From Niastella vici (GTDB taxonomy: Bacteria; Bacteroidota; Bacteroidia; Chitinophagales; Chitinophagaceae), in contig NZ_LVYD01000044.1 in assembly GCF_002077945.1 (NCBI RefSeq), forward strand, positions 1-64,000: a stretch of 64,000 bases of DNA, read 5' to 3'. Each line of letters begins with the position of its first letter. Positions within the stretch are counted from its first letter, which is position 1. Below are positions 1 through 64,000 of the stretch, in pieces. The notes beneath the pieces were generated by a model that worked only from the letters and a program-made list of their open reading frames with translations, did not search any database and had not been told where the DNA came from. The translations under genes and the position numbers were made by a program.

Positions 1-68
1 GCCTCAAATTACTTTTGAGACAGCCTCTTCTCAATAACAGCTGCTTATAAGAAAAAACGAGAGACGGT

Positions 69-1883
69 TTAGTAACCCTGGTTTTGCGGGAAAGCTGGTC
101 CTTCCGTAACCCGGTCGATCTGTGACTGCGGTATCGGGCGCAGTTTATGAAAGTCCTGGATATTGGGCGACGCTTCGGGATTCCAGGCTTTCACCCTTCT
201 TACCAGCGATTGCGTGCGCACCAGGTCGAGCCAGCGTTGCCATTCGCCAAAGTACTCACGGCTGCGCTCATCCAGTATAAAATCCAGCGTTACATCAGTG
301 CTTGTAATGGTCACCGCAGCTACGGCCGCCGCATTCTGTGCAACCGTGTTGGTTTTGCGATAGGCCGCCCGCTGTCTTACCACATTCAGCATGGCCGCTG
401 CATTGGTCAAATCGCCAGCCTTGAAAGCGGCTTCGGCTGCAACCAGGTATACATCAGAGAAGCGGTAGATCACTACAGGCCGGGTGCTCGGGTCGTTGAA
501 ATTCGATCCCCGGGTTGGGTCCATGAATTTCTTCACCACGGGGAAATAAGCGTTCGACCACATGCTGGGCGGAATAATGATGCCCTTGAAAGGCGTAGTG
601 CCATTGAATTGCGGGGCGCCGGTGATCTCACGGTCGGGCACCCATATGGCGGTATCAACACCTACGGTCATAGAGTAACCAATGCCACGCGAGTTATTGG
701 CAGCCGAAGCAGTGTTTGTTACAGCCGTATTGGAGATCCATACTGTTTGAAAGGTGTTGTCGTAGCGGGAATCGTTCAGCCGGTCGGCAAATGCCTGCTC
801 GAGCAGGTAACGCTTGCCGCTGGTAGGGCCAACCGAGTTGTTGGGCCGGGTGCGGGTATAAGGACGTCCGTTGGCGGCATCGCGCACCATGAGGCTGGTG
901 CCGTTGTTCACAAGCGCGCCCGAACTGTTCTTGTACGAGTTAACACCGCTGTTCGATGGATAGTTCCAGATATAGAACCAGGGCGTAAGGTTTTGCGCCG
1001 CGCCGCCAGAGGCAGCGCCGCCTACCGTATACTGGCCATATTTTGGATCATTGCTGTGGTCGCTTACGAACATGGTTTCCTTGCCATAATCATTCGCCAT
1101 ATTAAAAGCATCGCCATAATCCTGCCACAGGTCGAGGCCGTACGCTGCTTTATTGGCAATGATCGATTGACAAATAGTATAGGCCTGTTGAAAATCAGCC
1201 TGGTTGTTGTTTAGCCAGCCGCGGGTGAGATACGCTTTTGCCAGTAAATACTGCGCCACCGGTTTGCAGGCCGCTTTACCCAGAAAGGGTGCCGTGGGTT
1301 TATTGGGCAATTCGTTGGAGGCCTCGGTAAGATCTTTCAGGATCTGTTCATATACCTGCGCTACGGATTGACGTGAGTCGGCCTGCGATGCCGTGGTATT
1401 GAAAGTGGTATGCAACGGTACATCGCCAAAGGTTTGCACCAGGTAAAAATACCAGAAGCCGCGCAGGAATTTGGCCTGGGCCAGGTATTGCTTTCTCACT
1501 GAATCCACGAGGTCGATGGTTTGTCCGTATTGCAACACCCCGTTCAGGGTATTGATATCGGTGTAGGCGGTGCCCCAGGCGGCGCCGAAATTACTTCCGT
1601 TCAAACCATTATAGGTATACAATTGAATGCCGCTGGCAGAGGCGCCCGATAAATGTTCGTCGGTACCGGCTACCATTTCGGCACTGAAGCCTTCGGTGCC
1701 CCAGGCGCTTCGAATGTCGTTGTAAACACCCGCAATACCGCCCAGTACGCCGGAAGGACTATTAAAGAAGGAGGGAACCACGCCCGACTGCGGGTGTTCC
1801 TCCAGTATTTTATTACAGCTGTTGGTAAGCAGGGCGGCTGCGCTCAGGATCAATGCTCCGCTTATTATTTTTCGATAGTTCAT
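69..1883 (-). CDS. SusD/RagB-family starch-binding-like lipoprotein
   Basis: Surface glycan-binding lipoprotein that caps the SusC pore and hands oligosaccharides to it. The 604-residue product has a type II signal peptide ending in a lipobox cysteine at residue 23. It then shows the SusD pattern: an early segment on one inserted unit per SusC ('GVLGGIAGVYNDIRS'), the TPR-like 'AKFLRGFWYFYLVQTFGDVPL' region near residue 135 and the C-terminal 'LDERSREYFGEWQRWLDLVR' segment near residue 540. It lies 18 bp downstream of the SusC gene on the same strand, so the two are one transcript. Ligand specificity cannot be read from sequence. The esterase, HTCS and GH74/GH44 genes nearby suggest xyloglucan fragments (inference). 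Confidence 0.93.
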   Translation of the reverse strand: MNYRKIISGALILSAAALLTNSCNKILEEHPQSGVVPSFFNSPSGVLGGIAGVYNDIRSAWGTEGFSAEMVAGTDEHLSGASASGIQLYTYNGLNGSNFGAAWGTAYTDINTLNGVLQYGQTIDLVDSVRKQYLAQAKFLRGFWYFYLVQTFGDVPLHTTFNTTASQADSRQSVAQVYEQILKDLTEASNELPNKPTAPFLGKAACKPVAQYLLAKAYLTRGWLNNNQADFQQAYTICQSIIANKAAYGLDLWQDYGDAFNMANDYGKETMFVSDHSNDPKYGQYTVGGAASGGAAQNLTPWFYIWNYPSNSGVNSYKNSSGALVNNGTSLMVRDAANGRPYTRTRPNNSVGPTSGKRYLLEQAFADRLNDSRYDNTFQTVWISNTAVTNTASAANNSRGIGYSMTVGVDTAIWVPDREITGAPQFNGTTPFKGIIIPPSMWSNAYFPVVKKFMDPTRGSNFNDPSTRPVVIYRFSDVYLVAAEAAFKAGDLTNAAAMLNVVRQRAAYRKTNTVAQNAAAVAAVTITSTDVTLDFILDERSREYFGEWQRWLDLVRTQSLVRRVKAWNPEASPNIQDFHKLRPIPQSQIDRVTEGPAFPQNQGY

Positions 1884-1901
1884 ATTCTAATTTTTTTTGG
1901 G

Positions 1902-4900
1902 TTAGAATTTCATGTTAACTCCAAGTGTGTACTGGCGAATAGGCGGATTGTTCAGGTTCACACTGATCTGCCTGGCAGGCGCGCTCACATCTGAAGAACC
2001 GGTGGGGTTTACCGCATTTCCATAGCCGTTGCCTTCAGGATCGATGCCTAAACCCGATCTTACAAAGGGAGAATAAATAATGAACGGATTGGTAGCATTG
2101 ATGTAGAGCCGCACTGAGCTGATGGAATATTTTTTCAACAACGACGTGGGCAGTTCATAGCCCAGGTTTATACTGCGGCATTTGATGAACGACCCATCCT
2201 GGTAGGCCAGGGTAGAACCGAAATTCAACCGGTCGGTACCTGCATCAGGTGCCGGGAAATCGTTGGTAGGGTTGCCGCGCGTCCAGTAATTGGTCTTGAT
2301 CTGGTTCACACGGCCCTGGTTGAAGAAGGGAAACCCATTGCCACCACCATCGGCGGTAAGATATGGCGCCAGTACCTTCATACCCATACGTGCTACGATC
2401 ACGAAAGAAAGATCAAATCCTTTATAAGAGAAACGGTTGGTTAAACCGCCTTCCCAGTTAGGCTGGAAGTTACCGATGATCTGACGGTCGGTAGCATCGA
2501 TCTTGCCATCGCCATTCACATCTTCAACGCGTATTTGTCCGGGATAGGCCTTGGGCGATGTCTGCGCTGTGGTCAATCCTTTAACAGAATCCTCCGTTTG
2601 CCAGATGCCCACTTTTTTATAATCATAGATCACGCTCAGTGGTTGTCCTACGAACCAGGCATTCCCCGTGTTCGATTTTTCAGCAGGCGTGGTGAGCATG
2701 GTGATCTTTTCCCGGTTGAAGAAGAAGTTCAGATCAGTGCTCCAGGTGAAACCGCCTTTTTCTTTCGAGATAAAATTCTGGCTGCTGAGACTTACTTCAA
2801 TACCATGTCCTTCGGTTTTACCCAGGTTTTTCAGCGTTGAGTTGGCGCCGTTACTGATGGGCAGGTTTACCGTTAACAGGATGTCTTTGGTTTGTTGTTT
2901 ATACCAGTCTACGCTACCGGAAATGCGGTTATTGAGCACCCCGAAATCAACACCCACGTTTACCTGTGAAGTAGATTGCCAGCCCAGGGCGGGCGCCGGC
3001 AGGGTGGTCACTGTATAAGCGAGTGCCTGTCCCTGTGCAGAAGTACCGTAGTTATAAGTAGAAGCGCTCAGCAATCCCAATGTGGCATAGGGCGCTACGT
3101 TGCGGTTACCCGATACGCCCCATCCGCCTCTTACTTTCAGGTTCGATACCTGGGGTATCGATTTCATGAATTCCTCTTCCATCACATTCCAACCCACACC
3201 AAAAGCAGGATAGGTAAAATACTGATGGCCGGGCGCCAGGGTAGAGGAGCCGTCTACACGCAGGGTAGCCGTTAACAGGTAACGGTTGTCGTAACCATAA
3301 TTCAACCGGCCCATGTACGATACAAGCCCCGATTCAGTAAAATAGTTAGCGGCAGGATTCGTATTCGGATCAGCCACTACCGAACCGCTCGCCAGTGAAA
3401 AGTTGGTATAGTTGATATAGTCGGCCGGTACGCCCGTTACAGTAAAACGGTTGGCCAGCGTATGATCTTTGTTGATCTCATACAGGGCTGTGAAACCAAT
3501 TCTATGTTTTTCTGCAACGGTTTTGTCGTAATACAACAGGTTTTGAATATTATACGACCAGGCCTCGGCATTGCTTAAGCTGGCATTCGAGGAAGATTGT
3601 ACAACAGCGGTGTTCGTATAGGTAAGCGGCCCATTGTATCCATATCCGGCTTCCTGCCGGTAATCGAGGCCTATGTTCACCCGGTATTTTAAACCCGGCA
3701 TGATCTGCACTTCACCATACACGCTGTTGAAAGTTCTTAAGCGCCTGGTTTTGCTCAGGATGGCATCTTTCCTGGTCTTGAGGGTAAGCGGGCTTATAAT
3801 GGCGGCATCGATAGAACCGATAGCCGGGTTAAGATTTACCGTACCGTCTGCATTATAAGGCTCTGCCAGGGGTGTTAACCGAACCAACCCGCTGGGCACG
3901 CCGCCGCCGCCCGGTGTATTGATATAGCTCAAAGTGTTCATCGAGTTGATGCCCACTTTCACATATTTGCTGATGCGGTGATCGAGCGTAGTACGTATAT
4001 TGTACCGTTCAAATTTCTGGTTGGGAATAATACCGGTTTCATTATAGTAACCCAGGCCCATTCCATATTGCGTGTTTTCGCTTCCACCCGAAATACCAAT
4101 TTGGTGGTTGGTAGTAAATCCATTTTGATAAATGAGGCTTTGCCAGTCGGTTGAAACACCTTTTGCCAGGGCCGCCTGTTCAGCAGCGGTAAGCGCATAC
4201 GAAGTGGTTCCGGGCGAAGTGCGGTTATACGTGGCCGCATCAGCTTTGAACTGTGCATATTCCGGTCCGTTGAACACGGTGTATTTTTTGGTGATCTGCG
4301 AAATACCATAGTACCCATCGTAACTGATCACGGCTTTTCCTGTTCTTCCGCGTTTGGTGGTGATCAAAATCACACCTCCTGCGCCCCGCGATCCGTAAAT
4401 GGCGGTGGCAGAAGCGTCTTTCAGGATCTCGATACCGGAAATATTATCGGGATCGAGGTCATTGATACTTCCGCCAAAGGGAATACCGTCCAGTACCAGC
4501 AGGGGGCCATCGAGCGCATCGCTGCTTCCCTGTGAATTGGTTATCGTACGGTTACCACGAATGCGGATCGACCCGCCTGCACCGGGGGTTGACCCATTGC
4601 TTACGATCGATACGCCGGGCGTACGTCCCTTTAACTGGGCAATCAGGTTAGGCGCGGGTACTTCCTTCAATGTTTTTTCATTTACCGAAGCCACGGCGCC
4701 GGTCACATCTCTTTTCTTTTGTGTACCATAACCTACTACCACTACCTGGTCAAGGTCGATAGCTACGCTGTTCAAAGTAATGTTAAGCGTGGTTTGGTTG
4801 TTAACGGCTACCTCTTTTACCGGAAACCCCACCGATGTGACCACCAATGTGCCATCGGGTGGCGTGGTGATCTTGAATTCGCCATTCTTATCGGTAGCAG

Positions 4901-5120
4901 TACCTGCATTAAGGCCTTTGACTTCCACCGAAGCACCGGCAACAGGCTGGTGCTTTTCATCGGCGACACGGCCTTTTACCGTGATCATATTTTGCGCCAT
5001 AGCGGGCGCAGCAAGCAAAACAGTCAGTAACAAAAGCAGCGCGCCTGCTTTTGCATTTTTGAAATGCAAGGCAGGGTGGAACCCCTTTTTGTTTTGGTTT
5101 TTTGAAATCGGGATTTTCAT
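1902..5120 (-). CDS. SusC/RagA-family TonB-dependent outer-membrane transporter
   Basis: Outer-membrane beta-barrel importer of oligosaccharides, powered by TonB/ExbBD. The 1072-residue product has a signal peptide ending AMAQ near residue 43, a carboxypeptidase-D-like beta-sandwich (about 45-125; 'VKGRVADEKHQPVAGASVEVKG'-type start), a TonB-box-like segment 'DQVVVVGYGTQKKRDVTGAV' near residue 123 and a plug with 'LDGIPFGGS' and '[19 protein letters not shown]'. The barrel ends in an aromatic residue ('LGVNMKF'). It is first of the susC-susD pair. The 154 bp between it and the upstream esterase gene may carry its promoter, but no clean TAnnTTTG element was found there. There is no STN extension, which fits control by the nearby HTCS rather than an ECF/FecR pair. 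Confidence 0.95.
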   Translation of the reverse strand: MKIPISKNQNKKGFHPALHFKNAKAGALLLLLTVLLAAPAMAQNMITVKGRVADEKHQPVAGASVEVKGLNAGTATDKNGEFKITTPPDGTLVVTSVGFPVKEVAVNNQTTLNITLNSVAIDLDQVVVVGYGTQKKRDVTGAVASVNEKTLKEVPAPNLIAQLKGRTPGVSIVSNGSTPGAGGSIRIRGNRTITNSQGSSDALDGPLLVLDGIPFGGSINDLDPDNISGIEILKDASATAIYGSRGAGGVILITTKRGRTGKAVISYDGYYGISQITKKYTVFNGPEYAQFKADAATYNRTSPGTTSYALTAAEQAALAKGVSTDWQSLIYQNGFTTNHQIGISGGSENTQYGMGLGYYNETGIIPNQKFERYNIRTTLDHRISKYVKVGINSMNTLSYINTPGGGGVPSGLVRLTPLAEPYNADGTVNLNPAIGSIDAAIISPLTLKTRKDAILSKTRRLRTFNSVYGEVQIMPGLKYRVNIGLDYRQEAGYGYNGPLTYTNTAVVQSSSNASLSNAEAWSYNIQNLLYYDKTVAEKHRIGFTALYEINKDHTLANRFTVTGVPADYINYTNFSLASGSVVADPNTNPAANYFTESGLVSYMGRLNYGYDNRYLLTATLRVDGSSTLAPGHQYFTYPAFGVGWNVMEEEFMKSIPQVSNLKVRGGWGVSGNRNVAPYATLGLLSASTYNYGTSAQGQALAYTVTTLPAPALGWQSTSQVNVGVDFGVLNNRISGSVDWYKQQTKDILLTVNLPISNGANSTLKNLGKTEGHGIEVSLSSQNFISKEKGGFTWSTDLNFFFNREKITMLTTPAEKSNTGNAWFVGQPLSVIYDYKKVGIWQTEDSVKGLTTAQTSPKAYPGQIRVEDVNGDGKIDATDRQIIGNFQPNWEGGLTNRFSYKGFDLSFVIVARMGMKVLAPYLTADGGGNGFPFFNQGRVNQIKTNYWTRGNPTNDFPAPDAGTDRLNFGSTLAYQDGSFIKCRSINLGYELPTSLLKKYSISSVRLYINATNPFIIYSPFVRSGLGIDPEGNGYGNAVNPTGSSDVSAPARQISVNLNNPPIRQYTLGVNMKF

Positions 5121-5274
5121 AACGTTTTTTTAATTGTTTTGAACAATCAATTCCGGATTGTTCCTTACGAAAGTGTTACAGTTTCTCGTGTAGCAGTTTG
5201 CTGTTTGATAGTAGATACAGTTTTTACATGTATTGTTGATTTTAAAGGTTACTAATGAATGGTTGCTTAACAGA

Positions 5275-7242
5275 TCAATGATCGGTTCGGAAAGGTGAGG
5301 CCGGCAGGCCTTCCTTGTTATATAGATTCGGATTATCGGGATTGTCGGCCCAGGCATAACGCACATACAGTGGTGAAGCAATGGCTTCATTCCACACCTT
5401 TACTTTGTTGCCTTCGATTGTTGCTTTGGCCCACACAAATTTTTTATCGGCGCCTGCAATGGCAAACTCGCCCGGCGCTTCGCCATCGTTGGTGATCAGT
5501 CCGCCGCCGGTATTGGTGAATGATACTACTATTGTATCTCCGGTTACTTTGGCGCTTTCAAACAGTGGGCCGCTGGCTACGAGCATTGTTTCGCCATACG
5601 CTATTTTTTGTGCCAGCAATGCCAGGCGGTCGCCAACTTCTTTTTTATGGTCGGGATGAATGTCGTTCCACTCGCCCAGGTCAATGGTTACGGCCATACC
5701 GGTATTGCGCACCTTCAAGGCGTGCAACTGCGCTTCGCGGGTAGCGGCCCACTGGCTTTCGGCAGGCAGGTACTGTACATCGCTGAAATTGGGCAGTTGC
5801 ACATACAGAAAAGGAAGTTCGCCTTCGCCCCATTTACTGCGCCAGTCTTTGATGAGTGCCGGTATCAGTTTCCCATATTCGGCTGGGTTGCCTGTATTGC
5901 TTTCGCCCTGGTACCACAATATTCCTTTTATGGTATACTTCGTTTCGGGGGCCAGCATGGCGTTGTACAATGCGGAAGGGCTGTTTTGCGCCGAAAAACC
6001 ACTAAACCTGTTCATTTGTGCAGGAACAGCTACTTCGCCCACCTTGTACCACCAGGTGCCTTTAAGATCTATGGTGTCGTTCCCGGTGGTAATGCAATAA
6101 GGTTTATCGGGCACAAAGCCGCCCTTTCCTCCATTATTGGTAATACGCACCACCAGCAGGTTCTTCCCCGGCTTCAGGGCGCCTGCGGGCAACACATATC
6201 TTCGCTGGGGGTACATATAAGTGGTATTCCCCACCTGTTTTCCGTTCAGGTATACCACATCGGCATCTACAATGCGGCCCAGTACCAGCCTGGCGGGCAT
6301 GCCGGTCATGGAAGCAGGGATCTCCACTTCCTTCCGGTACCACACGGCGCCATCGAGGTCCCGAACGCCCTGGTCTTCCCAGTAGCCGGGTACTGTTATC
6401 GGGCGCCAGTGTGTGGGCACATAGGTGGTATCGTACCATTGGGGAATAGCTGAAAATCCTTTATCTACCGGTTTTGAATAACTATTTGCGCTGGCGCCGC
6501 CATGCCGGTTAAAACTGCTGGTATAGGAACTGTCTTTGTTCTTTTGAATGGTGGCCGTAATGTTGGGAAAGGCTGCCAGCCCTTCTTCGCTCGTCCATGC
6601 CTGTATGGGTGAACCACCTACCGAGGCATTGATGAGGCCGATGGGAACATGGTATTTATCATAGATGGCTTTGGCAAAAAAATATGCGACGGCAGAAAAA
6701 TCCCGTACATCCTGCGGGTTGGCGCTCTTCCACGAACCTGCCGGCAGGTCATCGTGGGGTTGTTGCAGATCGGTCATGGTAGGGATCCAGAAGTGACGGA
6801 TCTGCGGGTTATTGGCGCTGGCAATTTCAGCTGCATACCGTTCGCTGTGCAATGCCATTTGGTGCACCATATTACTTTGCCCCGAACAGATCCAGACATC
6901 GCCCACCAGCACATCGTTCAGCCTGAGATGATTGCTGGCATCGATATCCATAGTGTACGGCCCTCCGGCTTTCATGGGCGGCAGCCATACCTGCCATTTG
7001 CCGTCGGCCGATGCTTTCGTTTTGTAAGTTTTGCCATTGAAGCGGATGCTCACCTTTTCACCGGGCGCCGACCAGCCCCAGCAGCGCACCCGGGCATCGC
7101 GTTGCAATACCATGCTGTCGCGGATCACGCGGGGTAAACGAACCTGGGCAGGAACGTCTATATAAACAAAAAAGGTAACAACGGCATATAATGCATATTT
7201 CGCCAGCAGCCTGGCGGGCAGGTATCGTTTTTCTCGTTTCAT
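5275..7242 (-). CDS. Secreted SGNH carbohydrate acetylesterase (sialate O-acetylesterase-like, possible CE20-type)
   Basis: Predicted to remove acetyl groups from polysaccharide side chains. The 655-residue product has an N-terminal signal anchor or peptide (about 12-33), a beta-sandwich (about 34-110) and the SGNH block I motif 'SGQSNM' with candidate nucleophile Ser123. A GH2-like sugar-binding beta-sandwich is inserted at about 265-390. A 'WYQGESN' block follows, and 'DIHPDHKKEVGDRLA' near residue 535 supplies the candidate catalytic Asp/His. An SGNH hydrolase with an inserted jelly-roll is the layout described for CE20 xyloglucan acetylesterases, and the neighbours are xyloglucanases, so acetylated xyloglucan is the favoured substrate (inference). 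It could equally be a general sialate/9-O-acetylesterase homologue. It is transcribed with or ahead of susC-susD, divergently from the HTCS gene. Confidence 0.85.
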   Translation of the reverse strand: MKREKRYLPARLLAKYALYAVVTFFVYIDVPAQVRLPRVIRDSMVLQRDARVRCWGWSAPGEKVSIRFNGKTYKTKASADGKWQVWLPPMKAGGPYTMDIDASNHLRLNDVLVGDVWICSGQSNMVHQMALHSERYAAEIASANNPQIRHFWIPTMTDLQQPHDDLPAGSWKSANPQDVRDFSAVAYFFAKAIYDKYHVPIGLINASVGGSPIQAWTSEEGLAAFPNITATIQKNKDSSYTSSFNRHGGASANSYSKPVDKGFSAIPQWYDTTYVPTHWRPITVPGYWEDQGVRDLDGAVWYRKEVEIPASMTGMPARLVLGRIVDADVVYLNGKQVGNTTYMYPQRRYVLPAGALKPGKNLLVVRITNNGGKGGFVPDKPYCITTGNDTIDLKGTWWYKVGEVAVPAQMNRFSGFSAQNSPSALYNAMLAPETKYTIKGILWYQGESNTGNPAEYGKLIPALIKDWRSKWGEGELPFLYVQLPNFSDVQYLPAESQWAATREAQLHALKVRNTGMAVTIDLGEWNDIHPDHKKEVGDRLALLAQKIAYGETMLVASGPLFESAKVTGDTIVVSFTNTGGGLITNDGEAPGEFAIAGADKKFVWAKATIEGNKVKVWNEAIASPLYVRYAWADNPDNPNLYNKEGLPASPFRTDH

Positions 7243-7331
7243 TTGGCAAAGCAGGCTGTAGTGGAACGCTACAACCCTCTCGTTTTTTCAGAATAAAAGT
7301 ACCTGACTGCTTTTACTCACTAAGCGTACTT

Positions 7332-7358
7332 TGTTGCAAACAATAGCAATAATGTTCA
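7332..7358 (-). promoter_or_regulatory. Candidate HTCS operator facing the esterase-susC-susD genes
   Basis: Read on the minus strand, the site runs TGAACATTATTGCTATTG followed by TTTGCAACA. It resembles the sites upstream of the two GH74 genes, with AACAT repeated as AACA 21 bp later and a shared TTGC(C/T)AT core. It points toward the esterase gene, as the GH74 sites point toward theirs. It forms an inverted repeat with the next site (7344-7358 against 7396-7410, 14 of 15 positions). Binding by the HTCS is inferred. Confidence 0.4.
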
Positions 7359-7394
7359 AAAGGTGCTTTTTTTAAGGCCTTGAAAACCAGTTAC

Positions 7395-7414
7395 CTGAAC
7401 ATTTTTGCTATAAT
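7395..7414 (+). promoter_or_regulatory. Candidate HTCS operator facing the HTCS gene
   Basis: CTGAACATTTTTGCTATAAT resembles the first half of the GH74 upstream sites (CTGCAACATTTTTTGCCAT) with one base fewer. It is the inverted partner of the site at 7332-7358, across a spacer of 37 bp. The second repeat unit is poorly kept. Autoregulation of the HTCS gene would be the expected role. Confidence 0.35.
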
Positions 7415-7452
7415 TCAATAAATTTCTTCCATACCGGTGCCCGGAGCTTTAT

Positions 7453-7460
7453 TATCTTTG
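7453..7460 (+). promoter_or_regulatory. Possible -7 promoter element for the HTCS gene
   Basis: TATCTTTG matches the Bacteroidota -7 consensus TAnnTTTG and lies 104 bp before the HTCS start codon. No convincing -33 partner was found, so support is weak. The rest of 7243-7564 holds only the two candidate operators. Confidence 0.35.
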
Positions 7461-7564
7461 GCGCCTTTATTTACCCGCTTAAAAGTTGTACCTTAAGATC
7501 ATTGCGGAAAAGGTGACTGAGAGCACCTCCGGATAAATAAAGGCTGTTTTATTTCAAACGGGGA

Positions 7565-10500
7565 ATGATGGCATTGGGTAGCACCAGGTTTCGGCCACTT
7601 ATAATATTGTGTATATGTATTGCTTGCAGAACGCCCTATTCAATGGCGCAATCTGATCCCATTTATTTTACCTCCCTTACTTCCAGGAACGGACTATCAT
7701 CAAATATCGTCAACGCCATTTTAAAAGATCGCTATGGATTGATCTGGATCGCCACCGAAGATGGGTTGAACCGCTTCGACGGCAACCGCTTTACCGTGTA
7801 CCGGCATCACGATGACGATACCAACAGTTTACCCGGCAACGACATTACCTGTATTCATGAAGATAAGGCAGGCCGCTTGTGGGTGGGCGCCAACGGCGGA
7901 TTTTTAAGCCTGTACGACCGTACAAGAGATGCGTTTATAAAAGTGAGTAGTTTCAAAGGCGGCGATACCCTGTCGGCCATTACTGTCAGATACATCTCCA
8001 GCGATCATACTGGCATGGTATGGGCGGGCTCGTACAACGGGTTGTACTATATTGACCCCGCAGCCAAAAAGATACTGGCGTTGCCGGCAGCGCTGGAACA
8101 AACGCACCAGTTCAATGGCCCCCTTGTGACCAGTATTTTTGAAGATAGTAAAAACCAGATATGGTTTGGCACAACCCGCAACCTTGTTTTGTATGACCCG
8201 GAGAAAAAACAGGTATACAATTATGCCCATGATGATGCCGACCCTGCCAGTCTGTGCGATAACAACATTAAAGTGATCACCGAAGACAAAAAAGGCCGGA
8301 TCTGGATCGGTACTAATAATGGATTGAGCCTGGCTTTACCCAACGGACATTTTAAAAATTTCCTGCACCGGGATAATGATTCCCGGTCGCTCAGCAACAA
8401 TCTTATTTATGCCATTGAACCCGATGCCAACGGACAGCTTTGGGTGGGCACCGAAGAAGGGCTGAATATCCTGGATAGCACCAACGAAAATTTTACGCGA
8501 ATTTTGCCCAATAAATGGAATACATACAGTCTTGCCCGTAAATCGGTGCGCACCATTTACATTGACCCGCAGGGCATTTACTGGCTGGGCACTTACCAGG
8601 GCGGCATCAGCAAATACGACAGGAACCTGAACCTTTTTCAACTAAAGCAAAGCAATGCGTTTGATGATAACGGACTCAGCTCGCCCGTGGTCACCTCTTT
8701 TGCCGAAGGAAAGAACGGGGCGGTGTACATAGGTACCGATGGGGGCGGAGTGAACCTGTTCAACCCGAAAACCGGTTTGTTCTCGCATGTACCACTCGCC
8801 TGCAATACCAAAACGCCTTCCGGTTCCCTGCCTGTTCTTGCCTTGCATATGGACCGGGAAGGTCTTTTATGGATCGGCACCTATTCGAATGGGTTATTAA
8901 GCTATGCCCCTTCTGCTGGAAATTGCCGGTTGTTCAAACAGGGACCGGGCTCTATCAACAACAATGATATTTTTTGCATTACTGAGGATCATAACGGTAA
9001 TTTATGGATCGGCACCAATGGCAGCGGCGTCAACCTCTACGATCGCAAAACCGGCGTTTTTCATGTATACAACAACCGCCGCGATGGTAGTAGATATATT
9101 CCGATTAACGGGTACATCAGGGCCATTACAGAAGACAGGAATGGTAATATATGGATCGCATCGCATGGGACCGGTATTGTGATGCTAAACCCCGTGACCA
9201 ATAAAACACGGCTGTTTGACAAGATCAATAGCAATTTGCCGGTAAATACCGTGCTTACCCTTTTATGCGATGGCCGCAATAATATCTGGGTAGGCACCGC
9301 CGGAGGTGGACTGAGCCTGTTGAACAAAAAAGACAGCACTTTCACTTCCTATTCAGAGAAAGAAGGATTGCAAAACGCCAATGTATACAAGATCCTTGAA
9401 GACGAAAGCGGGCAGATCTGGGTGAGCACCAATGCAGGCATCAGCCAGTTCGACCCCGGCAGCAGCCATTTTACCAATTATACGCGCTATAACGGCGTTC
9501 AGAACAACAACTTTGTGCTGGGCTCAGGAGTAAGATCGCAAAGCGGCGAGTTGTACTTTGGCGGACTGGATGGTTTCAATTACTTCAATCCGCGCAGCTT
9601 TGTAAAGAACAGGAACGTACCTGCTGTAATGCTTACTGATCTGCGGGTAGCCAACCAGTCGGTAGTTCCCTCGGCCAATGGCCCGCTCAGGGAACAGATC
9701 TCCATTGCCCGCGAGATCAGTCTGGATTACAAACAAAATTTTTCGCTGAGTTACGGCGCCATCGATTATACATCGCCCGAACAAAATAATTACTCGTACA
9801 AGCTGGAAGGATTTGATAAGGACTGGAACTATGTAGGGCATGGCAAAACGGCTTCCTATACCAATATCGACCCCGGTGATTATGTATTTCATGTGCGGGT
9901 ACGCAACAGCGATGGTGTATGGAATAACAAGGGCGCTTCAATTGTGATACACATTACACCACCTTTCTGGCGCACGAAATATGCGTATTTTTTCTATGTG
10001 GTATTCTTTATCGGCGTGTTCCTGTTTTACCGGTACAAGACTTTGCAGAAATTGCGGAGGAAGTTCGAGGCCGAGCAGGAAAAGCGGCGGGTAGAACAGT
10101 TGATGGAACAGCAGAAAAAAGAAGTGGAAGTAGCCCGCGAGCTCGACCAGTTGAAAATAAAATTCCTTACCAATTTAAGTCATGAGTTCCGCACGCCCAT
10201 ATCGCTTATCATGGGTCCGGTAGATAACCTGCTGAACCATATTCACGATAAGGGACCGTTGGGCCAGCTGCAAATGATCAGGCGCAATGCCCGTCGGCTG
10301 TTAAACCTGGTAAACCAGTTGCTCGATTTCAGGAAAATGGAGGAGAATGAGCTCACGTTGCATGCTTCGGAAGGTGAGGTGATCGGCTTTATGAAAGAAG
10401 TGTTTGATTCGTTCATTGATTTGTCGGAAAGAAAACGCATCCATTATACATTCAACAGTGATATTAAGACGCTGTTCACCCATTTTGACCATGACAAACT

Positions 10501-11710
10501 GGAGCGCATCCTGTTCAATTTGTTGTCAAATGCCTTCAAGTTCACGCCTGTTAATGGCTCCATAAGTATGGAGGTAAAGCGGGCTGAAGCCACCTCCGAT
10601 GCGGCTAACACCTGGCTCGGCATCCGGGTATCGGATACGGGGATTGGTATTCCCGATGAACAGCGGCAAAAGATCTTCGAGCGCTTTTTCCAGATCAATT
10701 CCACCTCAATATTGAACCAGGGAAGCGGTATTGGCTTATCGATCACCAATGAGTTTGTAAAGATGCAGGGCGGAACGATCGATGTGAACAGCACGCCCGG
10801 AACGGGCACTGAATTCGTAGTACAGTTGCCTTTCTGCAATGCCCGGGCGCAAGAGCCCATCGCCACGCCTGCCGCTATTGAAAAGGAACCGGTTGTTGAA
10901 GAACCGGCGCCGCTCAATGGCACGAACGGGCATGGTGGCGACATCACGCTGCCCGCTATTTTGCTGGTAGAAGATGATGACGATTTCAGGTTTTACCTGA
11001 AGGATAATCTGAAGCACTATTATACCGTGATAGAAGCCGCTAACGGCAAGGAAGGCTGGCAGAAAGCACTCGCGAACCATCCACTGTTGGTGGTGAGCGA
11101 TATCAATATGCCGATGATGGATGGCATACAACTCATCAATAAAATAAAGCACGACAAACGCACCAGTCATATTCCCGTGATATTGCTCACGGCGCTTACG
11201 GGGGAAGAAGAGCAGTTAAAAGGCCTGGCCACAGGGGCGAACGATTACATGACCAAGCCCTTTAATTTCCAGATATTGAACTCGAAGATCAGGAACCTGC
11301 TGGTGCTGAACCATTCGCTCAAGACCACGTACAGCAAACAGATCCAGGTGAACGTACCACAGCGCGAGATGGAGTCGCCCGATGCGGTGCTGATGAAAGA
11401 GATACGGTTGTACATTGAAGAACATCTTATCGATCCGCGGTTATCGGTTGATCATTTAAGCAAGCACCTGAACATGAGCCGCAGCTCGCTGTACAGCAAA
11501 ATGCTGCACCTTACCGGTCAAACCCCCATTGAATACATCCGTGCAATAAAGCTCGACAAAGCGGCCATTTTACTGGAAAAAAACAATTTCAATATAGCCC
11601 AGGTCGCCTATGCTGCCGGGTTTGCCACGCCCAATTATTTCGCCAGAGCGTTCAAAGCGAAGTTTAACATGTCGCCGTCGGACTATGCGAATAAGAAGAG
11701 GAAGGGGTAG
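7565..11710 (+). CDS. Hybrid two-component system sensor/regulator (HTCS)
   Basis: One-protein signal system that senses an oligosaccharide in the periplasm and activates polysaccharide genes. The 1381-residue product has a signal peptide (to about residue 28), two seven-bladed Reg_prop propellers with recurrent 'IWIGT/LWVGT' blade motifs (about 30-690), a Y_Y_Y domain (about 725-795) and one membrane helix near 806-826. The cytoplasmic part has a coiled linker, a HisKA domain with phospho-acceptor His873 in 'NLSHEFRTPISLI', a HATPase domain ('DTGIGIPDEQ', 'GSGIGLSI'), a receiver domain with Asp1179 in 'VVSDINMPMMDG', and a C-terminal AraC-type HTH (about 1285-1381). All domains look complete. 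It is divergent from the esterase-susC-susD group and upstream of GH44/GH74, all of which are probable targets through the repeated motif described elsewhere in this table. Confidence 0.95.
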   Translation: MMALGSTRFRPLIILCICIACRTPYSMAQSDPIYFTSLTSRNGLSSNIVNAILKDRYGLIWIATEDGLNRFDGNRFTVYRHHDDDTNSLPGNDITCIHEDKAGRLWVGANGGFLSLYDRTRDAFIKVSSFKGGDTLSAITVRYISSDHTGMVWAGSYNGLYYIDPAAKKILALPAALEQTHQFNGPLVTSIFEDSKNQIWFGTTRNLVLYDPEKKQVYNYAHDDADPASLCDNNIKVITEDKKGRIWIGTNNGLSLALPNGHFKNFLHRDNDSRSLSNNLIYAIEPDANGQLWVGTEEGLNILDSTNENFTRILPNKWNTYSLARKSVRTIYIDPQGIYWLGTYQGGISKYDRNLNLFQLKQSNAFDDNGLSSPVVTSFAEGKNGAVYIGTDGGGVNLFNPKTGLFSHVPLACNTKTPSGSLPVLALHMDREGLLWIGTYSNGLLSYAPSAGNCRLFKQGPGSINNNDIFCITEDHNGNLWIGTNGSGVNLYDRKTGVFHVYNNRRDGSRYIPINGYIRAITEDRNGNIWIASHGTGIVMLNPVTNKTRLFDKINSNLPVNTVLTLLCDGRNNIWVGTAGGGLSLLNKKDSTFTSYSEKEGLQNANVYKILEDESGQIWVSTNAGISQFDPGSSHFTNYTRYNGVQNNNFVLGSGVRSQSGELYFGGLDGFNYFNPRSFVKNRNVPAVMLTDLRVANQSVVPSANGPLREQISIAREISLDYKQNFSLSYGAIDYTSPEQNNYSYKLEGFDKDWNYVGHGKTASYTNIDPGDYVFHVRVRNSDGVWNNKGASIVIHITPPFWRTKYAYFFYVVFFIGVFLFYRYKTLQKLRRKFEAEQEKRRVEQLMEQQKKEVEVARELDQLKIKFLTNLSHEFRTPISLIMGPVDNLLNHIHDKGPLGQLQMIRRNARRLLNLVNQLLDFRKMEENELTLHASEGEVIGFMKEVFDSFIDLSERKRIHYTFNSDIKTLFTHFDHDKLERILFNLLSNAFKFTPVNGSISMEVKRAEATSDAANTWLGIRVSDTGIGIPDEQRQKIFERFFQINSTSILNQGSGIGLSITNEFVKMQGGTIDVNSTPGTGTEFVVQLPFCNARAQEPIATPAAIEKEPVVEEPAPLNGTNGHGGDITLPAILLVEDDDDFRFYLKDNLKHYYTVIEAANGKEGWQKALANHPLLVVSDINMPMMDGIQLINKIKHDKRTSHIPVILLTALTGEEEQLKGLATGANDYMTKPFNFQILNSKIRNLLVLNHSLKTTYSKQIQVNVPQREMESPDAVLMKEIRLYIEEHLIDPRLSVDHLSKHLNMSRSSLYSKMLHLTGQTPIEYIRAIKLDKAAILLEKNNFNIAQVAYAAGFATPNYFARAFKAKFNMSPSDYANKKRKG

Positions 11711-11781
11711 GGGCTACTGACTTAGCGGGCGACCGAAGCTATTTCAAACTTAGCTTCACAATCAGATCCGTTTTGTTTTCT

Positions 11782-12070
11782 TTATTGGCGATTACCAAAA
11801 CTGGTATTAAACAAACTAAAACCGTCGTGATGTCTTGAAGTTACCACCATGTACCTGCATCCAGCCTGCTTTGCAATAGCTACCCAATTTTTCCCCCGGG
11901 AATTTTGAAACAGTGAAAGAGTCTTTTAGTTTTCCATATTCACTCGTGTCCATCCTTTTGTAGAACATAGCCCATTCGCCCTGGCCTAAAACGGAGTACA
12001 ATCCAAAGTGAATGAACAATCCAAACTTGGAATCTTTCTACCATTGCATGTCATTTTCCGAAAGCAACAG
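11782..12070 (-). pseudogene. Decayed GH29 alpha-L-fucosidase, N-terminal remnant
   Basis: Minus-strand translation gives 'SENDMQW', an in-frame TAG at 12038-12040, then 'KDSKFGLFIHFGLYSVLGQ' and 'GEWAMFYKRMD', the N-terminal hallmark of GH29 fucosidases. Near 11853-11856 the frame shifts by one base: one frame ends 'YCKAGWMQ' and the next continues 'YMVVTSRHHDGFSLFNTSF', the GH29 block containing HHDGF. A TAA at 11782-11784 stops that frame. The remnant therefore has a nonsense codon, a frameshift and total loss of the catalytic C-terminal part; about 95 of some 450 residues remain. It shares its upstream region with GH44. It suggests the locus once trimmed fucose from its substrate itself. 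Confidence 0.85.
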
Positions 12071-12130
12071 TGAGGAATCTACTACTACCTGGGTGTGCCC
12101 ATTCGACCGCTGGAATGCCCCCATGCGCAT

Positions 12131-12164
12131 CAAATGTTGCTTTAAATGGTAATAAATGTTGCAG
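12131..12164 (-). promoter_or_regulatory. Direct-repeat operator (22-bp period) beside GH29 remnant and GH44
   Basis: On the minus strand this 34-bp site starts CTGCAACATTTATTACCAT and ends GCAACATTTG. It matches the site before the first GH74 gene at 27 of 34 positions by eye, and its two GCAACATTT units are also 22 bp apart. Its orientation fits the GH29 remnant, which lies immediately downstream on that strand. The GH44 start codon is 80 bp away on the other side, so the site may have served both genes. Confidence 0.6.
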
Positions 12165-12244
12165 TGACCTTTGCCTGCCCCACCTGGATGTTATTTGGCA
12201 CTTTACTTGTGTCTGCTACACTTTTATAATCCTCTTACCATACT

Positions 12245-14401
12245 ATGAAACAATTCTCCTTAACAAGTTTGTTGCTTTGCCTGTATATCGCACTCAATGC
12301 TCAGAATGTGCAGGTTAGCGTGAAGATCTTCAATAACAGAAAAGCGGTTTCTCCGTATATCTATGGCCGAAACAATTCTATTACAGACTTTGTAGGAAAT
12401 CCTGTTTCAGCAAGTAACTGGCAGCTGTATAAAGATGCAGGTCTTAATTTCTTCCGGGAAAATGGCGGCAACAACCTTACCAAACACAATTGGAGGCTAA
12501 ATATCAGCAGTCACCCCGACTGGTATAATAATGTATATACTTCCAATTGGGATTATGCCGCACAAACCCTTCTTCAGAATATTCCAGCTGCCCAGGGTAT
12601 GTGGGGGTTTCAACTGGTTGGCAAGGCTGCCAGCACAAATGCCAACAATTTCAATGATTGGGCCTATAATAATTCACAATGGTGGTCGGGCGTAAATCAA
12701 AACCTTGCAGGAGGCGGTGTTATCAATACCGCGGGCGGCAGCCAGGCCCTGGTGAATGGAGATCCCAGCCTGTACCTGCAGAACTGGAACGAAGATTCTA
12801 CCACTGGTATCCTGAACCATTGGTTTGGCAATGGTGGTTTGGGCCTTGATTCTACAAAGATCAGGTACTGGAATATGGATAATGAACCGGAAATTTGGTC
12901 GGGCACGCACGACGATATAATGCCCGTACAACCCAGTGCAGAAGCATTCATGCAATCTTATTTTGCAGTAGCCAAAAAAGCAAGGGCGCTTTTCCCCGGC
13001 ATCAAGTTAACAGGACCGGTAAGCCCGAATGAATGGCAATGGTTTAACTGGGGCGCTGCACCGGTTACCGGCTCCGACGGCAAACGGTATCCCTGGCTGC
13101 AGTATTTTATTAAACGGGTGGCCGAAGAAGAACAAAGCACGGGCATCAGGTTGTTAGATGTTATCGATCTTCATTTCTATCCTTCAAGCACCTCACCTTC
13201 GGATGTAGTTCAATATCACCGGGTGTTTTTTGACAGTACGTATATTTACCCTGAGGCCAACGGCGTACATGTGGTGAATGGCGGATGGGATAACACCATA
13301 CAGATAGAAAATGTTTTTGGCAGATGCCAGAAATGGCTGAACCAATATATGGGACCTAATAACGGTGTCACTTTTGCGGTATCTGAAACCGCTACGCAGC
13401 TTCAAAATAATCCAAATGCCGTAGCCGTTTGGTATGCGTCCATGTTGGGCGAGTTCATGAACCATGGTGTAGAATACTTCACTCCCTGGAATTGGGAAAC
13501 AGGCATGTGGGAAACCCTGCACCTGTTTAGCCGGTATAACAAAACTAACAGTGTGAAGGCTACTTCCAGCGATGAAACGAATGTATCTGCCTATACAACC
13601 GTTAATAACAATAATGATTCAGTAACAATAGCACTGGTGAACAGATCTCAAAGCCTGTCAAAGACAGTTGTCATAAACTTTTCCGATTTCCTTGCTGCAA
13701 ACCAGGCAGCAAAAACATTAACGCTTAGTAACCTGCCGGTTGGCACAGAAACCTTTTTATCGCATAGCAGCAATGCCCTGCAAACTGCAACCATTTCGCC
13801 GCAAAACAATACGTTGCAGGTTACACTGGCGCCCATGTCAATTACTTCTGTGATAGTTACTGGCGCTGCAGCTATACTTCCTCAAAACCTGCTCTCTTTC
13901 ACCGCATCGAAGGGCGATAATAAAGTGATTTTGAATTTTACAACCACCAACCAATTGAACCTTGCTTCATTTGATGTGGAAAGAAGCGCCGATGGTTCGT
14001 CCTTTACTACAATTGGTACGGTAACAGGTGAAGGCGCCAATGGCCAGTATGCGTTCATTGATGCACAACCGCTGCCATCCATAAATTATTACAGGCTTAA
14101 ACTGATTGACCATACCGGTGGTTATTCGTATAGCAAAATTTTACCGGTGCGCTACGATAAAAATGCTGCTATTACCGTTTTCCCCAACCCGGCTAAAGAG
14201 GTGCTAACTGTTCAGTTGCATTTGCCGGCTGGTGCCATATCGCTTCAGATAATTGACGGAATGGGACGCATGATGAAAACGATGTTGTTGCAATCATCGG
14301 GTAGCACTTTATCAACAACAATAGATCTCAGTGGGCTTGCTGCAGGGCAGTATTATATTCATGCAGGCAGTGAGATCATAAGTTTTGTAATACAAAAATA
14401 A
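12245..14401 (+). CDS. GH44 endo-beta-1,4-glucanase/xyloglucanase, type IX secreted
   Basis: Predicted to cut beta-1,4-glucan backbones internally, with xyloglucan as the likely substrate. The 718-residue product has a signal peptide (to about residue 19, ending LNAQ) and a GH44 TIM barrel to about residue 425. The family motif 'WNMDNEPEIWSGTH' gives the acid/base Glu214, and 'FAVSETATQLQ' gives the candidate nucleophile Glu381. A beta-sandwich linked to the barrel (about 430-545) is followed by a fibronectin-like segment (about 550-635) and a type IX secretion C-terminal domain ('ITVFPNPAKEVLTVQL', 640-718). The start is the ATG directly before a typical signal sequence. A 22-bp-period operator motif lies 80 bp upstream. 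Both catalytic residues are present, so the enzyme should be active. Confidence 0.9.
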   Translation: MKQFSLTSLLLCLYIALNAQNVQVSVKIFNNRKAVSPYIYGRNNSITDFVGNPVSASNWQLYKDAGLNFFRENGGNNLTKHNWRLNISSHPDWYNNVYTSNWDYAAQTLLQNIPAAQGMWGFQLVGKAASTNANNFNDWAYNNSQWWSGVNQNLAGGGVINTAGGSQALVNGDPSLYLQNWNEDSTTGILNHWFGNGGLGLDSTKIRYWNMDNEPEIWSGTHDDIMPVQPSAEAFMQSYFAVAKKARALFPGIKLTGPVSPNEWQWFNWGAAPVTGSDGKRYPWLQYFIKRVAEEEQSTGIRLLDVIDLHFYPSSTSPSDVVQYHRVFFDSTYIYPEANGVHVVNGGWDNTIQIENVFGRCQKWLNQYMGPNNGVTFAVSETATQLQNNPNAVAVWYASMLGEFMNHGVEYFTPWNWETGMWETLHLFSRYNKTNSVKATSSDETNVSAYTTVNNNNDSVTIALVNRSQSLSKTVVINFSDFLAANQAAKTLTLSNLPVGTETFLSHSSNALQTATISPQNNTLQVTLAPMSITSVIVTGAAAILPQNLLSFTASKGDNKVILNFTTTNQLNLASFDVERSADGSSFTTIGTVTGEGANGQYAFIDAQPLPSINYYRLKLIDHTGGYSYSKILPVRYDKNAAITVFPNPAKEVLTVQLHLPAGAISLQIIDGMGRMMKTMLLQSSGSTLSTTIDLSGLAAGQYYIHAGSEIISFVIQK

Positions 14402-14422
14402 GAAAGGCTGGAATGATCAGGT

Positions 14423-14456
14423 CTGCAACATTTTTTGCCATGATCTGCAACATTTG
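14423..14456 (+). promoter_or_regulatory. Direct-repeat operator (22-bp period) upstream of first GH74
   Basis: Two copies of TCTGCAACAT begin at 14422 and 14444, exactly 22 bp apart, two turns of the helix. That geometry suits a dimeric AraC-type HTH such as the HTCS output domain. The site ends 64 bp before the start codon. A degenerate -7 element, TAGATTTA, lies at 14483-14490. The same arrangement recurs before the second GH74 gene. Confidence 0.6.
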
Positions 14457-14520
14457 AGGCCCTGTTTCAAAAAGCATCAGGGTAGATTTACAGCATTCAA
14501 TAAACTTAAAGATTGCTTTT

Positions 14521-17500
14521 ATGAAAAAACTTCTATTACCGCCAGCCCTGGCGGGTGTTTTCCTATGTAAAGTATGCTCACATTCCAGGCAAAAGATATT
14601 TGCCGTGGCTTTTTCGCTGATTCTTTTTTGCTTTTCACAAACAAAACTAAGTGCGCAAACCTATGGGAATGTAGCCTTTGGAGGAGGTGGTTTTATAACA
14701 GGGATCATAGGTCATAAAACATCAGGCGATGTTTACTGTCGCACAGATGTTGGAGGCGCTTACCGTTGGGATGCCGCCAATTCAAAATGGATTCCTTTGC
14801 TCGATTGGAATTCTGAGGATGAAACAACCTACCAGGGAGTGGAAGCGCTGGCGCTGGATCCTCAGAACGCAAATAATCTATATTTATTTGCCGGGACTGA
14901 TTACTTTAATAGTGGAAAAACAGCAATTTTAAAATCCACAGATAAGGGAAATACATTTACTATAATAGATGTAACTTCAAAATTTAAGACTCACGGAAAT
15001 GCTTTGGGAAGGGGTAATGGCGAACGTCTGGCTGTGGATCCTAATAACGGCAACGTCCTTTTTTGTGGAACAAGAGCCAACGGATTATGGAAGAGTACAG
15101 ATGCCGGCCTTACCTGGAACCTGGCCTGGAATGGAGTAACAACTACAACTAATGGGAACGGGATCTGCTTTGTATTGTTTGATCCTTCCAGTGTTTCGGG
15201 AGGAGTTACCCAAACTATCTATATAGGAGTTTCCCGCACGGGAGCCGGTAACATATACAAAAGTACGGACGGTGGCAGCACTTTCACTGCAATTCAGCCT
15301 GATAATTCATTTATGCCCCACAGGGCTGTTTTATCTTCCGATAATTCTACTTTATATGTATCCATGGCGAATAGTGAAGGTCCATCGAACGGTACCAGCG
15401 GAAGAGTTTACAAATTGGCTACTGCTACCGGAACCTGGACCAACATTACTCCCAATGGGAATAATTTCCCTTATGGAGGAGTGAGTGTTGATCCGGCAAA
15501 TAAAAACAGGGTTATTGTTTCGACGGTTAACGTCTGGAGTAACAACCAGTTTGGCGACACATGGGCGGATTTTATTTACTTATCTACCGACGGAGGAAGT
15601 ACCTGGACCTCAAAGTTGACGCCCACAAGCACCCTGAACACGAATGGCATTGGCTGGATCGCTCCCTATGGGATACATTGGGCAGATTGCATTGACTTTG
15701 ATCCGTCAAATACGGCAAAAGTAAGGGTTATGTCGGGGAATGGACTTTTTACCTGCGATGATGTCAATGCATCCACCACCTCCTGGAAATTTGATGTAAA
15801 AGGACTGGAAGAAACGGTACCCCTTGACGCTATAAGCATTTCCGGTGGTCCTCTAATTATAGGAGTAGGAGACCAACACGGAGCGGTGTATTCTGATATT
15901 TATGCCTATCCGGCTCAGATAATTAACCCCTCTCCCAATGCAATCAGTGGCGTAGCCTATGCCGCGAACAACACGAGTAAAGTGGTAATGGTTACAGATA
16001 ATAAAATAAATTACTCTACCGATCAGGGAGCAACCTTTCCAACATCGGCTACTGTAAATGGTACCTATGGGAAAGTCGCATTGTCGGCAGATGGAAATAC
16101 AACGCTTCATTGTCCCGGCGGCTCAAGTACCACGTATTATTCAACAAATAATGGCACAACATGGACAAGCACAGGAGTTACTAATGTGCAGGATGCTTGT
16201 CCAATAGCAGACTACGTTAATACCAATAAATTCTACATTTATAATCCTGGTACAGGGCAACTTTTAGTCAGTACCAATAAAGGTGTAAGTTTTACCGCTT
16301 CATCATCCAATCCCGGTTCAGGTGGTTCAATTCGGGCAAGGGCCGTTCCCGGTAACGAAGGACATGTATGGGTAGCGCTGCCGAATGGATTAACATATAC
16401 TACAAATAATGGAACTTCATGGACAACTGTTGCCAATGTTACTTATTGCAAAGCTGTTGGATTTGGTAAAGCTGCAACGGGCGCTACTTATCCCGCTATC
16501 TATATTTGGGGAACTGTTAGCGGAGTTAAAGGGATGTTCCGTTCTACAGACCAGGGCGCTTCCTGGACACGAATAAATGACGATGCCCATGAGTGGGGAG
16601 GTGTGGGGAACGGTAATTTTGTAATGGGCGATATGAACGTATATGGCCGGGCATATATGGGTACAGTAGGACGAGGTCTGGTTGTTATCGAATCAGGAGG
16701 TTGTACGCCTACTGCCATCACCCCGTACGTACAGCTTAATGGCGGAAGCTGGCAGCAGACAGCCAGTGGTACTTTAGCTTCAGGTGGCAGCGTGCTGTTC
16801 GGCCCTCAGCCGGTAACGGGCGGATCGTGGAGCTGGACCGGTCCGAATAATTTTAGTGCTACTACACGTGAAGCAGGCATTTCAAATATCCAGGTGAGCC
16901 AGGCAGGAAATTACGTGGCCACCTATACCAATAGCAGCGGATGCCAAAGCACGCAGACCTTTAACCTCACCGTTACGGGCTCAATACTTAGAGAATACTG
17001 GACAGGGATCAGCGGAACTGCTATCAGCAACCTCACCTCCAATGCCAATTATCCAAACAATCCTACGGGTAGCGGGCAGCTCACCAGTCTGGAGGGACCC
17101 ACAAACTGGGCCGATAACTACGGCGCCAGGATCCGTGGATATATCCATCCTACAGCAACAGGAAGCTACACCTTCTGGGTGGCCGGAGACGACAACACGG
17201 AGTTATACCTGAGCACCAGCGCTGACCCGGCCAATGCATCAAGGATAGCTTACGTGAGTGGATGGACGAATTCCAGGGAATGGACTAAGTACAGCACCCA
17301 ACAGTCTGCTACCATTAACCTGGTGGCCGGTCAGAAATACTACGTTGAAGTGCTACACAAAGAAGGTAGTGGTGGAGATAATGTAGCAGTGGCCTGGCAG
17401 GGTCCCGGCATTACACAACAGGTGATCGCCGGAAACTATCTCTCTCCGTTCATTCCCGGTTCTTCAGGCGCCAGAATAGCATCGCAGGTGAACATAATTA

Positions 17501-17742
17501 ATGAGGATGCTGTTAGCCTGTATCCGAACCCGGCCAGTGGCGGACGGTTTACGATCCTTCTTCCGGAAGCTACTGAAAATGCGGTCGTAAGTATTTATGA
17601 TAACCAGGGCAGAATGGTTTACAAAAAGAATGCTCAGGGCGGTAACAGGATACAGATCAATTCGCGGCTCAGCACAGGGCTTTACATCGTTAAAATAAAT
17701 TCGAAAGCACGTAGTTTCACTAGGAAGCTCATCGTTAAATAA
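14521..17742 (+). CDS. GH74 xyloglucanase with Ig-like, PA14 and type IX sorting domains (first copy)
   Basis: Predicted xyloglucan-specific glucanase acting outside the cell. The 1073-residue product has a long N-region and signal peptide ending KLSAQ near residue 45, then the two seven-bladed propellers of GH74 (about 47-735). The first conserved catalytic Asp is Asp76 in 'CRTDVGGAYRWD'. The second aligns with Asp451 in 'GVGDQHGAVYSD'; the usual GDxxGFxH surroundings are altered there, so activity or cleavage mode may differ from the second copy. An Ig-like domain (about 740-820), a PA14 domain (about 822-980; 'REYWTGISGTAIS', 'FWVAGDDNTELYLS') and a type IX tail ('VSLYPNPASGGRF') follow. 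A strong terminator follows the gene and a full copy of its promoter precedes the next. Confidence 0.92.
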   Translation: MKKLLLPPALAGVFLCKVCSHSRQKIFAVAFSLILFCFSQTKLSAQTYGNVAFGGGGFITGIIGHKTSGDVYCRTDVGGAYRWDAANSKWIPLLDWNSEDETTYQGVEALALDPQNANNLYLFAGTDYFNSGKTAILKSTDKGNTFTIIDVTSKFKTHGNALGRGNGERLAVDPNNGNVLFCGTRANGLWKSTDAGLTWNLAWNGVTTTTNGNGICFVLFDPSSVSGGVTQTIYIGVSRTGAGNIYKSTDGGSTFTAIQPDNSFMPHRAVLSSDNSTLYVSMANSEGPSNGTSGRVYKLATATGTWTNITPNGNNFPYGGVSVDPANKNRVIVSTVNVWSNNQFGDTWADFIYLSTDGGSTWTSKLTPTSTLNTNGIGWIAPYGIHWADCIDFDPSNTAKVRVMSGNGLFTCDDVNASTTSWKFDVKGLEETVPLDAISISGGPLIIGVGDQHGAVYSDIYAYPAQIINPSPNAISGVAYAANNTSKVVMVTDNKINYSTDQGATFPTSATVNGTYGKVALSADGNTTLHCPGGSSTTYYSTNNGTTWTSTGVTNVQDACPIADYVNTNKFYIYNPGTGQLLVSTNKGVSFTASSSNPGSGGSIRARAVPGNEGHVWVALPNGLTYTTNNGTSWTTVANVTYCKAVGFGKAATGATYPAIYIWGTVSGVKGMFRSTDQGASWTRINDDAHEWGGVGNGNFVMGDMNVYGRAYMGTVGRGLVVIESGGCTPTAITPYVQLNGGSWQQTASGTLASGGSVLFGPQPVTGGSWSWTGPNNFSATTREAGISNIQVSQAGNYVATYTNSSGCQSTQTFNLTVTGSILREYWTGISGTAISNLTSNANYPNNPTGSGQLTSLEGPTNWADNYGARIRGYIHPTATGSYTFWVAGDDNTELYLSTSADPANASRIAYVSGWTNSREWTKYSTQQSATINLVAGQKYYVEVLHKEGSGGDNVAVAWQGPGITQQVIAGNYLSPFIPGSSGARIASQVNIINEDAVSLYPNPASGGRFTILLPEATENAVVSIYDNQGRMVYKKNAQGGNRIQINSRLSTGLYIVKINSKARSFTRKLIVK

Positions 17743-17762
17743 CAAATTTTCTCACAATTATA

Positions 17763-17795
17763 GGGAATGCTTCGCCGGAAGCATTCCCTTTTTTT
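17763..17795 (+). terminator. Rho-independent terminator after first GH74
   Basis: Perfect 11-bp stem GGGAATGCTTC/GAAGCATTCCC with a GCCG loop, followed by seven T residues. It sits 21 bp after the stop codon and ends transcription before the second GH74 promoter. Confidence 0.9.
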
Positions 17796-17809
17796 ATGGC
17801 CGTTCGGAT

Positions 17810-17843
17810 CTGCAACATATTTTGCCATGATCTGCAACATTTG
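17810..17843 (+). promoter_or_regulatory. Direct-repeat operator (22-bp period) upstream of second GH74
   Basis: Nearly the same sequence as the site before the first GH74 gene: TCTGCAACAT at 17809 and again at 17831, 22 bp apart, with TTTTGCCATGA between. Similarity continues through TAGATTTACAGCATTC to the start codon, so the whole promoter was duplicated with the gene. Confidence 0.6.
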
Positions 17844-17909
17844 AGGCCCATGTTTCAAAGATCATGAGGGTAGATTTACAGCATTCTATTACCAGAAAGA
17901 TTGCTTTTT

Positions 17910-20900
17910 ATGAAAAAACATTTACTACCGCCGACCTCGCAGGTCAGGCAAAAAACACTTGCTTTTCTATGTTTATTTACCGTATTTAATTTGTTTTCCG
18001 GCTATGAAGGGAGGGCCCAAAGCTCCGGCTATGTCTTGAAGAATGCACCTATTGGCGGTGGCGGATTTGTAACCGGCATCGTTACCCACAAAACATCGGG
18101 CGACAGGTATTGCCGCACGGATGTGGGCGGCGCTTACCGCTGGGATGCCACGAACAATAAATGGGTGCAGTTGCTCGACTGGCTTGGCGATTCACAAGGT
18201 GACCTTTATGGCGTTGAGGCCCTGGCGCTTGATCCGCAGAATGCCAATAATGTTTATCTGCTCTGCGGAACCAATTATAATGGCAATGGAAAGTCGGCTA
18301 TATTAAAGTCAACCGATAAAGGAAATACTTTTACTTATACCGACCTTACCAATACGTTTAAAGTGCATGGAAATGGAAATGGGCGCGGTAACGGTGAACG
18401 ATTGGCAGTTGACCCCAAAAATAGTAATATATTATTCTGTGGCACAAGGGCGAACGGCTTGTGGAAGAGTACAGATGCCGGCGTAACCTGGAGCCAGACC
18501 TGGAGCGGTGTAACTACCACAACCAACGGCAACGGTATTTGTTTCGTGCTTTTTGACCCTTCAGGCAGCGTAGTGAATGGAGCCAGTCAAACCATTTACA
18601 TCGGTGTTTCCCGCACCGGGGGGGCGACTATCTACAAGAGTACAAACGGGGGCGCCAGCTTTACCGATATTTCCCCGACCACCAGTTTTATGCCGCACCG
18701 GGCTGCCCTGCAGGGAACTACCATGTATGTTACCTATTCAGACAATGAAGGTCCGCAATCAACTAACGGCGATGGAAAGGTATATAAGCTTAACACTGCT
18801 ACCGGTGTGTGGACAAACGTTACCCCTGCTAGTTGGAAGGACCATGCATACGGTGGCGTAAGTATAGACCCAACTAATGTAAACCGCGTAATAGTTTCTT
18901 CCTGTGGCAGTTATACTAACAACCAGTTTGGTACCGGCTGGGGCGACTACGTTTTCCTCACTACCGATGGCGGAGCTACCTGGACGCTTAAAAACGGCAC
19001 CAATGCCACCTATGATGCTAACGGCATGGGCTGGTCTTGCTGTGGCGCAGTTAACTGGATGGATTGTATCGAGTTTGACCAGGCCAATGTAAACCGCGTG
19101 CGGGTTGTAGGCGGAGGCGGCGTATATACCTGTCCTGATATTACCGCCACGAATACCAGCTGGAAATATGATGTGGTCGGCATTGAAGAAACCGCCTTGC
19201 TCGACGTAACAAGCGTTCCCGGCGGTTCGGTTATTACCTCTTTCGGCGACGTAACAGGCTTTGTGCATGAGCCGTTGACTTCTATTCCGCAGGTAAAATT
19301 GTCTCCTACAGACGGGAATAATCAGAGCATTGCTTATGCGGCCGGCAACACAAACAGGGTGGTAAGAGCTTCTAACGGGGGAAGCGTTATTTACTATTCC
19401 AACGATAAGGGCGCTACATGGACGGGAGCCTCTTCCAATATGGGTACTGACGGAAAGGTTTCCATCAGTGCTGATGGAGGCACCATCCTGCACTGCCCCG
19501 GAAGTTCTACTACAACCTACTATACCACCAACAACGGAGCAAGCTGGACGGCCTGTTCGGGTGTATCCGTACAATACGCTGCTCCGGTGGCTGACCAGGT
19601 AAATGCAAATTATTTCTACATATTCTCGCCGAGAACCGGGGAGTTATTCAGAAGTACCAATAAGGGAGTCAGTTTCTCAGTAGCAGGCACGCCGGGCGCA
19701 TCAAACGCGAATTATCCATGGGAACCAGACCAGATAAGGACAGTGCCGGGGTTTGAAGGGCATGTGTGGGTGCCGCTTTTCGGCAATGGATTAAAGTATA
19801 CAACCAACGCCGGAGTATCTTTTACAACTGTTTCCAATGTTACTTATTGCAAAGCGCTGGGGGTAGGAAAAGCGATGCCCGGGGCCAGCTATCCTACTGT
19901 TTTCATTTGGGGAACAGTGTCAGGCGTAACAGGCCTTTTCAGATCAACAGATCAGGGTGCTACCTGGCTCAGGTTAAATGATGACGCCCATCAGTTCGCT
20001 GGCGCCCCATTGCTCGTAGGTGACATGAACGTTGCCGGAAGGGTATTTATGAGTGCCGGTGGCGGAAGAGGTTTAGTTTACTGGGAGCCTGCTACCTGTA
20101 CACCTTCTACCATTACACCGTATGTACAGCTTAATGGCGGAAGCTGGCAGCAGACAGCCACTGCCACTGTAAATACAGGTGGCAGCGTGTTGTTTGGCCC
20201 TCAGCCCGTCACAGGAGGTTCCTGGAGCTGGAGTGGTCCGAATAATTTCAGTGCTGCTACCCGTGAAGCAGGCATTTCAAATATCCAGGTAACCCAGGCC
20301 GGAAATTACGTGGCCACGTATACCAATAGTGGCGGATGCCAAAGCACACAGACCTTTAACCTTACGGTTACCGGCTCCATACTGAGGGAATACTGGACGG
20401 GGATCAGCGGAACTGCTATCAGCAACCTCACCTCGAATGCCAATTATCCAAACAATCCTACGGGTAGCGGGCAGCTCACCAGCCTGGAGGGCCCCACAAA
20501 CTGGGCCGATAACTATGGCACCAGGATCCGTGGATATATCCATCCTACAGCAACCGGAAGCTACACCTTCTGGGTAGCGGGAGACGACAACACGGAATTA
20601 TACCTGAGCACCAGCGAAAACCCGGCTAACGCATCAAGGATAGCTTACGTGAGTGGATGGACGAATTCGAGAGAATGGAATAAGTACAGTACACAGCAAT
20701 CCACTACTATTAACCTCACTGCCGGGCAGAAATACTACATCGAAGTGCTTCAGAAAGAAGGTGCTGGCGGCGACAATGTAGCGGTAGCCTGGCAGGGGCC
20801 CGGCATTACACAACAGGTGATCGCCGGAAATTATCTCTCGCCGTTTGTTCCGGGTTCTTCGGGTGGCAGAATAGCAACGCAAGTGAACATAATTAATGAG

Positions 20901-21137
20901 GATGCTATTAGCTTATATCCTAACCCGGCCAATGGCGGACGGTTTACGGTCCTTCTTCCGGAAGCTTCCGAAAATGCGGTCATAAGTATTTATGATAACC
21001 AGGGCAGAATGGTTTACAAAAAGAATGCGCTGGGCGGTAACAGAATACAGATCAATTCGCGGCTTAAGGCAGGGCTCTACCTTGTGAAGATAAATTCGAA
21101 AGCAGGTAGTTTCACCAGGAAGCTCATCGTTAATTGA
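17910..21137 (+). CDS. GH74 xyloglucanase with Ig-like, PA14 and type IX sorting domains (second copy)
   Basis: Predicted xyloglucan-specific glucanase. The start is the ATG at 17910 (MKKHLLPP), matching the first copy; an in-frame TTG lies three codons upstream. The 1075-residue product has a signal region to about residue 38 and a GH74 double propeller (about 45-735) with catalytic Asp71 in 'CRTDVGGAYRWD' and Asp447 in 'SFGDVTGFVHEP', close to the family consensus. Ig-like, PA14 and type IX tail modules follow and are almost identical to those of the first copy over about 1 kb. The catalytic propellers differ clearly more, which points to old duplication with later homogenisation of the C-terminal modules. 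It has its own promoter and terminator, so the two copies are separate transcripts. Confidence 0.94.
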   Translation: MKKHLLPPTSQVRQKTLAFLCLFTVFNLFSGYEGRAQSSGYVLKNAPIGGGGFVTGIVTHKTSGDRYCRTDVGGAYRWDATNNKWVQLLDWLGDSQGDLYGVEALALDPQNANNVYLLCGTNYNGNGKSAILKSTDKGNTFTYTDLTNTFKVHGNGNGRGNGERLAVDPKNSNILFCGTRANGLWKSTDAGVTWSQTWSGVTTTTNGNGICFVLFDPSGSVVNGASQTIYIGVSRTGGATIYKSTNGGASFTDISPTTSFMPHRAALQGTTMYVTYSDNEGPQSTNGDGKVYKLNTATGVWTNVTPASWKDHAYGGVSIDPTNVNRVIVSSCGSYTNNQFGTGWGDYVFLTTDGGATWTLKNGTNATYDANGMGWSCCGAVNWMDCIEFDQANVNRVRVVGGGGVYTCPDITATNTSWKYDVVGIEETALLDVTSVPGGSVITSFGDVTGFVHEPLTSIPQVKLSPTDGNNQSIAYAAGNTNRVVRASNGGSVIYYSNDKGATWTGASSNMGTDGKVSISADGGTILHCPGSSTTTYYTTNNGASWTACSGVSVQYAAPVADQVNANYFYIFSPRTGELFRSTNKGVSFSVAGTPGASNANYPWEPDQIRTVPGFEGHVWVPLFGNGLKYTTNAGVSFTTVSNVTYCKALGVGKAMPGASYPTVFIWGTVSGVTGLFRSTDQGATWLRLNDDAHQFAGAPLLVGDMNVAGRVFMSAGGGRGLVYWEPATCTPSTITPYVQLNGGSWQQTATATVNTGGSVLFGPQPVTGGSWSWSGPNNFSAATREAGISNIQVTQAGNYVATYTNSGGCQSTQTFNLTVTGSILREYWTGISGTAISNLTSNANYPNNPTGSGQLTSLEGPTNWADNYGTRIRGYIHPTATGSYTFWVAGDDNTELYLSTSENPANASRIAYVSGWTNSREWNKYSTQQSTTINLTAGQKYYIEVLQKEGAGGDNVAVAWQGPGITQQVIAGNYLSPFVPGSSGGRIATQVNIINEDAISLYPNPANGGRFTVLLPEASENAVISIYDNQGRMVYKKNALGGNRIQINSRLKAGLYLVKINSKAGSFTRKLIVN

Positions 21138-21155
21138 CAAATCTTTCATTAGTTC

Positions 21156-21193
21156 CTGGGAATGCTTCGCTGGAAGCATTCCCAGTTTTTTTT
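21156..21193 (+). terminator. Rho-independent terminator after second GH74
   Basis: Thirteen-base-pair stem CTGGGAATGCTTC/GAAGCATTCCCAG with a GCTG loop, then eight T residues. The stem core equals that of the terminator after the first GH74 copy, so it was part of the duplicated unit. Confidence 0.92.
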
Positions 21194-21313
21194 GTTAGAT
21201 GGTTCTCCATGTTTTTTTGAATGGATAAAATTATAAGTTCATAATAGTTTTTGGAAATGAGTTGTAAAAATGCAATGCTGGTTTTACCGCATGATATGCT
21301 TTTTTAATAGAAG

Positions 21314-21344
21314 GTCGGATTTGTATAAAACAAAGTCTAATTCG
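21314..21344 (+). promoter_or_regulatory. Imperfect palindromic operator upstream of the fucP operon
   Basis: The 31-bp element starts GTCGGATTTGTATAAAA and ends ATTCG. It matches the element at 27171-27201 at 29 of 31 positions. Its ends form an inverted repeat of the type CGRATTWG, and TTTGT/ACAAA lies inside. A -7 element begins 26 bp downstream, so a regulator bound here would cover the -33 region as an activator does. The AraC protein encoded at 26240-27124 is the obvious candidate (inference). Confidence 0.6.
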
Positions 21345-21370
21345 GGGTACTGTAAAAAAAATGCCATAAG

Positions 21371-21378
21371 TAAATTTG
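21371..21378 (+). promoter_or_regulatory. -7 promoter element of the fucP operon
   Basis: TAAATTTG is an exact match to the Bacteroidota TAnnTTTG consensus, 50 bp before the fucP start codon. The same octamer occurs 28 bp after the matching operator at 27171-27201. No clear -33 element is seen, as expected for an activated promoter. Confidence 0.55.
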
Positions 21379-21428
21379 TCTGGATATTAAGATTGCTGTA
21401 ATGCTGTTTGGCAATAATACAAGGCTAT

Positions 21429-22706
21429 ATGAATAAAAAGCAGAGTACCGTATTTGCGTTCTCTTTGATCACGTCCCTGTTCTTCTTATGGGGTTTTGCA
21501 CATAATCTTGATCCTGTCCTGATCCCGCATTTGAAAAGATCGTTTACATTGACCATTACTCAGGCTACGCTTGTAGATTCGGCGGTTTTTGCAGCTTACT
21601 TTTTAATGGCGCTGCCTGCAGGTATGTTGATGAAAAAATTAGGCTATAAGGCTGGTATTATAACCGGGCTGCTGTTTTTTGCCACCGGCTGTTTTCTTTT
21701 TGTGCCGGCGGCCAATATGCAATCGTATAATTTTTTTTTGATAGCCCTGTTTGTAATTGCATGCGGCCTTACAATCCTTGAAACGGCAGCCAATCCTTAC
21801 GCAACTGTTTTAGGTAATCCCGAAACCGGTGCGCAGCGGCTCAACTTTGCACAGTCCTTTAACGGCCTTGCTGCGGCGCTGGCGCCGGCGATCGGTGTAA
21901 GGCTCATCTTAACAAAGGGGGTTACCGATGAAGAATTAAATTCGATGACGGCAACTGCACGAAAACTGGCGCTGGCTGCTGAAGCCTCAACTGTTAAACT
22001 GCCCTATATTGTATTGGGCTGCGTGCTCATAGGCATTGCCTTGTTGTTTGCCCGTACCAAATTACCGTCCATAGAAGCTGCTTCCCATGGCACGGCAAGT
22101 AAAAACGTTTTTCATGCATTCAGGCACAGGCATCTTGCCTGGGGAGTGGTAGCGCAATTCTTTTATGTAGGCGCGCAGGTATCTGTGTTTAGCCTCTTTA
22201 TTCTGTATGCTCCAAAGTCTTCCGGTATTTCTGAGATCAAAGCGGGTGATTACCTGAGTATCTGCGGTGTTGCATTTCTGGTAGGACGGTTCGTTGGTAC
22301 GGCCCTTATGCAAAAGATCAGGCCGAACACGTTACTTGCCTGGTATGCTATTATCAACCTGTTGCTTTGCCTGGTAGCCATATTTGCCACTGGCATTATT
22401 ACGGTATATGCGGTTATTGGCATCTGCTTCTTTATGTCTGTAATGTTCCCAACCATTTTTGCCCTGGGAATAAATAAGCTCGGCGCCGATACGGAATATG
22501 GCAGCAGCCTCATTATCATGTCGATTGTAGGCGGCGCCATTCTGCCCCGTATCTTTGGTTATATCAGCGATGCCACCGGTAATATACAATATGGTTATAT
22601 AGTACCCTTCTGTTGCTTTGTGGTCATTGCTTTGTTTGGCTACAAAGGTTACGAAGTAAAAACTGAAACAGATAAACCCTCATATAATCCTTCATCTATA
22701 GTATAG
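21429..22706 (+). CDS. fucP: FucP-type MFS sugar:proton symporter (probable L-fucose permease)
   Basis: Inner-membrane permease of the FHS/FucP family, predicted to import L-fucose with a proton. The start chosen is ATG 21429 (MNKKQSTVFAF); an in-frame TTG seven codons earlier gives a hydrophilic tail atypical of the family. The 425-residue product has twelve hydrophobic helices. It carries 'GFAHNLDPVLIPHLK' with Asp28, and 'LETAANPYATVLGNPE' with Glu118, matching the Asp and Glu important for proton-coupled fucose transport in E. coli FucP. First gene of a three-gene operon with the mutarotase 2 bp downstream and a GH2 beta-galactosidase. Glucose/galactose transporters of the same family are an alternative, but the mutarotase and fucosidase remnant favour fucose. 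Confidence 0.85.
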   Translation: MNKKQSTVFAFSLITSLFFLWGFAHNLDPVLIPHLKRSFTLTITQATLVDSAVFAAYFLMALPAGMLMKKLGYKAGIITGLLFFATGCFLFVPAANMQSYNFFLIALFVIACGLTILETAANPYATVLGNPETGAQRLNFAQSFNGLAAALAPAIGVRLILTKGVTDEELNSMTATARKLALAAEASTVKLPYIVLGCVLIGIALLFARTKLPSIEAASHGTASKNVFHAFRHRHLAWGVVAQFFYVGAQVSVFSLFILYAPKSSGISEIKAGDYLSICGVAFLVGRFVGTALMQKIRPNTLLAWYAIINLLLCLVAIFATGIITVYAVIGICFFMSVMFPTIFALGINKLGADTEYGSSLIIMSIVGGAILPRIFGYISDATGNIQYGYIVPFCCFVVIALFGYKGYEVKTETDKPSYNPSSIV

Positions 22707-22708
22707 TT

Positions 22709-26223
<3,515 letters not shown>

Positions 26224-26239
26224 AATAAGCCACATTGGT

Positions 26240-27124
26240 TCAGTGAATGCCTATTGTGTGATTTTGCTCCCGGTATTTCCCGGGGGCAAGACTTGTTTTC
26301 TTTTTAAACACCTTTGAAAAATGTTGCAGATTATCGAATCCTGTTGCCTCGGCAATTTGGGAAAGTGATAGTTGGGTGGTCACCATCAGGTATTGGGCCC
26401 TTTCAATACGTTTTGTATGAATATAAGACAAAGGCCTTTCGCCGGTGAGCTTTAAGAAAATTCTTGACAAATAATCGGGATGTTGGTTAACAATGTTCGC
26501 CAGGTGCTTTACCGTTAAAGGTTGGCCCAGGTTGAGTTGTATAAATCCTAACAGGTCTACCACCTTTGATGGTATTCCTGTTGGTTCGCTCTGTTGAATT
26601 TGTTTGGGGTCTATAAACTTTGAAATGAGTTGCAGCAGAATACCTTTCGTTTCAAGAAATAGTTCATAACTCTGCTTGTTGTTAAGTTCTTCATACTCCT
26701 GGTAATAGATGTTTTTTTCATAGACCTTTGGGTTGTCTGAACGGTTGATCTTTCTGCCGGGGTTTATCTCGAGTAATCTTTTAAAATTGGCAATGTCTAA
26801 CTCCGTTGCTTTGATCTTGAAAACAGTACGGCAATGGTGAAATAAGGAAATACCATCCAGTGTATCTTCAAAAAAATGAATAAAATATTGTCCCAGGTGA
26901 CCCGAACATTGAAGATTACACAAAGTGAAGCTGGGTATAAGATACATATATCCCGGCTCCAGAACCCATGAACCCTTATCGTTGGAAATGCTTCCTTTTC
27001 CTTCATCGATATAATACATTCGAAAGTACGGGCTTAGTACATTCTTATAATTCCATTTATTACCAAGCCGAACGTAATCAACGTTTAATAAAGTAAATGA
27101 ATGTTTAAGTGCTCTCCTGGTCAT
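26240..27124 (-). CDS. AraC-family transcriptional regulator
   Basis: DNA-binding regulator with an N-terminal cupin-like sensor domain (about 1-150; 'YIDEGKGSISNDKGSWVLEPGYMYLIPSF') and two C-terminal HTH motifs (about 190-285; 'LTVKHLANIVNQHPDYLSRIF' split over the first helix pair, 'SQIAEATGFDNLQHFSKVFK' for the second). Length (294) is normal. It is convergent with the GH2 gene, and a 31-bp palindromic element 47 bp before its start codon is repeated upstream of fucP. The likely role is sugar-responsive control of the fucP-mutarotase-GH2 operon and of its own region. The inducer is unknown; L-fucose is the simplest guess. Confidence 0.9.
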   Translation of the reverse strand: MTRRALKHSFTLLNVDYVRLGNKWNYKNVLSPYFRMYYIDEGKGSISNDKGSWVLEPGYMYLIPSFTLCNLQCSGHLGQYFIHFFEDTLDGISLFHHCRTVFKIKATELDIANFKRLLEINPGRKINRSDNPKVYEKNIYYQEYEELNNKQSYELFLETKGILLQLISKFIDPKQIQQSEPTGIPSKVVDLLGFIQLNLGQPLTVKHLANIVNQHPDYLSRIFLKLTGERPLSYIHTKRIERAQYLMVTTQLSLSQIAEATGFDNLQHFSKVFKKKTSLAPGKYREQNHTIGIH

Positions 27125-27170
27125 TTTTAAAGTGTGAATACAACGTCGAATCTATGCATTTTTTTGTAAT

Positions 27171-27201
27171 GTCGGATTTGTATAAAATAAAGTCTTATTC
27201 G
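27171..27201 (+). promoter_or_regulatory. Second copy of the fucP-operon operator, beside the AraC gene
   Basis: Starts GTCGGATTTGTATAAAA and ends ATTCG; 29 of 31 positions equal the element before fucP. It lies between the divergent AraC gene (start 27124) and the HTH gene (start 27399). As before fucP, a TAAATTTG -7 element follows on the plus strand, after 28 bp rather than 26. Confidence 0.6.
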
Positions 27202-27229
27202 TATTAATGTAGGTGTTTCCCTTTAGTTA

Positions 27230-27237
27230 AATTTGTT
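27230..27237 (+). promoter_or_regulatory. -7 promoter element reading toward the orphan HTH gene
   Basis: TAAATTTG, an exact TAnnTTTG match at the same relative place to the operator as in the fucP promoter. It implies a rightward transcript with a leader of about 150 nt before the start codon at 27399. Confidence 0.45.
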
Positions 27238-27398
27238 TAATAGCTTAATTAGCCGCCTGGCACCATTAGGGGGCATCTCATTATCCGTACTATACTATAA
27301 GAGCATCATTCCCTGGAGTTATTATGCAGCGCGTGTAAAATGGCGTCGAAATCAATTCAAAGCGCGACCTGCCATCATAAAAAATTTACAGCGGAATT

Positions 27399-27836
27399 AT
27401 GTTTAATAAAAATGATCCCCAAATATCAAAGGAGCACAAAGAGTTTTTGGAGAAATGTATTGCTGTCGTGGAAAAGCATTTGAACGACGAAGTGTTTAAT
27501 GTACAGATCTTACAAAAAGAAATGGGAATGAGCCATTCCACGCTTTACAGACGGATTAAGTCAGTTTCAGGATTGTCAATAAATGCATTTGTGCGATTGA
27601 TCAGGTTGCAGAAAGCAGCGGAGATCTTGATCAATACCAACTGCAATGCTACCGAAGCCTCATTAATGGCAGGGTTCAATGGGGCGAAATATTTCCGGCA
27701 GCAGTTTCAAAAAGTGTTTGGTATGCTCCCCTCTGAGTATATCAAAAAATACCGGACAACTTTCGATAGTCCGCATGCAATTAAAAAAGAAGCCGCTGAA
27801 AGTGGTGGGCCAACGAACGATGCCTCAATATTGTAA
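27399..27836 (+). CDS. Stand-alone AraC-type HTH protein resembling an HTCS output domain
   Basis: The 145-residue product is almost only a DNA-binding domain: 'FLEKCIAVVEKHLNDEVFNVQ' is typical of the segment after the receiver domain in HTCS proteins, followed by 'MSHSTLYRRIKSVSGLSINAFVRLI' in two helices and 'EASLMAGFNGAKYFRQQFQKVFGMLPSEYIKKYR'. It has no sensor, kinase or receiver domain. An in-frame stop (27378-27380) lies just upstream, so no longer protein is hidden there. It may be a surviving fragment of an HTCS or a regulator that competes for HTCS sites. It precedes a SusC/SusD pair by about 440 bp and has its own candidate promoter. Confidence 0.8.
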   Translation: MFNKNDPQISKEHKEFLEKCIAVVEKHLNDEVFNVQILQKEMGMSHSTLYRRIKSVSGLSINAFVRLIRLQKAAEILINTNCNATEASLMAGFNGAKYFRQQFQKVFGMLPSEYIKKYRTTFDSPHAIKKEAAESGGPTNDASIL

Positions 27837-28040
27837 GTACTGCTGAACCGGTTTTCTCCAATTTATTGGATTTTTATCCTATTCCCTAATTTGACAGATT
27901 TGTTCCCCTCGTACTGTTGCATAAAAGTTAATTTTATGATGCAAGGTGTAACCATGCTATTTTACCGGTTACCAACATCCCAAATGCTTTTCGACGCTAA
28001 ATACACGCTTTAATAACGACACTTTAAAAACCAACACACT

Positions 28041-28197
28041 ATGAACAACAACTTACAACCACCGTAAAACCCTTGTGCCGGACCTGCTAATTATATGCAT
28101 CATGCTGCTTATGCAGCATGTAACCTTCTGCTGTCCGGTCATTACCCAATATTTTTTTTTAATAAGCAACGCCTCAGTGAAGACGGGAGGCGGTTGC
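28041..28197 (+). promoter_or_regulatory. Structured leader with a nine-codon ORF before susC (28279)
   Basis: The 442-bp gap 27837-28278 holds a tiny ORF at 28041-28067 (MNNNLQPP, stop). Two strong stem-loops follow. The first has CCGGAC (28078-28083) pairing with GTCCGG (28133-28138) around an inner perfect stem CATGCTGC/GCAGCATG with a TTAT loop. The second pairs GCAACGCCTC (28166-28175) with GAGGC and GTTGC (28187-28197). A run of nine T residues lies between the two. This could be a terminator for the HTH gene or a leader that regulates susC. No known riboswitch class was recognised. Confidence 0.4.
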
Positions 28198-28278
28198 ATA
28201 GTCCATTTCTATCCCTTTACTGCAGGATGGGAAGCGGGATTTTTTTAAACAAATACCTCATTTAAAACATTCAATCCT

Positions 28279-31200
28279 ATGATTTTTTCTGCATTTTTTG
28301 CAGGAACCGGCCATGCCATGCTCACAAGGAGGCGGAACCTGCAAAGACCTGATCCTAATCAATTGGCCTTTTATATACGCACAGGAACATATTGCCTGTT
28401 ACTATTGGTATGCAGCAACCGGTTACTGGCCCACAACGTAGGCGGGCAGGGCACCAGGGCTATTGAACAAACTATTACTGAAAATGTAAAAACAGATACG
28501 GCTATCACTGTACGTGGTGTGGTAACCAATGCCAATGGCCAGCCTGTGGCGGGGGCTAATATCTTAGTGAAAGGGTCGACTCAGGGAACTACCACCAACG
28601 AACAGGGCATTTATATAATTAGAAATGTATCGCCCAAAGCCGTATTAACGGTCAGTGCTATAGGCTATGCCGATGAAGTGGTTGGCATAGTGTACCGCAC
28701 TGCTATTGATATAAAAATGGAAAGATCAGGATCGAATGGCCTGGATGAAGTGGTGGTGGTAGCATACGGTACAGCCCGCAAAAGAGATCTCACGGGGCCT
28801 GTAAGCCATATAGGCCCTATTGAAATGCAGGACCGGCCTATTGTTTCTATTGACCAGGCCATGGCAGCCCAGTTACCCGGCGTACAGGTTCAGGCAGTTA
28901 CCGGATCACCTGGCACGCCGCTGCAGTTAAGGATCCGTGGCGCCGCCTCGGTTTCTGCCAGCAATGATCCACTGTATATAGTTGACGGCGTTCCGGCTGA
29001 AAATTTACAGGACATCGATCCTACGACCATTGCCTCGGTCGATGTATTAAAAGACGCTTCTACCGCTGCTATTTACGGGGCCCGGGGGTCGAACGGGGTT
29101 GTAATAATAACTACCAAAAAAGGAACAAAGGGTAAATCCCGTATAACCGCCAGTGTGAATTTCGGCAGGCAAACACCGGAACAACTGGTGCCTATGTTGA
29201 GCCCGGAAGAATGGATCCAATTTAAAAAAGATCTGATCGATTCAAGCTGGGTGGCTCGTGGCCGCAGCCTTGGTTTGCCCTATAGCGCAACTGATGATAT
29301 GAATTACCGGGCAAGCCAGCTCACATCCCCTTCAACACCTGTTGCCAATACCCATGCGCTGGCGAATACTAATTATATGTATGACCCTTATTGGAATTAT
29401 GGAACAGACAGCCTTGATTATGTTGACTGGCAGAAGGCATTTTACCGGCCGGCTTATATGCAACGGTATAATTTGTCGGCATCGGGCGGCAATGATAATG
29501 TGTTGCATATGGTTGCAGGCGAATACCTGAACCAGGATGGTATCATTCCTGCGTCGAATTACAAACGGTATAGCTTCCGTTCAAATATAGAAGTTAAACT
29601 CACCAATTCAACTAAGATCGGCATGGAGCTGGCGCCTTCTGTTTCTATAACCAACGGCGCCAATGTAGATGGTAAAAATGGGGTAGGTGCGGCTGTTGCA
29701 GGTACAGCCCCCGTACAGGAAAAAGGTATGGGTAGCAATTCTGGTACGGTTGGCAGCACGCCTTACCGTTGGGTGGCCGACCAGTTAAGCCCAATATTTC
29801 AAATGGAAAATACCTATAACAATACCCAGCTCACTAAAGTGTTAAGCAATGCGTATATCGATACCAGGCTGGCAAAGGGATTAAACCTGCGGGTAACCGG
29901 CGGCTGGAACACCAGCAGCAGCGATTATAAAAATTATACGCCCACTTCGGTTGCCAGCTCGCGCAGAACCGATAAGCCCGGAAGTAAAAGCACTTCTATC
30001 CGTAACACCGCACGCAATCAGTACTACCTGTTTCAGTCGGTTGCTACTTATAACCTGGCCGTGGCGCAACATGATCTTAAATTAGTGGGTGGTTATTCTG
30101 TTGAACAGAATTTCCTGGCCCAAACTTCTCAACGGAACAGCGGTTTTCCGAACGATAACCTGTACACCTTTGATCAGAACTCATCAACCGTAACCACTTC
30201 TTCTGCATTTGAAAGCAAAAGAAGGCAATTGTCTTTCTTCGGTCGCATGAATTATGCCTATAATGGTAAGTACCTTGTTTCGGCCACCTTCAGAAGAGAC
30301 GGTATCTCAAGGTTCATCGGAAAAAATCAATGGGGCTTTTTCCCTGCCGCTTCCGCCGCATGGCGTATCAGCCAGGAGTCGTTTATGGCGCCGCTTTCGA
30401 ATATTGTTAATGATCTAAAGATCCGGTATAGCTGGGGTATTGCCGGGAACGACCGCATACCTGGCGGCGATTATCCTGCAGTTGGTTTAGTGAATCCAAC
30501 AAGCTACAATTATAACGGCGCCTTATATACAGGATACTCAGCCACTTCAATTTCCAGTCCCGACCTGAGGTGGGAAAAAACAACCAGCCAGAATATAGGC
30601 CTGGATGCATCCTTGTTGAAAAACCGGATCAATGTAACACTTGATGTTTATACCAAAACCACCAATGACATTTTGTTAGCGGCTCCTGTTACAGCCGCCA
30701 CCGGCTTTAGCACTGAGAACAAGAACATTGGTTCTGTTCGCAATTACGGATTCGAAGTGATGATCGGTACTACAAACATTTCCGGTAAGGATTTCAGCTG
30801 GACCACCACCGGTAATTTCTCGTATAATAAGAACAGGGTAATAAAGCTTGCGAATGACAACACACCTATATATAAGGGTTGGGACAATACCGTTAAAATA
30901 GGGGTAGATCAGTCACTGTACAGCTATTTTATTTACGATGCTATTGGCGTTTATACCAGCCCCGATATGCTGAACAAGCTTCCTGTTATGAGCACTAACA
31001 AACTGGGCGACCCCATTTATCGCGATGTAAATGGCGATGGCAAGATCGATGCCAGCGATATCACCAACATGGGGCATGCCGACCCTAACTTTGTATGGGG
31101 GTTAACCAACCGGTTCACTTATAAGAACTTCGACCTGTCGTTCCTGTTGCAGGGACAATGGGGCAACCAGATCTTCAGCTTATTCGGCCGCAATATCGAC

Positions 31201-31575
31201 CGGCCCACTACCGGTTTGGGTAATTATAATGCTAAAAAAGTATGGGCAAACCGTTTCCGTTCCGAGGCGTTCCCCGGCGATGGAAAAACACCCCGCATTG
31301 ATGCCAGCACTTCCAATTTGTATGATACCCGTTGGTTGTATAATGGTGCGTTCTATAAGGTCAAGAACCTGATGCTGGGGTACACGCTCAACAAACCTGC
31401 TTTTTTACGCGGGCTGAACAGCATACGTATGTATTTCAGTGCTGAAAATATCTGGATGCATGATAAGTATGATGGCGGTTTTTCACCGGAAGCATTTCAG
31501 TACGATAACCTGGCCGATTGGTCGAGTTACCCTACCACAAAAACATTCAGTGCAGGTATTAACCTTGGACTATAG
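28279..31575 (+). CDS. SusC/RagA-family TonB-dependent outer-membrane transporter
   Basis: Oligosaccharide importer of the outer membrane. The 1098-residue product begins with an unusually long basic N-region before its hydrophobic signal core (about 31-51). A carboxypeptidase-D-like domain ('VRGVVTNANGQPVAGANILVKG' in two parts, about 75-150), TonB-box-like 'LDEVVVVAYGTARKRDLTG', a plug with 'YIVDGVPAENL' and 'VLKDASTAAIYGARGSNGV', and a 22-strand barrel ending in 'AGINLGL' follow. An alternative start is Met14. It has no STN domain, so it is likely not ECF/FecR-controlled. SusD follows 31 bp later. The substrate is unknown; the gene sits after the AraC/HTH regulators, so galactose- or fucose-containing side chains are possible. 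Confidence 0.94.
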   Translation: MIFSAFFAGTGHAMLTRRRNLQRPDPNQLAFYIRTGTYCLLLLVCSNRLLAHNVGGQGTRAIEQTITENVKTDTAITVRGVVTNANGQPVAGANILVKGSTQGTTTNEQGIYIIRNVSPKAVLTVSAIGYADEVVGIVYRTAIDIKMERSGSNGLDEVVVVAYGTARKRDLTGPVSHIGPIEMQDRPIVSIDQAMAAQLPGVQVQAVTGSPGTPLQLRIRGAASVSASNDPLYIVDGVPAENLQDIDPTTIASVDVLKDASTAAIYGARGSNGVVIITTKKGTKGKSRITASVNFGRQTPEQLVPMLSPEEWIQFKKDLIDSSWVARGRSLGLPYSATDDMNYRASQLTSPSTPVANTHALANTNYMYDPYWNYGTDSLDYVDWQKAFYRPAYMQRYNLSASGGNDNVLHMVAGEYLNQDGIIPASNYKRYSFRSNIEVKLTNSTKIGMELAPSVSITNGANVDGKNGVGAAVAGTAPVQEKGMGSNSGTVGSTPYRWVADQLSPIFQMENTYNNTQLTKVLSNAYIDTRLAKGLNLRVTGGWNTSSSDYKNYTPTSVASSRRTDKPGSKSTSIRNTARNQYYLFQSVATYNLAVAQHDLKLVGGYSVEQNFLAQTSQRNSGFPNDNLYTFDQNSSTVTTSSAFESKRRQLSFFGRMNYAYNGKYLVSATFRRDGISRFIGKNQWGFFPAASAAWRISQESFMAPLSNIVNDLKIRYSWGIAGNDRIPGGDYPAVGLVNPTSYNYNGALYTGYSATSISSPDLRWEKTTSQNIGLDASLLKNRINVTLDVYTKTTNDILLAAPVTAATGFSTENKNIGSVRNYGFEVMIGTTNISGKDFSWTTTGNFSYNKNRVIKLANDNTPIYKGWDNTVKIGVDQSLYSYFIYDAIGVYTSPDMLNKLPVMSTNKLGDPIYRDVNGDGKIDASDITNMGHADPNFVWGLTNRFTYKNFDLSFLLQGQWGNQIFSLFGRNIDRPTTGLGNYNAKKVWANRFRSEAFPGDGKTPRIDASTSNLYDTRWLYNGAFYKVKNLMLGYTLNKPAFLRGLNSIRMYFSAENIWMHDKYDGGFSPEAFQYDNLADWSSYPTTKTFSAGINLGL

Positions 31576-31606
31576 TGCATTATCCAACTATAAAATCGCA
31601 AGCAAA

Positions 31607-33088
31607 ATGAAACTATACTATAAATTATTTACCTTAATTATTTTGAGCACAGCTTTGGGCTCATGTAAAAGGTATCTCGACATAGCCCCAATCTCGAACC
31701 AGTCAACAAATAACTTTTTTAAAAGTGAATCAGATATTGACCAGGCGTTGGCAGGTGTATATAATGCGTTACTTCCTTTTCCTGACGTAAACAACTACAA
31801 TTTATCTGAATGTCATACTAATAATTACATAATTGCAAGTGTAGATGCACAGCGCGACTATTTTACCATCAATCATTTTGACGTTACGCCCCTAATGGGA
31901 ACAATTGAAGCGTCATGGACAAACTCTTACAAGTTAGTAGGGAGAGCCAATCAGATCCTCGACGTGATAGATAATATTACTTTCCTGGATGATACGAAAC
32001 GGTTGCGCGAAAAATCGGAAGCCAGGTTTTTAAGAGCGTATGCATATTTCGAACTGGTGAAATTATTTGGCGCCGTTCCTTTGATCGATCATATGGTGAC
32101 TTCTGCCGAAAGTTTAAATTATGGAAGAACATCAGCCGATAGTATCTACAATTTTATCATAGCCGAATTGCAGGATGCGGCCGACGGATTGCCATACAAG
32201 TATGCCAATGCCGCAGATGCAGGAAGGGTTACCAAACTGGCCGCATGGGGATTGCTTGGTAAAGCGCATATGTTTTTAGCGGGGTACCCCTATAAAAAAA
32301 GCGACCATTACCAAACAGCGCAGACAATATTAAAAAAAGTGCTGGACCAGGAAAATGTAAACTGGAAGTTTGCACCAACCTATGCCGAGTTGTTTAAAGC
32401 AGCCAATGATAATAAGTATCATTTATTTGAAGTGCAATACATTGTGGGCGGCCAGGGCTATGGCAGCCCCATACCTGGTGAAGTGGTGCCCAACGATTTA
32501 ACAACCAGTTTGCTGCCTTACGGAGTTTATTATATTCAGGGCGCTCCTTCCCGCGATCTCATCAATAGTTATGAGCCCGGCGATAAGCGCATGTTTGCAA
32601 CCATCGATACATTATACCGGAATAAAACTAATGTATGGACCCGGCGTGACTGGGTTCGCAAATTTTTAGATTCATCGGTTGCGGCTACCACGAAAACGAA
32701 TTCCGACTGGCCGGTTAATTTTCCGTTGCTTCGGTCTGAAGAGGTAATGTTGCTGTATGCCGAAGCGGTGAATGAAACAAGTGGCCCTACAACGGAGGCG
32801 GTTGCCATTCTTAACCGCATTCGCTCAAGGGCTGGTTTACCTGCTGTTACGCCTGCTAACGCGACTGATTTCCGTTTGGCAATGGAAAAGGAAAGAAGAC
32901 ATGAATTTGCCTGGGAGGGTTTATACTGGTTCGACCTGGTGAGGACCAACCGGTTTTTAGATGTGTTAAATCCATTTCTAACAACAAACTATCAAAAAAG
33001 CATTGATGCCAACAAATGCCTGTATCCGGTGCCACAGCCCGAGATAAATATAAAACCAGGCTTATACGGTCAAAATAATGGTTATTAA
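31607..33088 (+). CDS. SusD/RagB-family glycan-binding lipoprotein
   Basis: Partner of the SusC encoded just upstream. The start chosen is ATG 31607 (MKLYYKLF), which gives a type II signal peptide with lipobox cysteine at residue 20; the open frame extends upstream into susC without a sensible signal. The 493-residue product has 'ARFLRAYAYFELVKLFGAVPL' split around residue 130 and the C-terminal 'MEKERRHEFAWEGLYWFDLVR' type motif near residue 430. A terminator follows 46 bp after the stop, so susC-susD form a two-gene unit with no attached enzyme. Confidence 0.93.
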   Translation: MKLYYKLFTLIILSTALGSCKRYLDIAPISNQSTNNFFKSESDIDQALAGVYNALLPFPDVNNYNLSECHTNNYIIASVDAQRDYFTINHFDVTPLMGTIEASWTNSYKLVGRANQILDVIDNITFLDDTKRLREKSEARFLRAYAYFELVKLFGAVPLIDHMVTSAESLNYGRTSADSIYNFIIAELQDAADGLPYKYANAADAGRVTKLAAWGLLGKAHMFLAGYPYKKSDHYQTAQTILKKVLDQENVNWKFAPTYAELFKAANDNKYHLFEVQYIVGGQGYGSPIPGEVVPNDLTTSLLPYGVYYIQGAPSRDLINSYEPGDKRMFATIDTLYRNKTNVWTRRDWVRKFLDSSVAATTKTNSDWPVNFPLLRSEEVMLLYAEAVNETSGPTTEAVAILNRIRSRAGLPAVTPANATDFRLAMEKERRHEFAWEGLYWFDLVRTNRFLDVLNPFLTTNYQKSIDANKCLYPVPQPEINIKPGLYGQNNGY

Positions 33089-33134
33089 GCGTGTTTTAAC
33101 AATAAAACTGTTCAGCGACAGTTGTTTAATAGAG

Positions 33135-33160
33135 GCCTCCTGTATCTACAGGGGGCTTTT
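33135..33160 (+). terminator. Rho-independent terminator after susD
   Basis: Stem GCCTCCTG/CAGGGGGC with loop TATCTA (one T-G wobble), followed by TTTT. It separates the SusC/SusD unit from the convergent RteC-like gene. Confidence 0.8.
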
Positions 33161-33175
33161 CTATAATTCGCCTGC

Positions 33176-33751
33176 TTAACCGGTTTGCCTTAAAGGGATC
33201 TCATTATAGAGCTTCTCCTGTATATACTTTTTATATTTTTTCAGGGCAATCAGCCGGCCGAGCAAACAACTGTAAGAAGTACTTTTTAAGTCGAGCATGC
33301 CTGCATTGTTACCGAAAAGTAAAGGTCCCTGGTTATTACATTGCAGAAAACAGGTATCAGTATCAGATTGCAGCAGCTGATAGTTGAGGCAGGCTGTTTT
33401 GAAACTGGAAATACAGGTAATGCAGGTGTCTAATTCACGTTTCCAGTATACTTCCCTTTTTGTATAATCTTCCGGCTGAAATAAAACCGATTTGTAGAGT
33501 AAGGTGAAATAATCGATCAGGCCGGTGAAACGTGGTTTCTGGCTCTTATAAAAGCAAACTTCCTCCTGTTTATTCATGAACTGGTAATCATTTGCTACCT
33601 TTTCAATGTTTAACCATGCCTGCGTTGTAAGAACAAATGCACACTCTATCCATTTCTTTTCATCAGCTGATTGAGATTCACTGGATTGAATTTTCTGCCA
33701 GATTATTTTATATAATAACCGGCTTTGTTGCAATAAGAATGAATTTTTCAT
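33176..33751 (-). CDS. RteC-like protein
   Basis: The 191-residue product carries the central RteC signature 'EEVCFYKSQKPRFTGLIDYF' followed by a tyrosine-rich helix. A Cys-rich stretch (CITC...TAC, with DTCFLQC) lies where RteC proteins have their 'D-x-Y/C-F-L' segment. RteC was described as a regulator of excision genes in Bacteroides conjugative elements. Chromosomal homologues exist in Bacteroidota with no known role. It is shorter than classical RteC (about 190 against about 250) and no element genes are nearby. Predicted cytoplasmic; it lies alone between two convergent or divergent units. Confidence 0.65.
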   Translation of the reverse strand: MKNSFLLQQSRLLYKIIWQKIQSSESQSADEKKWIECAFVLTTQAWLNIEKVANDYQFMNKQEEVCFYKSQKPRFTGLIDYFTLLYKSVLFQPEDYTKREVYWKRELDTCITCISSFKTACLNYQLLQSDTDTCFLQCNNQGPLLFGNNAGMLDLKSTSYSCLLGRLIALKKYKKYIQEKLYNEIPLRQTG

Positions 33752-34110
33752 ATGCCCGCGTTTAATAGGAGTTCGACAATCATTTTTCTATAAGTATCGG
33801 AAATGAAAGGGGAGGGGATATAAACCCCTGGATTCAATGCACAGGGGCTCGTCAGCAATGTTATAAGGTACCTGGTCTTTCGAAGGATATATTGAACACA
33901 AGTTACAACCTGTATACAGCGAAACAGGGGAGCAAATCGTTCAAAATAGGGGTGAAAATGATGCAAAGAATAGTTTTAGAATTACAGGGAGATCGAAATT
34001 ATCTAATTTGAATTCTCTTCTTCATTTGGAGGTTTTCAGACAGTATTCTCGCTACAGAAAAAAGGTTTTTACAGAAAATTTATTGGATTTAAAATTTATT
34101 GTAACCCCTT
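33752..34110. other. Gene-free stretch between the RteC-like and ECF sigma genes
   Basis: No convincing ORF was seen. The short minus-strand frame overlapping the RteC-like start has no protein-like features. The stretch is AT-rich near 34010-34110 and presumably holds divergent promoters, including a TAATTTG (34012-34018) one base short of the TAnnTTTG consensus. Confidence 0.4.
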
Positions 34111-34839
34111 ATGTCAATACCCGAAAGTGTTGCTGAAAAAGAATTGCTGCTACAGGTTGCGCGCGGTAGTGAACAGGCTTTCCGGCAATTGTTTATGTGC
34201 TATCACCAGTGGATTATTTCCCATATATTCCGGTTGACCGGTTCCATGGCGCAGGCTGAAGAAGTGGCCCAGGATGTATTTCTCAGGTTATGGCAGAACC
34301 GGGAAGTGCTGGCTGGCATCCAAAGGTTTAAACCCTATCTGTTTGTGTTGTCGCGCAACCATGCGGTGAATGTTTTAAAGAAAACAATTAAAGAACGAAT
34401 GCGGCGCCAGGAGTGGGAGCAGGAGCATGACCTCAATCCCCTGAACAACGAAGAAGATCCAATAGTTACGCGGTACACGCTGCTCGATGAGGCCATTGAC
34501 CAATTGCCGGCACAGCAGCGGAAAGTATACCTGCTGAGCCGGTACGAACAGTTAACCTATACAGAAATAGGCGAAAGAATGAATATCTCACGCGAAACGG
34601 TTAAAAAATACATTCAAATAGCCATTGCATCCATCACCGCTTTTATTAAAAAGAAAATGGCAGAATTAAAATTGCTGCTGATTTTTTTGTTTTTCCTTAA
34701 ATGCATACCCCCTCTTTTCCTCTTTTTTTTGTCCTATAGCGGGGAGGCTGTAGTGCAACGATTTAGCGATACTCATTTCAAACAGTTGTATGAAAAAAAA
34801 CAGCGAAAGGCTCAGCCATTTGTTTCAGGGATATTATGA
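34111..34839 (+). CDS. ECF-type RNA polymerase sigma factor with hydrophobic tail
   Basis: Directs RNA polymerase to the PUL that follows. The 242-residue product has sigma region 2 (about 20-90; 'EEVAQDVFLRLWQNREVL') and region 4 (about 130-185; 'LLSRYEQLTYTEIGERMNIS', then 'RETVKKYIQIA'). After region 4 there is an unusual hydrophobic segment (about 190-210, rich in Leu and Phe) and a basic tail. The end overlaps the FecR gene by 50 bp, so translation is probably coupled. It starts the sigma-FecR-SusC-SusD order typical of trans-envelope signalling, where substrate binding to SusC is passed through its STN domain to FecR. Confidence 0.92.
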   Translation: MSIPESVAEKELLLQVARGSEQAFRQLFMCYHQWIISHIFRLTGSMAQAEEVAQDVFLRLWQNREVLAGIQRFKPYLFVLSRNHAVNVLKKTIKERMRRQEWEQEHDLNPLNNEEDPIVTRYTLLDEAIDQLPAQQRKVYLLSRYEQLTYTEIGERMNISRETVKKYIQIAIASITAFIKKKMAELKLLLIFLFFLKCIPPLFLFFLSYSGEAVVQRFSDTHFKQLYEKKQRKAQPFVSGIL

Positions 34840-35998
34840 AAAGACCTTAAGCCCTGAAGAAACAGATGAATTATTTCAATTGCTCAATCGCGAAAGCGAT
34901 GATGAGCAGCTGAATGCCCTTATTCAGCAGGCCTGGCTACAACTCCGGGAAGAAAGGCCTTATTATACAACGGCCAACAGCGACATCATTCTCAATTCCA
35001 TTATCGAAGACATTCATCACAGAAGAGATGACCGGGTAGAAGAACGCTTGCCGGCAAAACTGTTTACGCTGAAACGCGTAGCTGCCGCAGCCATCGTTGT
35101 TCTTTTGGCCGGAGCGGTTTATTTTATATCCCGGCGAACACCGGCCCCGGCCGGCACCGCTTCCACTTCGCCGGCTGTACTTCAAAATGATACCCTGTCT
35201 GCTGAAAGTAAGGCCATACTGCGGCTGGCCAATGGTTCGGTTATCGTGTTGGATACATTAAAGAGCGGTGCTACTTCCCGCCAGGGAAACATGCAGATCA
35301 GCAAAGCAAAAGATGGGCAGGTCCTTTATAAAGTGGTAGATAGTGCCGCAGGCTTTGCGCCTAATGCCATCAATACCATTTCAACGTTCAACGGCGGTTT
35401 ATACCAGGTGCAGTTGCAGGATGGTACTAAGGTGTGGCTGAATGCGGCGTCTACCCTGCGTTTTCCTGTTACATTCAGTGGAAGCGCCCGCCAGGTGGAA
35501 CTCGAAGGCGAAGCCTATTTTGAAGTTGCTAAAAATACCCGTAAGCCATTTATCGTACTATCAAAAAGACAGCAGATCACGGTTTTGGGAACACACTTTA
35601 ATGTAATGGCCTATGGCGATGAACGCATTTTAAAAACAACCCTGCTGCAGGGCTCCCTACGTGTAAGCAATAACAACGCCGCAGTGCTCCTGAAGCCCGG
35701 TGAAATGGCCGTGCTCAACGGCAGTGAACAATTGGCCGTAAACCACGATGCAGATACCGGTGAAGAGATCGCCTGGAAAGAGAACCTCTTTAATTTCAGG
35801 GATGCGGGTATAGAAGAGGTCATGCGCCAGGCAGCCCGCTGGTACAACATCAGGGTGCATTACCAGGGCAAAATACCTCAAAATGAATTTAATGGTAAGA
35901 TCTCACGTACTATAAAGTTGCCGGAATTCCTGAACATTCTCCGCTATAAGGGAATCAATATCAGCGTGGCCGGCCAGGACATTACGATCAGCAATTAA
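34790..35998 (+). CDS. FecR-family anti-sigma factor
   Basis: Single-pass inner-membrane protein that holds the cognate ECF sigma until the SusC STN domain signals. The 402-residue product has a cytoplasmic N-domain (about 1-95), a membrane helix near 97-115 ('AAAIVVLLAGAVYFIS'), a periplasmic FecR domain (about 190-285; 'GGLYQVQLQDGTKVWLNAAS', 'GEAYFEVAKN', 'VLGTHFNVMAY') and a C-terminal DUF4974 domain (about 330-402; 'RWYNIRVHYQG'). It overlaps the sigma gene and precedes the STN-type SusC gene by 182 bp. Confidence 0.94.
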   Translation: MKKNSERLSHLFQGYYEKTLSPEETDELFQLLNRESDDEQLNALIQQAWLQLREERPYYTTANSDIILNSIIEDIHHRRDDRVEERLPAKLFTLKRVAAAAIVVLLAGAVYFISRRTPAPAGTASTSPAVLQNDTLSAESKAILRLANGSVIVLDTLKSGATSRQGNMQISKAKDGQVLYKVVDSAAGFAPNAINTISTFNGGLYQVQLQDGTKVWLNAASTLRFPVTFSGSARQVELEGEAYFEVAKNTRKPFIVLSKRQQITVLGTHFNVMAYGDERILKTTLLQGSLRVSNNNAAVLLKPGEMAVLNGSEQLAVNHDADTGEEIAWKENLFNFRDAGIEEVMRQAARWYNIRVHYQGKIPQNEFNGKISRTIKLPEFLNILRYKGINISVAGQDITISN

Positions 35999-36082
35999 AG
36001 TATATCAATTAAAATAATTCGCCACCACAAAATCACAATGCCTATGTAAAAAATTAACTCCGGCATGCATGCCCATAAAAAA

Positions 36083-36110
36083 CCGGGAAGTGTTTGCAGC
36101 ACGTTCCCGG
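36083..36110 (+). promoter_or_regulatory. Conserved leader hairpin before STN-type susC (first copy)
   Basis: Stem CCGGGAAGTG (36083-36092) pairs with CAC and TTCCCGG (36100-36110) with one bulged G and a seven-base loop TTTGCAG. It is preceded by a run of A residues and ends 70 bp before the susC start codon. A very similar hairpin, also after an A run and with a seven-base loop, lies 73 bp before the other STN-type susC at 52512. There is no T run after it, so it is not a simple terminator for this strand. Confidence 0.5.
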
Positions 36111-36180
36111 CACATATCGGGGTACTGCTTATTACCATTGACGATAGCAATTTTAAGTTTAACCCAGACATTTCAAAGTT

Positions 36181-37179
36181 ATGAAATTAACCGCTCCCGT
36201 ATTATCCGTGCCCAAAACCAAACTATCCAAAGTTTTGACCGCCATGAAATTGATTGTCTTTCTCCTGATTGCTTCACTTTCCCGGGTTAGCGCTGAAGGT
36301 TTTGCCCAAAGCATTACCATTCATGAAAAGAACGCCTCCATTCAGGCCGTTTTGCGCAGTATTGAAAAGCAGAGTAATTATTATTTTTTTTACGAAAAGG
36401 CCGACTTTCCGCCATCAGTAAAAGTTACCATTCATTTTGATCATGTTCCAATTGAAACCGTGCTTGATGAATGTTTTAAGGACCAGCCGGTAACCTACCG
36501 TATTTTCCAGCAAACCGTTGTCATTAAAAAAAATGTCCCGGCCAGTCCTGAGAACACTGGTCTCTCCCCCGATACCACCATCACCATTGTCGGCGTCGTT
36601 CAGGATGAAAAAGGCCGCGGGCTCCCTGGCGTAACGGTAACGGTTAAAAATTCTAAGGTCAGCGTAAATACTGATATCAATGGCCGGTACCACATTCCCG
36701 CGTCTACCGGCGGCATCCTGGTATTTACGTTTGTAGGTATGCAAAAACAGGAAATAGCCATTGCCGGTAAAACAACCATCAACATCACCCTGAAACTGGC
36801 CGCTGAGGAATTGGGCGATGTTGTTGTGATAGGCTATGGTACGCAAAAACGTGGCGATATTAACGGCTCCATATCTTCGGTAAAAGGGGTCAATTTTGCC
36901 AATATTCCCCAACCCAGCATAGACCAGTTGTTGCAGGGTAAAGCATCGGGACTTACCATTACGCAAAACTCCGGCGCTCCGGGCAGCAATACCTCTGTGC
37001 GCATCCGGGGCGTTACTTCCTTAAGCGGTACCAACGAACCCCTGTATGTCATCGACGGCGTACCCATATCAGGTGATGCCAATAATTCAAGTACCAGCGG
37101 ACGGTCGCCCCCAAACCGCTGCCGGCTATACTTACACGCAAAGCTCGGTAAGTCCCCTGGCTATGATCAATCCCAATGA
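36181..37179 (+). CDS. STN-domain SusC-like transporter, N-terminal part (frameshifted gene)
   Basis: First reading frame of one SusC-type gene that continues in another frame from about 37100. It encodes a long N-region and signal (about 1-44), an STN domain (about 45-120; '[21 protein letters not shown]', '[17 protein letters not shown]'), a carboxypeptidase-D-like domain (about 140-215), the TonB-box-like '[17 protein letters not shown]' and the first part of the plug ('[20 protein letters not shown]'). Homology then ends abruptly: residues after about 307 (GRSPPNRC and onward) are out of frame. The STN domain marks it as the signal partner of the FecR protein upstream. As written, this product alone could not transport. 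Confidence 0.85.
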
Positions 37180-39658
37180 CATCGAATCTATCGATGTGCT
37201 GAAAGATGCTTCTGCTACCGCCATCTATGGCAACAGGGCGTCGAACGGGGTTATCATCATCACCACCAAACACGGCAAAAACGGCAATGCAAAAATAAAT
37301 TACAATGGCTATGTGGGGCAACAGCAGGTGTCGAAAACCATTCACATGATGGACCTGAAGCAATATGCCAAACTCGAAAACGCGATAAGCGATATTTACA
37401 ACATCGGCCGCAGGCCTGAATTTGCTGATTCCAGTTTACTCGGAGCCGGTACCGACTGGCAGAGCCATGTGTTCAGAAAGGCTATGCAGCAAAGTCACCA
37501 GCTTTCTGTTTCTGGCGGCAAGGACGGATTGAACTACTATGTGTCTGGCGGCATGCTGCAGCAAGACGGGATCGTTGTTGGCTCCGGGTTCAAACGGTAT
37601 TCGTTCCGCTCCAATCTCGACGCACAGGTAAAGGAATGGTTTAAGCTGGGGCTTACCCTGGCGGGTAACCGTACCTCGGAAGATATGGTGCAGGGCGATA
37701 ACATTGGTGTCGTTTACAATGCCCTCCTGCAGGCCCCCGATCTTACCGTCTACAACGCTGATGGTTCGTATGCCGGTCCGCCCGCCAGCGACCCGCTTTC
37801 CGTGAGCGGCGTCATCAATCCCGTAGCGCAGGCAAAGCAGATCAGCAATCACCTCACGCGAACAAATTTGAACGCCAACCTCTATAATGACATTCGATTC
37901 ACCAAAGACTTAACCCTCCGGTCTGAATTCGGTGGAGATTTTAACTATTCCGATAACAATCTTTTCACGCCAACGTATACCTGGGGCCGGTTCGTGAATC
38001 CCACGGCCTCACTCAACGAACGGTCGCAACAAAGTACTTACCAGATCTGGAAGGAATACCTTACCTACCAGCATACCTTTGCCGGAAAGCATATAGTGAC
38101 CGCCCTCGCCGGCCATGAAGTACAGGAAGTAAACTGGCGCGGTATGCAAGGTTATCGCCAGGGTTTTTATAGCAACACCGTACAGTCGCTCAACCTGGGA
38201 CAGGCATCTACCGCCACCAATGATGAATATAAAGGCAGCCAGAGCCAGGAATCTTTTTACGGCCGTGTCATCTATAATTACAGCAACCGGTACAGCTTTA
38301 CGGCAACCCTCCGCAAGGACAAATCATCCAAATTCGCCCCTGAACACCAGACCGGTTATTTTCCTGCATTCGCCGCATCGTGGAAACTGTCGGATGAAGC
38401 ATTTATGGAAAACATAAAGACGGTAGCTGATAATATTAAATTAAGGCTGGGCTACGGCCAGGTAGGTAACCAGGAAATTCCCAATTACCTCTATGGCTCG
38501 CCGTTGAATGCCTCGGTAACGGGCCTGGGTACGGGCTTTTTACTGAACCAGATCGCCAATCCGAATCTGAAATGGCAAACCTCTATTCAATACAATGCCG
38601 GTCTCGACTTCAGTCTGTTTAACAAACGAATTGAAACCAGCGTGGATGTATACAAAAAAACATCGCGGAATTTCTTATTCCAGCTGCCGCTGCCGGCCTA
38701 CCTGATAGGCAATTTTACTTACCTCGGCGGTATTAACCCGCCTTATGTTAATCTCGGAAGGGTAGAGAACCAGGGCATCGACATCACGCTCAACACGCAT
38801 AATATCGTAAGTGAAAAGGTAAAATGGAATACGGCTGTTATCTTCTCACACTATAACAATACGGTAAAAGAACTAACCACCGGGCTCGATGAACTGATCG
38901 GGAAGGTCACCAACGGCTTTCTCGATGTGGCGGCTACCCGCACCGTGGTTGGCGGCCCTATTGGAGAGTTTTATGGCTACAAAGTGAAAGGCTTATTTAA
39001 AACAGACGATCAATTAAGCAAAGCGCCGCAGCAGTTCAATCGCCCCATCGGTAATTCCAGCGCAGGCACCTGGCTGGGCGATGTACAGTACCAGGACCTT
39101 GACAATAACAAGGTGATCGATGCCAACGACCGCACTGCGCTTGGTAACCCCAATCCTAAATTCACCTATGGCATTACCAATAACTTTTCCTTTGGTGATT
39201 TTGATTTGAGCATTTTCCTGTATGGTTCCTACGGTGCCAAAATTCTGAACCTCCTCGATCGTTCAATGGGGGGCCTTTCAGGACCTTACCAGAATCAATA
39301 CGCTTCTGTTGCCGGTTACTGGACGCCTGATAACGCCAACTCGAATATTCCAGCCCCGAAAATGGGTACAGACAATCCCAACATCTTTGTCTCTGACCGG
39401 TTTATTCACAATGGGTCGTTCCTCCGTATTCAGAACATCAACCTGGCCTGGAACATACCTTCCGGCTGGCTCCGCAAAGCAAAAGTGAGTAGCATGAAGA
39501 TCTATACCAGTGTTCAAAACCTGCATACGTTTTCCAGTTACAACGGGTATGATCCGGAAGTGGGTTCCACCAACCAAAGCGCTATCCTCACGAATATCGA
39601 CAACGGCAGGTACCCGCTGGCCCGCACCATCACATTGGGCATGAACGTACAGCTTTAA
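37046..39658 (+). CDS. SusC-like transporter, C-terminal part (frameshifted gene)
   Basis: Second reading frame of the same gene, one base out of register with the first. SusC homology in this frame begins near 37100 with '[20 protein letters not shown]', then '[20 protein letters not shown]' and the complete barrel ending 'ITLGMNVQL'. The 55 bases before that, including the nominal ATG at 37046, are not part of the protein. The break coincides with a CCCCC run at 37103-37107 region (GGTCGCCCCCAAACC). Removing one base restores one protein of about 1158 residues. A sequencing error, a recent mutation or recoding could each explain it. SusD follows 22 bp later and looks intact. Confidence 0.85.
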
Positions 39659-39680
39659 TCACTTAATCACGTAACGCAAC

Positions 39681-41264
39681 ATGAAAAAATATAACCATTA
39701 TTTTAAAATAAGCCTGCTGCTAATTGGTATTTCGGCTGCCGGTTGCAAAAAGGATTTCTTCAACCGCCCGCCTGCCGACACGCTGACCCTTGATAATTTT
39801 TACCAGACTACCGAGCAGGTTCAGGCCAGTACCAATGCCCTGTACAATTCACCCTGGTTCGACTGGAACAATAAAGCCTCCTGGAGTATTGCCGAAATGC
39901 TTGGCGGCAATGCCCGCACCTATTCACCCGATGTGGTCAATTTCAGTAATTTTTCCGTAACAGGCGACAACATACAGCTGGCAGCGGCATGGAGTGCCCT
40001 GTATTCAGTGGTGGCCCAGTCAAATGCGGTTATCAACAACCTGCCCTCGCATGTGGCCGCCACCATACCTGCCGCAGTTGTCAACAACGCACTGGGCGAA
40101 GCGCATTTCATGCGGGCCGTGGCTTATTTTTACCTGGTACGTACCTGGGGAAATGTGCCCATCATTACAAACTCGCTCGACAATATCAACAATTACCAGG
40201 TCAATACCAACCCGGTAACGGATATCTATAAGTTTATTTTGAACGATTTGAAGTTTGCGGAAGCCAATTGCACCGCAATGATCAGGAATGGCAGCAAAGC
40301 GCAGGGACATGTATCAAGCGGTTCCGCCTCGGCCTTTCTCGCAAACGTATATTTATACATGCGCGATTATACCAATGCACGCGCCGAAGCGGAAAAGGTC
40401 ATCAATAGTGGTGAGTTTAAACTGTACGGCGTCGACATTCCCGGCAAAACCTACGCCGACCTGTTTAAGACTGCCAATAATAACAACGAAGAATCGGTTG
40501 CCGCCCTGCAATGGCAGGGGGGAAGCTCTTACGGCCACGGAAATTCGCAGCAGGCTTTTTTTGCCTGGACGTCGCAAATAACAGGCACCGGTGATGGCTA
40601 TGGTTCGGTTGCTGCTTCCATCGATCTTACCAGTTCTTATGAAGCCGGCGATCTACGGCGCAAACCGACCATCATGTACCCGGGTGATGTGTATCCCGAA
40701 TTAGACCAGGCTCACGGCGGGTATACCGTACCGTCAAACGCACAGGCGCAGGCCTCTTCGGCATTGTTAAAAAAATATGTGGTGGGCACACCCGCCGACA
40801 ACGGAGGTTTGGGCGCCGCTTTCTCTACCGGCATCAATACTTACCTCATGCGGTATGCTGAAGTGCTGCTCATTGAAGCCGAGGCGGTGCTGGCCGGTAA
40901 TGCCTCCACTACCGATGCGGCTGCAGTTGGCCCGGTCAATAAAGTGAGGCAGCGTGCCGGATTAAGCCCGCTTACCTCCGTTACCCAAAGCAATATTATG
41001 CACGAGCGCAGGATTGAGCTGGCCATGGAATGCGATTACTGGTTCGATCTTGGGCGGCTCGATGGATTTAATGTAACCTCACATCCCAAAGCCATCGCTA
41101 TAATCGACAACCAGGAAAGAGGCATTTACAGTACCACTACCCCGGTAGTGGTGTGGTCGCAGAAATACAACATCAGCGATGCCAATTTTGTGCTGCCTTA
41201 TCCCACCACGGAATCAACGCTTAACCCCAAATTATTACAGGCGCCAGTGCCGTATCATTTTTAA
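39681..41264 (+). CDS. SusD/RagB-family glycan-binding lipoprotein
   Basis: Partner of the frameshifted SusC. The 527-residue product has a lipobox cysteine at residue 22 ('SAAGC'), 'GEAHFMRAVAYFYLVRTWGN' near 138 and the C-terminal 'ERRIELAMECDYWFDLGRLD' motif near 438. Its reading frame is intact, so any loss of SusC has not been followed by decay of SusD. It is followed within 11 bp by the IPT-domain lipoprotein gene. With a GH10 xylanase in the operon, xylan or xylo-oligosaccharide binding is likely (inference). Confidence 0.94.
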   Translation: MKKYNHYFKISLLLIGISAAGCKKDFFNRPPADTLTLDNFYQTTEQVQASTNALYNSPWFDWNNKASWSIAEMLGGNARTYSPDVVNFSNFSVTGDNIQLAAAWSALYSVVAQSNAVINNLPSHVAATIPAAVVNNALGEAHFMRAVAYFYLVRTWGNVPIITNSLDNINNYQVNTNPVTDIYKFILNDLKFAEANCTAMIRNGSKAQGHVSSGSASAFLANVYLYMRDYTNARAEAEKVINSGEFKLYGVDIPGKTYADLFKTANNNNEESVAALQWQGGSSYGHGNSQQAFFAWTSQITGTGDGYGSVAASIDLTSSYEAGDLRRKPTIMYPGDVYPELDQAHGGYTVPSNAQAQASSALLKKYVVGTPADNGGLGAAFSTGINTYLMRYAEVLLIEAEAVLAGNASTTDAAAVGPVNKVRQRAGLSPLTSVTQSNIMHERRIELAMECDYWFDLGRLDGFNVTSHPKAIAIIDNQERGIYSTTTPVVVWSQKYNISDANFVLPYPTTESTLNPKLLQAPVPYHF

Positions 41265-41275
41265 TTGTAAACCCT

Positions 41276-42445
41276 ATGCATATGAATTCAGGATATAAAT
41301 TATTGATGGGCGCTGCGGTAATGTTCGTTTTGCTGATCACAGGCGCCGTGTCCTGTAAGAAAAACAGCGATGCAGCTCCTTCCCTTACCCGCGTTCGTAC
41401 AGTAACCAAATACGATACCGTGTTAGTAACGCACCGGCAAGACCTTGGCACGTCCTACACCTCGAATGACGTGATACCGGTGCCGTTCGATTCTACGGTA
41501 ACCTCGGGCCCGCTGGGTGGCCTGTTTGCCATCATAGGTACTAACCTGCAAACCACCACCAGCGTATCCTTCAACGGGTACCCCGTTTATTTCAATCCAA
41601 CACTGGTTACCAATACATCGATCATTGTCAGAATTCCCGCCGAAACGCCCTGGCAGAACGGCAGCAGTAATAAGCTGGTCGTGACTACGAAATACGGTTC
41701 GGCAACGCTCGATTTTACCGTGCTGCAACCTGCGCCCGCCATTACCGGCCTCAGCCAGTTTGCCGGTAACCCCGGCGATACGGTGACCATCACCGGTACG
41801 GTGTTCGATAACGCCTCGGTAGTAAAATTCGGGGCTGCTGTTGCAAAAATTGTGTCCACAACCTCCACCGCCATTAAAGTGATCGTACCGGCCAATGCGC
41901 GGGGCGTAACAACTGTAACCACGCCTGGGGGCACTTCATCGGGACCTTACGCTTCTTATAACGGGGTGGTGCCACCGATGGCCGTCCCCTTCGGGTTCAA
42001 AAGCCTGCTCTACGAGGATGCTGTTCCTTCAAATGGCTACACCTTTGGGTTTATTGGCTGGAATGCTAATACCCAAAGTACCGAACAGGTCAAACGCGGC
42101 CAATATTCCATCCGGCTCGATTATACCGGTAATTATGCGGGGTATGCCGTCGGCAGCGGGCCCGGCATCGATTTAACCGGCGCTACCTATATTAAGTTTT
42201 CCATTTATGGAGGCTCTACCGGTACGGAAGGAAAAGTAATAAAAGTGGCCCTGAACGATTTCGACCATCGCCAGGTAAGCGTCATCCTGCATGAAAAAAC
42301 ATGGTCTACCTATGTTATTCCTTTGAACCTGTTCCAGGATGCATCGGCGCCGGGCACCCCAACATCACTCAGCTACCTGGGCTTCCAGGAACTGAGCGCC
42401 AATGCGCCGGAAACCATTTTCCTCGATGATCTTGGCGTATATTAA
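41276..42445 (+). CDS. IPT/TIG-domain surface glycan-binding lipoprotein
   Basis: Occupies the SusE/SusF-like position after SusD and is probably a surface glycan-binding protein. The 389-residue product has a type II signal peptide with cysteine at residue 27. Two IPT/TIG beta-sandwiches follow (about 70-155 'GGLFAIIGTNLQTTTSVSFN'; about 157-235 'GDTVTITGTVFDNASVVKFG'). The C-terminal domain (about 240-389) resembles a carbohydrate-binding jelly-roll, with 'YLGFQELSANAPETIFLDDL' at its end. This layout matches the SGBP found beside GH10 xylanases in Bacteroidota xylan loci. The two Met codons at 41276 and 41282 are equivalent starts. Confidence 0.85.
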   Translation: MHMNSGYKLLMGAAVMFVLLITGAVSCKKNSDAAPSLTRVRTVTKYDTVLVTHRQDLGTSYTSNDVIPVPFDSTVTSGPLGGLFAIIGTNLQTTTSVSFNGYPVYFNPTLVTNTSIIVRIPAETPWQNGSSNKLVVTTKYGSATLDFTVLQPAPAITGLSQFAGNPGDTVTITGTVFDNASVVKFGAAVAKIVSTTSTAIKVIVPANARGVTTVTTPGGTSSGPYASYNGVVPPMAVPFGFKSLLYEDAVPSNGYTFGFIGWNANTQSTEQVKRGQYSIRLDYTGNYAGYAVGSGPGIDLTGATYIKFSIYGGSTGTEGKVIKVALNDFDHRQVSVILHEKTWSTYVIPLNLFQDASAPGTPTSLSYLGFQELSANAPETIFLDDLGVY

Positions 42446-42464
42446 TAAAATTAAATCCTCCTAT

Positions 42465-43529
42465 ATGAAAATGTATTTTAAACTAGCCGTGTGCAGTACA
42501 CTCATGCTGGCCTGTTCCAAAAAGGAACAGGCCGGTACTCCGGAACCCGGCGGCACAACACCCGACACCACCGGGCTGTATGCACATGCCGGTTTCCCGG
42601 TTGGCGCCTCCATTAATATAAACCTGTTAAAGAACAATGCGACTTACTCCGCCCTGGTCGCAAAAGAGTTTAATAGCGTAACGCCCGAAAACGTGATGAA
42701 GATGGACGCCATTCAGCCAACGCAGGGCAATTTTACGTTCGGTGAGGCCGACTACCTGGTCAGCTTCGCGAAGCAGCATGGCATGCGGGTACATGGGCAT
42801 GCCCTGGTTTGGTACCAGGCAGTGCCTGGTTGGGTGACCAATTTCACGGGCGATTCCAGCGCCTGGGAAAACATGCTGAAAACGCATATACAAACCGAAG
42901 TCGCGCATTTCAAAGGCAAAGTCGTTTCCTGGGATGTTGTGAACGAAGCGATTGATGAGGACGGCACCCTCCGCAAGAATCTTTGGTTGCAGCACCTGGG
43001 CCCCGATTACATTGCCCGCAGCTTTCAATATGCGCACCAGGCAGATCCTGATGCACTGTTGTTTTACAACGATTACGGCCATGAATATTCGTCGGTAAAA
43101 CGGGCAGCCATTATTACCCTGGTCACGGGGATGAAAAACCGGGGGATCCCGGTTGACGGATTCGGTATGCAAATGCACACCAATACCAGCGTGCCCGATA
43201 ATGCTATTTCCGCTGCCATAACCGCGGTGGCCAATACAGGCCTGAAAGTACATATCTCTGAGTTGGATATTTCACTGAATCCCAACAACGATCAGAATAT
43301 GACCTATACGGCCGCGTTAGCATCAGTGCAATCGCAGAAATACCAGGCCCTGGTAAAGGCGTACAATGCATTGCCGGCTGCCCAAAAGTTTGGTATTACC
43401 ACCTGGGACGTCAGTGACGCTGATTCCTGGATACCGCCCTATTATCACCGCCCCGACTGGCCTCTGCCGTTTGATGCTTCCTATAAACGCAAAGCAGCCT
43501 GGCAGGGAATTGTAAATGGATTGAAATAA
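42465..43529 (+). CDS. GH10 endo-beta-1,4-xylanase lipoprotein
   Basis: Cuts xylan chains at the cell surface. The start chosen is ATG 42465 (MKMYFKL), which gives a lipobox with Cys17 ('LMLAC'); the open frame runs further upstream into the preceding gene without a signal. The 354-residue product is one GH10 TIM barrel with 'FNSVTPENVMKMDAIQP', 'HGHALVWYQAVPGW', the acid/base Glu161 in 'WDVVNEAIDED', the nucleophile Glu266 in 'HISELDIS' and the late 'GITTWDVSDADSWIP'. It has no CBM insert. It starts 19 bp after the IPT gene and is the only catalytic enzyme of this operon in the window. Confidence 0.95.
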   Translation: MKMYFKLAVCSTLMLACSKKEQAGTPEPGGTTPDTTGLYAHAGFPVGASININLLKNNATYSALVAKEFNSVTPENVMKMDAIQPTQGNFTFGEADYLVSFAKQHGMRVHGHALVWYQAVPGWVTNFTGDSSAWENMLKTHIQTEVAHFKGKVVSWDVVNEAIDEDGTLRKNLWLQHLGPDYIARSFQYAHQADPDALLFYNDYGHEYSSVKRAAIITLVTGMKNRGIPVDGFGMQMHTNTSVPDNAISAAITAVANTGLKVHISELDISLNPNNDQNMTYTAALASVQSQKYQALVKAYNALPAAQKFGITTWDVSDADSWIPPYYHRPDWPLPFDASYKRKAAWQGIVNGLK

Positions 43530-43540
43530 ATAGACCGGTT

Positions 43541-44119
43541 ATGAGTAATAATTTAATTATCCCATTGTTTGCCCTGCTGTTTATACACCTGACAGCAAAG
43601 GCGCAAAAGAACCTTGTTACCAATGGCGGTTTTGAAGATGAGCTGTATGGCTGGACGGAATACAGTGCCCGAACAACGCCTTATGTAGTAAAAACAGGGA
43701 AAGCCTGCGCCGTTATCATTTCAGCAGATACCAGTAAATGGACCGGTATGCACCAGGTAGTAGCCCTGCCTAAGAACACGCAGTATGTTTTAATAAGCGC
43801 CTGGATAAAAGCCGATAACATTGTGCAGGGTATGCCAGCCTGGAGTGGAGGCCTGTTTAATATAGAATTCCTGGATAGAAATGAAGCAAAAGTAAACGGT
43901 TCAACAACGCTTATTACCGTTACCGGCGACGAATACTGGAAATTTACAGAAAAGGCTATGCCAGTGCCGCCCGGTGTATCGAAGATCAAGCTCCTGTTTG
44001 CGCTGGGGTATGCCACAGGAACCCTTTTCGTAGACGAGGTAAGCGTAAAAGTGATTACTGTAGAGGACTATCAAAAGCATGTTACTGCAATGAACCGGCC
44101 AACCGGAACCCGTTTTTAG
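43541..44119 (+). CDS. Secreted CBM-like protein (CBM4/9-type jelly-roll) without catalytic domain
   Basis: The 192-residue product has a signal peptide ending TAKAQ near residue 22 and a single beta-jelly-roll: 'NLVTNGGFEDELYGWTEYS', 'ISAWIKADNIVQGMPAWSGG', 'YWKFTEKAMPVPPGVSKIKL' and 'GTLFVDEVSVKV'. This is the pattern of CBM4/9-type and related sugar-binding modules. It has no lipobox, no enzyme domain and no type IX tail. It is last in the xylan operon, 11 bp after GH10, so a role as a free xylan-binding accessory protein is plausible. No substrate-contact residues were assigned. Confidence 0.75.
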   Translation: MSNNLIIPLFALLFIHLTAKAQKNLVTNGGFEDELYGWTEYSARTTPYVVKTGKACAVIISADTSKWTGMHQVVALPKNTQYVLISAWIKADNIVQGMPAWSGGLFNIEFLDRNEAKVNGSTTLITVTGDEYWKFTEKAMPVPPGVSKIKLLFALGYATGTLFVDEVSVKVITVEDYQKHVTAMNRPTGTRF

Positions 44120-44159
44120 ATCACGTACCCTGCTCTGAGGTGTTTAGAAGAAAAAAAGG

Positions 44160-44185
44160 CCTGCAGCGAAAGCTGCGGGTTTTTT
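44160..44185. terminator. Bidirectional terminator between xylan operon and MFS gene
   Basis: Stem CCTGCAGC/GCTGCGGG with a GAAA tetraloop, followed by six T residues on the plus strand and preceded by seven A residues. The hairpin can therefore end transcription from both convergent genes. Confidence 0.88.
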
Positions 44186-44236
44186 CGTTATGTGCCCGTG
44201 CCAGGCGCACAACGAAATATTTGCGCGGCTTTTTCA

Positions 44237-45535
44237 TCACTGTATTTCTTTATCGATATAAGAAGTGTGTTTTGTATCTCTTACAACTGCATATACGGCA
44301 AGGGAGATGAGGATGCATCCTGTAACATACCAGTAAAACAGTGACTCATGGCCGGTTTGCTTGAAGTATAACGCAATATATTCAGCCGTGCCCCCAAAGA
44401 TCGCAACGGTAAGTGCGTAAGGTAAGCCTACCCCCAGGGCCCTTACTTCAGCAGGAAACAGTTCTGCCTTAACAACGGCATTGATGGAAGTATAACCGCT
44501 AATGATGATCAGCGCAGCCAGTATCAGGAAAAACGCACCCCATTCGGTAGTCGTTTTACTGATCGCCGTAAGAATAGGCACGGTATATAAACTGCCCAAT
44601 ATACCGAAGCCCAGCAGGAGCGGTTTGCGGCCTGTTTTATCGCTCAGCATACCGAATAGTGGCTGCATACACGCATAGATGAGCATTAACCAGAAAGTTA
44701 GCTGTGTTGAACGTTCCTTGCTGAGGTGTACTGTATTTACCAGGAATTTCTGCATGTAGGTAGTATAGGTATAAAAAGCCAGTGTTCCACCCATGGTAAG
44801 CCCTACCACGGTGAGCACTGCACGCGGATGTTCCTTTAATAACGTGATAACAGATCCACGTTTTACATCCTTTTTCTCCACCACAATTGTCTCCTGCATA
44901 TGCCGGCGGATGATAAGCGCAAACAATGAAAGCGCCGCACCAATTACAAAAGGGATCCGCCAGCCCCAGTCGTGTAACTGTTCAGCAGTCAGGAAAACCT
45001 TTTGCAGCAACATTTGTACACCCAGCGCAATAAGCTGACCTCCTATAAGGGTAACATACTGAAAGCTGGAATAGAAACCACGTTTTCCCGCCGTAGCAAT
45101 TTCGCTTAGATAGGTGGCGGAAGTACCGTATTCTCCGCCCACGCTAAGACCCTGTAATAACCGGGCCGTAAGCAGGATAATGGGCGACAGAACACCGGCA
45201 GCAGCAAAGGAAGGAGCCAGGGCTATCATCAGACTGCCTGCCGACATCAGCAAAACAGACAGCGTCATAGCTGTTCTACGTCCGGCCCGGTCTGCAATAC
45301 TGCCAAAGAGCCAGCCACCGACAGGCCGCATCAAAAAACCTACCGCAAAGATGGCTGCTGTATCAAGCAGCTGGGCGGTTGAATTACCTTTAGGAAAGAA
45401 TATGGGCGCGAAGTATAAAGCAAAGGCTGCATAGGCGTACCAGTCGTACCATTCAACCAGGTTACCAATGGAACCTGTAAAGATCGCTTTCAGCCGTTTT
45501 GCCGTATCGGGTTGCTCAATATTTGTGGTCTTCAT
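44237..45535 (-). CDS. MFS transporter, metabolite:H+ symporter type (KgtP/ShiA-like)
   Basis: Inner-membrane permease of the MHS subgroup. The 432-residue product has twelve hydrophobic helices, 'GSIGNLVEWYDWYAYAAFAL' at the start of the first helix, the loop motif 'GSIADRAGRRTAMT' and 'LLQGLSVGGEYGTSATYLSE', all typical of alpha-ketoglutarate/dicarboxylate/proline symporters. The exact substrate is not readable; alpha-ketoglutarate permease is the closest match by pattern. It is convergent with the xylan operon and shows no link to glycan use. Confidence 0.88.
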   Translation of the reverse strand: MKTTNIEQPDTAKRLKAIFTGSIGNLVEWYDWYAYAAFALYFAPIFFPKGNSTAQLLDTAAIFAVGFLMRPVGGWLFGSIADRAGRRTAMTLSVLLMSAGSLMIALAPSFAAAGVLSPIILLTARLLQGLSVGGEYGTSATYLSEIATAGKRGFYSSFQYVTLIGGQLIALGVQMLLQKVFLTAEQLHDWGWRIPFVIGAALSLFALIIRRHMQETIVVEKKDVKRGSVITLLKEHPRAVLTVVGLTMGGTLAFYTYTTYMQKFLVNTVHLSKERSTQLTFWLMLIYACMQPLFGMLSDKTGRKPLLLGFGILGSLYTVPILTAISKTTTEWGAFFLILAALIIISGYTSINAVVKAELFPAEVRALGVGLPYALTVAIFGGTAEYIALYFKQTGHESLFYWYVTGCILISLAVYAVVRDTKHTSYIDKEIQ

Positions 45536-45599
45536 ATTTTGTAGAGGACCAAAAGTAGCTTAAATCGCTTTTAATTTAAAACACGGCAAAATGAACTGG

Positions 45600-46124
45600 T
45601 CAATATAAAACAAACACCTTGCTGCATACCCGTTTATTCTCAATGTAAATATTCATTTTCCATTCACCTTTTACCATTTCATACGGTTCATCCAAACTAT
45701 AAGAAGAAGCTGATGGTATATTAGTGGGTCTTTTCGTTTTATATTTAATGCTTTTGAATTTTTCGCCCTTATCATTGGTGATTTTCTCCGGATAGATCCA
45801 TTCAATTTCAACTTCAATGTCAACAGTATCCTTTGCATTTACAATATAAACAACGCCGAAATTAGCTTTTGGTAAAACCTTGATTGAATCCGACTGGTTA
45901 ACGATCTCGAAATCTTCTAACCAACGATGATTTCCTGTTGGGGTATTTTTATCTTTTTCGGTTATTCCTTCTTTTACTTTGGCAAGTCCATGGTCAAGCT
46001 CTTTAAATTCAAGGGAACCGTAAGATCTGGAATTGACAATAGTTTGCGAAAATGTTGACTGGAAGGTGAGTAGTGTTAGCAATGTAACAACAACTTTCAT
46101 ACAAAAGATCAGGCGTAACCGCAT
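45600..46124 (-). CDS. Exported DUF3859-like protein of unknown function
   Basis: The 174-residue product has an N-terminal signal peptide ending STFSQ. A better-formed signal starts at Met9 (46100), which is an equally likely start. The C-terminal part resembles DUF3859: 'VLPKANFGVVYIVNA', 'IEVEIEWIYPEKI' and 'DEPYEMVKGEWKMNIYIENK'. No catalytic residues are evident. It lies 64 bp upstream of the MFS gene on the same strand. Function is unknown. Confidence 0.7.
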   Translation of the reverse strand: MRLRLIFCMKVVVTLLTLLTFQSTFSQTIVNSRSYGSLEFKELDHGLAKVKEGITEKDKNTPTGNHRWLEDFEIVNQSDSIKVLPKANFGVVYIVNAKDTVDIEVEIEWIYPEKITNDKGEKFKSIKYKTKRPTNIPSASSYSLDEPYEMVKGEWKMNIYIENKRVCSKVFVLY

Positions 46125-46373
46125 ATGGCTGTTTTAGGTTAATGGTTCGGTTTAGCACTTTAAAGATATAGACATAATTGTTTTATTTTTTTAAAAATCT
46201 AACCTGTTTTATAAGTGTGTCGTTTTGGCCAATAACCGTGTCGTTTTCAGGAAAATCCGTGCTTTTCCCTGCTGCCAGTTTGAGGCGCGATCCTTGTTTT
46301 TTTTACCATCTCATATCATGGAATTAATTAATTTAGCGCATCAAAAAATAAGGACGTTTAATAAATCAATTGT

Positions 46374-46670
46374 ATGAGCAGCTCAGCAGACAAAGTTTCG
46401 CATAATGTATATTTTGATGGAAAAGTTCAAAGCCTGGGTATCGAAACAGAGAAGGGGCCGGCAACCGTTGGCGTGATGAAAAAGGGAACGTATGTATTTA
46501 ACACCAGTTCGTTGGAGACTATGGTAGTTATTTCAGGCAACATGAGTACAAAGGTGAGCGGTGGCGACTGGCTTACGCACAAGAAGGGTGAACCTTTTGA
46601 AGTAGCCGCACACACGTCATTTGAAGTAATGTGCGCTACAGATGTAGCATATATCTGTTACTATAGCTAG
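46374..46670 (+). CDS. ppnP: Pyrimidine/purine nucleoside phosphorylase PpnP (DUF1255, cupin)
   Basis: Small cupin enzyme that splits nucleosides with phosphate to give base and ribose 1-phosphate. The 98-residue product matches PpnP/YaiE closely in length and in 'NVYFDGKVQSLGIETEKGPA', 'VGVMKKGTYVFNT', 'METMVVISG'-like 'LETMVVISGNMSTKVSGGDW' and 'FEVAAHTSFEV'. It is a single gene with its own terminator and no relation to the glycan genes. Upstream (46125-46373) there is a directly repeated GTGTCGTTTT with a 25-bp period. Confidence 0.9.
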   Translation: MSSSADKVSHNVYFDGKVQSLGIETEKGPATVGVMKKGTYVFNTSSLETMVVISGNMSTKVSGGDWLTHKKGEPFEVAAHTSFEVMCATDVAYICYYS

Positions 46671-46692
46671 AAAAATTATTGTTACTGATACC

Positions 46693-46726
46693 AAGCCTTG
46701 TTAGTCGATTGATTTACAAGGCTTTT
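46693..46726 (+). terminator. Rho-independent terminator after ppnP
   Basis: Stem AAGCCTTG/CAAGGCTT enclosing a 16-base loop, running into a T tract, 22 bp after the ppnP stop. Confidence 0.8.
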
Positions 46727-46921
46727 TTATTGGGTAACCTCCCCAAAGGGTGACACGCCCATTCTCCAGACACCTACAGCGAAACCGTTTTCGTAAATAA
46801 AAAACAATTACTTAATATGTAGGCGCATTAAAAATGCGCAACTTCAGTGCTCGGCACAAAAATGCACACAAATACCTGCTTGTAAGATTTTTAAACCGGT
46901 TACATTGTTATAACTAACTGC

Positions 46922-49900
46922 ATGAGGCCTAAAAAGATCTGGATTGCGCTACAGATGCTGTATTTGCTTGCACTTTCCTGCAAACAGGAACCCAACACTT
47001 TATTTACCGAAGTAGACCCATCCCATTCGCACATCAATTTCACCAACACCATTAAGGAAGATAAAGACTACAACGTTCTTACGTATGAGTATATCTATAA
47101 TGGGGCAGGAGTGGCGGTTGGCGACCTCAACAACGACGGCTTGCCCGAGGTGATGCTTACCGGTAACATGACGCCCAATAAACTCTATTTGAACAAAGGC
47201 AACCTGCAGTTTGAAGATATTACCGGAAAAGCCGGCGTGCCCGGCCGGGCTAAATGGAAAACCGGCGTTGTTATGGCCGATGTAAATGGCGATGGACTGC
47301 TCGACATCTATGTTTGCTACTCAGGCCCCGGTACCGACGAGGAGAGGGCCAATGAATTATACATCAATACCGGTGTACAAAACGGCATTCCGGTTTTTAA
47401 AGAACAGGCCAAACAATACGGACTGGATGCGCCCGGCACCTATACCACCACCGCTTCGTTTTTTGATATGGATAACGACGGCGACCTGGATATGTTTATG
47501 GTAAATCATGCCGACCTGTTCTTTAACCCGTTCTTTAACTCAACCAAACTGCGCAGCACCCGCCACCCTAAATTCGGCAACCGGCTGTACCGGAACGACA
47601 ACGGCGTATTTTCCGATATCAGCGAACTGGCCGGCATCGACGGCAGCGGTTTGAACTTTGGCCTGAGTGTGGCAGTGAGCGATCTCAATGACGACGGCTG
47701 GCCCGACATTTATGTAACCAATGATTACGATGAACGCGACTTCCTGTACCTGAACAACCACAACGGCACATTTCGCGAAGTGCTTACCAAAGCAGCCGGT
47801 CATTTGTCGGAATTTGCCATGGGTTCAGATATAGCTGACTTTAACAATGATTACCTGCCCGATATTATGGTGCTCGATATGTTGCCCGAAGACAACCACC
47901 GCCAGAAATTGTTAAAAGGCCCCGATGCATACGACCGGTACTCCATGCGCGTACAAAACGGCTACCATTATCAGCAAATGCGCAATACCTTACAACTGAA
48001 CAATGGTAACGACACCAACGGTATTCCCATCTTCAGCGAAATAGCGCAAATGGCAGGCGTATCGAATACCGACTGGAGCTGGGCGCCCCTGTTTGCCGAT
48101 TTTGATAACGATGGCTGGAAAGACCTTTTTATCTCCAACGGTATCTTTAAAGATATCAATGACCTCGACTTTGTAAAATTCACTTCAGGCTATTCGCAAA
48201 ATCCCAATGTTGGCAAAATAAACGATAAAGAGGCCATGTGGCAGCTGATACAACAAATGCCATCAACCAAACTCAACAACTACCTGTATAAAAACAACCA
48301 GAACCTGGGGTTCACCAATGTTACAGCCCAATGGGGACTCACCAAAAAAACAGTGAGCAATGGCGCTGCTTATGCCGACCTCGATAACGATGGCGATCTC
48401 GACCTCGTTATAAACTCGTTGAACGATAACGTATCGGTATATAAGAACAACAGCCGCGAAACCAGTGGCGGGCATTATATTAAACTGCGCTTAAAAGGAG
48501 AAGCTAAAAATACTTATGGGGTAGGGGCCAAGGTGTTTGTTGAAACGGAGCATAACCATCAATTCCAGGAACAATATTTAACACGGGGCTTTCAATCGTC
48601 GGTTGACCCGGTAATGCACATTGGTTTGGGCGCCGATAGTATTGTTAAATCGCTACTGATAAAATGGCCGCAGGGTAAAACAACCTTTCTTGGAAATATA
48701 AAGGCCGATACTTTATTGGTGATCGATGAAAATTCAAGGCAGGGCTTCAGCGAACCCGAGATCGAATATCCCGGTCCTTTGTTTCAGGATGTTACCCAAA
48801 CCTGCGGGTTAAATTACATTCATAAACCGTTGGGCTTTGTTGATTTTAAAGTATTTCCCCTGCTTCCCTATCAGTTATCAAAAACGGGCCCCTGTATAGC
48901 TAAAGGGGATGTAAACGGCGACGGCCTTGAGGATGTGTTTATAGGTTCATCAAACGGTTCGGCCAGTGAACTGTATCTGCAAACAAAAGCGGGCACTTTT
49001 ACCATGGCGGCCAGGCAGCCCTGGAACAACAATATAAACATCACCAATACCGATGCCTTGTTCTTTGATGCCGATAATGATAAAGACATGGACCTGTACA
49101 TCGTAAGCGGCGGCACCGAATACAATCCGGGTAACAAAAATTACCAGGGCCGTTTTTTTGAAAATGACGGCCATGGCAATTTTACCTTGCGCGAAGATGC
49201 ACTACCGGCCGAAACAGCCAGCGGTGGCTGTGTTCGCGCATCGGATATCGATCACGACGGACGGCCCGACCTGTTCATCGGAAATAAAATTTCACCGGGC
49301 GCTTTTCCGCAGTCGCCCGAAAGTTTTATTCTTAAGAACAAAAGCGCCAACGCCCAAATCCAGTTTGTAAAAGACGTACAAAAAGACACCACACTGGCGC
49401 ATGCCGGTATGGTTACCGATGCTGCCTGGGTCGACCTTAATAAAGACGGTTGGGATGATCTGGTTGCCGTAGGCGAATTTATGCCCATTACCGTTTTTGA
49501 AAATCACCAGGGCCAACTGGTAAACGAAACAACCGCCTATGGCCTCGCCAATACCGAAGGCTGGTGGTGCCGCCTGCTGACCGGCGATTTTGATAAAGAC
49601 GGGAACACTGACCTGGTTATTGGTAACATGGGTAACAACACCCAATTCAAAGCATCGGCTCAGCAGCCGCTAAGCATTGTGTACAAAGACTTTTTCAGCA
49701 ATGGCAGTATCGATCCGGTCCTCTGCTATTATAATGGCGGTAAACAATGGCCCTATTACTCGCGCGATGAAATGGCTGAACAAATTCCAAGCATCAATAA
49801 AAAATTCCTGCATTACAATGACTATGCCGACGCACAATTGACCGACCTGTTTTCGGAAGACCAGTTGCAGGATGCACACACGGTTAATATCAGAATGCTT

Positions 49901-50269
49901 ACCTCGGTATTTGTAAAAAACACCGGTAACAAAAAATTAATAGTACAGCCGCTGCCGCAATATGCACAAATGAGCGCCATAACAGGCATGGTAGCTACCG
50001 ACATCGACGGTGATGGCAACAAGGATATTATTGCTGCCGGTAATTTTTATCCGTTCAGGGTGCAGTTAGGCCCGCTCGACGCCGGCATTGGCCTTGTATT
50101 GAAAAACAACGGAAAAGGTGTGTTCACCCCGTTATTATATGAAAAAACCGGGTTATGCATAAGAGGCGATGTAAGAAACCTGGTGGCAGTGCAGGGCGGG
50201 AACAACCATTTTATTGTGGCAGCTAAAAACAACGGACAGTTACAAATATTGAAACTAAAGCACTTTTAA
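46922..50269 (+). CDS. FG-GAP/VCBS-repeat lipoprotein with ASPIC/UnbV domain (CRTAC1-like)
   Basis: Large surface lipoprotein of unknown function. The 1115-residue product has a type II signal peptide with cysteine at residue 20 ('LALSC') and many FG-GAP/VCBS repeats with Ca2+-loop motifs such as 'DLNNDGLPEV', 'DMDNDGDLDMF' and 'DLDNDGDLDLV'. An ASPIC/UnbV segment lies at about 516-610 ('YGVGAKVFVETEH', 'HIGLGADSIVKSLLIKWPQG') and a second propeller after it. Two propellers around an ASPIC domain is a widespread Bacteroidota architecture often found near SusC/SusD genes, suggesting ligand binding. A hairpin (GCGCAT/ATGCGC, 46823-46839) lies upstream. It ends 128 bp before the next ECF sigma gene. 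Confidence 0.88.
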   Translation: MRPKKIWIALQMLYLLALSCKQEPNTLFTEVDPSHSHINFTNTIKEDKDYNVLTYEYIYNGAGVAVGDLNNDGLPEVMLTGNMTPNKLYLNKGNLQFEDITGKAGVPGRAKWKTGVVMADVNGDGLLDIYVCYSGPGTDEERANELYINTGVQNGIPVFKEQAKQYGLDAPGTYTTTASFFDMDNDGDLDMFMVNHADLFFNPFFNSTKLRSTRHPKFGNRLYRNDNGVFSDISELAGIDGSGLNFGLSVAVSDLNDDGWPDIYVTNDYDERDFLYLNNHNGTFREVLTKAAGHLSEFAMGSDIADFNNDYLPDIMVLDMLPEDNHRQKLLKGPDAYDRYSMRVQNGYHYQQMRNTLQLNNGNDTNGIPIFSEIAQMAGVSNTDWSWAPLFADFDNDGWKDLFISNGIFKDINDLDFVKFTSGYSQNPNVGKINDKEAMWQLIQQMPSTKLNNYLYKNNQNLGFTNVTAQWGLTKKTVSNGAAYADLDNDGDLDLVINSLNDNVSVYKNNSRETSGGHYIKLRLKGEAKNTYGVGAKVFVETEHNHQFQEQYLTRGFQSSVDPVMHIGLGADSIVKSLLIKWPQGKTTFLGNIKADTLLVIDENSRQGFSEPEIEYPGPLFQDVTQTCGLNYIHKPLGFVDFKVFPLLPYQLSKTGPCIAKGDVNGDGLEDVFIGSSNGSASELYLQTKAGTFTMAARQPWNNNINITNTDALFFDADNDKDMDLYIVSGGTEYNPGNKNYQGRFFENDGHGNFTLREDALPAETASGGCVRASDIDHDGRPDLFIGNKISPGAFPQSPESFILKNKSANAQIQFVKDVQKDTTLAHAGMVTDAAWVDLNKDGWDDLVAVGEFMPITVFENHQGQLVNETTAYGLANTEGWWCRLLTGDFDKDGNTDLVIGNMGNNTQFKASAQQPLSIVYKDFFSNGSIDPVLCYYNGGKQWPYYSRDEMAEQIPSINKKFLHYNDYADAQLTDLFSEDQLQDAHTVNIRMLTSVFVKNTGNKKLIVQPLPQYAQMSAITGMVATDIDGDGNKDIIAAGNFYPFRVQLGPLDAGIGLVLKNNGKGVFTPLLYEKTGLCIRGDVRNLVAVQGGNNHFIVAAKNNGQLQILKLKHF

Positions 50270-50274
50270 AGTAG

Positions 50275-50390
50275 GATTTAGGGATTTATAGATTTCGGGA
50301 TTTTGAGATTTAAAGATTAGGAGATTTATCGGAGATTCTGTCAGGGAAGAAATCTAAAAATCACTAAATCGCAAAATCGAAAAATCGAGA
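50275..50390. repeat. GATTT/AAATC degenerate repeat tract, foldable as one hairpin
   Basis: The left half carries GATTT seven times at irregular 6-16 bp steps, and the right half carries AAATC or AAAATC five times, so the halves can pair as a long imperfect stem around TCTGTCAGGGAAG. It fills the gap between the FG-GAP gene and the ECF sigma gene. It could act as a terminator for both strands or be a dispersed intergenic repeat. Confidence 0.6.
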
Positions 50391-50397
50391 ATCAACG

Positions 50398-51003
50398 ATG
50401 ACGGCCACAAATGACATATTGCCCAACATGTCGGTTAAAGCACTTTTTGAAGCAATCGCTCAAAACGATGAGCAGGCCTTTAAAATGCTTTTTGACCTGT
50501 ACAGGTCCCGCACCTACGCCGTGGCGTTTAAGTTAACCAAACAGGCCTATGCTTCGGAAGAGATCACGCAGGATGTGTTCATCAGCATTTGGGTAAGCAG
50601 GGCGCAACTGACTCATGTAAAAAATGCCGAGGCGTATATTTATACCGTCATATATAATAAAATAAGCAGGTATTTAAAAAAGGAATCCAACCAGGAACGC
50701 ATACTTCAGTTATTGATCAGGAATGCCAAACCCTATAGCAACGAAACAGAGGAAACGGTTTTTGTGCACGACCAGCAAAAACTGCTAAGAGAAGCAGTGC
50801 AGCAGTTATCACCGCAAAAAAAGCTGATGTATGAATTGCACGAGGTGCAGGGAAAAAGCTACGATGAAATTGCCCAAACGTTGCATCTTTCGCCACATAC
50901 CGTAAAAAGCCATGTATTACAGGCTGTAAAATTTATTCGCAATTGCCTCAAAGACCGCGTGTTGTTCATATTGATGGGGATAGCTTATTTACTTACCCGA
51001 TAA
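50398..51003 (+). CDS. ECF-type RNA polymerase sigma factor
   Basis: Probable activator of the SusC/SusD/GH89/GH92 locus. The 201-residue product has region 2 (about 25-95; 'ASEEITQDVFISIWVSRAQL') and region 4 (about 130-185; 'YELHEVQGKSYDEIAQTLHL', 'SPHTVKSHVLQAV'). It ends in a short hydrophobic tail ('VLFILMGIAYLLTR'), as the other ECF sigma in the window also does in longer form. The FecR gene starts 80 bp later. Confidence 0.93.
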   Translation: MTATNDILPNMSVKALFEAIAQNDEQAFKMLFDLYRSRTYAVAFKLTKQAYASEEITQDVFISIWVSRAQLTHVKNAEAYIYTVIYNKISRYLKKESNQERILQLLIRNAKPYSNETEETVFVHDQQKLLREAVQQLSPQKKLMYELHEVQGKSYDEIAQTLHLSPHTVKSHVLQAVKFIRNCLKDRVLFILMGIAYLLTR

Positions 51004-51083
51004 TTTTTTTTATTTCCACTCATCCGTTTTGCGCTAAGCTTACTCTATAGATGTAGGGAGTACAGGAGTGCCCCGAACTATTT

Positions 51084-52334
51084 ATGCACCAGGAAAGAAT
51101 ACAACATTTACTGCAACTGTATGCCGCCAACCAGGCCAGCCGCGAAGAAGTGGAAGAATTATTTGCCTGGCTCAAAAAGCAGGAAGGCGAAGATGCATTA
51201 AAGAAATTCATCTTTGATGAGGCGGATAAAGATGTACACAACACAAGGCTTCCCCAAAGTGATTGGGATAGAATATGGCAATCGGTTGAATCGGGTGCAA
51301 GGGCAAATACACCTGCTAAAATTGTTCGCCCTTATTGGCTATCACGCGGGCTACGCATGACCGCCGCCGCACTGGTGCTGATAATGGCCGGCTGTGCATG
51401 GTTCTATTTTTCACGCTCAAGATCAACTTCAGCGCCCGTAGTTTCCGCTGTTACAATAAAAAAAGATATCTCCCCCGGCGGTAATAAAGCCCTGCTCACG
51501 TTGGGCGATGGCACCACCATTGTGCTCGATACCGTACAAACCGGTTTGCTGGCATTGCAGGGGCAAACCAGGATCCTGAAGCAAAATACAGGGCAACTTA
51601 TTTATAACGCACGTTCCGCATCAGAGCAAAAGGCCGGGGAAGTATTGTACAACACTGTTACTACTCCACATGGCGGTCAGTTTCAGTTGGTATTACCCGA
51701 CGGTACCAAAGTATGGTTGAACGCAGGTTCGTCACTATGCTTTCCGGCCACTTTTTCAACTCCTGCAAGAAAGGTGCAATTAACCGGTGAAGCCTATTTT
51801 GAAGTGGCGCACGCACGCTTAAAGGGAGTAAAAAGACCATTCATCGTTTCGGTGCTTCCGGCAAAAGACGCCGCCCCCCGCGCACAGATCGAAGTATTGG
51901 GCACCCACTTTAATGTGAATGCCTATGATGATGAAGAGGCAATAAGAACAACCTTACTCGAAGGCTCGGTGAAGGTATCAAAAGATGCTGCCTCAGTAAT
52001 TATTAAGCCCGGTCAGCAGGTATCCATATCCCATTCATCCCAAATATCCCATCCCATCCCAGTTAAGACAGAAGGGGTAATTGCCTGGAAGAACGGGTAC
52101 TTCCGCTTTAAGGAAACCGGCCTTCGTGAACTGATGCGGCAGGTTGAAAGATGGTACAATGTAGAAGTTGAATACAAAACCGATCGCACCGATCAGCATT
52201 ATACCGGGGTGGTATCGCGTTCGCAAAATATTTCGGCGCTTTTAAAGACCCTTGAGCTAACCGGCACCGTGCATTTTCAGATCGATAACCATATGGCGAA
52301 AGGAAAACAAGGAAAAATTATAGTGTTGCCATGA
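51084..52334 (+). CDS. FecR-family anti-sigma factor
   Basis: Membrane anti-sigma for the preceding ECF factor. The 416-residue product has a cytoplasmic N-domain (about 1-90), a membrane helix near 92-112 ('MTAAALVLIMAGCAWFYF'), a FecR domain (about 190-300; 'HGGQFQLVLPDGTKVWLNAG', 'GEAYFEVAHA', 'VLGTHFNVNAYDD') and a C-terminal DUF4974 domain (about 335-416; 'RWYNVEVEYKTDRTDQ'). The periplasmic part is the expected contact for the STN domain of the SusC encoded next. Confidence 0.94.
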   Translation: MHQERIQHLLQLYAANQASREEVEELFAWLKKQEGEDALKKFIFDEADKDVHNTRLPQSDWDRIWQSVESGARANTPAKIVRPYWLSRGLRMTAAALVLIMAGCAWFYFSRSRSTSAPVVSAVTIKKDISPGGNKALLTLGDGTTIVLDTVQTGLLALQGQTRILKQNTGQLIYNARSASEQKAGEVLYNTVTTPHGGQFQLVLPDGTKVWLNAGSSLCFPATFSTPARKVQLTGEAYFEVAHARLKGVKRPFIVSVLPAKDAAPRAQIEVLGTHFNVNAYDDEEAIRTTLLEGSVKVSKDAASVIIKPGQQVSISHSSQISHPIPVKTEGVIAWKNGYFRFKETGLRELMRQVERWYNVEVEYKTDRTDQHYTGVVSRSQNISALLKTLELTGTVHFQIDNHMAKGKQGKIIVLP

Positions 52335-52380
52335 TCGGCAACCGGCAATAGTGAAACGGTTAAAAATTAACGACCTATTC

Positions 52381-52404
52381 ACCATTGACCATTGACCATT
52401 CACC
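52381..52404 (+). repeat. Short tandem repeat, 7-bp unit ACCATTG
   Basis: ACCATTG twice, then ACCATTC and ACC, between the FecR gene and the susC leader hairpin. It is too short to suggest a function. Confidence 0.6.
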
Positions 52405-52411
52405 AAAAAAA

Positions 52412-52438
52412 ACCGGAAGCGTTGGAGCCGCTCCCGGT
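52412..52438 (+). promoter_or_regulatory. Conserved leader hairpin before STN-type susC (second copy)
   Basis: ACCGG (52412-52416) pairs with CCGGT (52434-52438) and AGCG with CGCT, around a seven-base loop TTGGAGC, with an A run just before. Sequence, loop size, flanking A run and distance to the start codon all resemble the hairpin at 36083-36110. Confidence 0.5.
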
Positions 52439-52511
52439 AACATTAAGGTGTTTCAAAACAAGTCAGACTGTTGGATCGACATTGAATTGTAAACCAAAAC
52501 TTCACAAAAGT

Positions 52512-55500
52512 ATGAAATTCACAATTTACTGCGCACCATGGCAATTGAACCCGGTGCCATGCAGTAATGAACCTGGATCCGGCGCCACCCGGCCAACCAA
52601 CCGGTGGCTGCCGGCCAAAATGCTGCTAATTATGAAAATAACTGCTTTTCTGTTACTCGTTGCCTGCCTGCACGTAAGTGCCAGTGGCCTGGCGCAGAAA
52701 ATCACCATCGTTAAAAAGAACGCCACGCTGGAACAGATCTTTGAACTGATCCAGCAACAGGGGGGATACGATTTTTTATTCAGCAGCCAGGTACTGGCCA
52801 AAGCGCACCGGGTAAATATTGAAGCCCGCAATGCTACCGTAAAGGAAGTGCTTGACGTCTGTTTTAAAGATCAGCCACTCATATATATTCTGCACGAAAA
52901 GACCATCATCGTAAAAGAAAAAGAAAAGAAGGAAGAAAAAACTACTGCCCTGGCAGTGACCATTGGCACGGCGCCGGAACCAACAGCAGCAGCAACGGGC
53001 TCAGGCAATTTAAGGGCAGCCTATGCACCCACTGCACAACCTGTTTCGGGAACGGTGAAGGATGAAAAAGATCAACCTGTTGAAGGCGCGGCTGTTTCTA
53101 TCAAAAAACTAAACATCGGCACCGTTACCGACCATAAGGGTAAATTTCAGTTCACTGTGCCCAATGGTACGTGGGAACTGGAAATATCTTCGGTAGGATT
53201 TCAACCGGTTACAACAACCATCACTGTTGGCGAATCGGCCATCCCCGCCATGAATATTACCATGAAACTGGCTGCTACAGGTTTAACCGATGTAGTAGTA
53301 GTGGGGTACGGCACACAACGTAAAAGAGATGTAACAGGGACCATTAGCCGGGTAAAAGGCGAAGATTTTCAAAACCTGCCGGTTACCAATGCAGCGCAGG
53401 CGTTACAGGGCCGGGCTTCGGGCGTTGATATAGTAAGCGGCGATGGCGCTCCCAACAGCACACCCGCCATTCGTATTCGTGGTACCGGCACCCTCAACAG
53501 CGCCGATCCGCTGGTGGTGATCGATGGCGTACCTGCTGGCAGCCTTACCGATGTAAACCCCAACGACATCGCTTCCATTGAAGTGTTGAAAGATGCTTCT
53601 TCATCGGCCATTTATGGTACCAGGGCCGCCAATGGCGTAATACTCGTTACCACCAAAAAAGGAAACTACGAAGAGAAATTAAAGGCAAACATAAACGCCT
53701 ATACCGGTCAGTCGAAAGTATTGAAGAAACTGGATCTGTTAACAGCACCCGACCTGGTAACATTAAAGAAAGAAGAATTTAACAACGATGGCTCACCTGT
53801 TCCCGCCATCTGGAACGATCCCTATTATGCCGTTCAGCGTACCAACTGGCAGGATGCCTTGTTTGGTACAGGTAAAGTAAATAATGTAGATGCATCGCTG
53901 AGAGGAGGTAATAAAAACTCGAACTTTAGCTTATCGGGCAATTACTACGATAACAAAGGGATGATCCAAAACTCTTTCTTTCGCCGGTACAGCGCCCGCT
54001 TCAATTCAGAACATAAGCTCGGCGGCCGTATTAAAGTAGGTGAAAACTTTTTGTACTCTTCAACCAACGATGCCGGCCCCAATACACGTTCATCACAGGA
54101 TGGTTTGGTATGGAGCGCCCTTCGTTTTAACCCCGCCATTCCCGTTAAAAAAGACGATGGCACCTGGGGCAGCTCAAAAGCCGATAATGAACTGGGCGAC
54201 ATCAATAACCCGGTGTTCACAGCCGCCAACATTGACCAGTCGAACAGAAATTCACGCATCCTGGCCAATGCCTATGCTGAAATAGAAATTTTAAAGGGCC
54301 TGAAGTTCAGGGCCAATTACGGGTTCGACCAAACGCTGAACTACTATTATAATTTTTCCATTGCCACGCCCGATCAAACAAGGGTAAATTCACTCGCTAT
54401 CTTAACGCAAACGTCTCAAAAAAGAACTTCTTTGCTCGAAGAATATTACCTTACCTGGGATGCTAAGTTGGGTGCAAACCATACCCTTAACGTAACAGGT
54501 GGTTATTCGGCCCAGAACCTGAAAAGCAACTGGTTCACAGCCGAACGCCGGGGGTACGACGATGCCAGCTCCGATCAGCGCGTATTGAACAGCGGCAGCA
54601 GTGGAAATCAGTTTTCGAGCGGCAATAACAATCCCGACGAAGGGCTGGTCTCTTATTTCGCAAGAGCCAACTATGGTTTTAAAGGAAAGTACCTGCTAAC
54701 CGCCACCATGCGCGCCGATGGATCGAGCAAATTTCCAACCGGTCAACAATGGGGCTACTTCCCTGCCTTTTCGGCCGGCTGGCGCATTTCGGATGAAAAC
54801 TTCTTCAAAAACAATATCTCATTTATCAATTCATTAAAGGTTACCGGCGGCTGGGGCCAGTTGGGTAACCAGAATGTTCCCGCCTATCAATACCTCGGTA
54901 TTATAACACGTGGCGGATCGGGCAGCATTTATGCGTTTGGTACCGGCACCAATGTAGTCGACGGGGCATTTATTACCAGCCTTGCCAATCCTGGTATTAC
55001 CTGGGAACGGGCCGAAATGACGAATATCAGTCTTGAATTCAGCGCTTTAAGCAATAAGCTAACCGGTACCGTTACCTGGTTCAATAAAAACACCAAAGAC
55101 ATGCTGATCCCTTATCCGCTGGTTGAAACCTATGGCGCCGGAAACGGCTACATACCCGGCGGTGTAGTGATAGTTCCCAACCAAAACATCGGCACCTTAA
55201 ATAACAGAGGTGTTGAAGTGGAATTGGGCTACCAGGATAAAGTGGGTGAATTGGGGTATTCAGTTAATGTAAATGCCGCCTTCATTAAAAATAAAGTGAC
55301 CAAACTGTATGGTAATAATAAAGACTATATAGGCGCCGCTTTTTACGGCCGTGAGTCGCTCGAAACTTCGCGTACCTACGAAGGGCAACCGCTTGCTTCG
55401 TTCTATGGATTTAAGACCGGTGGTTTGTATCAGAACCAGGGCGACATTGATAAAGATCCCAATATTACCAACGATCCAAACAAAGCGAATATTAAACCCG

Positions 55501-56075
55501 GTGATGTAAAGTTCATTGATCAAAACGGCGATGGCGTTATTGACGATAAAGACCGCGTAAACCTGGGCGATCCCAATCCACGTGCCACTTATGGCATCAA
55601 CGGCAGCGCCTGGTACAAAGGTTTTGATTGCAGCTTTTCATTTTCGGGTGTAATGGGTGTTAAGCTGTACAATGCCGATCGCATGGCCGGTTTGGATGCC
55701 ACGCAGGTATTTAACCTGTACCACGAAGCATTAGGCCGCTGGCATGGCGAAGGCACCAGCAACAGTATTCCACGGGTAAGCCGCACCAATGCCAACTTAA
55801 ATTACCGCTCGAGCGATCTGTGGATCGAAAAAGGAAATTACCTGGCCTTAAAAAACATTTCATTAGGTTATACTTTTCGTAAACTAAAAATAGCCGACGC
55901 ATTATTACCCGATACCAGGGTGTATGTAAGCTGCTACAATGTATTCATACTTACTCCGTACAGTGGTTATACACCAGAGTTGGGTTATACCGATGGCAAC
56001 CGGCAAAGAGGGGTTGATGTGGCGCAATACCCGCCTTCAAGAACACTGATGATAGGCGCCTCTTTTAATTTTTAG
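52512..56075 (+). CDS. STN-domain SusC/RagA TonB-dependent transporter (signal-transducing)
   Basis: Outer-membrane importer that also signals to its FecR partner. The start chosen is ATG 52512 (MKFTIYC); the open frame extends 40 codons upstream through the leader hairpin, which is unlikely to be coding. The 1187-residue product has a long N-region and signal core (about 38-61), an STN domain (about 62-135; 'NATLEQIFELIQQQGGYDFL', 'KEVLDVCFKDQPLIYIL'), a lysine/glutamate-rich linker, a carboxypeptidase-D-like domain (about 175-260), the TonB-box-like 'LTDVVVVGYGTQRKRDVTG', a plug ('LVVIDGVPAGSL', 'VLKDASSSAIYGTRAANGV') and a barrel ending 'LMIGASFNF'. The frame is intact, unlike its paralogue at 36181-39658. 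Confidence 0.95.
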   Translation: MKFTIYCAPWQLNPVPCSNEPGSGATRPTNRWLPAKMLLIMKITAFLLLVACLHVSASGLAQKITIVKKNATLEQIFELIQQQGGYDFLFSSQVLAKAHRVNIEARNATVKEVLDVCFKDQPLIYILHEKTIIVKEKEKKEEKTTALAVTIGTAPEPTAAATGSGNLRAAYAPTAQPVSGTVKDEKDQPVEGAAVSIKKLNIGTVTDHKGKFQFTVPNGTWELEISSVGFQPVTTTITVGESAIPAMNITMKLAATGLTDVVVVGYGTQRKRDVTGTISRVKGEDFQNLPVTNAAQALQGRASGVDIVSGDGAPNSTPAIRIRGTGTLNSADPLVVIDGVPAGSLTDVNPNDIASIEVLKDASSSAIYGTRAANGVILVTTKKGNYEEKLKANINAYTGQSKVLKKLDLLTAPDLVTLKKEEFNNDGSPVPAIWNDPYYAVQRTNWQDALFGTGKVNNVDASLRGGNKNSNFSLSGNYYDNKGMIQNSFFRRYSARFNSEHKLGGRIKVGENFLYSSTNDAGPNTRSSQDGLVWSALRFNPAIPVKKDDGTWGSSKADNELGDINNPVFTAANIDQSNRNSRILANAYAEIEILKGLKFRANYGFDQTLNYYYNFSIATPDQTRVNSLAILTQTSQKRTSLLEEYYLTWDAKLGANHTLNVTGGYSAQNLKSNWFTAERRGYDDASSDQRVLNSGSSGNQFSSGNNNPDEGLVSYFARANYGFKGKYLLTATMRADGSSKFPTGQQWGYFPAFSAGWRISDENFFKNNISFINSLKVTGGWGQLGNQNVPAYQYLGIITRGGSGSIYAFGTGTNVVDGAFITSLANPGITWERAEMTNISLEFSALSNKLTGTVTWFNKNTKDMLIPYPLVETYGAGNGYIPGGVVIVPNQNIGTLNNRGVEVELGYQDKVGELGYSVNVNAAFIKNKVTKLYGNNKDYIGAAFYGRESLETSRTYEGQPLASFYGFKTGGLYQNQGDIDKDPNITNDPNKANIKPGDVKFIDQNGDGVIDDKDRVNLGDPNPRATYGINGSAWYKGFDCSFSFSGVMGVKLYNADRMAGLDATQVFNLYHEALGRWHGEGTSNSIPRVSRTNANLNYRSSDLWIEKGNYLALKNISLGYTFRKLKIADALLPDTRVYVSCYNVFILTPYSGYTPELGYTDGNRQRGVDVAQYPPSRTLMIGASFNF

Positions 56076-56093
56076 TTTTAAAACAACAGCATT

Positions 56094-57650
56094 ATGAAAC
56101 TTAATCTGGTATATATATACGTTACAGGCTGCATACTATGTATGCTGGTTGCCGGATGTATAAAACATCCGTTGGACAGCGATCCCACGGGCTCCTTTAC
56201 AACAGCCAACTACTGGCGCAATCAAAACGATGTAATTGCCGGCGTTAATGGTATTTACAATGTGCTTACGCAGGAAGAAGGCGTAGGGCATAACAATTAC
56301 GCATTCGACGATGCCAGCGACGATATTTCAGTTGACGGCGACCACCCCGATTTTTGGGAAATAGAACGGTTCACCGCAACGCCCACCACTTACCAGCTGC
56401 GTCCAACCTGGTCATGGTCGTACGAACAAATAGCCCGTGCCAACAATGCTATTATGTATATCCCCAAAGTGCCCACGATGGATGATGCCATTCGCAACCG
56501 GTCGCTGGGCGAAGCTTACTTCTTACGCGCTTACGGGTATTATATCCTGAACCAGATCTTTGGCAGTGTACCATTGATACTCGAAAACAATGTGGCAACC
56601 GGTACCTACAACGTTCCCAAGGACAGCATTACTAAAGTGCGCGCACAAATTGAATCAGATCTGTTAAAAGCGGCCGATCTGTTGCCCGAAAAATACGCCG
56701 ATGAAGATAAAGGCCGCGTGCATAAAGGCGCCGCCTGGGGTATGCTTTGCAAGTTGTATATGATGGAAGATAATGTTGACAAGGCCATTGAATACGGATC
56801 AAAAGTGATCACCAGTTCAAACTATGCACTGGCCACCAGTTACCGCGATAACTTTACGCTCGGAAGCCAGGAAAGCAATTCAGAAATTCTGTTTGCCGTA
56901 TGGAACAAAAACAATTTCAACAACTCTCTTATTAATTATTATTTCACACCACGGGCATGGAACGGTTGGGGTTTTCATCATCCCACGCAAAGTTTTGCCG
57001 ATGAGTTTGAAACAGGCGATTCGATCCGTAAAAAAACGACGCTGCTCGAGGTGGGTGATTCAATTCCATATCAAACCACACTGATAGAAATAACCGACAA
57101 AGATGCCTACCAGATGTTTGCCGGTAAAACAGGTCAGTCAACCGGAAGAATGTTACCCAGCAATTCGCTCACTACCGGGTATAATCTCAGAAAATATACT
57201 GCCTATAATCCCGATGGTTCGGGTAGTTTGGATGGCGATCTGAAACAACCCCTGTTACGTACTGCCGATATTTATTTGCTGGTAGCCGAAGCTAAGATCA
57301 GAAAAAATGGCGCCGGCGCCGGTGATGCCGAAATTAATGTAGTTAGAAAAAGAGCCGGACTGGCCACTGTAACTGGTGCAGGTATAAATCAACTGATCCA
57401 TGAAAGGCGTGTTGAACTGGGTGGAGAAAATGTACGTTTTCAGGACCTGTTACGCTGGGATAAAGCAAAACTGATCAACCTCGATACCATTTTCAACAAA
57501 CCCAAAAAAGCTTCGCCGTTGCAGCCGTATAATGGGGCCGTAGTGGTGCCTGCGCGTGTGTTTCAGCGGCCAAAGAATTACTATGTGCCTGTTCCGCAGG
57601 TGGTCATCGATGAAAGCAAAGGCGTAATAACACAGAACCCGAATTATTAA
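56094..57650 (+). CDS. SusD/RagB-family glycan-binding lipoprotein
   Basis: Partner of the preceding SusC, 18 bp downstream of it. The 518-residue product has a lipobox cysteine at residue 22 ('LVAGC'), 'GEAYFLRAYGYYILNQIFGS' near residue 140 and the C-terminal 'LIHERRVELGGENVRFQDLL' motif near 430, followed by 'RWDKAKL'. Enzymes downstream suggest ligands with alpha-GlcNAc and alpha-mannose. A strong terminator lies 96 bp after its stop codon, before the enzyme genes. Confidence 0.94.
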   Translation: MKLNLVYIYVTGCILCMLVAGCIKHPLDSDPTGSFTTANYWRNQNDVIAGVNGIYNVLTQEEGVGHNNYAFDDASDDISVDGDHPDFWEIERFTATPTTYQLRPTWSWSYEQIARANNAIMYIPKVPTMDDAIRNRSLGEAYFLRAYGYYILNQIFGSVPLILENNVATGTYNVPKDSITKVRAQIESDLLKAADLLPEKYADEDKGRVHKGAAWGMLCKLYMMEDNVDKAIEYGSKVITSSNYALATSYRDNFTLGSQESNSEILFAVWNKNNFNNSLINYYFTPRAWNGWGFHHPTQSFADEFETGDSIRKKTTLLEVGDSIPYQTTLIEITDKDAYQMFAGKTGQSTGRMLPSNSLTTGYNLRKYTAYNPDGSGSLDGDLKQPLLRTADIYLLVAEAKIRKNGAGAGDAEINVVRKRAGLATVTGAGINQLIHERRVELGGENVRFQDLLRWDKAKLINLDTIFNKPKKASPLQPYNGAVVVPARVFQRPKNYYVPVPQVVIDESKGVITQNPNY

Positions 57651-57651
57651 C

Positions 57652-57723
57652 CAATAAGCAATTGGCAATAAGCAACAGGCAATAAGTGAATTCGGTTCCC
57701 CTGTCAATTGTCTATTGCCTTTT
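57652..57723. repeat. 14-bp tandem repeat and weak hairpin after susD
   Basis: CAATAAG recurs at 57652, 57666 and 57680, an exact 14-bp period. The third copy lies in an inverted repeat, AGGCAATA (57677-57684) with TATTGCCT (57713-57720), followed by TTT. It may add to the stronger terminator just downstream. Confidence 0.6.
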
Positions 57724-57745
57724 GGTTTTAAAGTGTTAGTTTGGA

Positions 57746-57779
57746 GTTTCGGTCCGGTAACCCGGGCCGGAACTTTTTT
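57746..57779 (+). terminator. Strong terminator between susD and GH89
   Basis: Twelve-base-pair stem GTTTCGGTCCGG/CCGGGCCGGAAC (two G-T wobbles) with a TAAC loop, followed by six T residues. It ends only 23 bp before the GH89 start codon, too close for a separate promoter after it, so GH89-GH92 expression probably depends on read-through or on a promoter upstream of the hairpin. Confidence 0.85.
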
Positions 57780-57802
57780 CACATTGAAATGTTTTTGTAA
57801 CT

Positions 57803-59989
57803 ATGAAGCATTGGCTTGTTTCTTTCCTGGTAATTTTTCTTTTTGCCCAAACCGCCTTTTCGCAGGTAAACACAGCAGCCCTTACCGCCTTTGTTCAGCG
57901 CATAGTAAAAGACAGGTCTTCTTCTTTTATTATTGAAGCTATACCACAGCAGAACGGCAAAGATGTATTTGAACTCGAAAGCCGCAAGGGTAAAATTGTA
58001 TTGCGGGGAAATAGTGGGTTGTCTGTTGCTGCTGCCCTCAACTATTACCTGCAACAATATTGTAATTGCCAGATAAGCTGGAATGGCATTAACCTGCATT
58101 TGCCCGGTCAGTTGCCGGTAGTTACAAAAAAAGTGCACAAAGCCACGCCTTATAAATACAGGTATTATCTCAACTACTGCACCTTTCAATATTCAATGGC
58201 CTGGTGGGACTGGGAGCGGTGGCAACAGGAAATTGACTGGATGGCGCTCAATGGTATCAATATGCCGCTGGCGCTTACCGGTGAAGAAGCTATCTGGCAA
58301 CAGGTATATAAAAAAATGGGCTTTACCGATAATGAGCTGGCAGGTTTTTTCACCGGCCCTGCCTATTTTTCGTGGTTGTGGATGGGTAATATCGACGGGT
58401 GGGATGGACCATTGCCACAGCACTGGATGAACCGGCAAAAGGAATTGCAAAAGCAAATACTGGAAAGAGAACGCAGTTTTGGAATGAAACCGGTATTGCC
58501 CGCTTTTACCGGTCATGTACCACCCTCGTTCGATCAAAAATTTCCCAATGCAAAAATAAAAAAGACCAATTGGGGCGCCGGTTTTCCGGATGTATATATA
58601 TTAGATCCGGCCGATGCCCTCTTTGAAAGTGTTGGTAAACAATTTATCGAAGCACAAACACAGGAGTATGGTACCGATCATTTTTACAGTGCCGATACAT
58701 TTAATGAAAATGTTCCGCCAACAAAGGACTCAGCCTTTTTGGATGCCATGAGTAAAAGGGTTTTTCAGTCCATGGCAGGCGCCGATGCAGCGGCAGTATG
58801 GGTGATGCAGGGCTGGATGTTTCATTATAATTCCGATTACTGGCAACCAACACAAATAAAGGCTTTGCTCAATGCGGTGCCTGATGATCACCTGATCATG
58901 CTCGATCTCTACAGCGAAAGCCACCCGGTATGGGACCGCACGGAGGCTTATTATGGCAAACCCTGGATCTGGAATATGCTGCATAATTTTGGCGGTAACA
59001 TCAGTTTATGGGGTAGAATGGCCAACGCCGCAAAGGACCCCTCGGCCGCATTGCACCAGACAGCATCCCGTAAAATGGAAGGTATTGGGTTAACCATGGA
59101 AGGCATAGAACAAAATCCGGCGCTTTATCACCTCATGCTCGAAAATGTATGGAATGAAGCGGGTGTCGATCTGGTAAAATGGTTGCCCCAATATGCCACA
59201 CAGCGATACGGCGTACACAATGAGCTCATTGATTCAGCCTGGCGTATACTCGAAAAAACGGTGTACAATGGCGGCCTGGGTGAAGGCGGGCCCGAATCAA
59301 TTATAGTTGCCCGGCCTACCATCCATATGTTTGGCGACAGGGTAAGAACAAAACTGGATTACGATCCCAACAAACTGGTTTCGGCCTTAACGCTTTTTAT
59401 ACAAACCATTCCCAGCCTGCAGCAAAGCGACGGCTTTCAATACGATCTTGTTGATATCACCCGCCAGGTACTGGCAAATTATGCTACCCCGCTGCAACAA
59501 AAATGGGTGCTTGCTTATTTGCAGAACGATACGGGTTCTTTTACAAAATACACCCGGGAATTTCTGGAGCTCATGGATGATATGGATGAATTGCTGGCTA
59601 CCCGCAAAGACTTTTTATTGGGAAAATGGATTGCCGATGCCCGCAGTTGTGGCGCCGATGAAAATGAAAAAAAATTATATGAGTTAAATGCAAGGAATGT
59701 GATCACCTTATGGGGCAATAAAGAAAGTGAATTGCATGAATATTCCTGCCGGCAATGGGCCGGTTTAATAAAGGGATTTTACAAACCGCGCTGGCAACAG
59801 TTCTTCACCTATTTGCAGCAGAAAATGGCCACCGGCGCCAGAATGGAGATGAACGATTTTGAAGCTGCTGTAAAAACATGGGAATGGAATTGGGTTAACA
59901 GCAACGATACGTATACAGCCTCACCAACCGGCAATGCCATCGAAGTGTCGAAGCGATTGTATACAAAATATATAAACAGGGTGAAGTGA
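57803..59989 (+). CDS. GH89 alpha-N-acetylglucosaminidase (NAGLU-like)
   Basis: Removes terminal alpha-linked N-acetylglucosamine. The 728-residue product has a signal peptide (to about residue 21, ending AFSQ), a small N-terminal alpha/beta domain (about 22-110), the catalytic barrel beginning 'YRYYLNYCTFQYSMAWWDWE' and a C-terminal helical domain. Candidate catalytic residues are Glu302 in 'YSADTFNENVPP' and Glu447 in 'LMLENVWNEAG', both at the positions seen in human NAGLU and bacterial GH89. It is complete in length. The stop codon is 1 or 10 bp from the GH92 start, so the two are co-translated. Location is probably periplasmic, since it has neither lipobox nor type IX tail. Confidence 0.93.
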   Translation: MKHWLVSFLVIFLFAQTAFSQVNTAALTAFVQRIVKDRSSSFIIEAIPQQNGKDVFELESRKGKIVLRGNSGLSVAAALNYYLQQYCNCQISWNGINLHLPGQLPVVTKKVHKATPYKYRYYLNYCTFQYSMAWWDWERWQQEIDWMALNGINMPLALTGEEAIWQQVYKKMGFTDNELAGFFTGPAYFSWLWMGNIDGWDGPLPQHWMNRQKELQKQILERERSFGMKPVLPAFTGHVPPSFDQKFPNAKIKKTNWGAGFPDVYILDPADALFESVGKQFIEAQTQEYGTDHFYSADTFNENVPPTKDSAFLDAMSKRVFQSMAGADAAAVWVMQGWMFHYNSDYWQPTQIKALLNAVPDDHLIMLDLYSESHPVWDRTEAYYGKPWIWNMLHNFGGNISLWGRMANAAKDPSAALHQTASRKMEGIGLTMEGIEQNPALYHLMLENVWNEAGVDLVKWLPQYATQRYGVHNELIDSAWRILEKTVYNGGLGEGGPESIIVARPTIHMFGDRVRTKLDYDPNKLVSALTLFIQTIPSLQQSDGFQYDLVDITRQVLANYATPLQQKWVLAYLQNDTGSFTKYTREFLELMDDMDELLATRKDFLLGKWIADARSCGADENEKKLYELNARNVITLWGNKESELHEYSCRQWAGLIKGFYKPRWQQFFTYLQQKMATGARMEMNDFEAAVKTWEWNWVNSNDTYTASPTGNAIEVSKRLYTKYINRVK

Positions 59990-59999
59990 GATGCTTTTT

Positions 60000-62900
60000 A
60001 TGAAACAGTATATCTTATTCTTCACCATGTTAGCTGTTGCCGGTAATGCATGGGCGCAAACCGGTCCTTTACAATACGTAAATACATTTATTGGTACCAC
60101 TGAGTCGAATGTGCGTACCAAATGGGGCAGTGAAGGCGGAACCTACCCCGGGGCGGTAGCGCCATGGGGTGCAGTACAGTTAACACCCGAAACGCGTACA
60201 ACCGGCGGCAAAGGCTACGATTATCACGATAGCAGTATCTGTTTTTTCAGCTGTACACAGCATTTGAGCGGCTTCCCGAATGGCTCATCGGGCCGTGTGT
60301 ATGTTATGCCGGTAAAGGCCGCCGGTAAATTTCGTGTAAATACCTATTCAAGACATTTTTCTCACCAGGCAGAAAAAGCAGCGCCCGGCTATTACCGCGT
60401 ATCGTTCAGCGATGATCATACGCTTGTTGAAGCCACTGCAGGGGAACGAACAGGCCACTTTCGATTTACTTTTCCGCAAAAGGTAATACCAAAAATATTT
60501 ATCGGCGATGCCGGTACATTAACCGTAAGGTCAAAACATGAAATAACCGGTACGGTAGGGAATGCATTATTCCGGTTTAATAAAGACTACATAACCCGTG
60601 AGGAGGTGCCCGGCGGCTGGTTGCTTACGTTTGCGCCGCAATCGGCGGGGCCCGTTGTAATTGAACTACAGGTAAGCTTTTCTACGGTAAACGTTGAAGG
60701 CGCTGTTTTAAATATGGCTGCAGAGAACAGTGGTTTTAATGAACGCCTGGAAGATACCCGCAATAAATGGCGCAAGGCATTGTCGGTAATTACCATTGAT
60801 GACACCAGTGAAAGCAATAAGACCATTTTTTATACTGCTTTATACCATGCGTTATTAGTTCCCTGGATCGTTAATGACGCAAACGGAAAATACCGGGGCG
60901 CCGATGGCCATATTCATCAAACAACAGGCGCCCATCAATACAACACTTTTTCTCCCTGGGATACTTTTAGAACCTTGCATCCATTGCTGTGTTTGTTATT
61001 TCCCGGCAGGCAAAAAGATATGGTGGAGTCGATGCTCGATATTTACCGGCAAACCGGCTACCTGCCAACAGAGTCTATGACCGGTAATCATGCCATTGCT
61101 ATTATTACCGATTCGTGGCTAAAAGGAATAAAAGTGTCGGATGGTTTGCTGGCATTGAATGCCATGAAAAAAAGCATGGCGGTGGGGCCTTTTATTCAAT
61201 CCGATATGGAAGTTTACCGCAATAGGGGGTACATTCCATTTTCCTATCCCGAATCGGTTACCCGAACCGTTGAATATGCCTACAATGACTGGGCATTGGC
61301 TCAGTTTGCACAGGCAATGCAGGATTCGGCCACCTATGATCATTTTAGTAAGGCAGCTTTTAATTATCGCCACCTCTTTAATGCGAAGGAATTATTTTTA
61401 TTACCACGTAATGGAAATGAATACAAATTACAGCCCGGTACTTTTGGCTATAAAGAAGGCGATGCGTGGGTATATTCCTTTTTTGTACCGCACAACGCAA
61501 AAGACCTGGTGAATATAATGGGTGGTGATCAGTCATTTGTTTCCCGGCTCGATTCAGCACTGGGTACTGAGCAGCTGGTGTTCGATAATGAAACCCTGTT
61601 CCATGTGCCTTACCTTTTTAATTATACCGATTCTTTCTATAAAACACAGCACTGGGTGCAAAAAATAATACATACCCGCTTTAGTGCAACACCTGGTGGC
61701 TTACCGGGTAATGATGATCTCGGCGCTACCAGTAGCTGGTTTGTCTTTAGTGCTTTGGGAATTTATCCGGTATGCCCCGGCCGTGCGGTATATGCTATTG
61801 GTACACCACTTTTCAGATCGGTTACTATTCATCTCGATAATGGAAAGCAATATGTGATCAGGGGCGGCAATATTGCTGCGAAAAACAGCTATGTAAAAAA
61901 TGTATTGCTGAATGGCGTTCCTTACCACCGCTTATGGTTGTCACATGACCTGCTTGAACAGGGAGGCGAAATGGATTTCGTGATGGATGGGGTGCCGCAT
62001 ACCGAATGGGTGACTGATACCACTTTAACCGGCATGTCAGAAACGGTAAGCGATCCCGGCTTTCAGCTGGTCAATTATTGGTTGTCAAAAAACAGGGTGG
62101 CGCCGCATGAACCGGTATGGGTACATTTTGAATTGCAAAACACCGGCAGCACAGGTACAAAAAGGGTAACGCTGTTTGTAAATGGAAAAGTAGTTGCGCA
62201 AAAGAATTGCCTGGTGCCGGGCAATGCAACAATTACTGACTCTGTAATGTGCCGTTTGTATACGTTTGGAAAAACCAGTGTACAAATTGACGGGGCAACA
62301 GCCAAAGAAATTGACGTAAAACGGGCCGCAACCGGGTTCACCGGGCAGCCTGCGATCAGCGCACTGGTAATAAAACCGGTTATCCGTTCCGGTGAATCGC
62401 AGTTGATCACTTTCAATGTACAGAATACAGACGGGGAACCCCATACATTTTATCTTCCTGTAAGCATAAACGATTCATTGATTTGTACCGACACCATTTC
62501 TTTGCAGCCGGGAGCTATACAGCCTGTTGTACAGCTTGTGCCGGTTAAAAGAACGGGTGTGCTAACGCTTCGTGTTAATAATGCAGCAGCATTATTTAAA
62601 GTGTGTAGTGACAATATAGAGACGGCTTTACTTAATTTATCGGCAGTTGCTGCCGGTGACAGTGTAGTGATCGATAGCTCGGGTTTTGGGAATGATGGCG
62701 CCATTATGCGAGCCGCCTCGAATAAGCCTTCGACGGCACTCAGTACGCTACGTTTTAACAAAGACTGTTACATACAGGTGCCCAACTCAATACCTGTTGA
62801 TAGCCTCGGCGAAACAATAACCATGATGTTATGGGTGTTTCCCATTGGAAAGAACGACGGATTGGTTGATCTGTTCACAAAAGGCGATTATCATGTATTG

Positions 62901-63242
62901 CAGGTAGCCGGTAATAAACAGCTTACTTTTTTTGCAGGCGGCTGGGGCAGGGGAGAATGCGAGGCGCCGTTACCAGCAAACTGGTTCAACAACTGGCATC
63001 ACCTGGCCGGCGTTTGTGATGGCAATTATTTTAAATTATATATCGACGGCGTATTGAAAGGAACTACCCGTTTGCAGGACCGCATGAATTTATCTGCTCC
63101 CAACAAATGGACGATAGGCCGCAATGAAGAATTTCCCGGACAACGGATCTTTGACGGCTACCTGGACCATATAAAAATATTCGCCGCCCCTTTATCGGCA
63201 AATGAAATCCTGGCTATTATGAAAAAGGAGCAAATCCACTAG
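60000..63242 (+). CDS. GH92 alpha-mannosidase with C-terminal LamG-like domain
   Basis: Ca2+-dependent exo-alpha-mannosidase. The start chosen is ATG 60000 (MKQYILFFTM), which gives a clean signal peptide ending AWAQ; another ATG lies at 59991. The 1080-residue product has the GH92 N-terminal beta-sandwich ('YVNTFIGTTESNVRTKWG', 'GAVAPWGAVQLTPET') and the (alpha/alpha)6 barrel with candidate acid Glu486 in 'GYKEGDAW' and candidate base in 'GNDDLGATSSW' (Asp572-Asp573). After about residue 690 come two beta-sandwich segments and a LamG/concanavalin-like domain (about 910-1075; 'MMLWVFPIGKNDGLVDLF', 'NWHHLAGVCDGNYFKLYIDG'). The appended LamG domain is not part of standard GH92 enzymes of about 750 residues and may bind glycan. 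Confidence 0.93.
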   Translation: MKQYILFFTMLAVAGNAWAQTGPLQYVNTFIGTTESNVRTKWGSEGGTYPGAVAPWGAVQLTPETRTTGGKGYDYHDSSICFFSCTQHLSGFPNGSSGRVYVMPVKAAGKFRVNTYSRHFSHQAEKAAPGYYRVSFSDDHTLVEATAGERTGHFRFTFPQKVIPKIFIGDAGTLTVRSKHEITGTVGNALFRFNKDYITREEVPGGWLLTFAPQSAGPVVIELQVSFSTVNVEGAVLNMAAENSGFNERLEDTRNKWRKALSVITIDDTSESNKTIFYTALYHALLVPWIVNDANGKYRGADGHIHQTTGAHQYNTFSPWDTFRTLHPLLCLLFPGRQKDMVESMLDIYRQTGYLPTESMTGNHAIAIITDSWLKGIKVSDGLLALNAMKKSMAVGPFIQSDMEVYRNRGYIPFSYPESVTRTVEYAYNDWALAQFAQAMQDSATYDHFSKAAFNYRHLFNAKELFLLPRNGNEYKLQPGTFGYKEGDAWVYSFFVPHNAKDLVNIMGGDQSFVSRLDSALGTEQLVFDNETLFHVPYLFNYTDSFYKTQHWVQKIIHTRFSATPGGLPGNDDLGATSSWFVFSALGIYPVCPGRAVYAIGTPLFRSVTIHLDNGKQYVIRGGNIAAKNSYVKNVLLNGVPYHRLWLSHDLLEQGGEMDFVMDGVPHTEWVTDTTLTGMSETVSDPGFQLVNYWLSKNRVAPHEPVWVHFELQNTGSTGTKRVTLFVNGKVVAQKNCLVPGNATITDSVMCRLYTFGKTSVQIDGATAKEIDVKRAATGFTGQPAISALVIKPVIRSGESQLITFNVQNTDGEPHTFYLPVSINDSLICTDTISLQPGAIQPVVQLVPVKRTGVLTLRVNNAAALFKVCSDNIETALLNLSAVAAGDSVVIDSSGFGNDGAIMRAASNKPSTALSTLRFNKDCYIQVPNSIPVDSLGETITMMLWVFPIGKNDGLVDLFTKGDYHVLQVAGNKQLTFFAGGWGRGECEAPLPANWFNNWHHLAGVCDGNYFKLYIDGVLKGTTRLQDRMNLSAPNKWTIGRNEEFPGQRIFDGYLDHIKIFAAPLSANEILAIMKKEQIH

Positions 63243-63290
63243 GCGATCTCAGCGGTCCGGGTGTTTCTTCTCAAATTATTTACAAGAAAA

Positions 63291-63324
63291 GGCCGCCCGG
63301 AGAGAGAACTTCGAACGGCCCTTT
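63291..63324. terminator. Bidirectional terminator between GH92 and flotillin-like gene
   Basis: Stem GGCCG (63291-63295)/CGGCC (63316-63320), with AAAA before it and CTTT after it, so that each strand shows a short T run. It lies between convergent genes. Confidence 0.65.
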
Positions 63325-63358
63325 CGTTTGTGTATGTCGTTTACTGTTTGTTTTGCCG

Positions 63359-64000
63359 CTATTTATTCTCGATGCTGCCGGTTGTTCCGTCGGTGCCGTT
63401 GCCATTGGCTGCACTTTTCCGGAGTTGTTCCAGTAATTGCAGTCCCAGCAGGCCGTTGATCGGTCCGTTGGAGGCGTCACCGCCGCCGCCGATCAGGATA
63501 TCGGGCATGATCTTGATCTGCTGGGCGCCAATTGCCTCCATCACCTTTAACTGGGTAAAATTGCCGCCACCCATGGCCTCTACCGCCAGTTTATAAGATT
63601 CTGCGGAGGACTTACCAATGGCGAGGATCTTCTCGGCCTCGGCATTACCTGTAAGCGAGATCTTTTCCGCATCGGCTTTTGCGATCCATTCTATCTTTTC
63701 GGCCTCGGCTTTGGCCAGCAGGCGTGTTTTTTCAGCCTCACCGCTTGCGAGGAGTTTCAGCCGGTCGGCCTCTGCATTGGCCTGCAGGCGAACGCTGTTG
63801 GCATCACCGGTGGCCTTTTTCACTGACGCATCGGCGATACGTTCTGCGATCACCACGCCCTGGTCGGCTTTTACGATATCTTTCTGGATCTCGGCAATGG
63901 CTGTTTCTTTTTCCAGGCTTTGCCGGGTTTCCTGGGCCTGTTTCTGCGTTTCGAAAGTTACTTTTTGTTCTTCGGCCAGTTTGCGGTCTGTCAGTGTTTT
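63359..64000 (-). CDS. Flotillin-like SPFH/band-7 protein, C-terminal part (runs off the window)
   Basis: The visible 213 codons belong to the C-terminal part of a longer protein whose start lies beyond position 64000. The sequence is a long coiled coil rich in Ala, Glu and Lys ('RKLAEEQKVTFETQKQAQET', 'EAEKTRLLAKAEAEKIEWIA', 'GNAEAEKILAIGKSSAESYK') followed by 'GGGNFTQLKVMEAIGAQQIK' and a glycine-rich end. This is the usual tail of flotillin/band-7 proteins, which oligomerise on membranes and organise microdomains. It is convergent with GH92 and probably unrelated to glycan use. Confidence 0.85.
   Translation of the reverse strand, partial: KTLTDRKLAEEQKVTFETQKQAQETRQSLEKETAIAEIQKDIVKADQGVVIAERIADASVKKATGDANSVRLQANAEADRLKLLASGEAEKTRLLAKAEAEKIEWIAKADAEKISLTGNAEAEKILAIGKSSAESYKLAVEAMGGGNFTQLKVMEAIGAQQIKIMPDILIGGGGDASNGPINGLLGLQLLEQLRKSAANGNGTDGTTGSIENK

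Follow-up and report, generated by a model that had tools for sequence, protein, structure and literature searches.

A direct-repeat operator upstream of glycan-degradation genes in Niastella vici: probable target of a xyloglucan-type HTCS encoded on other contigs

The first 64,000 nucleotides of contig NZ_LVYD01000044.1 of Niastella vici (GCF_002077945.1; hereafter, the window) carry an HTCS gene (7565-11710, + strand; Reg_prop/Y_Y_Y, HisKA, HATPase_c, Response_reg and HTH_18 domains) and, beyond it, glycoside hydrolase genes among which a repeated element occurs three times, at 12131-12164 (- strand), 14423-14456 (+ strand) and 17810-17843 (+ strand). Which regulator reads these elements? 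An earlier note on this DNA took them for HTCS binding sites and assigned them to the adjoining HTCS. As judged from sequence, they very probably serve to bind a sugar sensor that turns on genes for plant cell-wall degradation, and their regulator is probably encoded elsewhere in the genome, not next door.

The coordinates, strands and exact 22-bp unit spacing given by the earlier note were all confirmed for the three sites, as was the match of 27 out of 34 bases between the 12131 and 14423 sites. The agreement is far beyond chance: a 31-nt pattern, composed after the window sites were known, recovered the three sites with at most 3 mismatches and gave no match in 100 shuffles. The 14423 and 17810 sites, identical at 33 of 34 bases, have the consensus TCTGCAACATTTnnTrCCATaATCTGCAACATTT (type A), a direct repeat of GCAACATTT units with period 22. 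In both, the repeat is followed 27-28 nt downstream by a -7-type TAnnTTTA box, giving a composite promoter; the box reads TAGATTTA at 14483-14490 (+ strand, 27 nt after the repeat) and again at 17871-17878 (+ strand, 28 nt after it). A closely similar pattern has 7 matches in the 10.06-Mb genome (reversed control, 0), and in the pattern scan of 294 genomes of the family 10 genomes had matches, 24 in all (none in the control). Relaxed to two GCAACA units 22 bp apart with at most 2 mismatches, the pattern matches the window 13 times against a shuffle mean of 8.6, which is not above chance. Scanning of 564 kb at up to 5 mismatches yielded 34 sites, and none in the reversed sequences; 31 of the 34 possess a -7-type box, invariably at 27 or 28 nt. 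The last base of this TAnnTTT(A/G) box is mostly A, an exact TAnnTTTG being exceptional among the 31 boxed sites, and in the aligned -33 region CCCTGTTTnAAA is visible while TTTG has no fixed place. A conserved leader hairpin (CAGCATTCAAT..GATTGCTGT before the ATG) was not supported in the 28 leaders with the start codon at the usual place (-5.96 kcal/mol versus -5.48, sd 0.32, for permuted pairs; 354 of 5000 permutations were as good as the own arms).

The 14423 site, which has no mismatch to the pattern, lies upstream of the first GH74 gene (14521-17742, + strand). This predicted target encodes a secreted xyloglucanase-like enzyme of 1073 aa with a PA14 domain, a Por secretion tail and structure matches to solved xyloglucanases (6p2l, E 0; 2cn2, a beta-1,4-xyloglucan hydrolase, E 3e-111). 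The 17810 site lies upstream of the second predicted target, also a secreted GH74-like enzyme (17910-21137, + strand; mechanical ORF start 17901). Duplication, offered earlier as a possible origin of the GH74 pair, does not suffice alone, because the two proteins are 67% identical and their 100-nt promoters 90%.

We scanned the whole genome with a model, R1, trained on 24 sites from other genomes. Every own-genome site was excluded from training, as were the boxless sites of relatives (G288 3002173, G288 3005849 and G253 548961), so that the model itself presupposes the -7 box; the box count of 31 in 34 was obtained before the training. In the 10-Mb genome the 17810 site ranks first (66.3 bits, E 1.7e-17) and the 14423 site second (65.8 bits, E 2.4e-17). 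All 16 own-genome matches at E<=1e-5 precede glycan genes, the location expected of an HTCS operator, namely, two GH74, four GH31, a truncated GH31 followed by SusC, GH97, SusC, two GH5, GH43, GH44, GH3, a GH2 fragment before GH3, and an esterase. The earlier note had proposed a regulon, to be refuted by many non-glycan matches in such a scan; since all the strong matches precede glycan genes, both the HTCS-operator and the regulon readings hold. Its view that an AraC-type HTCS operator is built from direct repeats is likewise supported, by the placement of the matches and by the form of the sites, a same-strand repeat with period 22 in all three, where about 21 bp is expected of HTCS operators. 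The composite is also present in 18 of the 293 other genomes of the family. We infer xyloglucan as the signal from gene content, namely, the similarity of GH74 to the solved xyloglucanases and the xyloglucan-binding domain PF18329 in surface proteins of two SusC operons (contigs C61 and C66). Bacteroides ovatus also has a xyloglucan utilization locus.

The motif follows another HTCS, which we call HTCS-XG, with own copies on contigs C89 (22747-26856) and C61 (94017-98129). Like the window HTCS, these combine a Reg_prop/Y_Y_Y sensor, HisKA, HATPase_c, Response_reg and an AraC-type HTH in one chain, and their DNA-binding domains are 40-43% identical to that of the window HTCS. Among the 294 genomes surveyed, a full-length HTCS-XG of at least 54% identity is found in 16 of the 19 that have the motif; of the remaining three, G208 has a partial copy, and G029 and G239 have a relative at 51%. 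Conversely, with the 54% threshold, picked after viewing the list, 16 of the 17 genomes with HTCS-XG have the motif, compared with 3 of the other 277; leaving out the 10 genomes of the first scan, the proportions are 6/7 and 3/277 (Fisher p 8e-10, relatedness not corrected). With the HTCS search loosened to E<=1e-100, 145 of the 294 genomes give a match, so HTCS presence alone at that level says little. A site is located 42-297 nt from the HTCS-XG gene (from the 51% relative in G029 and G239) in 17 of the 18 measurable motif genomes; the distance is 2679 nt in G116, and the fragmented G208 falls outside the count. In another collection, a site follows the HTCS gene at 38-191 nt in all six loci with a full-length HTCS of at least 59% identity, two of which come from training genomes. 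The motif score drops with HTCS divergence (rho 0.84 across n=8 untrained genomes, without G208). Locus L217 (61% over a partial copy) has a weak motif only (E 0.04), none was found at E<=1 in locus L205 (55%), and in genome G227 the motif was undetected while HTCS-XG is present (62%). Conservation of the operator with one HTCS ortholog group thus holds for the C89/C61 lineage, not for the window HTCS. We therefore put at about 0.8 the probability that the 14423 and 17810 sites, and less surely the 12131 site, would be operators of the xyloglucan-type HTCS-XG encoded on other contigs, and that the window HTCS would read a second type of site, type B.

According to the earlier assignment, the window HTCS would itself bind the GCAACATTT repeats and govern GH29, GH44 and GH74. 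No other HTCS on the assembly lies closer to the first GH74 site, which is 2.7 kb away from it, and as the window begins at a contig end, the assembly does not fix how far C61 and C89 lie from the window. HTCSs of its lineage are found near type A sites in G209 (5.7 kb), G253 (10 kb) and G150 (21 kb), and farther away in G180 (28 kb), G085 (32 kb) and G288 (41 kb), which makes this assignment slightly more likely, and the two candidate operator types share an AACATTT core, so that cross-binding is possible. However, the DNA-binding domain of the window HTCS is 38-43% identical to those of the first ten motif-linked HTCSs and 37-48% to those of twelve more HTCS-XG relatives; its recognition helix reads ATPNYFA versus NNPKxF in the motif-linked HTCSs; and its best match is only 51-53% identical in the five motif genomes of the same genus. 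Sixteen loci of its lineage, 20 kb each, contained no type A site, and in G006 a 66% relative stands beside close relatives of the window SusC and SusD and a GH115, without type A sites. Since the motif co-occurs with and adjoins the C61/C89 lineage, and a separate candidate operator can be assigned to the window HTCS, we regard this assignment as unlikely. It is very unlikely that the sites are read by some other AraC-type regulator, for example the 294-aa protein encoded at 26240-27124 in the window: relatives of this protein occur close to the xyloglucan loci of G150, G288, G085, G213 and G214, but 7 of the 19 motif genomes give no match to it at E<=1e-30, and its DNA-binding domain and that of HTCS-XG are 29% identical.

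For the window HTCS a separate operator is likely, of GAACATTT type with a period of 21 bp. One candidate (7397-7425, + strand, 3 mismatches) faces the HTCS gene and is followed after 27 nt by the -7-type box TATCTTTG (7453-7460, + strand); the other (7329-7360, - strand) faces the SASA-SusC-SusD genes and is followed after 27 nt by TACTTTTA (7294-7301, - strand, read from the sequence). These genes encode a SASA-type carbohydrate esterase (5275-7242, - strand, PF03629), a predicted target of the window HTCS, a SusC-like transporter (1902-5120, - strand) and a SusD-like protein (69-1883, - strand), the latter two 76% and 88% identical, respectively, to proteins adjoining the window-HTCS relative in G006. 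The type B repeats surfaced only by comparison with G006, a repeat tool reporting no direct repeats in positions 7200-7600. Because the pattern was derived from G006 and both window sites, it finds the latter by construction; genome-wide it has few sites, and nothing besides those in the window within 2 mismatches. A weak pair noted earlier upstream of susC (GTGTTAC at 5173, AGTTTGC at 5195) is present in its letters and not supported as a site, being absent from the matrix matches at E<=10 in window and genome; on inspection by eye, a -7 box at the proper distance is also missing.

The 12131 site is a weaker type A repeat (20.7 bits, E 0.0028 with R1, repeat part only), inverted relative to the GH44 gene (12245-14401, + strand, PF12891). 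It faces, without a -7 box, what had been taken for a regulated GH29 gene; this is only a broken remnant (11739-12091, - strand): compared with an intact G288 relative, an alpha-L-fucosidase by Pfam, it has lost an internal segment and carries a frameshift. As for its proposed role as the GH44 site, the repeat is real, but it is inverted and the promoter part is absent. That it may be a working GH44 operator in inverted orientation, not a relic of a lost forward promoter, is a tentative reading to which we give somewhat less than even odds. The repeat is kept before GH44 in G288 at 26 of 31 positions compared with 63 of 89 in the downstream flank, and the intact GH29 gene of G288 likewise has an inverted, boxless site with 2 mismatches just upstream; however, the three sites that lack the forward box are exactly the inverted ones at issue (12131 and those in G288), and the GH44 copies on contigs C63 and C66 stand behind forward, boxed sites.

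If HTCS-XG is the regulator, its sensor would detect xyloglucan oligosaccharides, and two AraC-type output domains of the phosphorylated protein would bind next to each other on the same face of the DNA. Each domain would contact one GCAACA box and one CCAT box, separated by about a helical turn. Bound immediately upstream of the -33 region, the protein would recruit RNA polymerase in a class II-like activation, while the window HTCS would read the related but different GAACATTT site and serve its own SASA-SusC-SusD locus. This would provide a base-level, testable regulon with fixed promoter geometry for a xyloglucan HTCS in Chitinophagaceae; it would also mean that glycan genes assigned to the nearest HTCS can be misassigned, and, with two sister operator types next to two HTCS lineages, the way in which AraC-type HTCS output domains choose their DNA can be tested directly. 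A joint reading, whose chances we regard as evenly balanced, is that Chitinophagaceae HTCS regulons use a rigid module (the repeat, TAnnTTTA after 27-28 nt, and a short leader that is conserved), that neighbouring HTCSs use sister codes, and that the window cluster is wired to a xyloglucan HTCS on another contig, the window HTCS being labelled xylan-type. The sister codes, GCAACATTT at 22 bp and GAACATTT at 21 bp, would follow the second recognition helix, so that the regulator of a locus, not necessarily the nearest HTCS, could be read from the DNA.

Operators of this kind are already known. Titles and abstract openings of the papers found, with subscription journals sparsely covered, contain neither the type A motif nor a Chitinophagaceae HTCS operator. 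The predicted HTCS operators of Bacteroides are described as two-site direct repeats with a spacer, at a mean distance of 21 bp, before PUL genes; according to Ravcheev et al. (2013), the motifs of related HTCSs resemble each other, and operons far apart can be served by a single motif (PMC3878776). The sites described here share with them the two-site direct repeat before PUL or glycan genes of AraC-type HTCSs, a likeness in architecture, but differ, as far as those operators are described there, in the period of 22, the Chitinophagaceae host, the xyloglucan-type genes, the -7-type box at a fixed 27-28 nt and a regulator that is probably not the nearest HTCS. The promoter of the Bacteroidota primary sigma factor is given as -7 TAnnTTTG and -33 TTTG (PMC7366714); the sites have TAnnTTT at a constant place in common with it, whereas they mostly end in A and show no evident -33 TTTG, as may be expected of an activator-dependent promoter. 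Finally, xyloglucan utilization loci, as outlined for Flavobacterium johnsoniae, contain an endo-xyloglucanase, exo-acting GHs, SusC/D and surface glycan-binding genes, and GH74 in some cases (PMC11892949); the same four components recur here, but are spread across several contigs, and a common operator links GH74 and GH44 outliers to them.

The three direct repeats of 22-bp period described in the earlier note (type A sites: 12131-12164 on the minus strand, 14423-14456 and 17810-17843 on the plus strand) lie at the coordinates it gave, with units exactly 22 bp apart. A 31-nt pattern matches the window three times (0 across 100 shuffles), the 10.06-Mb Niastella vici genome seven times (reversed pattern, 0) and the 294 Chitinophagaceae genomes 24 times in 10 genomes (controls, 0), namely, 6 of 6 same-genus genomes and 4 of 288 others; as the pattern was composed after the window sites were known, the fair test lies in the four own-genome matches outside the window and in those of the relatives. 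A much looser repeat pattern was not above chance level in the window, and a class-wide scan of 395 genomes with stricter filters returned type A matches only in the own genome and one family member.

Comparison of the flanks of type A sites revealed a second fixed element, a -7-type box TAnnTTT(A/G), which, with offsets of 22-32 permitted, lies exactly 27 or 28 nt past the repeat in 31 of 34 sites. These 34, with at most 5 mismatches, come from 564 kb of fetched DNA; the count describes the sites and says nothing on genome density, since the loci were chosen for holding them. The reversed sequences gave no match at this level and three at 6 mismatches. The box is missing from the window site at 12132 and from two sites of a relative, G288, that lie close to GH44 and GH29. 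TAnnTTTG is described as a Bacteroidota -7 element (PMC7366714); the spacing places the repeat end some 40 bp before the likely transcription start, the position that a class II activator would occupy. The two window GH74 promoters (14402-14521 and 17742-17911) are 90% identical over 100 nt, and the proteins 67% identical. Between -7 box and ATG, type A leaders (e.g. window 14490-14520) carry a short conserved sequence, CAGCATTCAAT..GATTGCTGTATATGAAA, with an imperfect inverted repeat; a permutation test did not support paired structure in these leaders.

The genome scan proposed in the earlier note was carried out with R1, a sequence-only model of repeat plus box trained on 24 sites, all from other genomes. 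All 16 sites at E ≤ 1e-5 precede glycan genes, some named via BLAST to own Pfam-named proteins. The two window GH74 sites rank first and second, and a window GH74 protein closely matches xyloglucanases of solved structure. The others precede GH31 (contigs C89, C61, C58 and C60), GH97 and SusC (C61), GH5 (C124, C89), GH43 (C61), GH44 (C63), GH3 (C89), a GH2 fragment followed by GH3 (C61), an esterase (C59) and, on C66, a truncated GH31 with SusC, SusD, a xyloglucan-binding surface protein, GH5 and GH44 behind it. At this last locus (C66:72000-82789, fetched as L231) only a 73-aa start fragment of GH31 stands between the type A promoter and the SusC-to-GH44 genes; the operator has outlived the gene it first served. 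Weaker matches are C60:112550 (E 0.003; GH74-like locus, by eye), window 12132 (E 0.003), window 33917-33966 on the minus strand (E 0.04; close to 34111-34839, by eye an ECF-sigma-like gene) and C44:300675 (E 0.06; before GH95). A 191-aa gene similar to one near 33917-33966 adjoins the inverted GH29 site in G288. Among 24 boxed sites of relatives, 18 precede SusC (7), GH5 (3), GH31 (3), GH2 (2), GH43, GH97 or GH74 by BLAST; the other six precede three GH3 genes and one carboxylesterase (Pfam), one GH31-like start (by eye) and one 206-aa protein without assignable family.

The 12131 site, previously read as serving GH29 and GH44, holds up at the sequence level (10 Mb scan, E 0.003) but is inverted relative to GH44. 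The GH29 that it faces is only a remnant: 301 nt match an intact alpha-L-fucosidase gene of G288 at 90% identity, and an internal deletion follows. In G288, inverted, box-less sites lie just upstream of both GH44 and the intact GH29, so that the arrangement may reflect either inverted use or a shared relic.

As to the regulator, 19 of the 294 family genomes carry the type A motif at E ≤ 1e-4. The first ten genomes with the motif all have a hybrid two-component regulator (HTCS) 70-77% identical to C89:22747-26856, or that gene itself; the own genome holds two copies of this lineage (HTCS-XG), the other at C61:94017-98129. An HTCS-XG search at E ≤ 1e-100 matches 145 of the 294 genomes, so the identity level matters: the motif occurs in all 14 genomes with the best scores and, at a threshold set post hoc of at least 54% full-length identity, in 16 of 17 genomes, compared with 3 among the other 277. 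These three are G208, whose copy is split over contigs (69% identity over residues 1-881), and G029 and G239, in which a 51% identical relative and the motif are 233 and 177 nt apart. Without the first-scan ten genomes, the table of motif against HTCS-XG reads 6/1/3/274 (p 8e-10, kinship uncorrected). A site lies 42-297 nt from the gene of HTCS-XG or of its 51% relative in 17 of 18 measurable motif genomes (2679 nt in G116). A second collection, genome_contigs, supplied 44 loci of HTCS-XG relatives, of which L188 and L190 come from training genomes and others may overlap the 294; all nine model matches at E < 1e-3 follow the HTCS gene on its own strand, and a site occurs at 6 of 6 loci with at least 59% full-length identity. 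L205 (55%) gave no model match, and L217 (61%, partial copy) one only at E 0.04. Motif score rises with HTCS-XG identity (rho 0.84, n=8).

The earlier note had assigned the repeats to the neighbouring window HTCS (7565-11710), and six other genomes do have HTCSs of its lineage at distances of 5.7-41 kb from type A sites. Against this stand its diverged DNA-binding domain, R1-negative loci and a candidate repeat of its own. The domain shares 38-43% identity with its counterparts in the first ten motif genomes and 37-48% with those of twelve more HTCS-XG relatives, and the second recognition helix differs. R1 found no match in the locus of its closest relative (66% identical, in G006) or in 15 further fetched loci of the lineage. 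Binding of type A repeats by the window HTCS thus appears improbable, and judged from sequence the sites probably belong to the HTCS-XG lineage. The G006 relative adjoins 76% and 88% identical counterparts of the window SusC and SusD plus a GH115 gene, so the substrate may be glucuronoxylan-like.

Comparing intergenic DNA of G006 and the window uncovered the type B repeat, which in G006 reads GAACATTTGTGCTATTATTCAGAACATTT, has a period of 21 without mismatch and is followed at 27 nt by a -7 box. In the window, two copies (7397-7425, plus; 7329-7360, minus) lie between the HTCS and SASA esterase genes, one facing each, both with the box at 27 nt; the 7397 copy, with 3 mismatches, gains its weight solely from conservation and box. 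The repeat is perfect in one G209 locus and has one mismatch in one locus of G150, a same-genus genome, neither showing a -7 box within the offsets scanned. A period-21 scan of the window and 16 loci gave 14 matches at up to 3 mismatches, four of them at 0-2 (reversed control: 3, all with 3 mismatches), and several loci of the lineage had no type B repeat. With a pattern built from these sites, the whole genome yielded no further match within 2 mismatches and five at 3, the control level. This putative operator is a lead resting on few sites.

Other regulators lie nearby. A 294-aa AraC-type protein (window 26240-27124, minus), with relatives near xyloglucan loci of several genomes and in 12 of the 19 motif genomes, is possibly a second regulator of such loci. 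A third HTCS (C61:48766-53007; 1767-6008 of fetched locus L014) lies inside a xyloglucan locus; its DNA-binding domain is distant from HTCS-XG (35-41% identity) and conserved in G253 (92%).

By its architecture, the type A repeat belongs with the operators predicted in 2013 for 16 Bacteroides HTCSs, direct repeats about 21 bp apart (PMC3878776), and is thus of an already known kind; new beyond these are the fixed promoter geometry, the predicted base-level regulon and the probable reassignment to a non-neighbouring HTCS.
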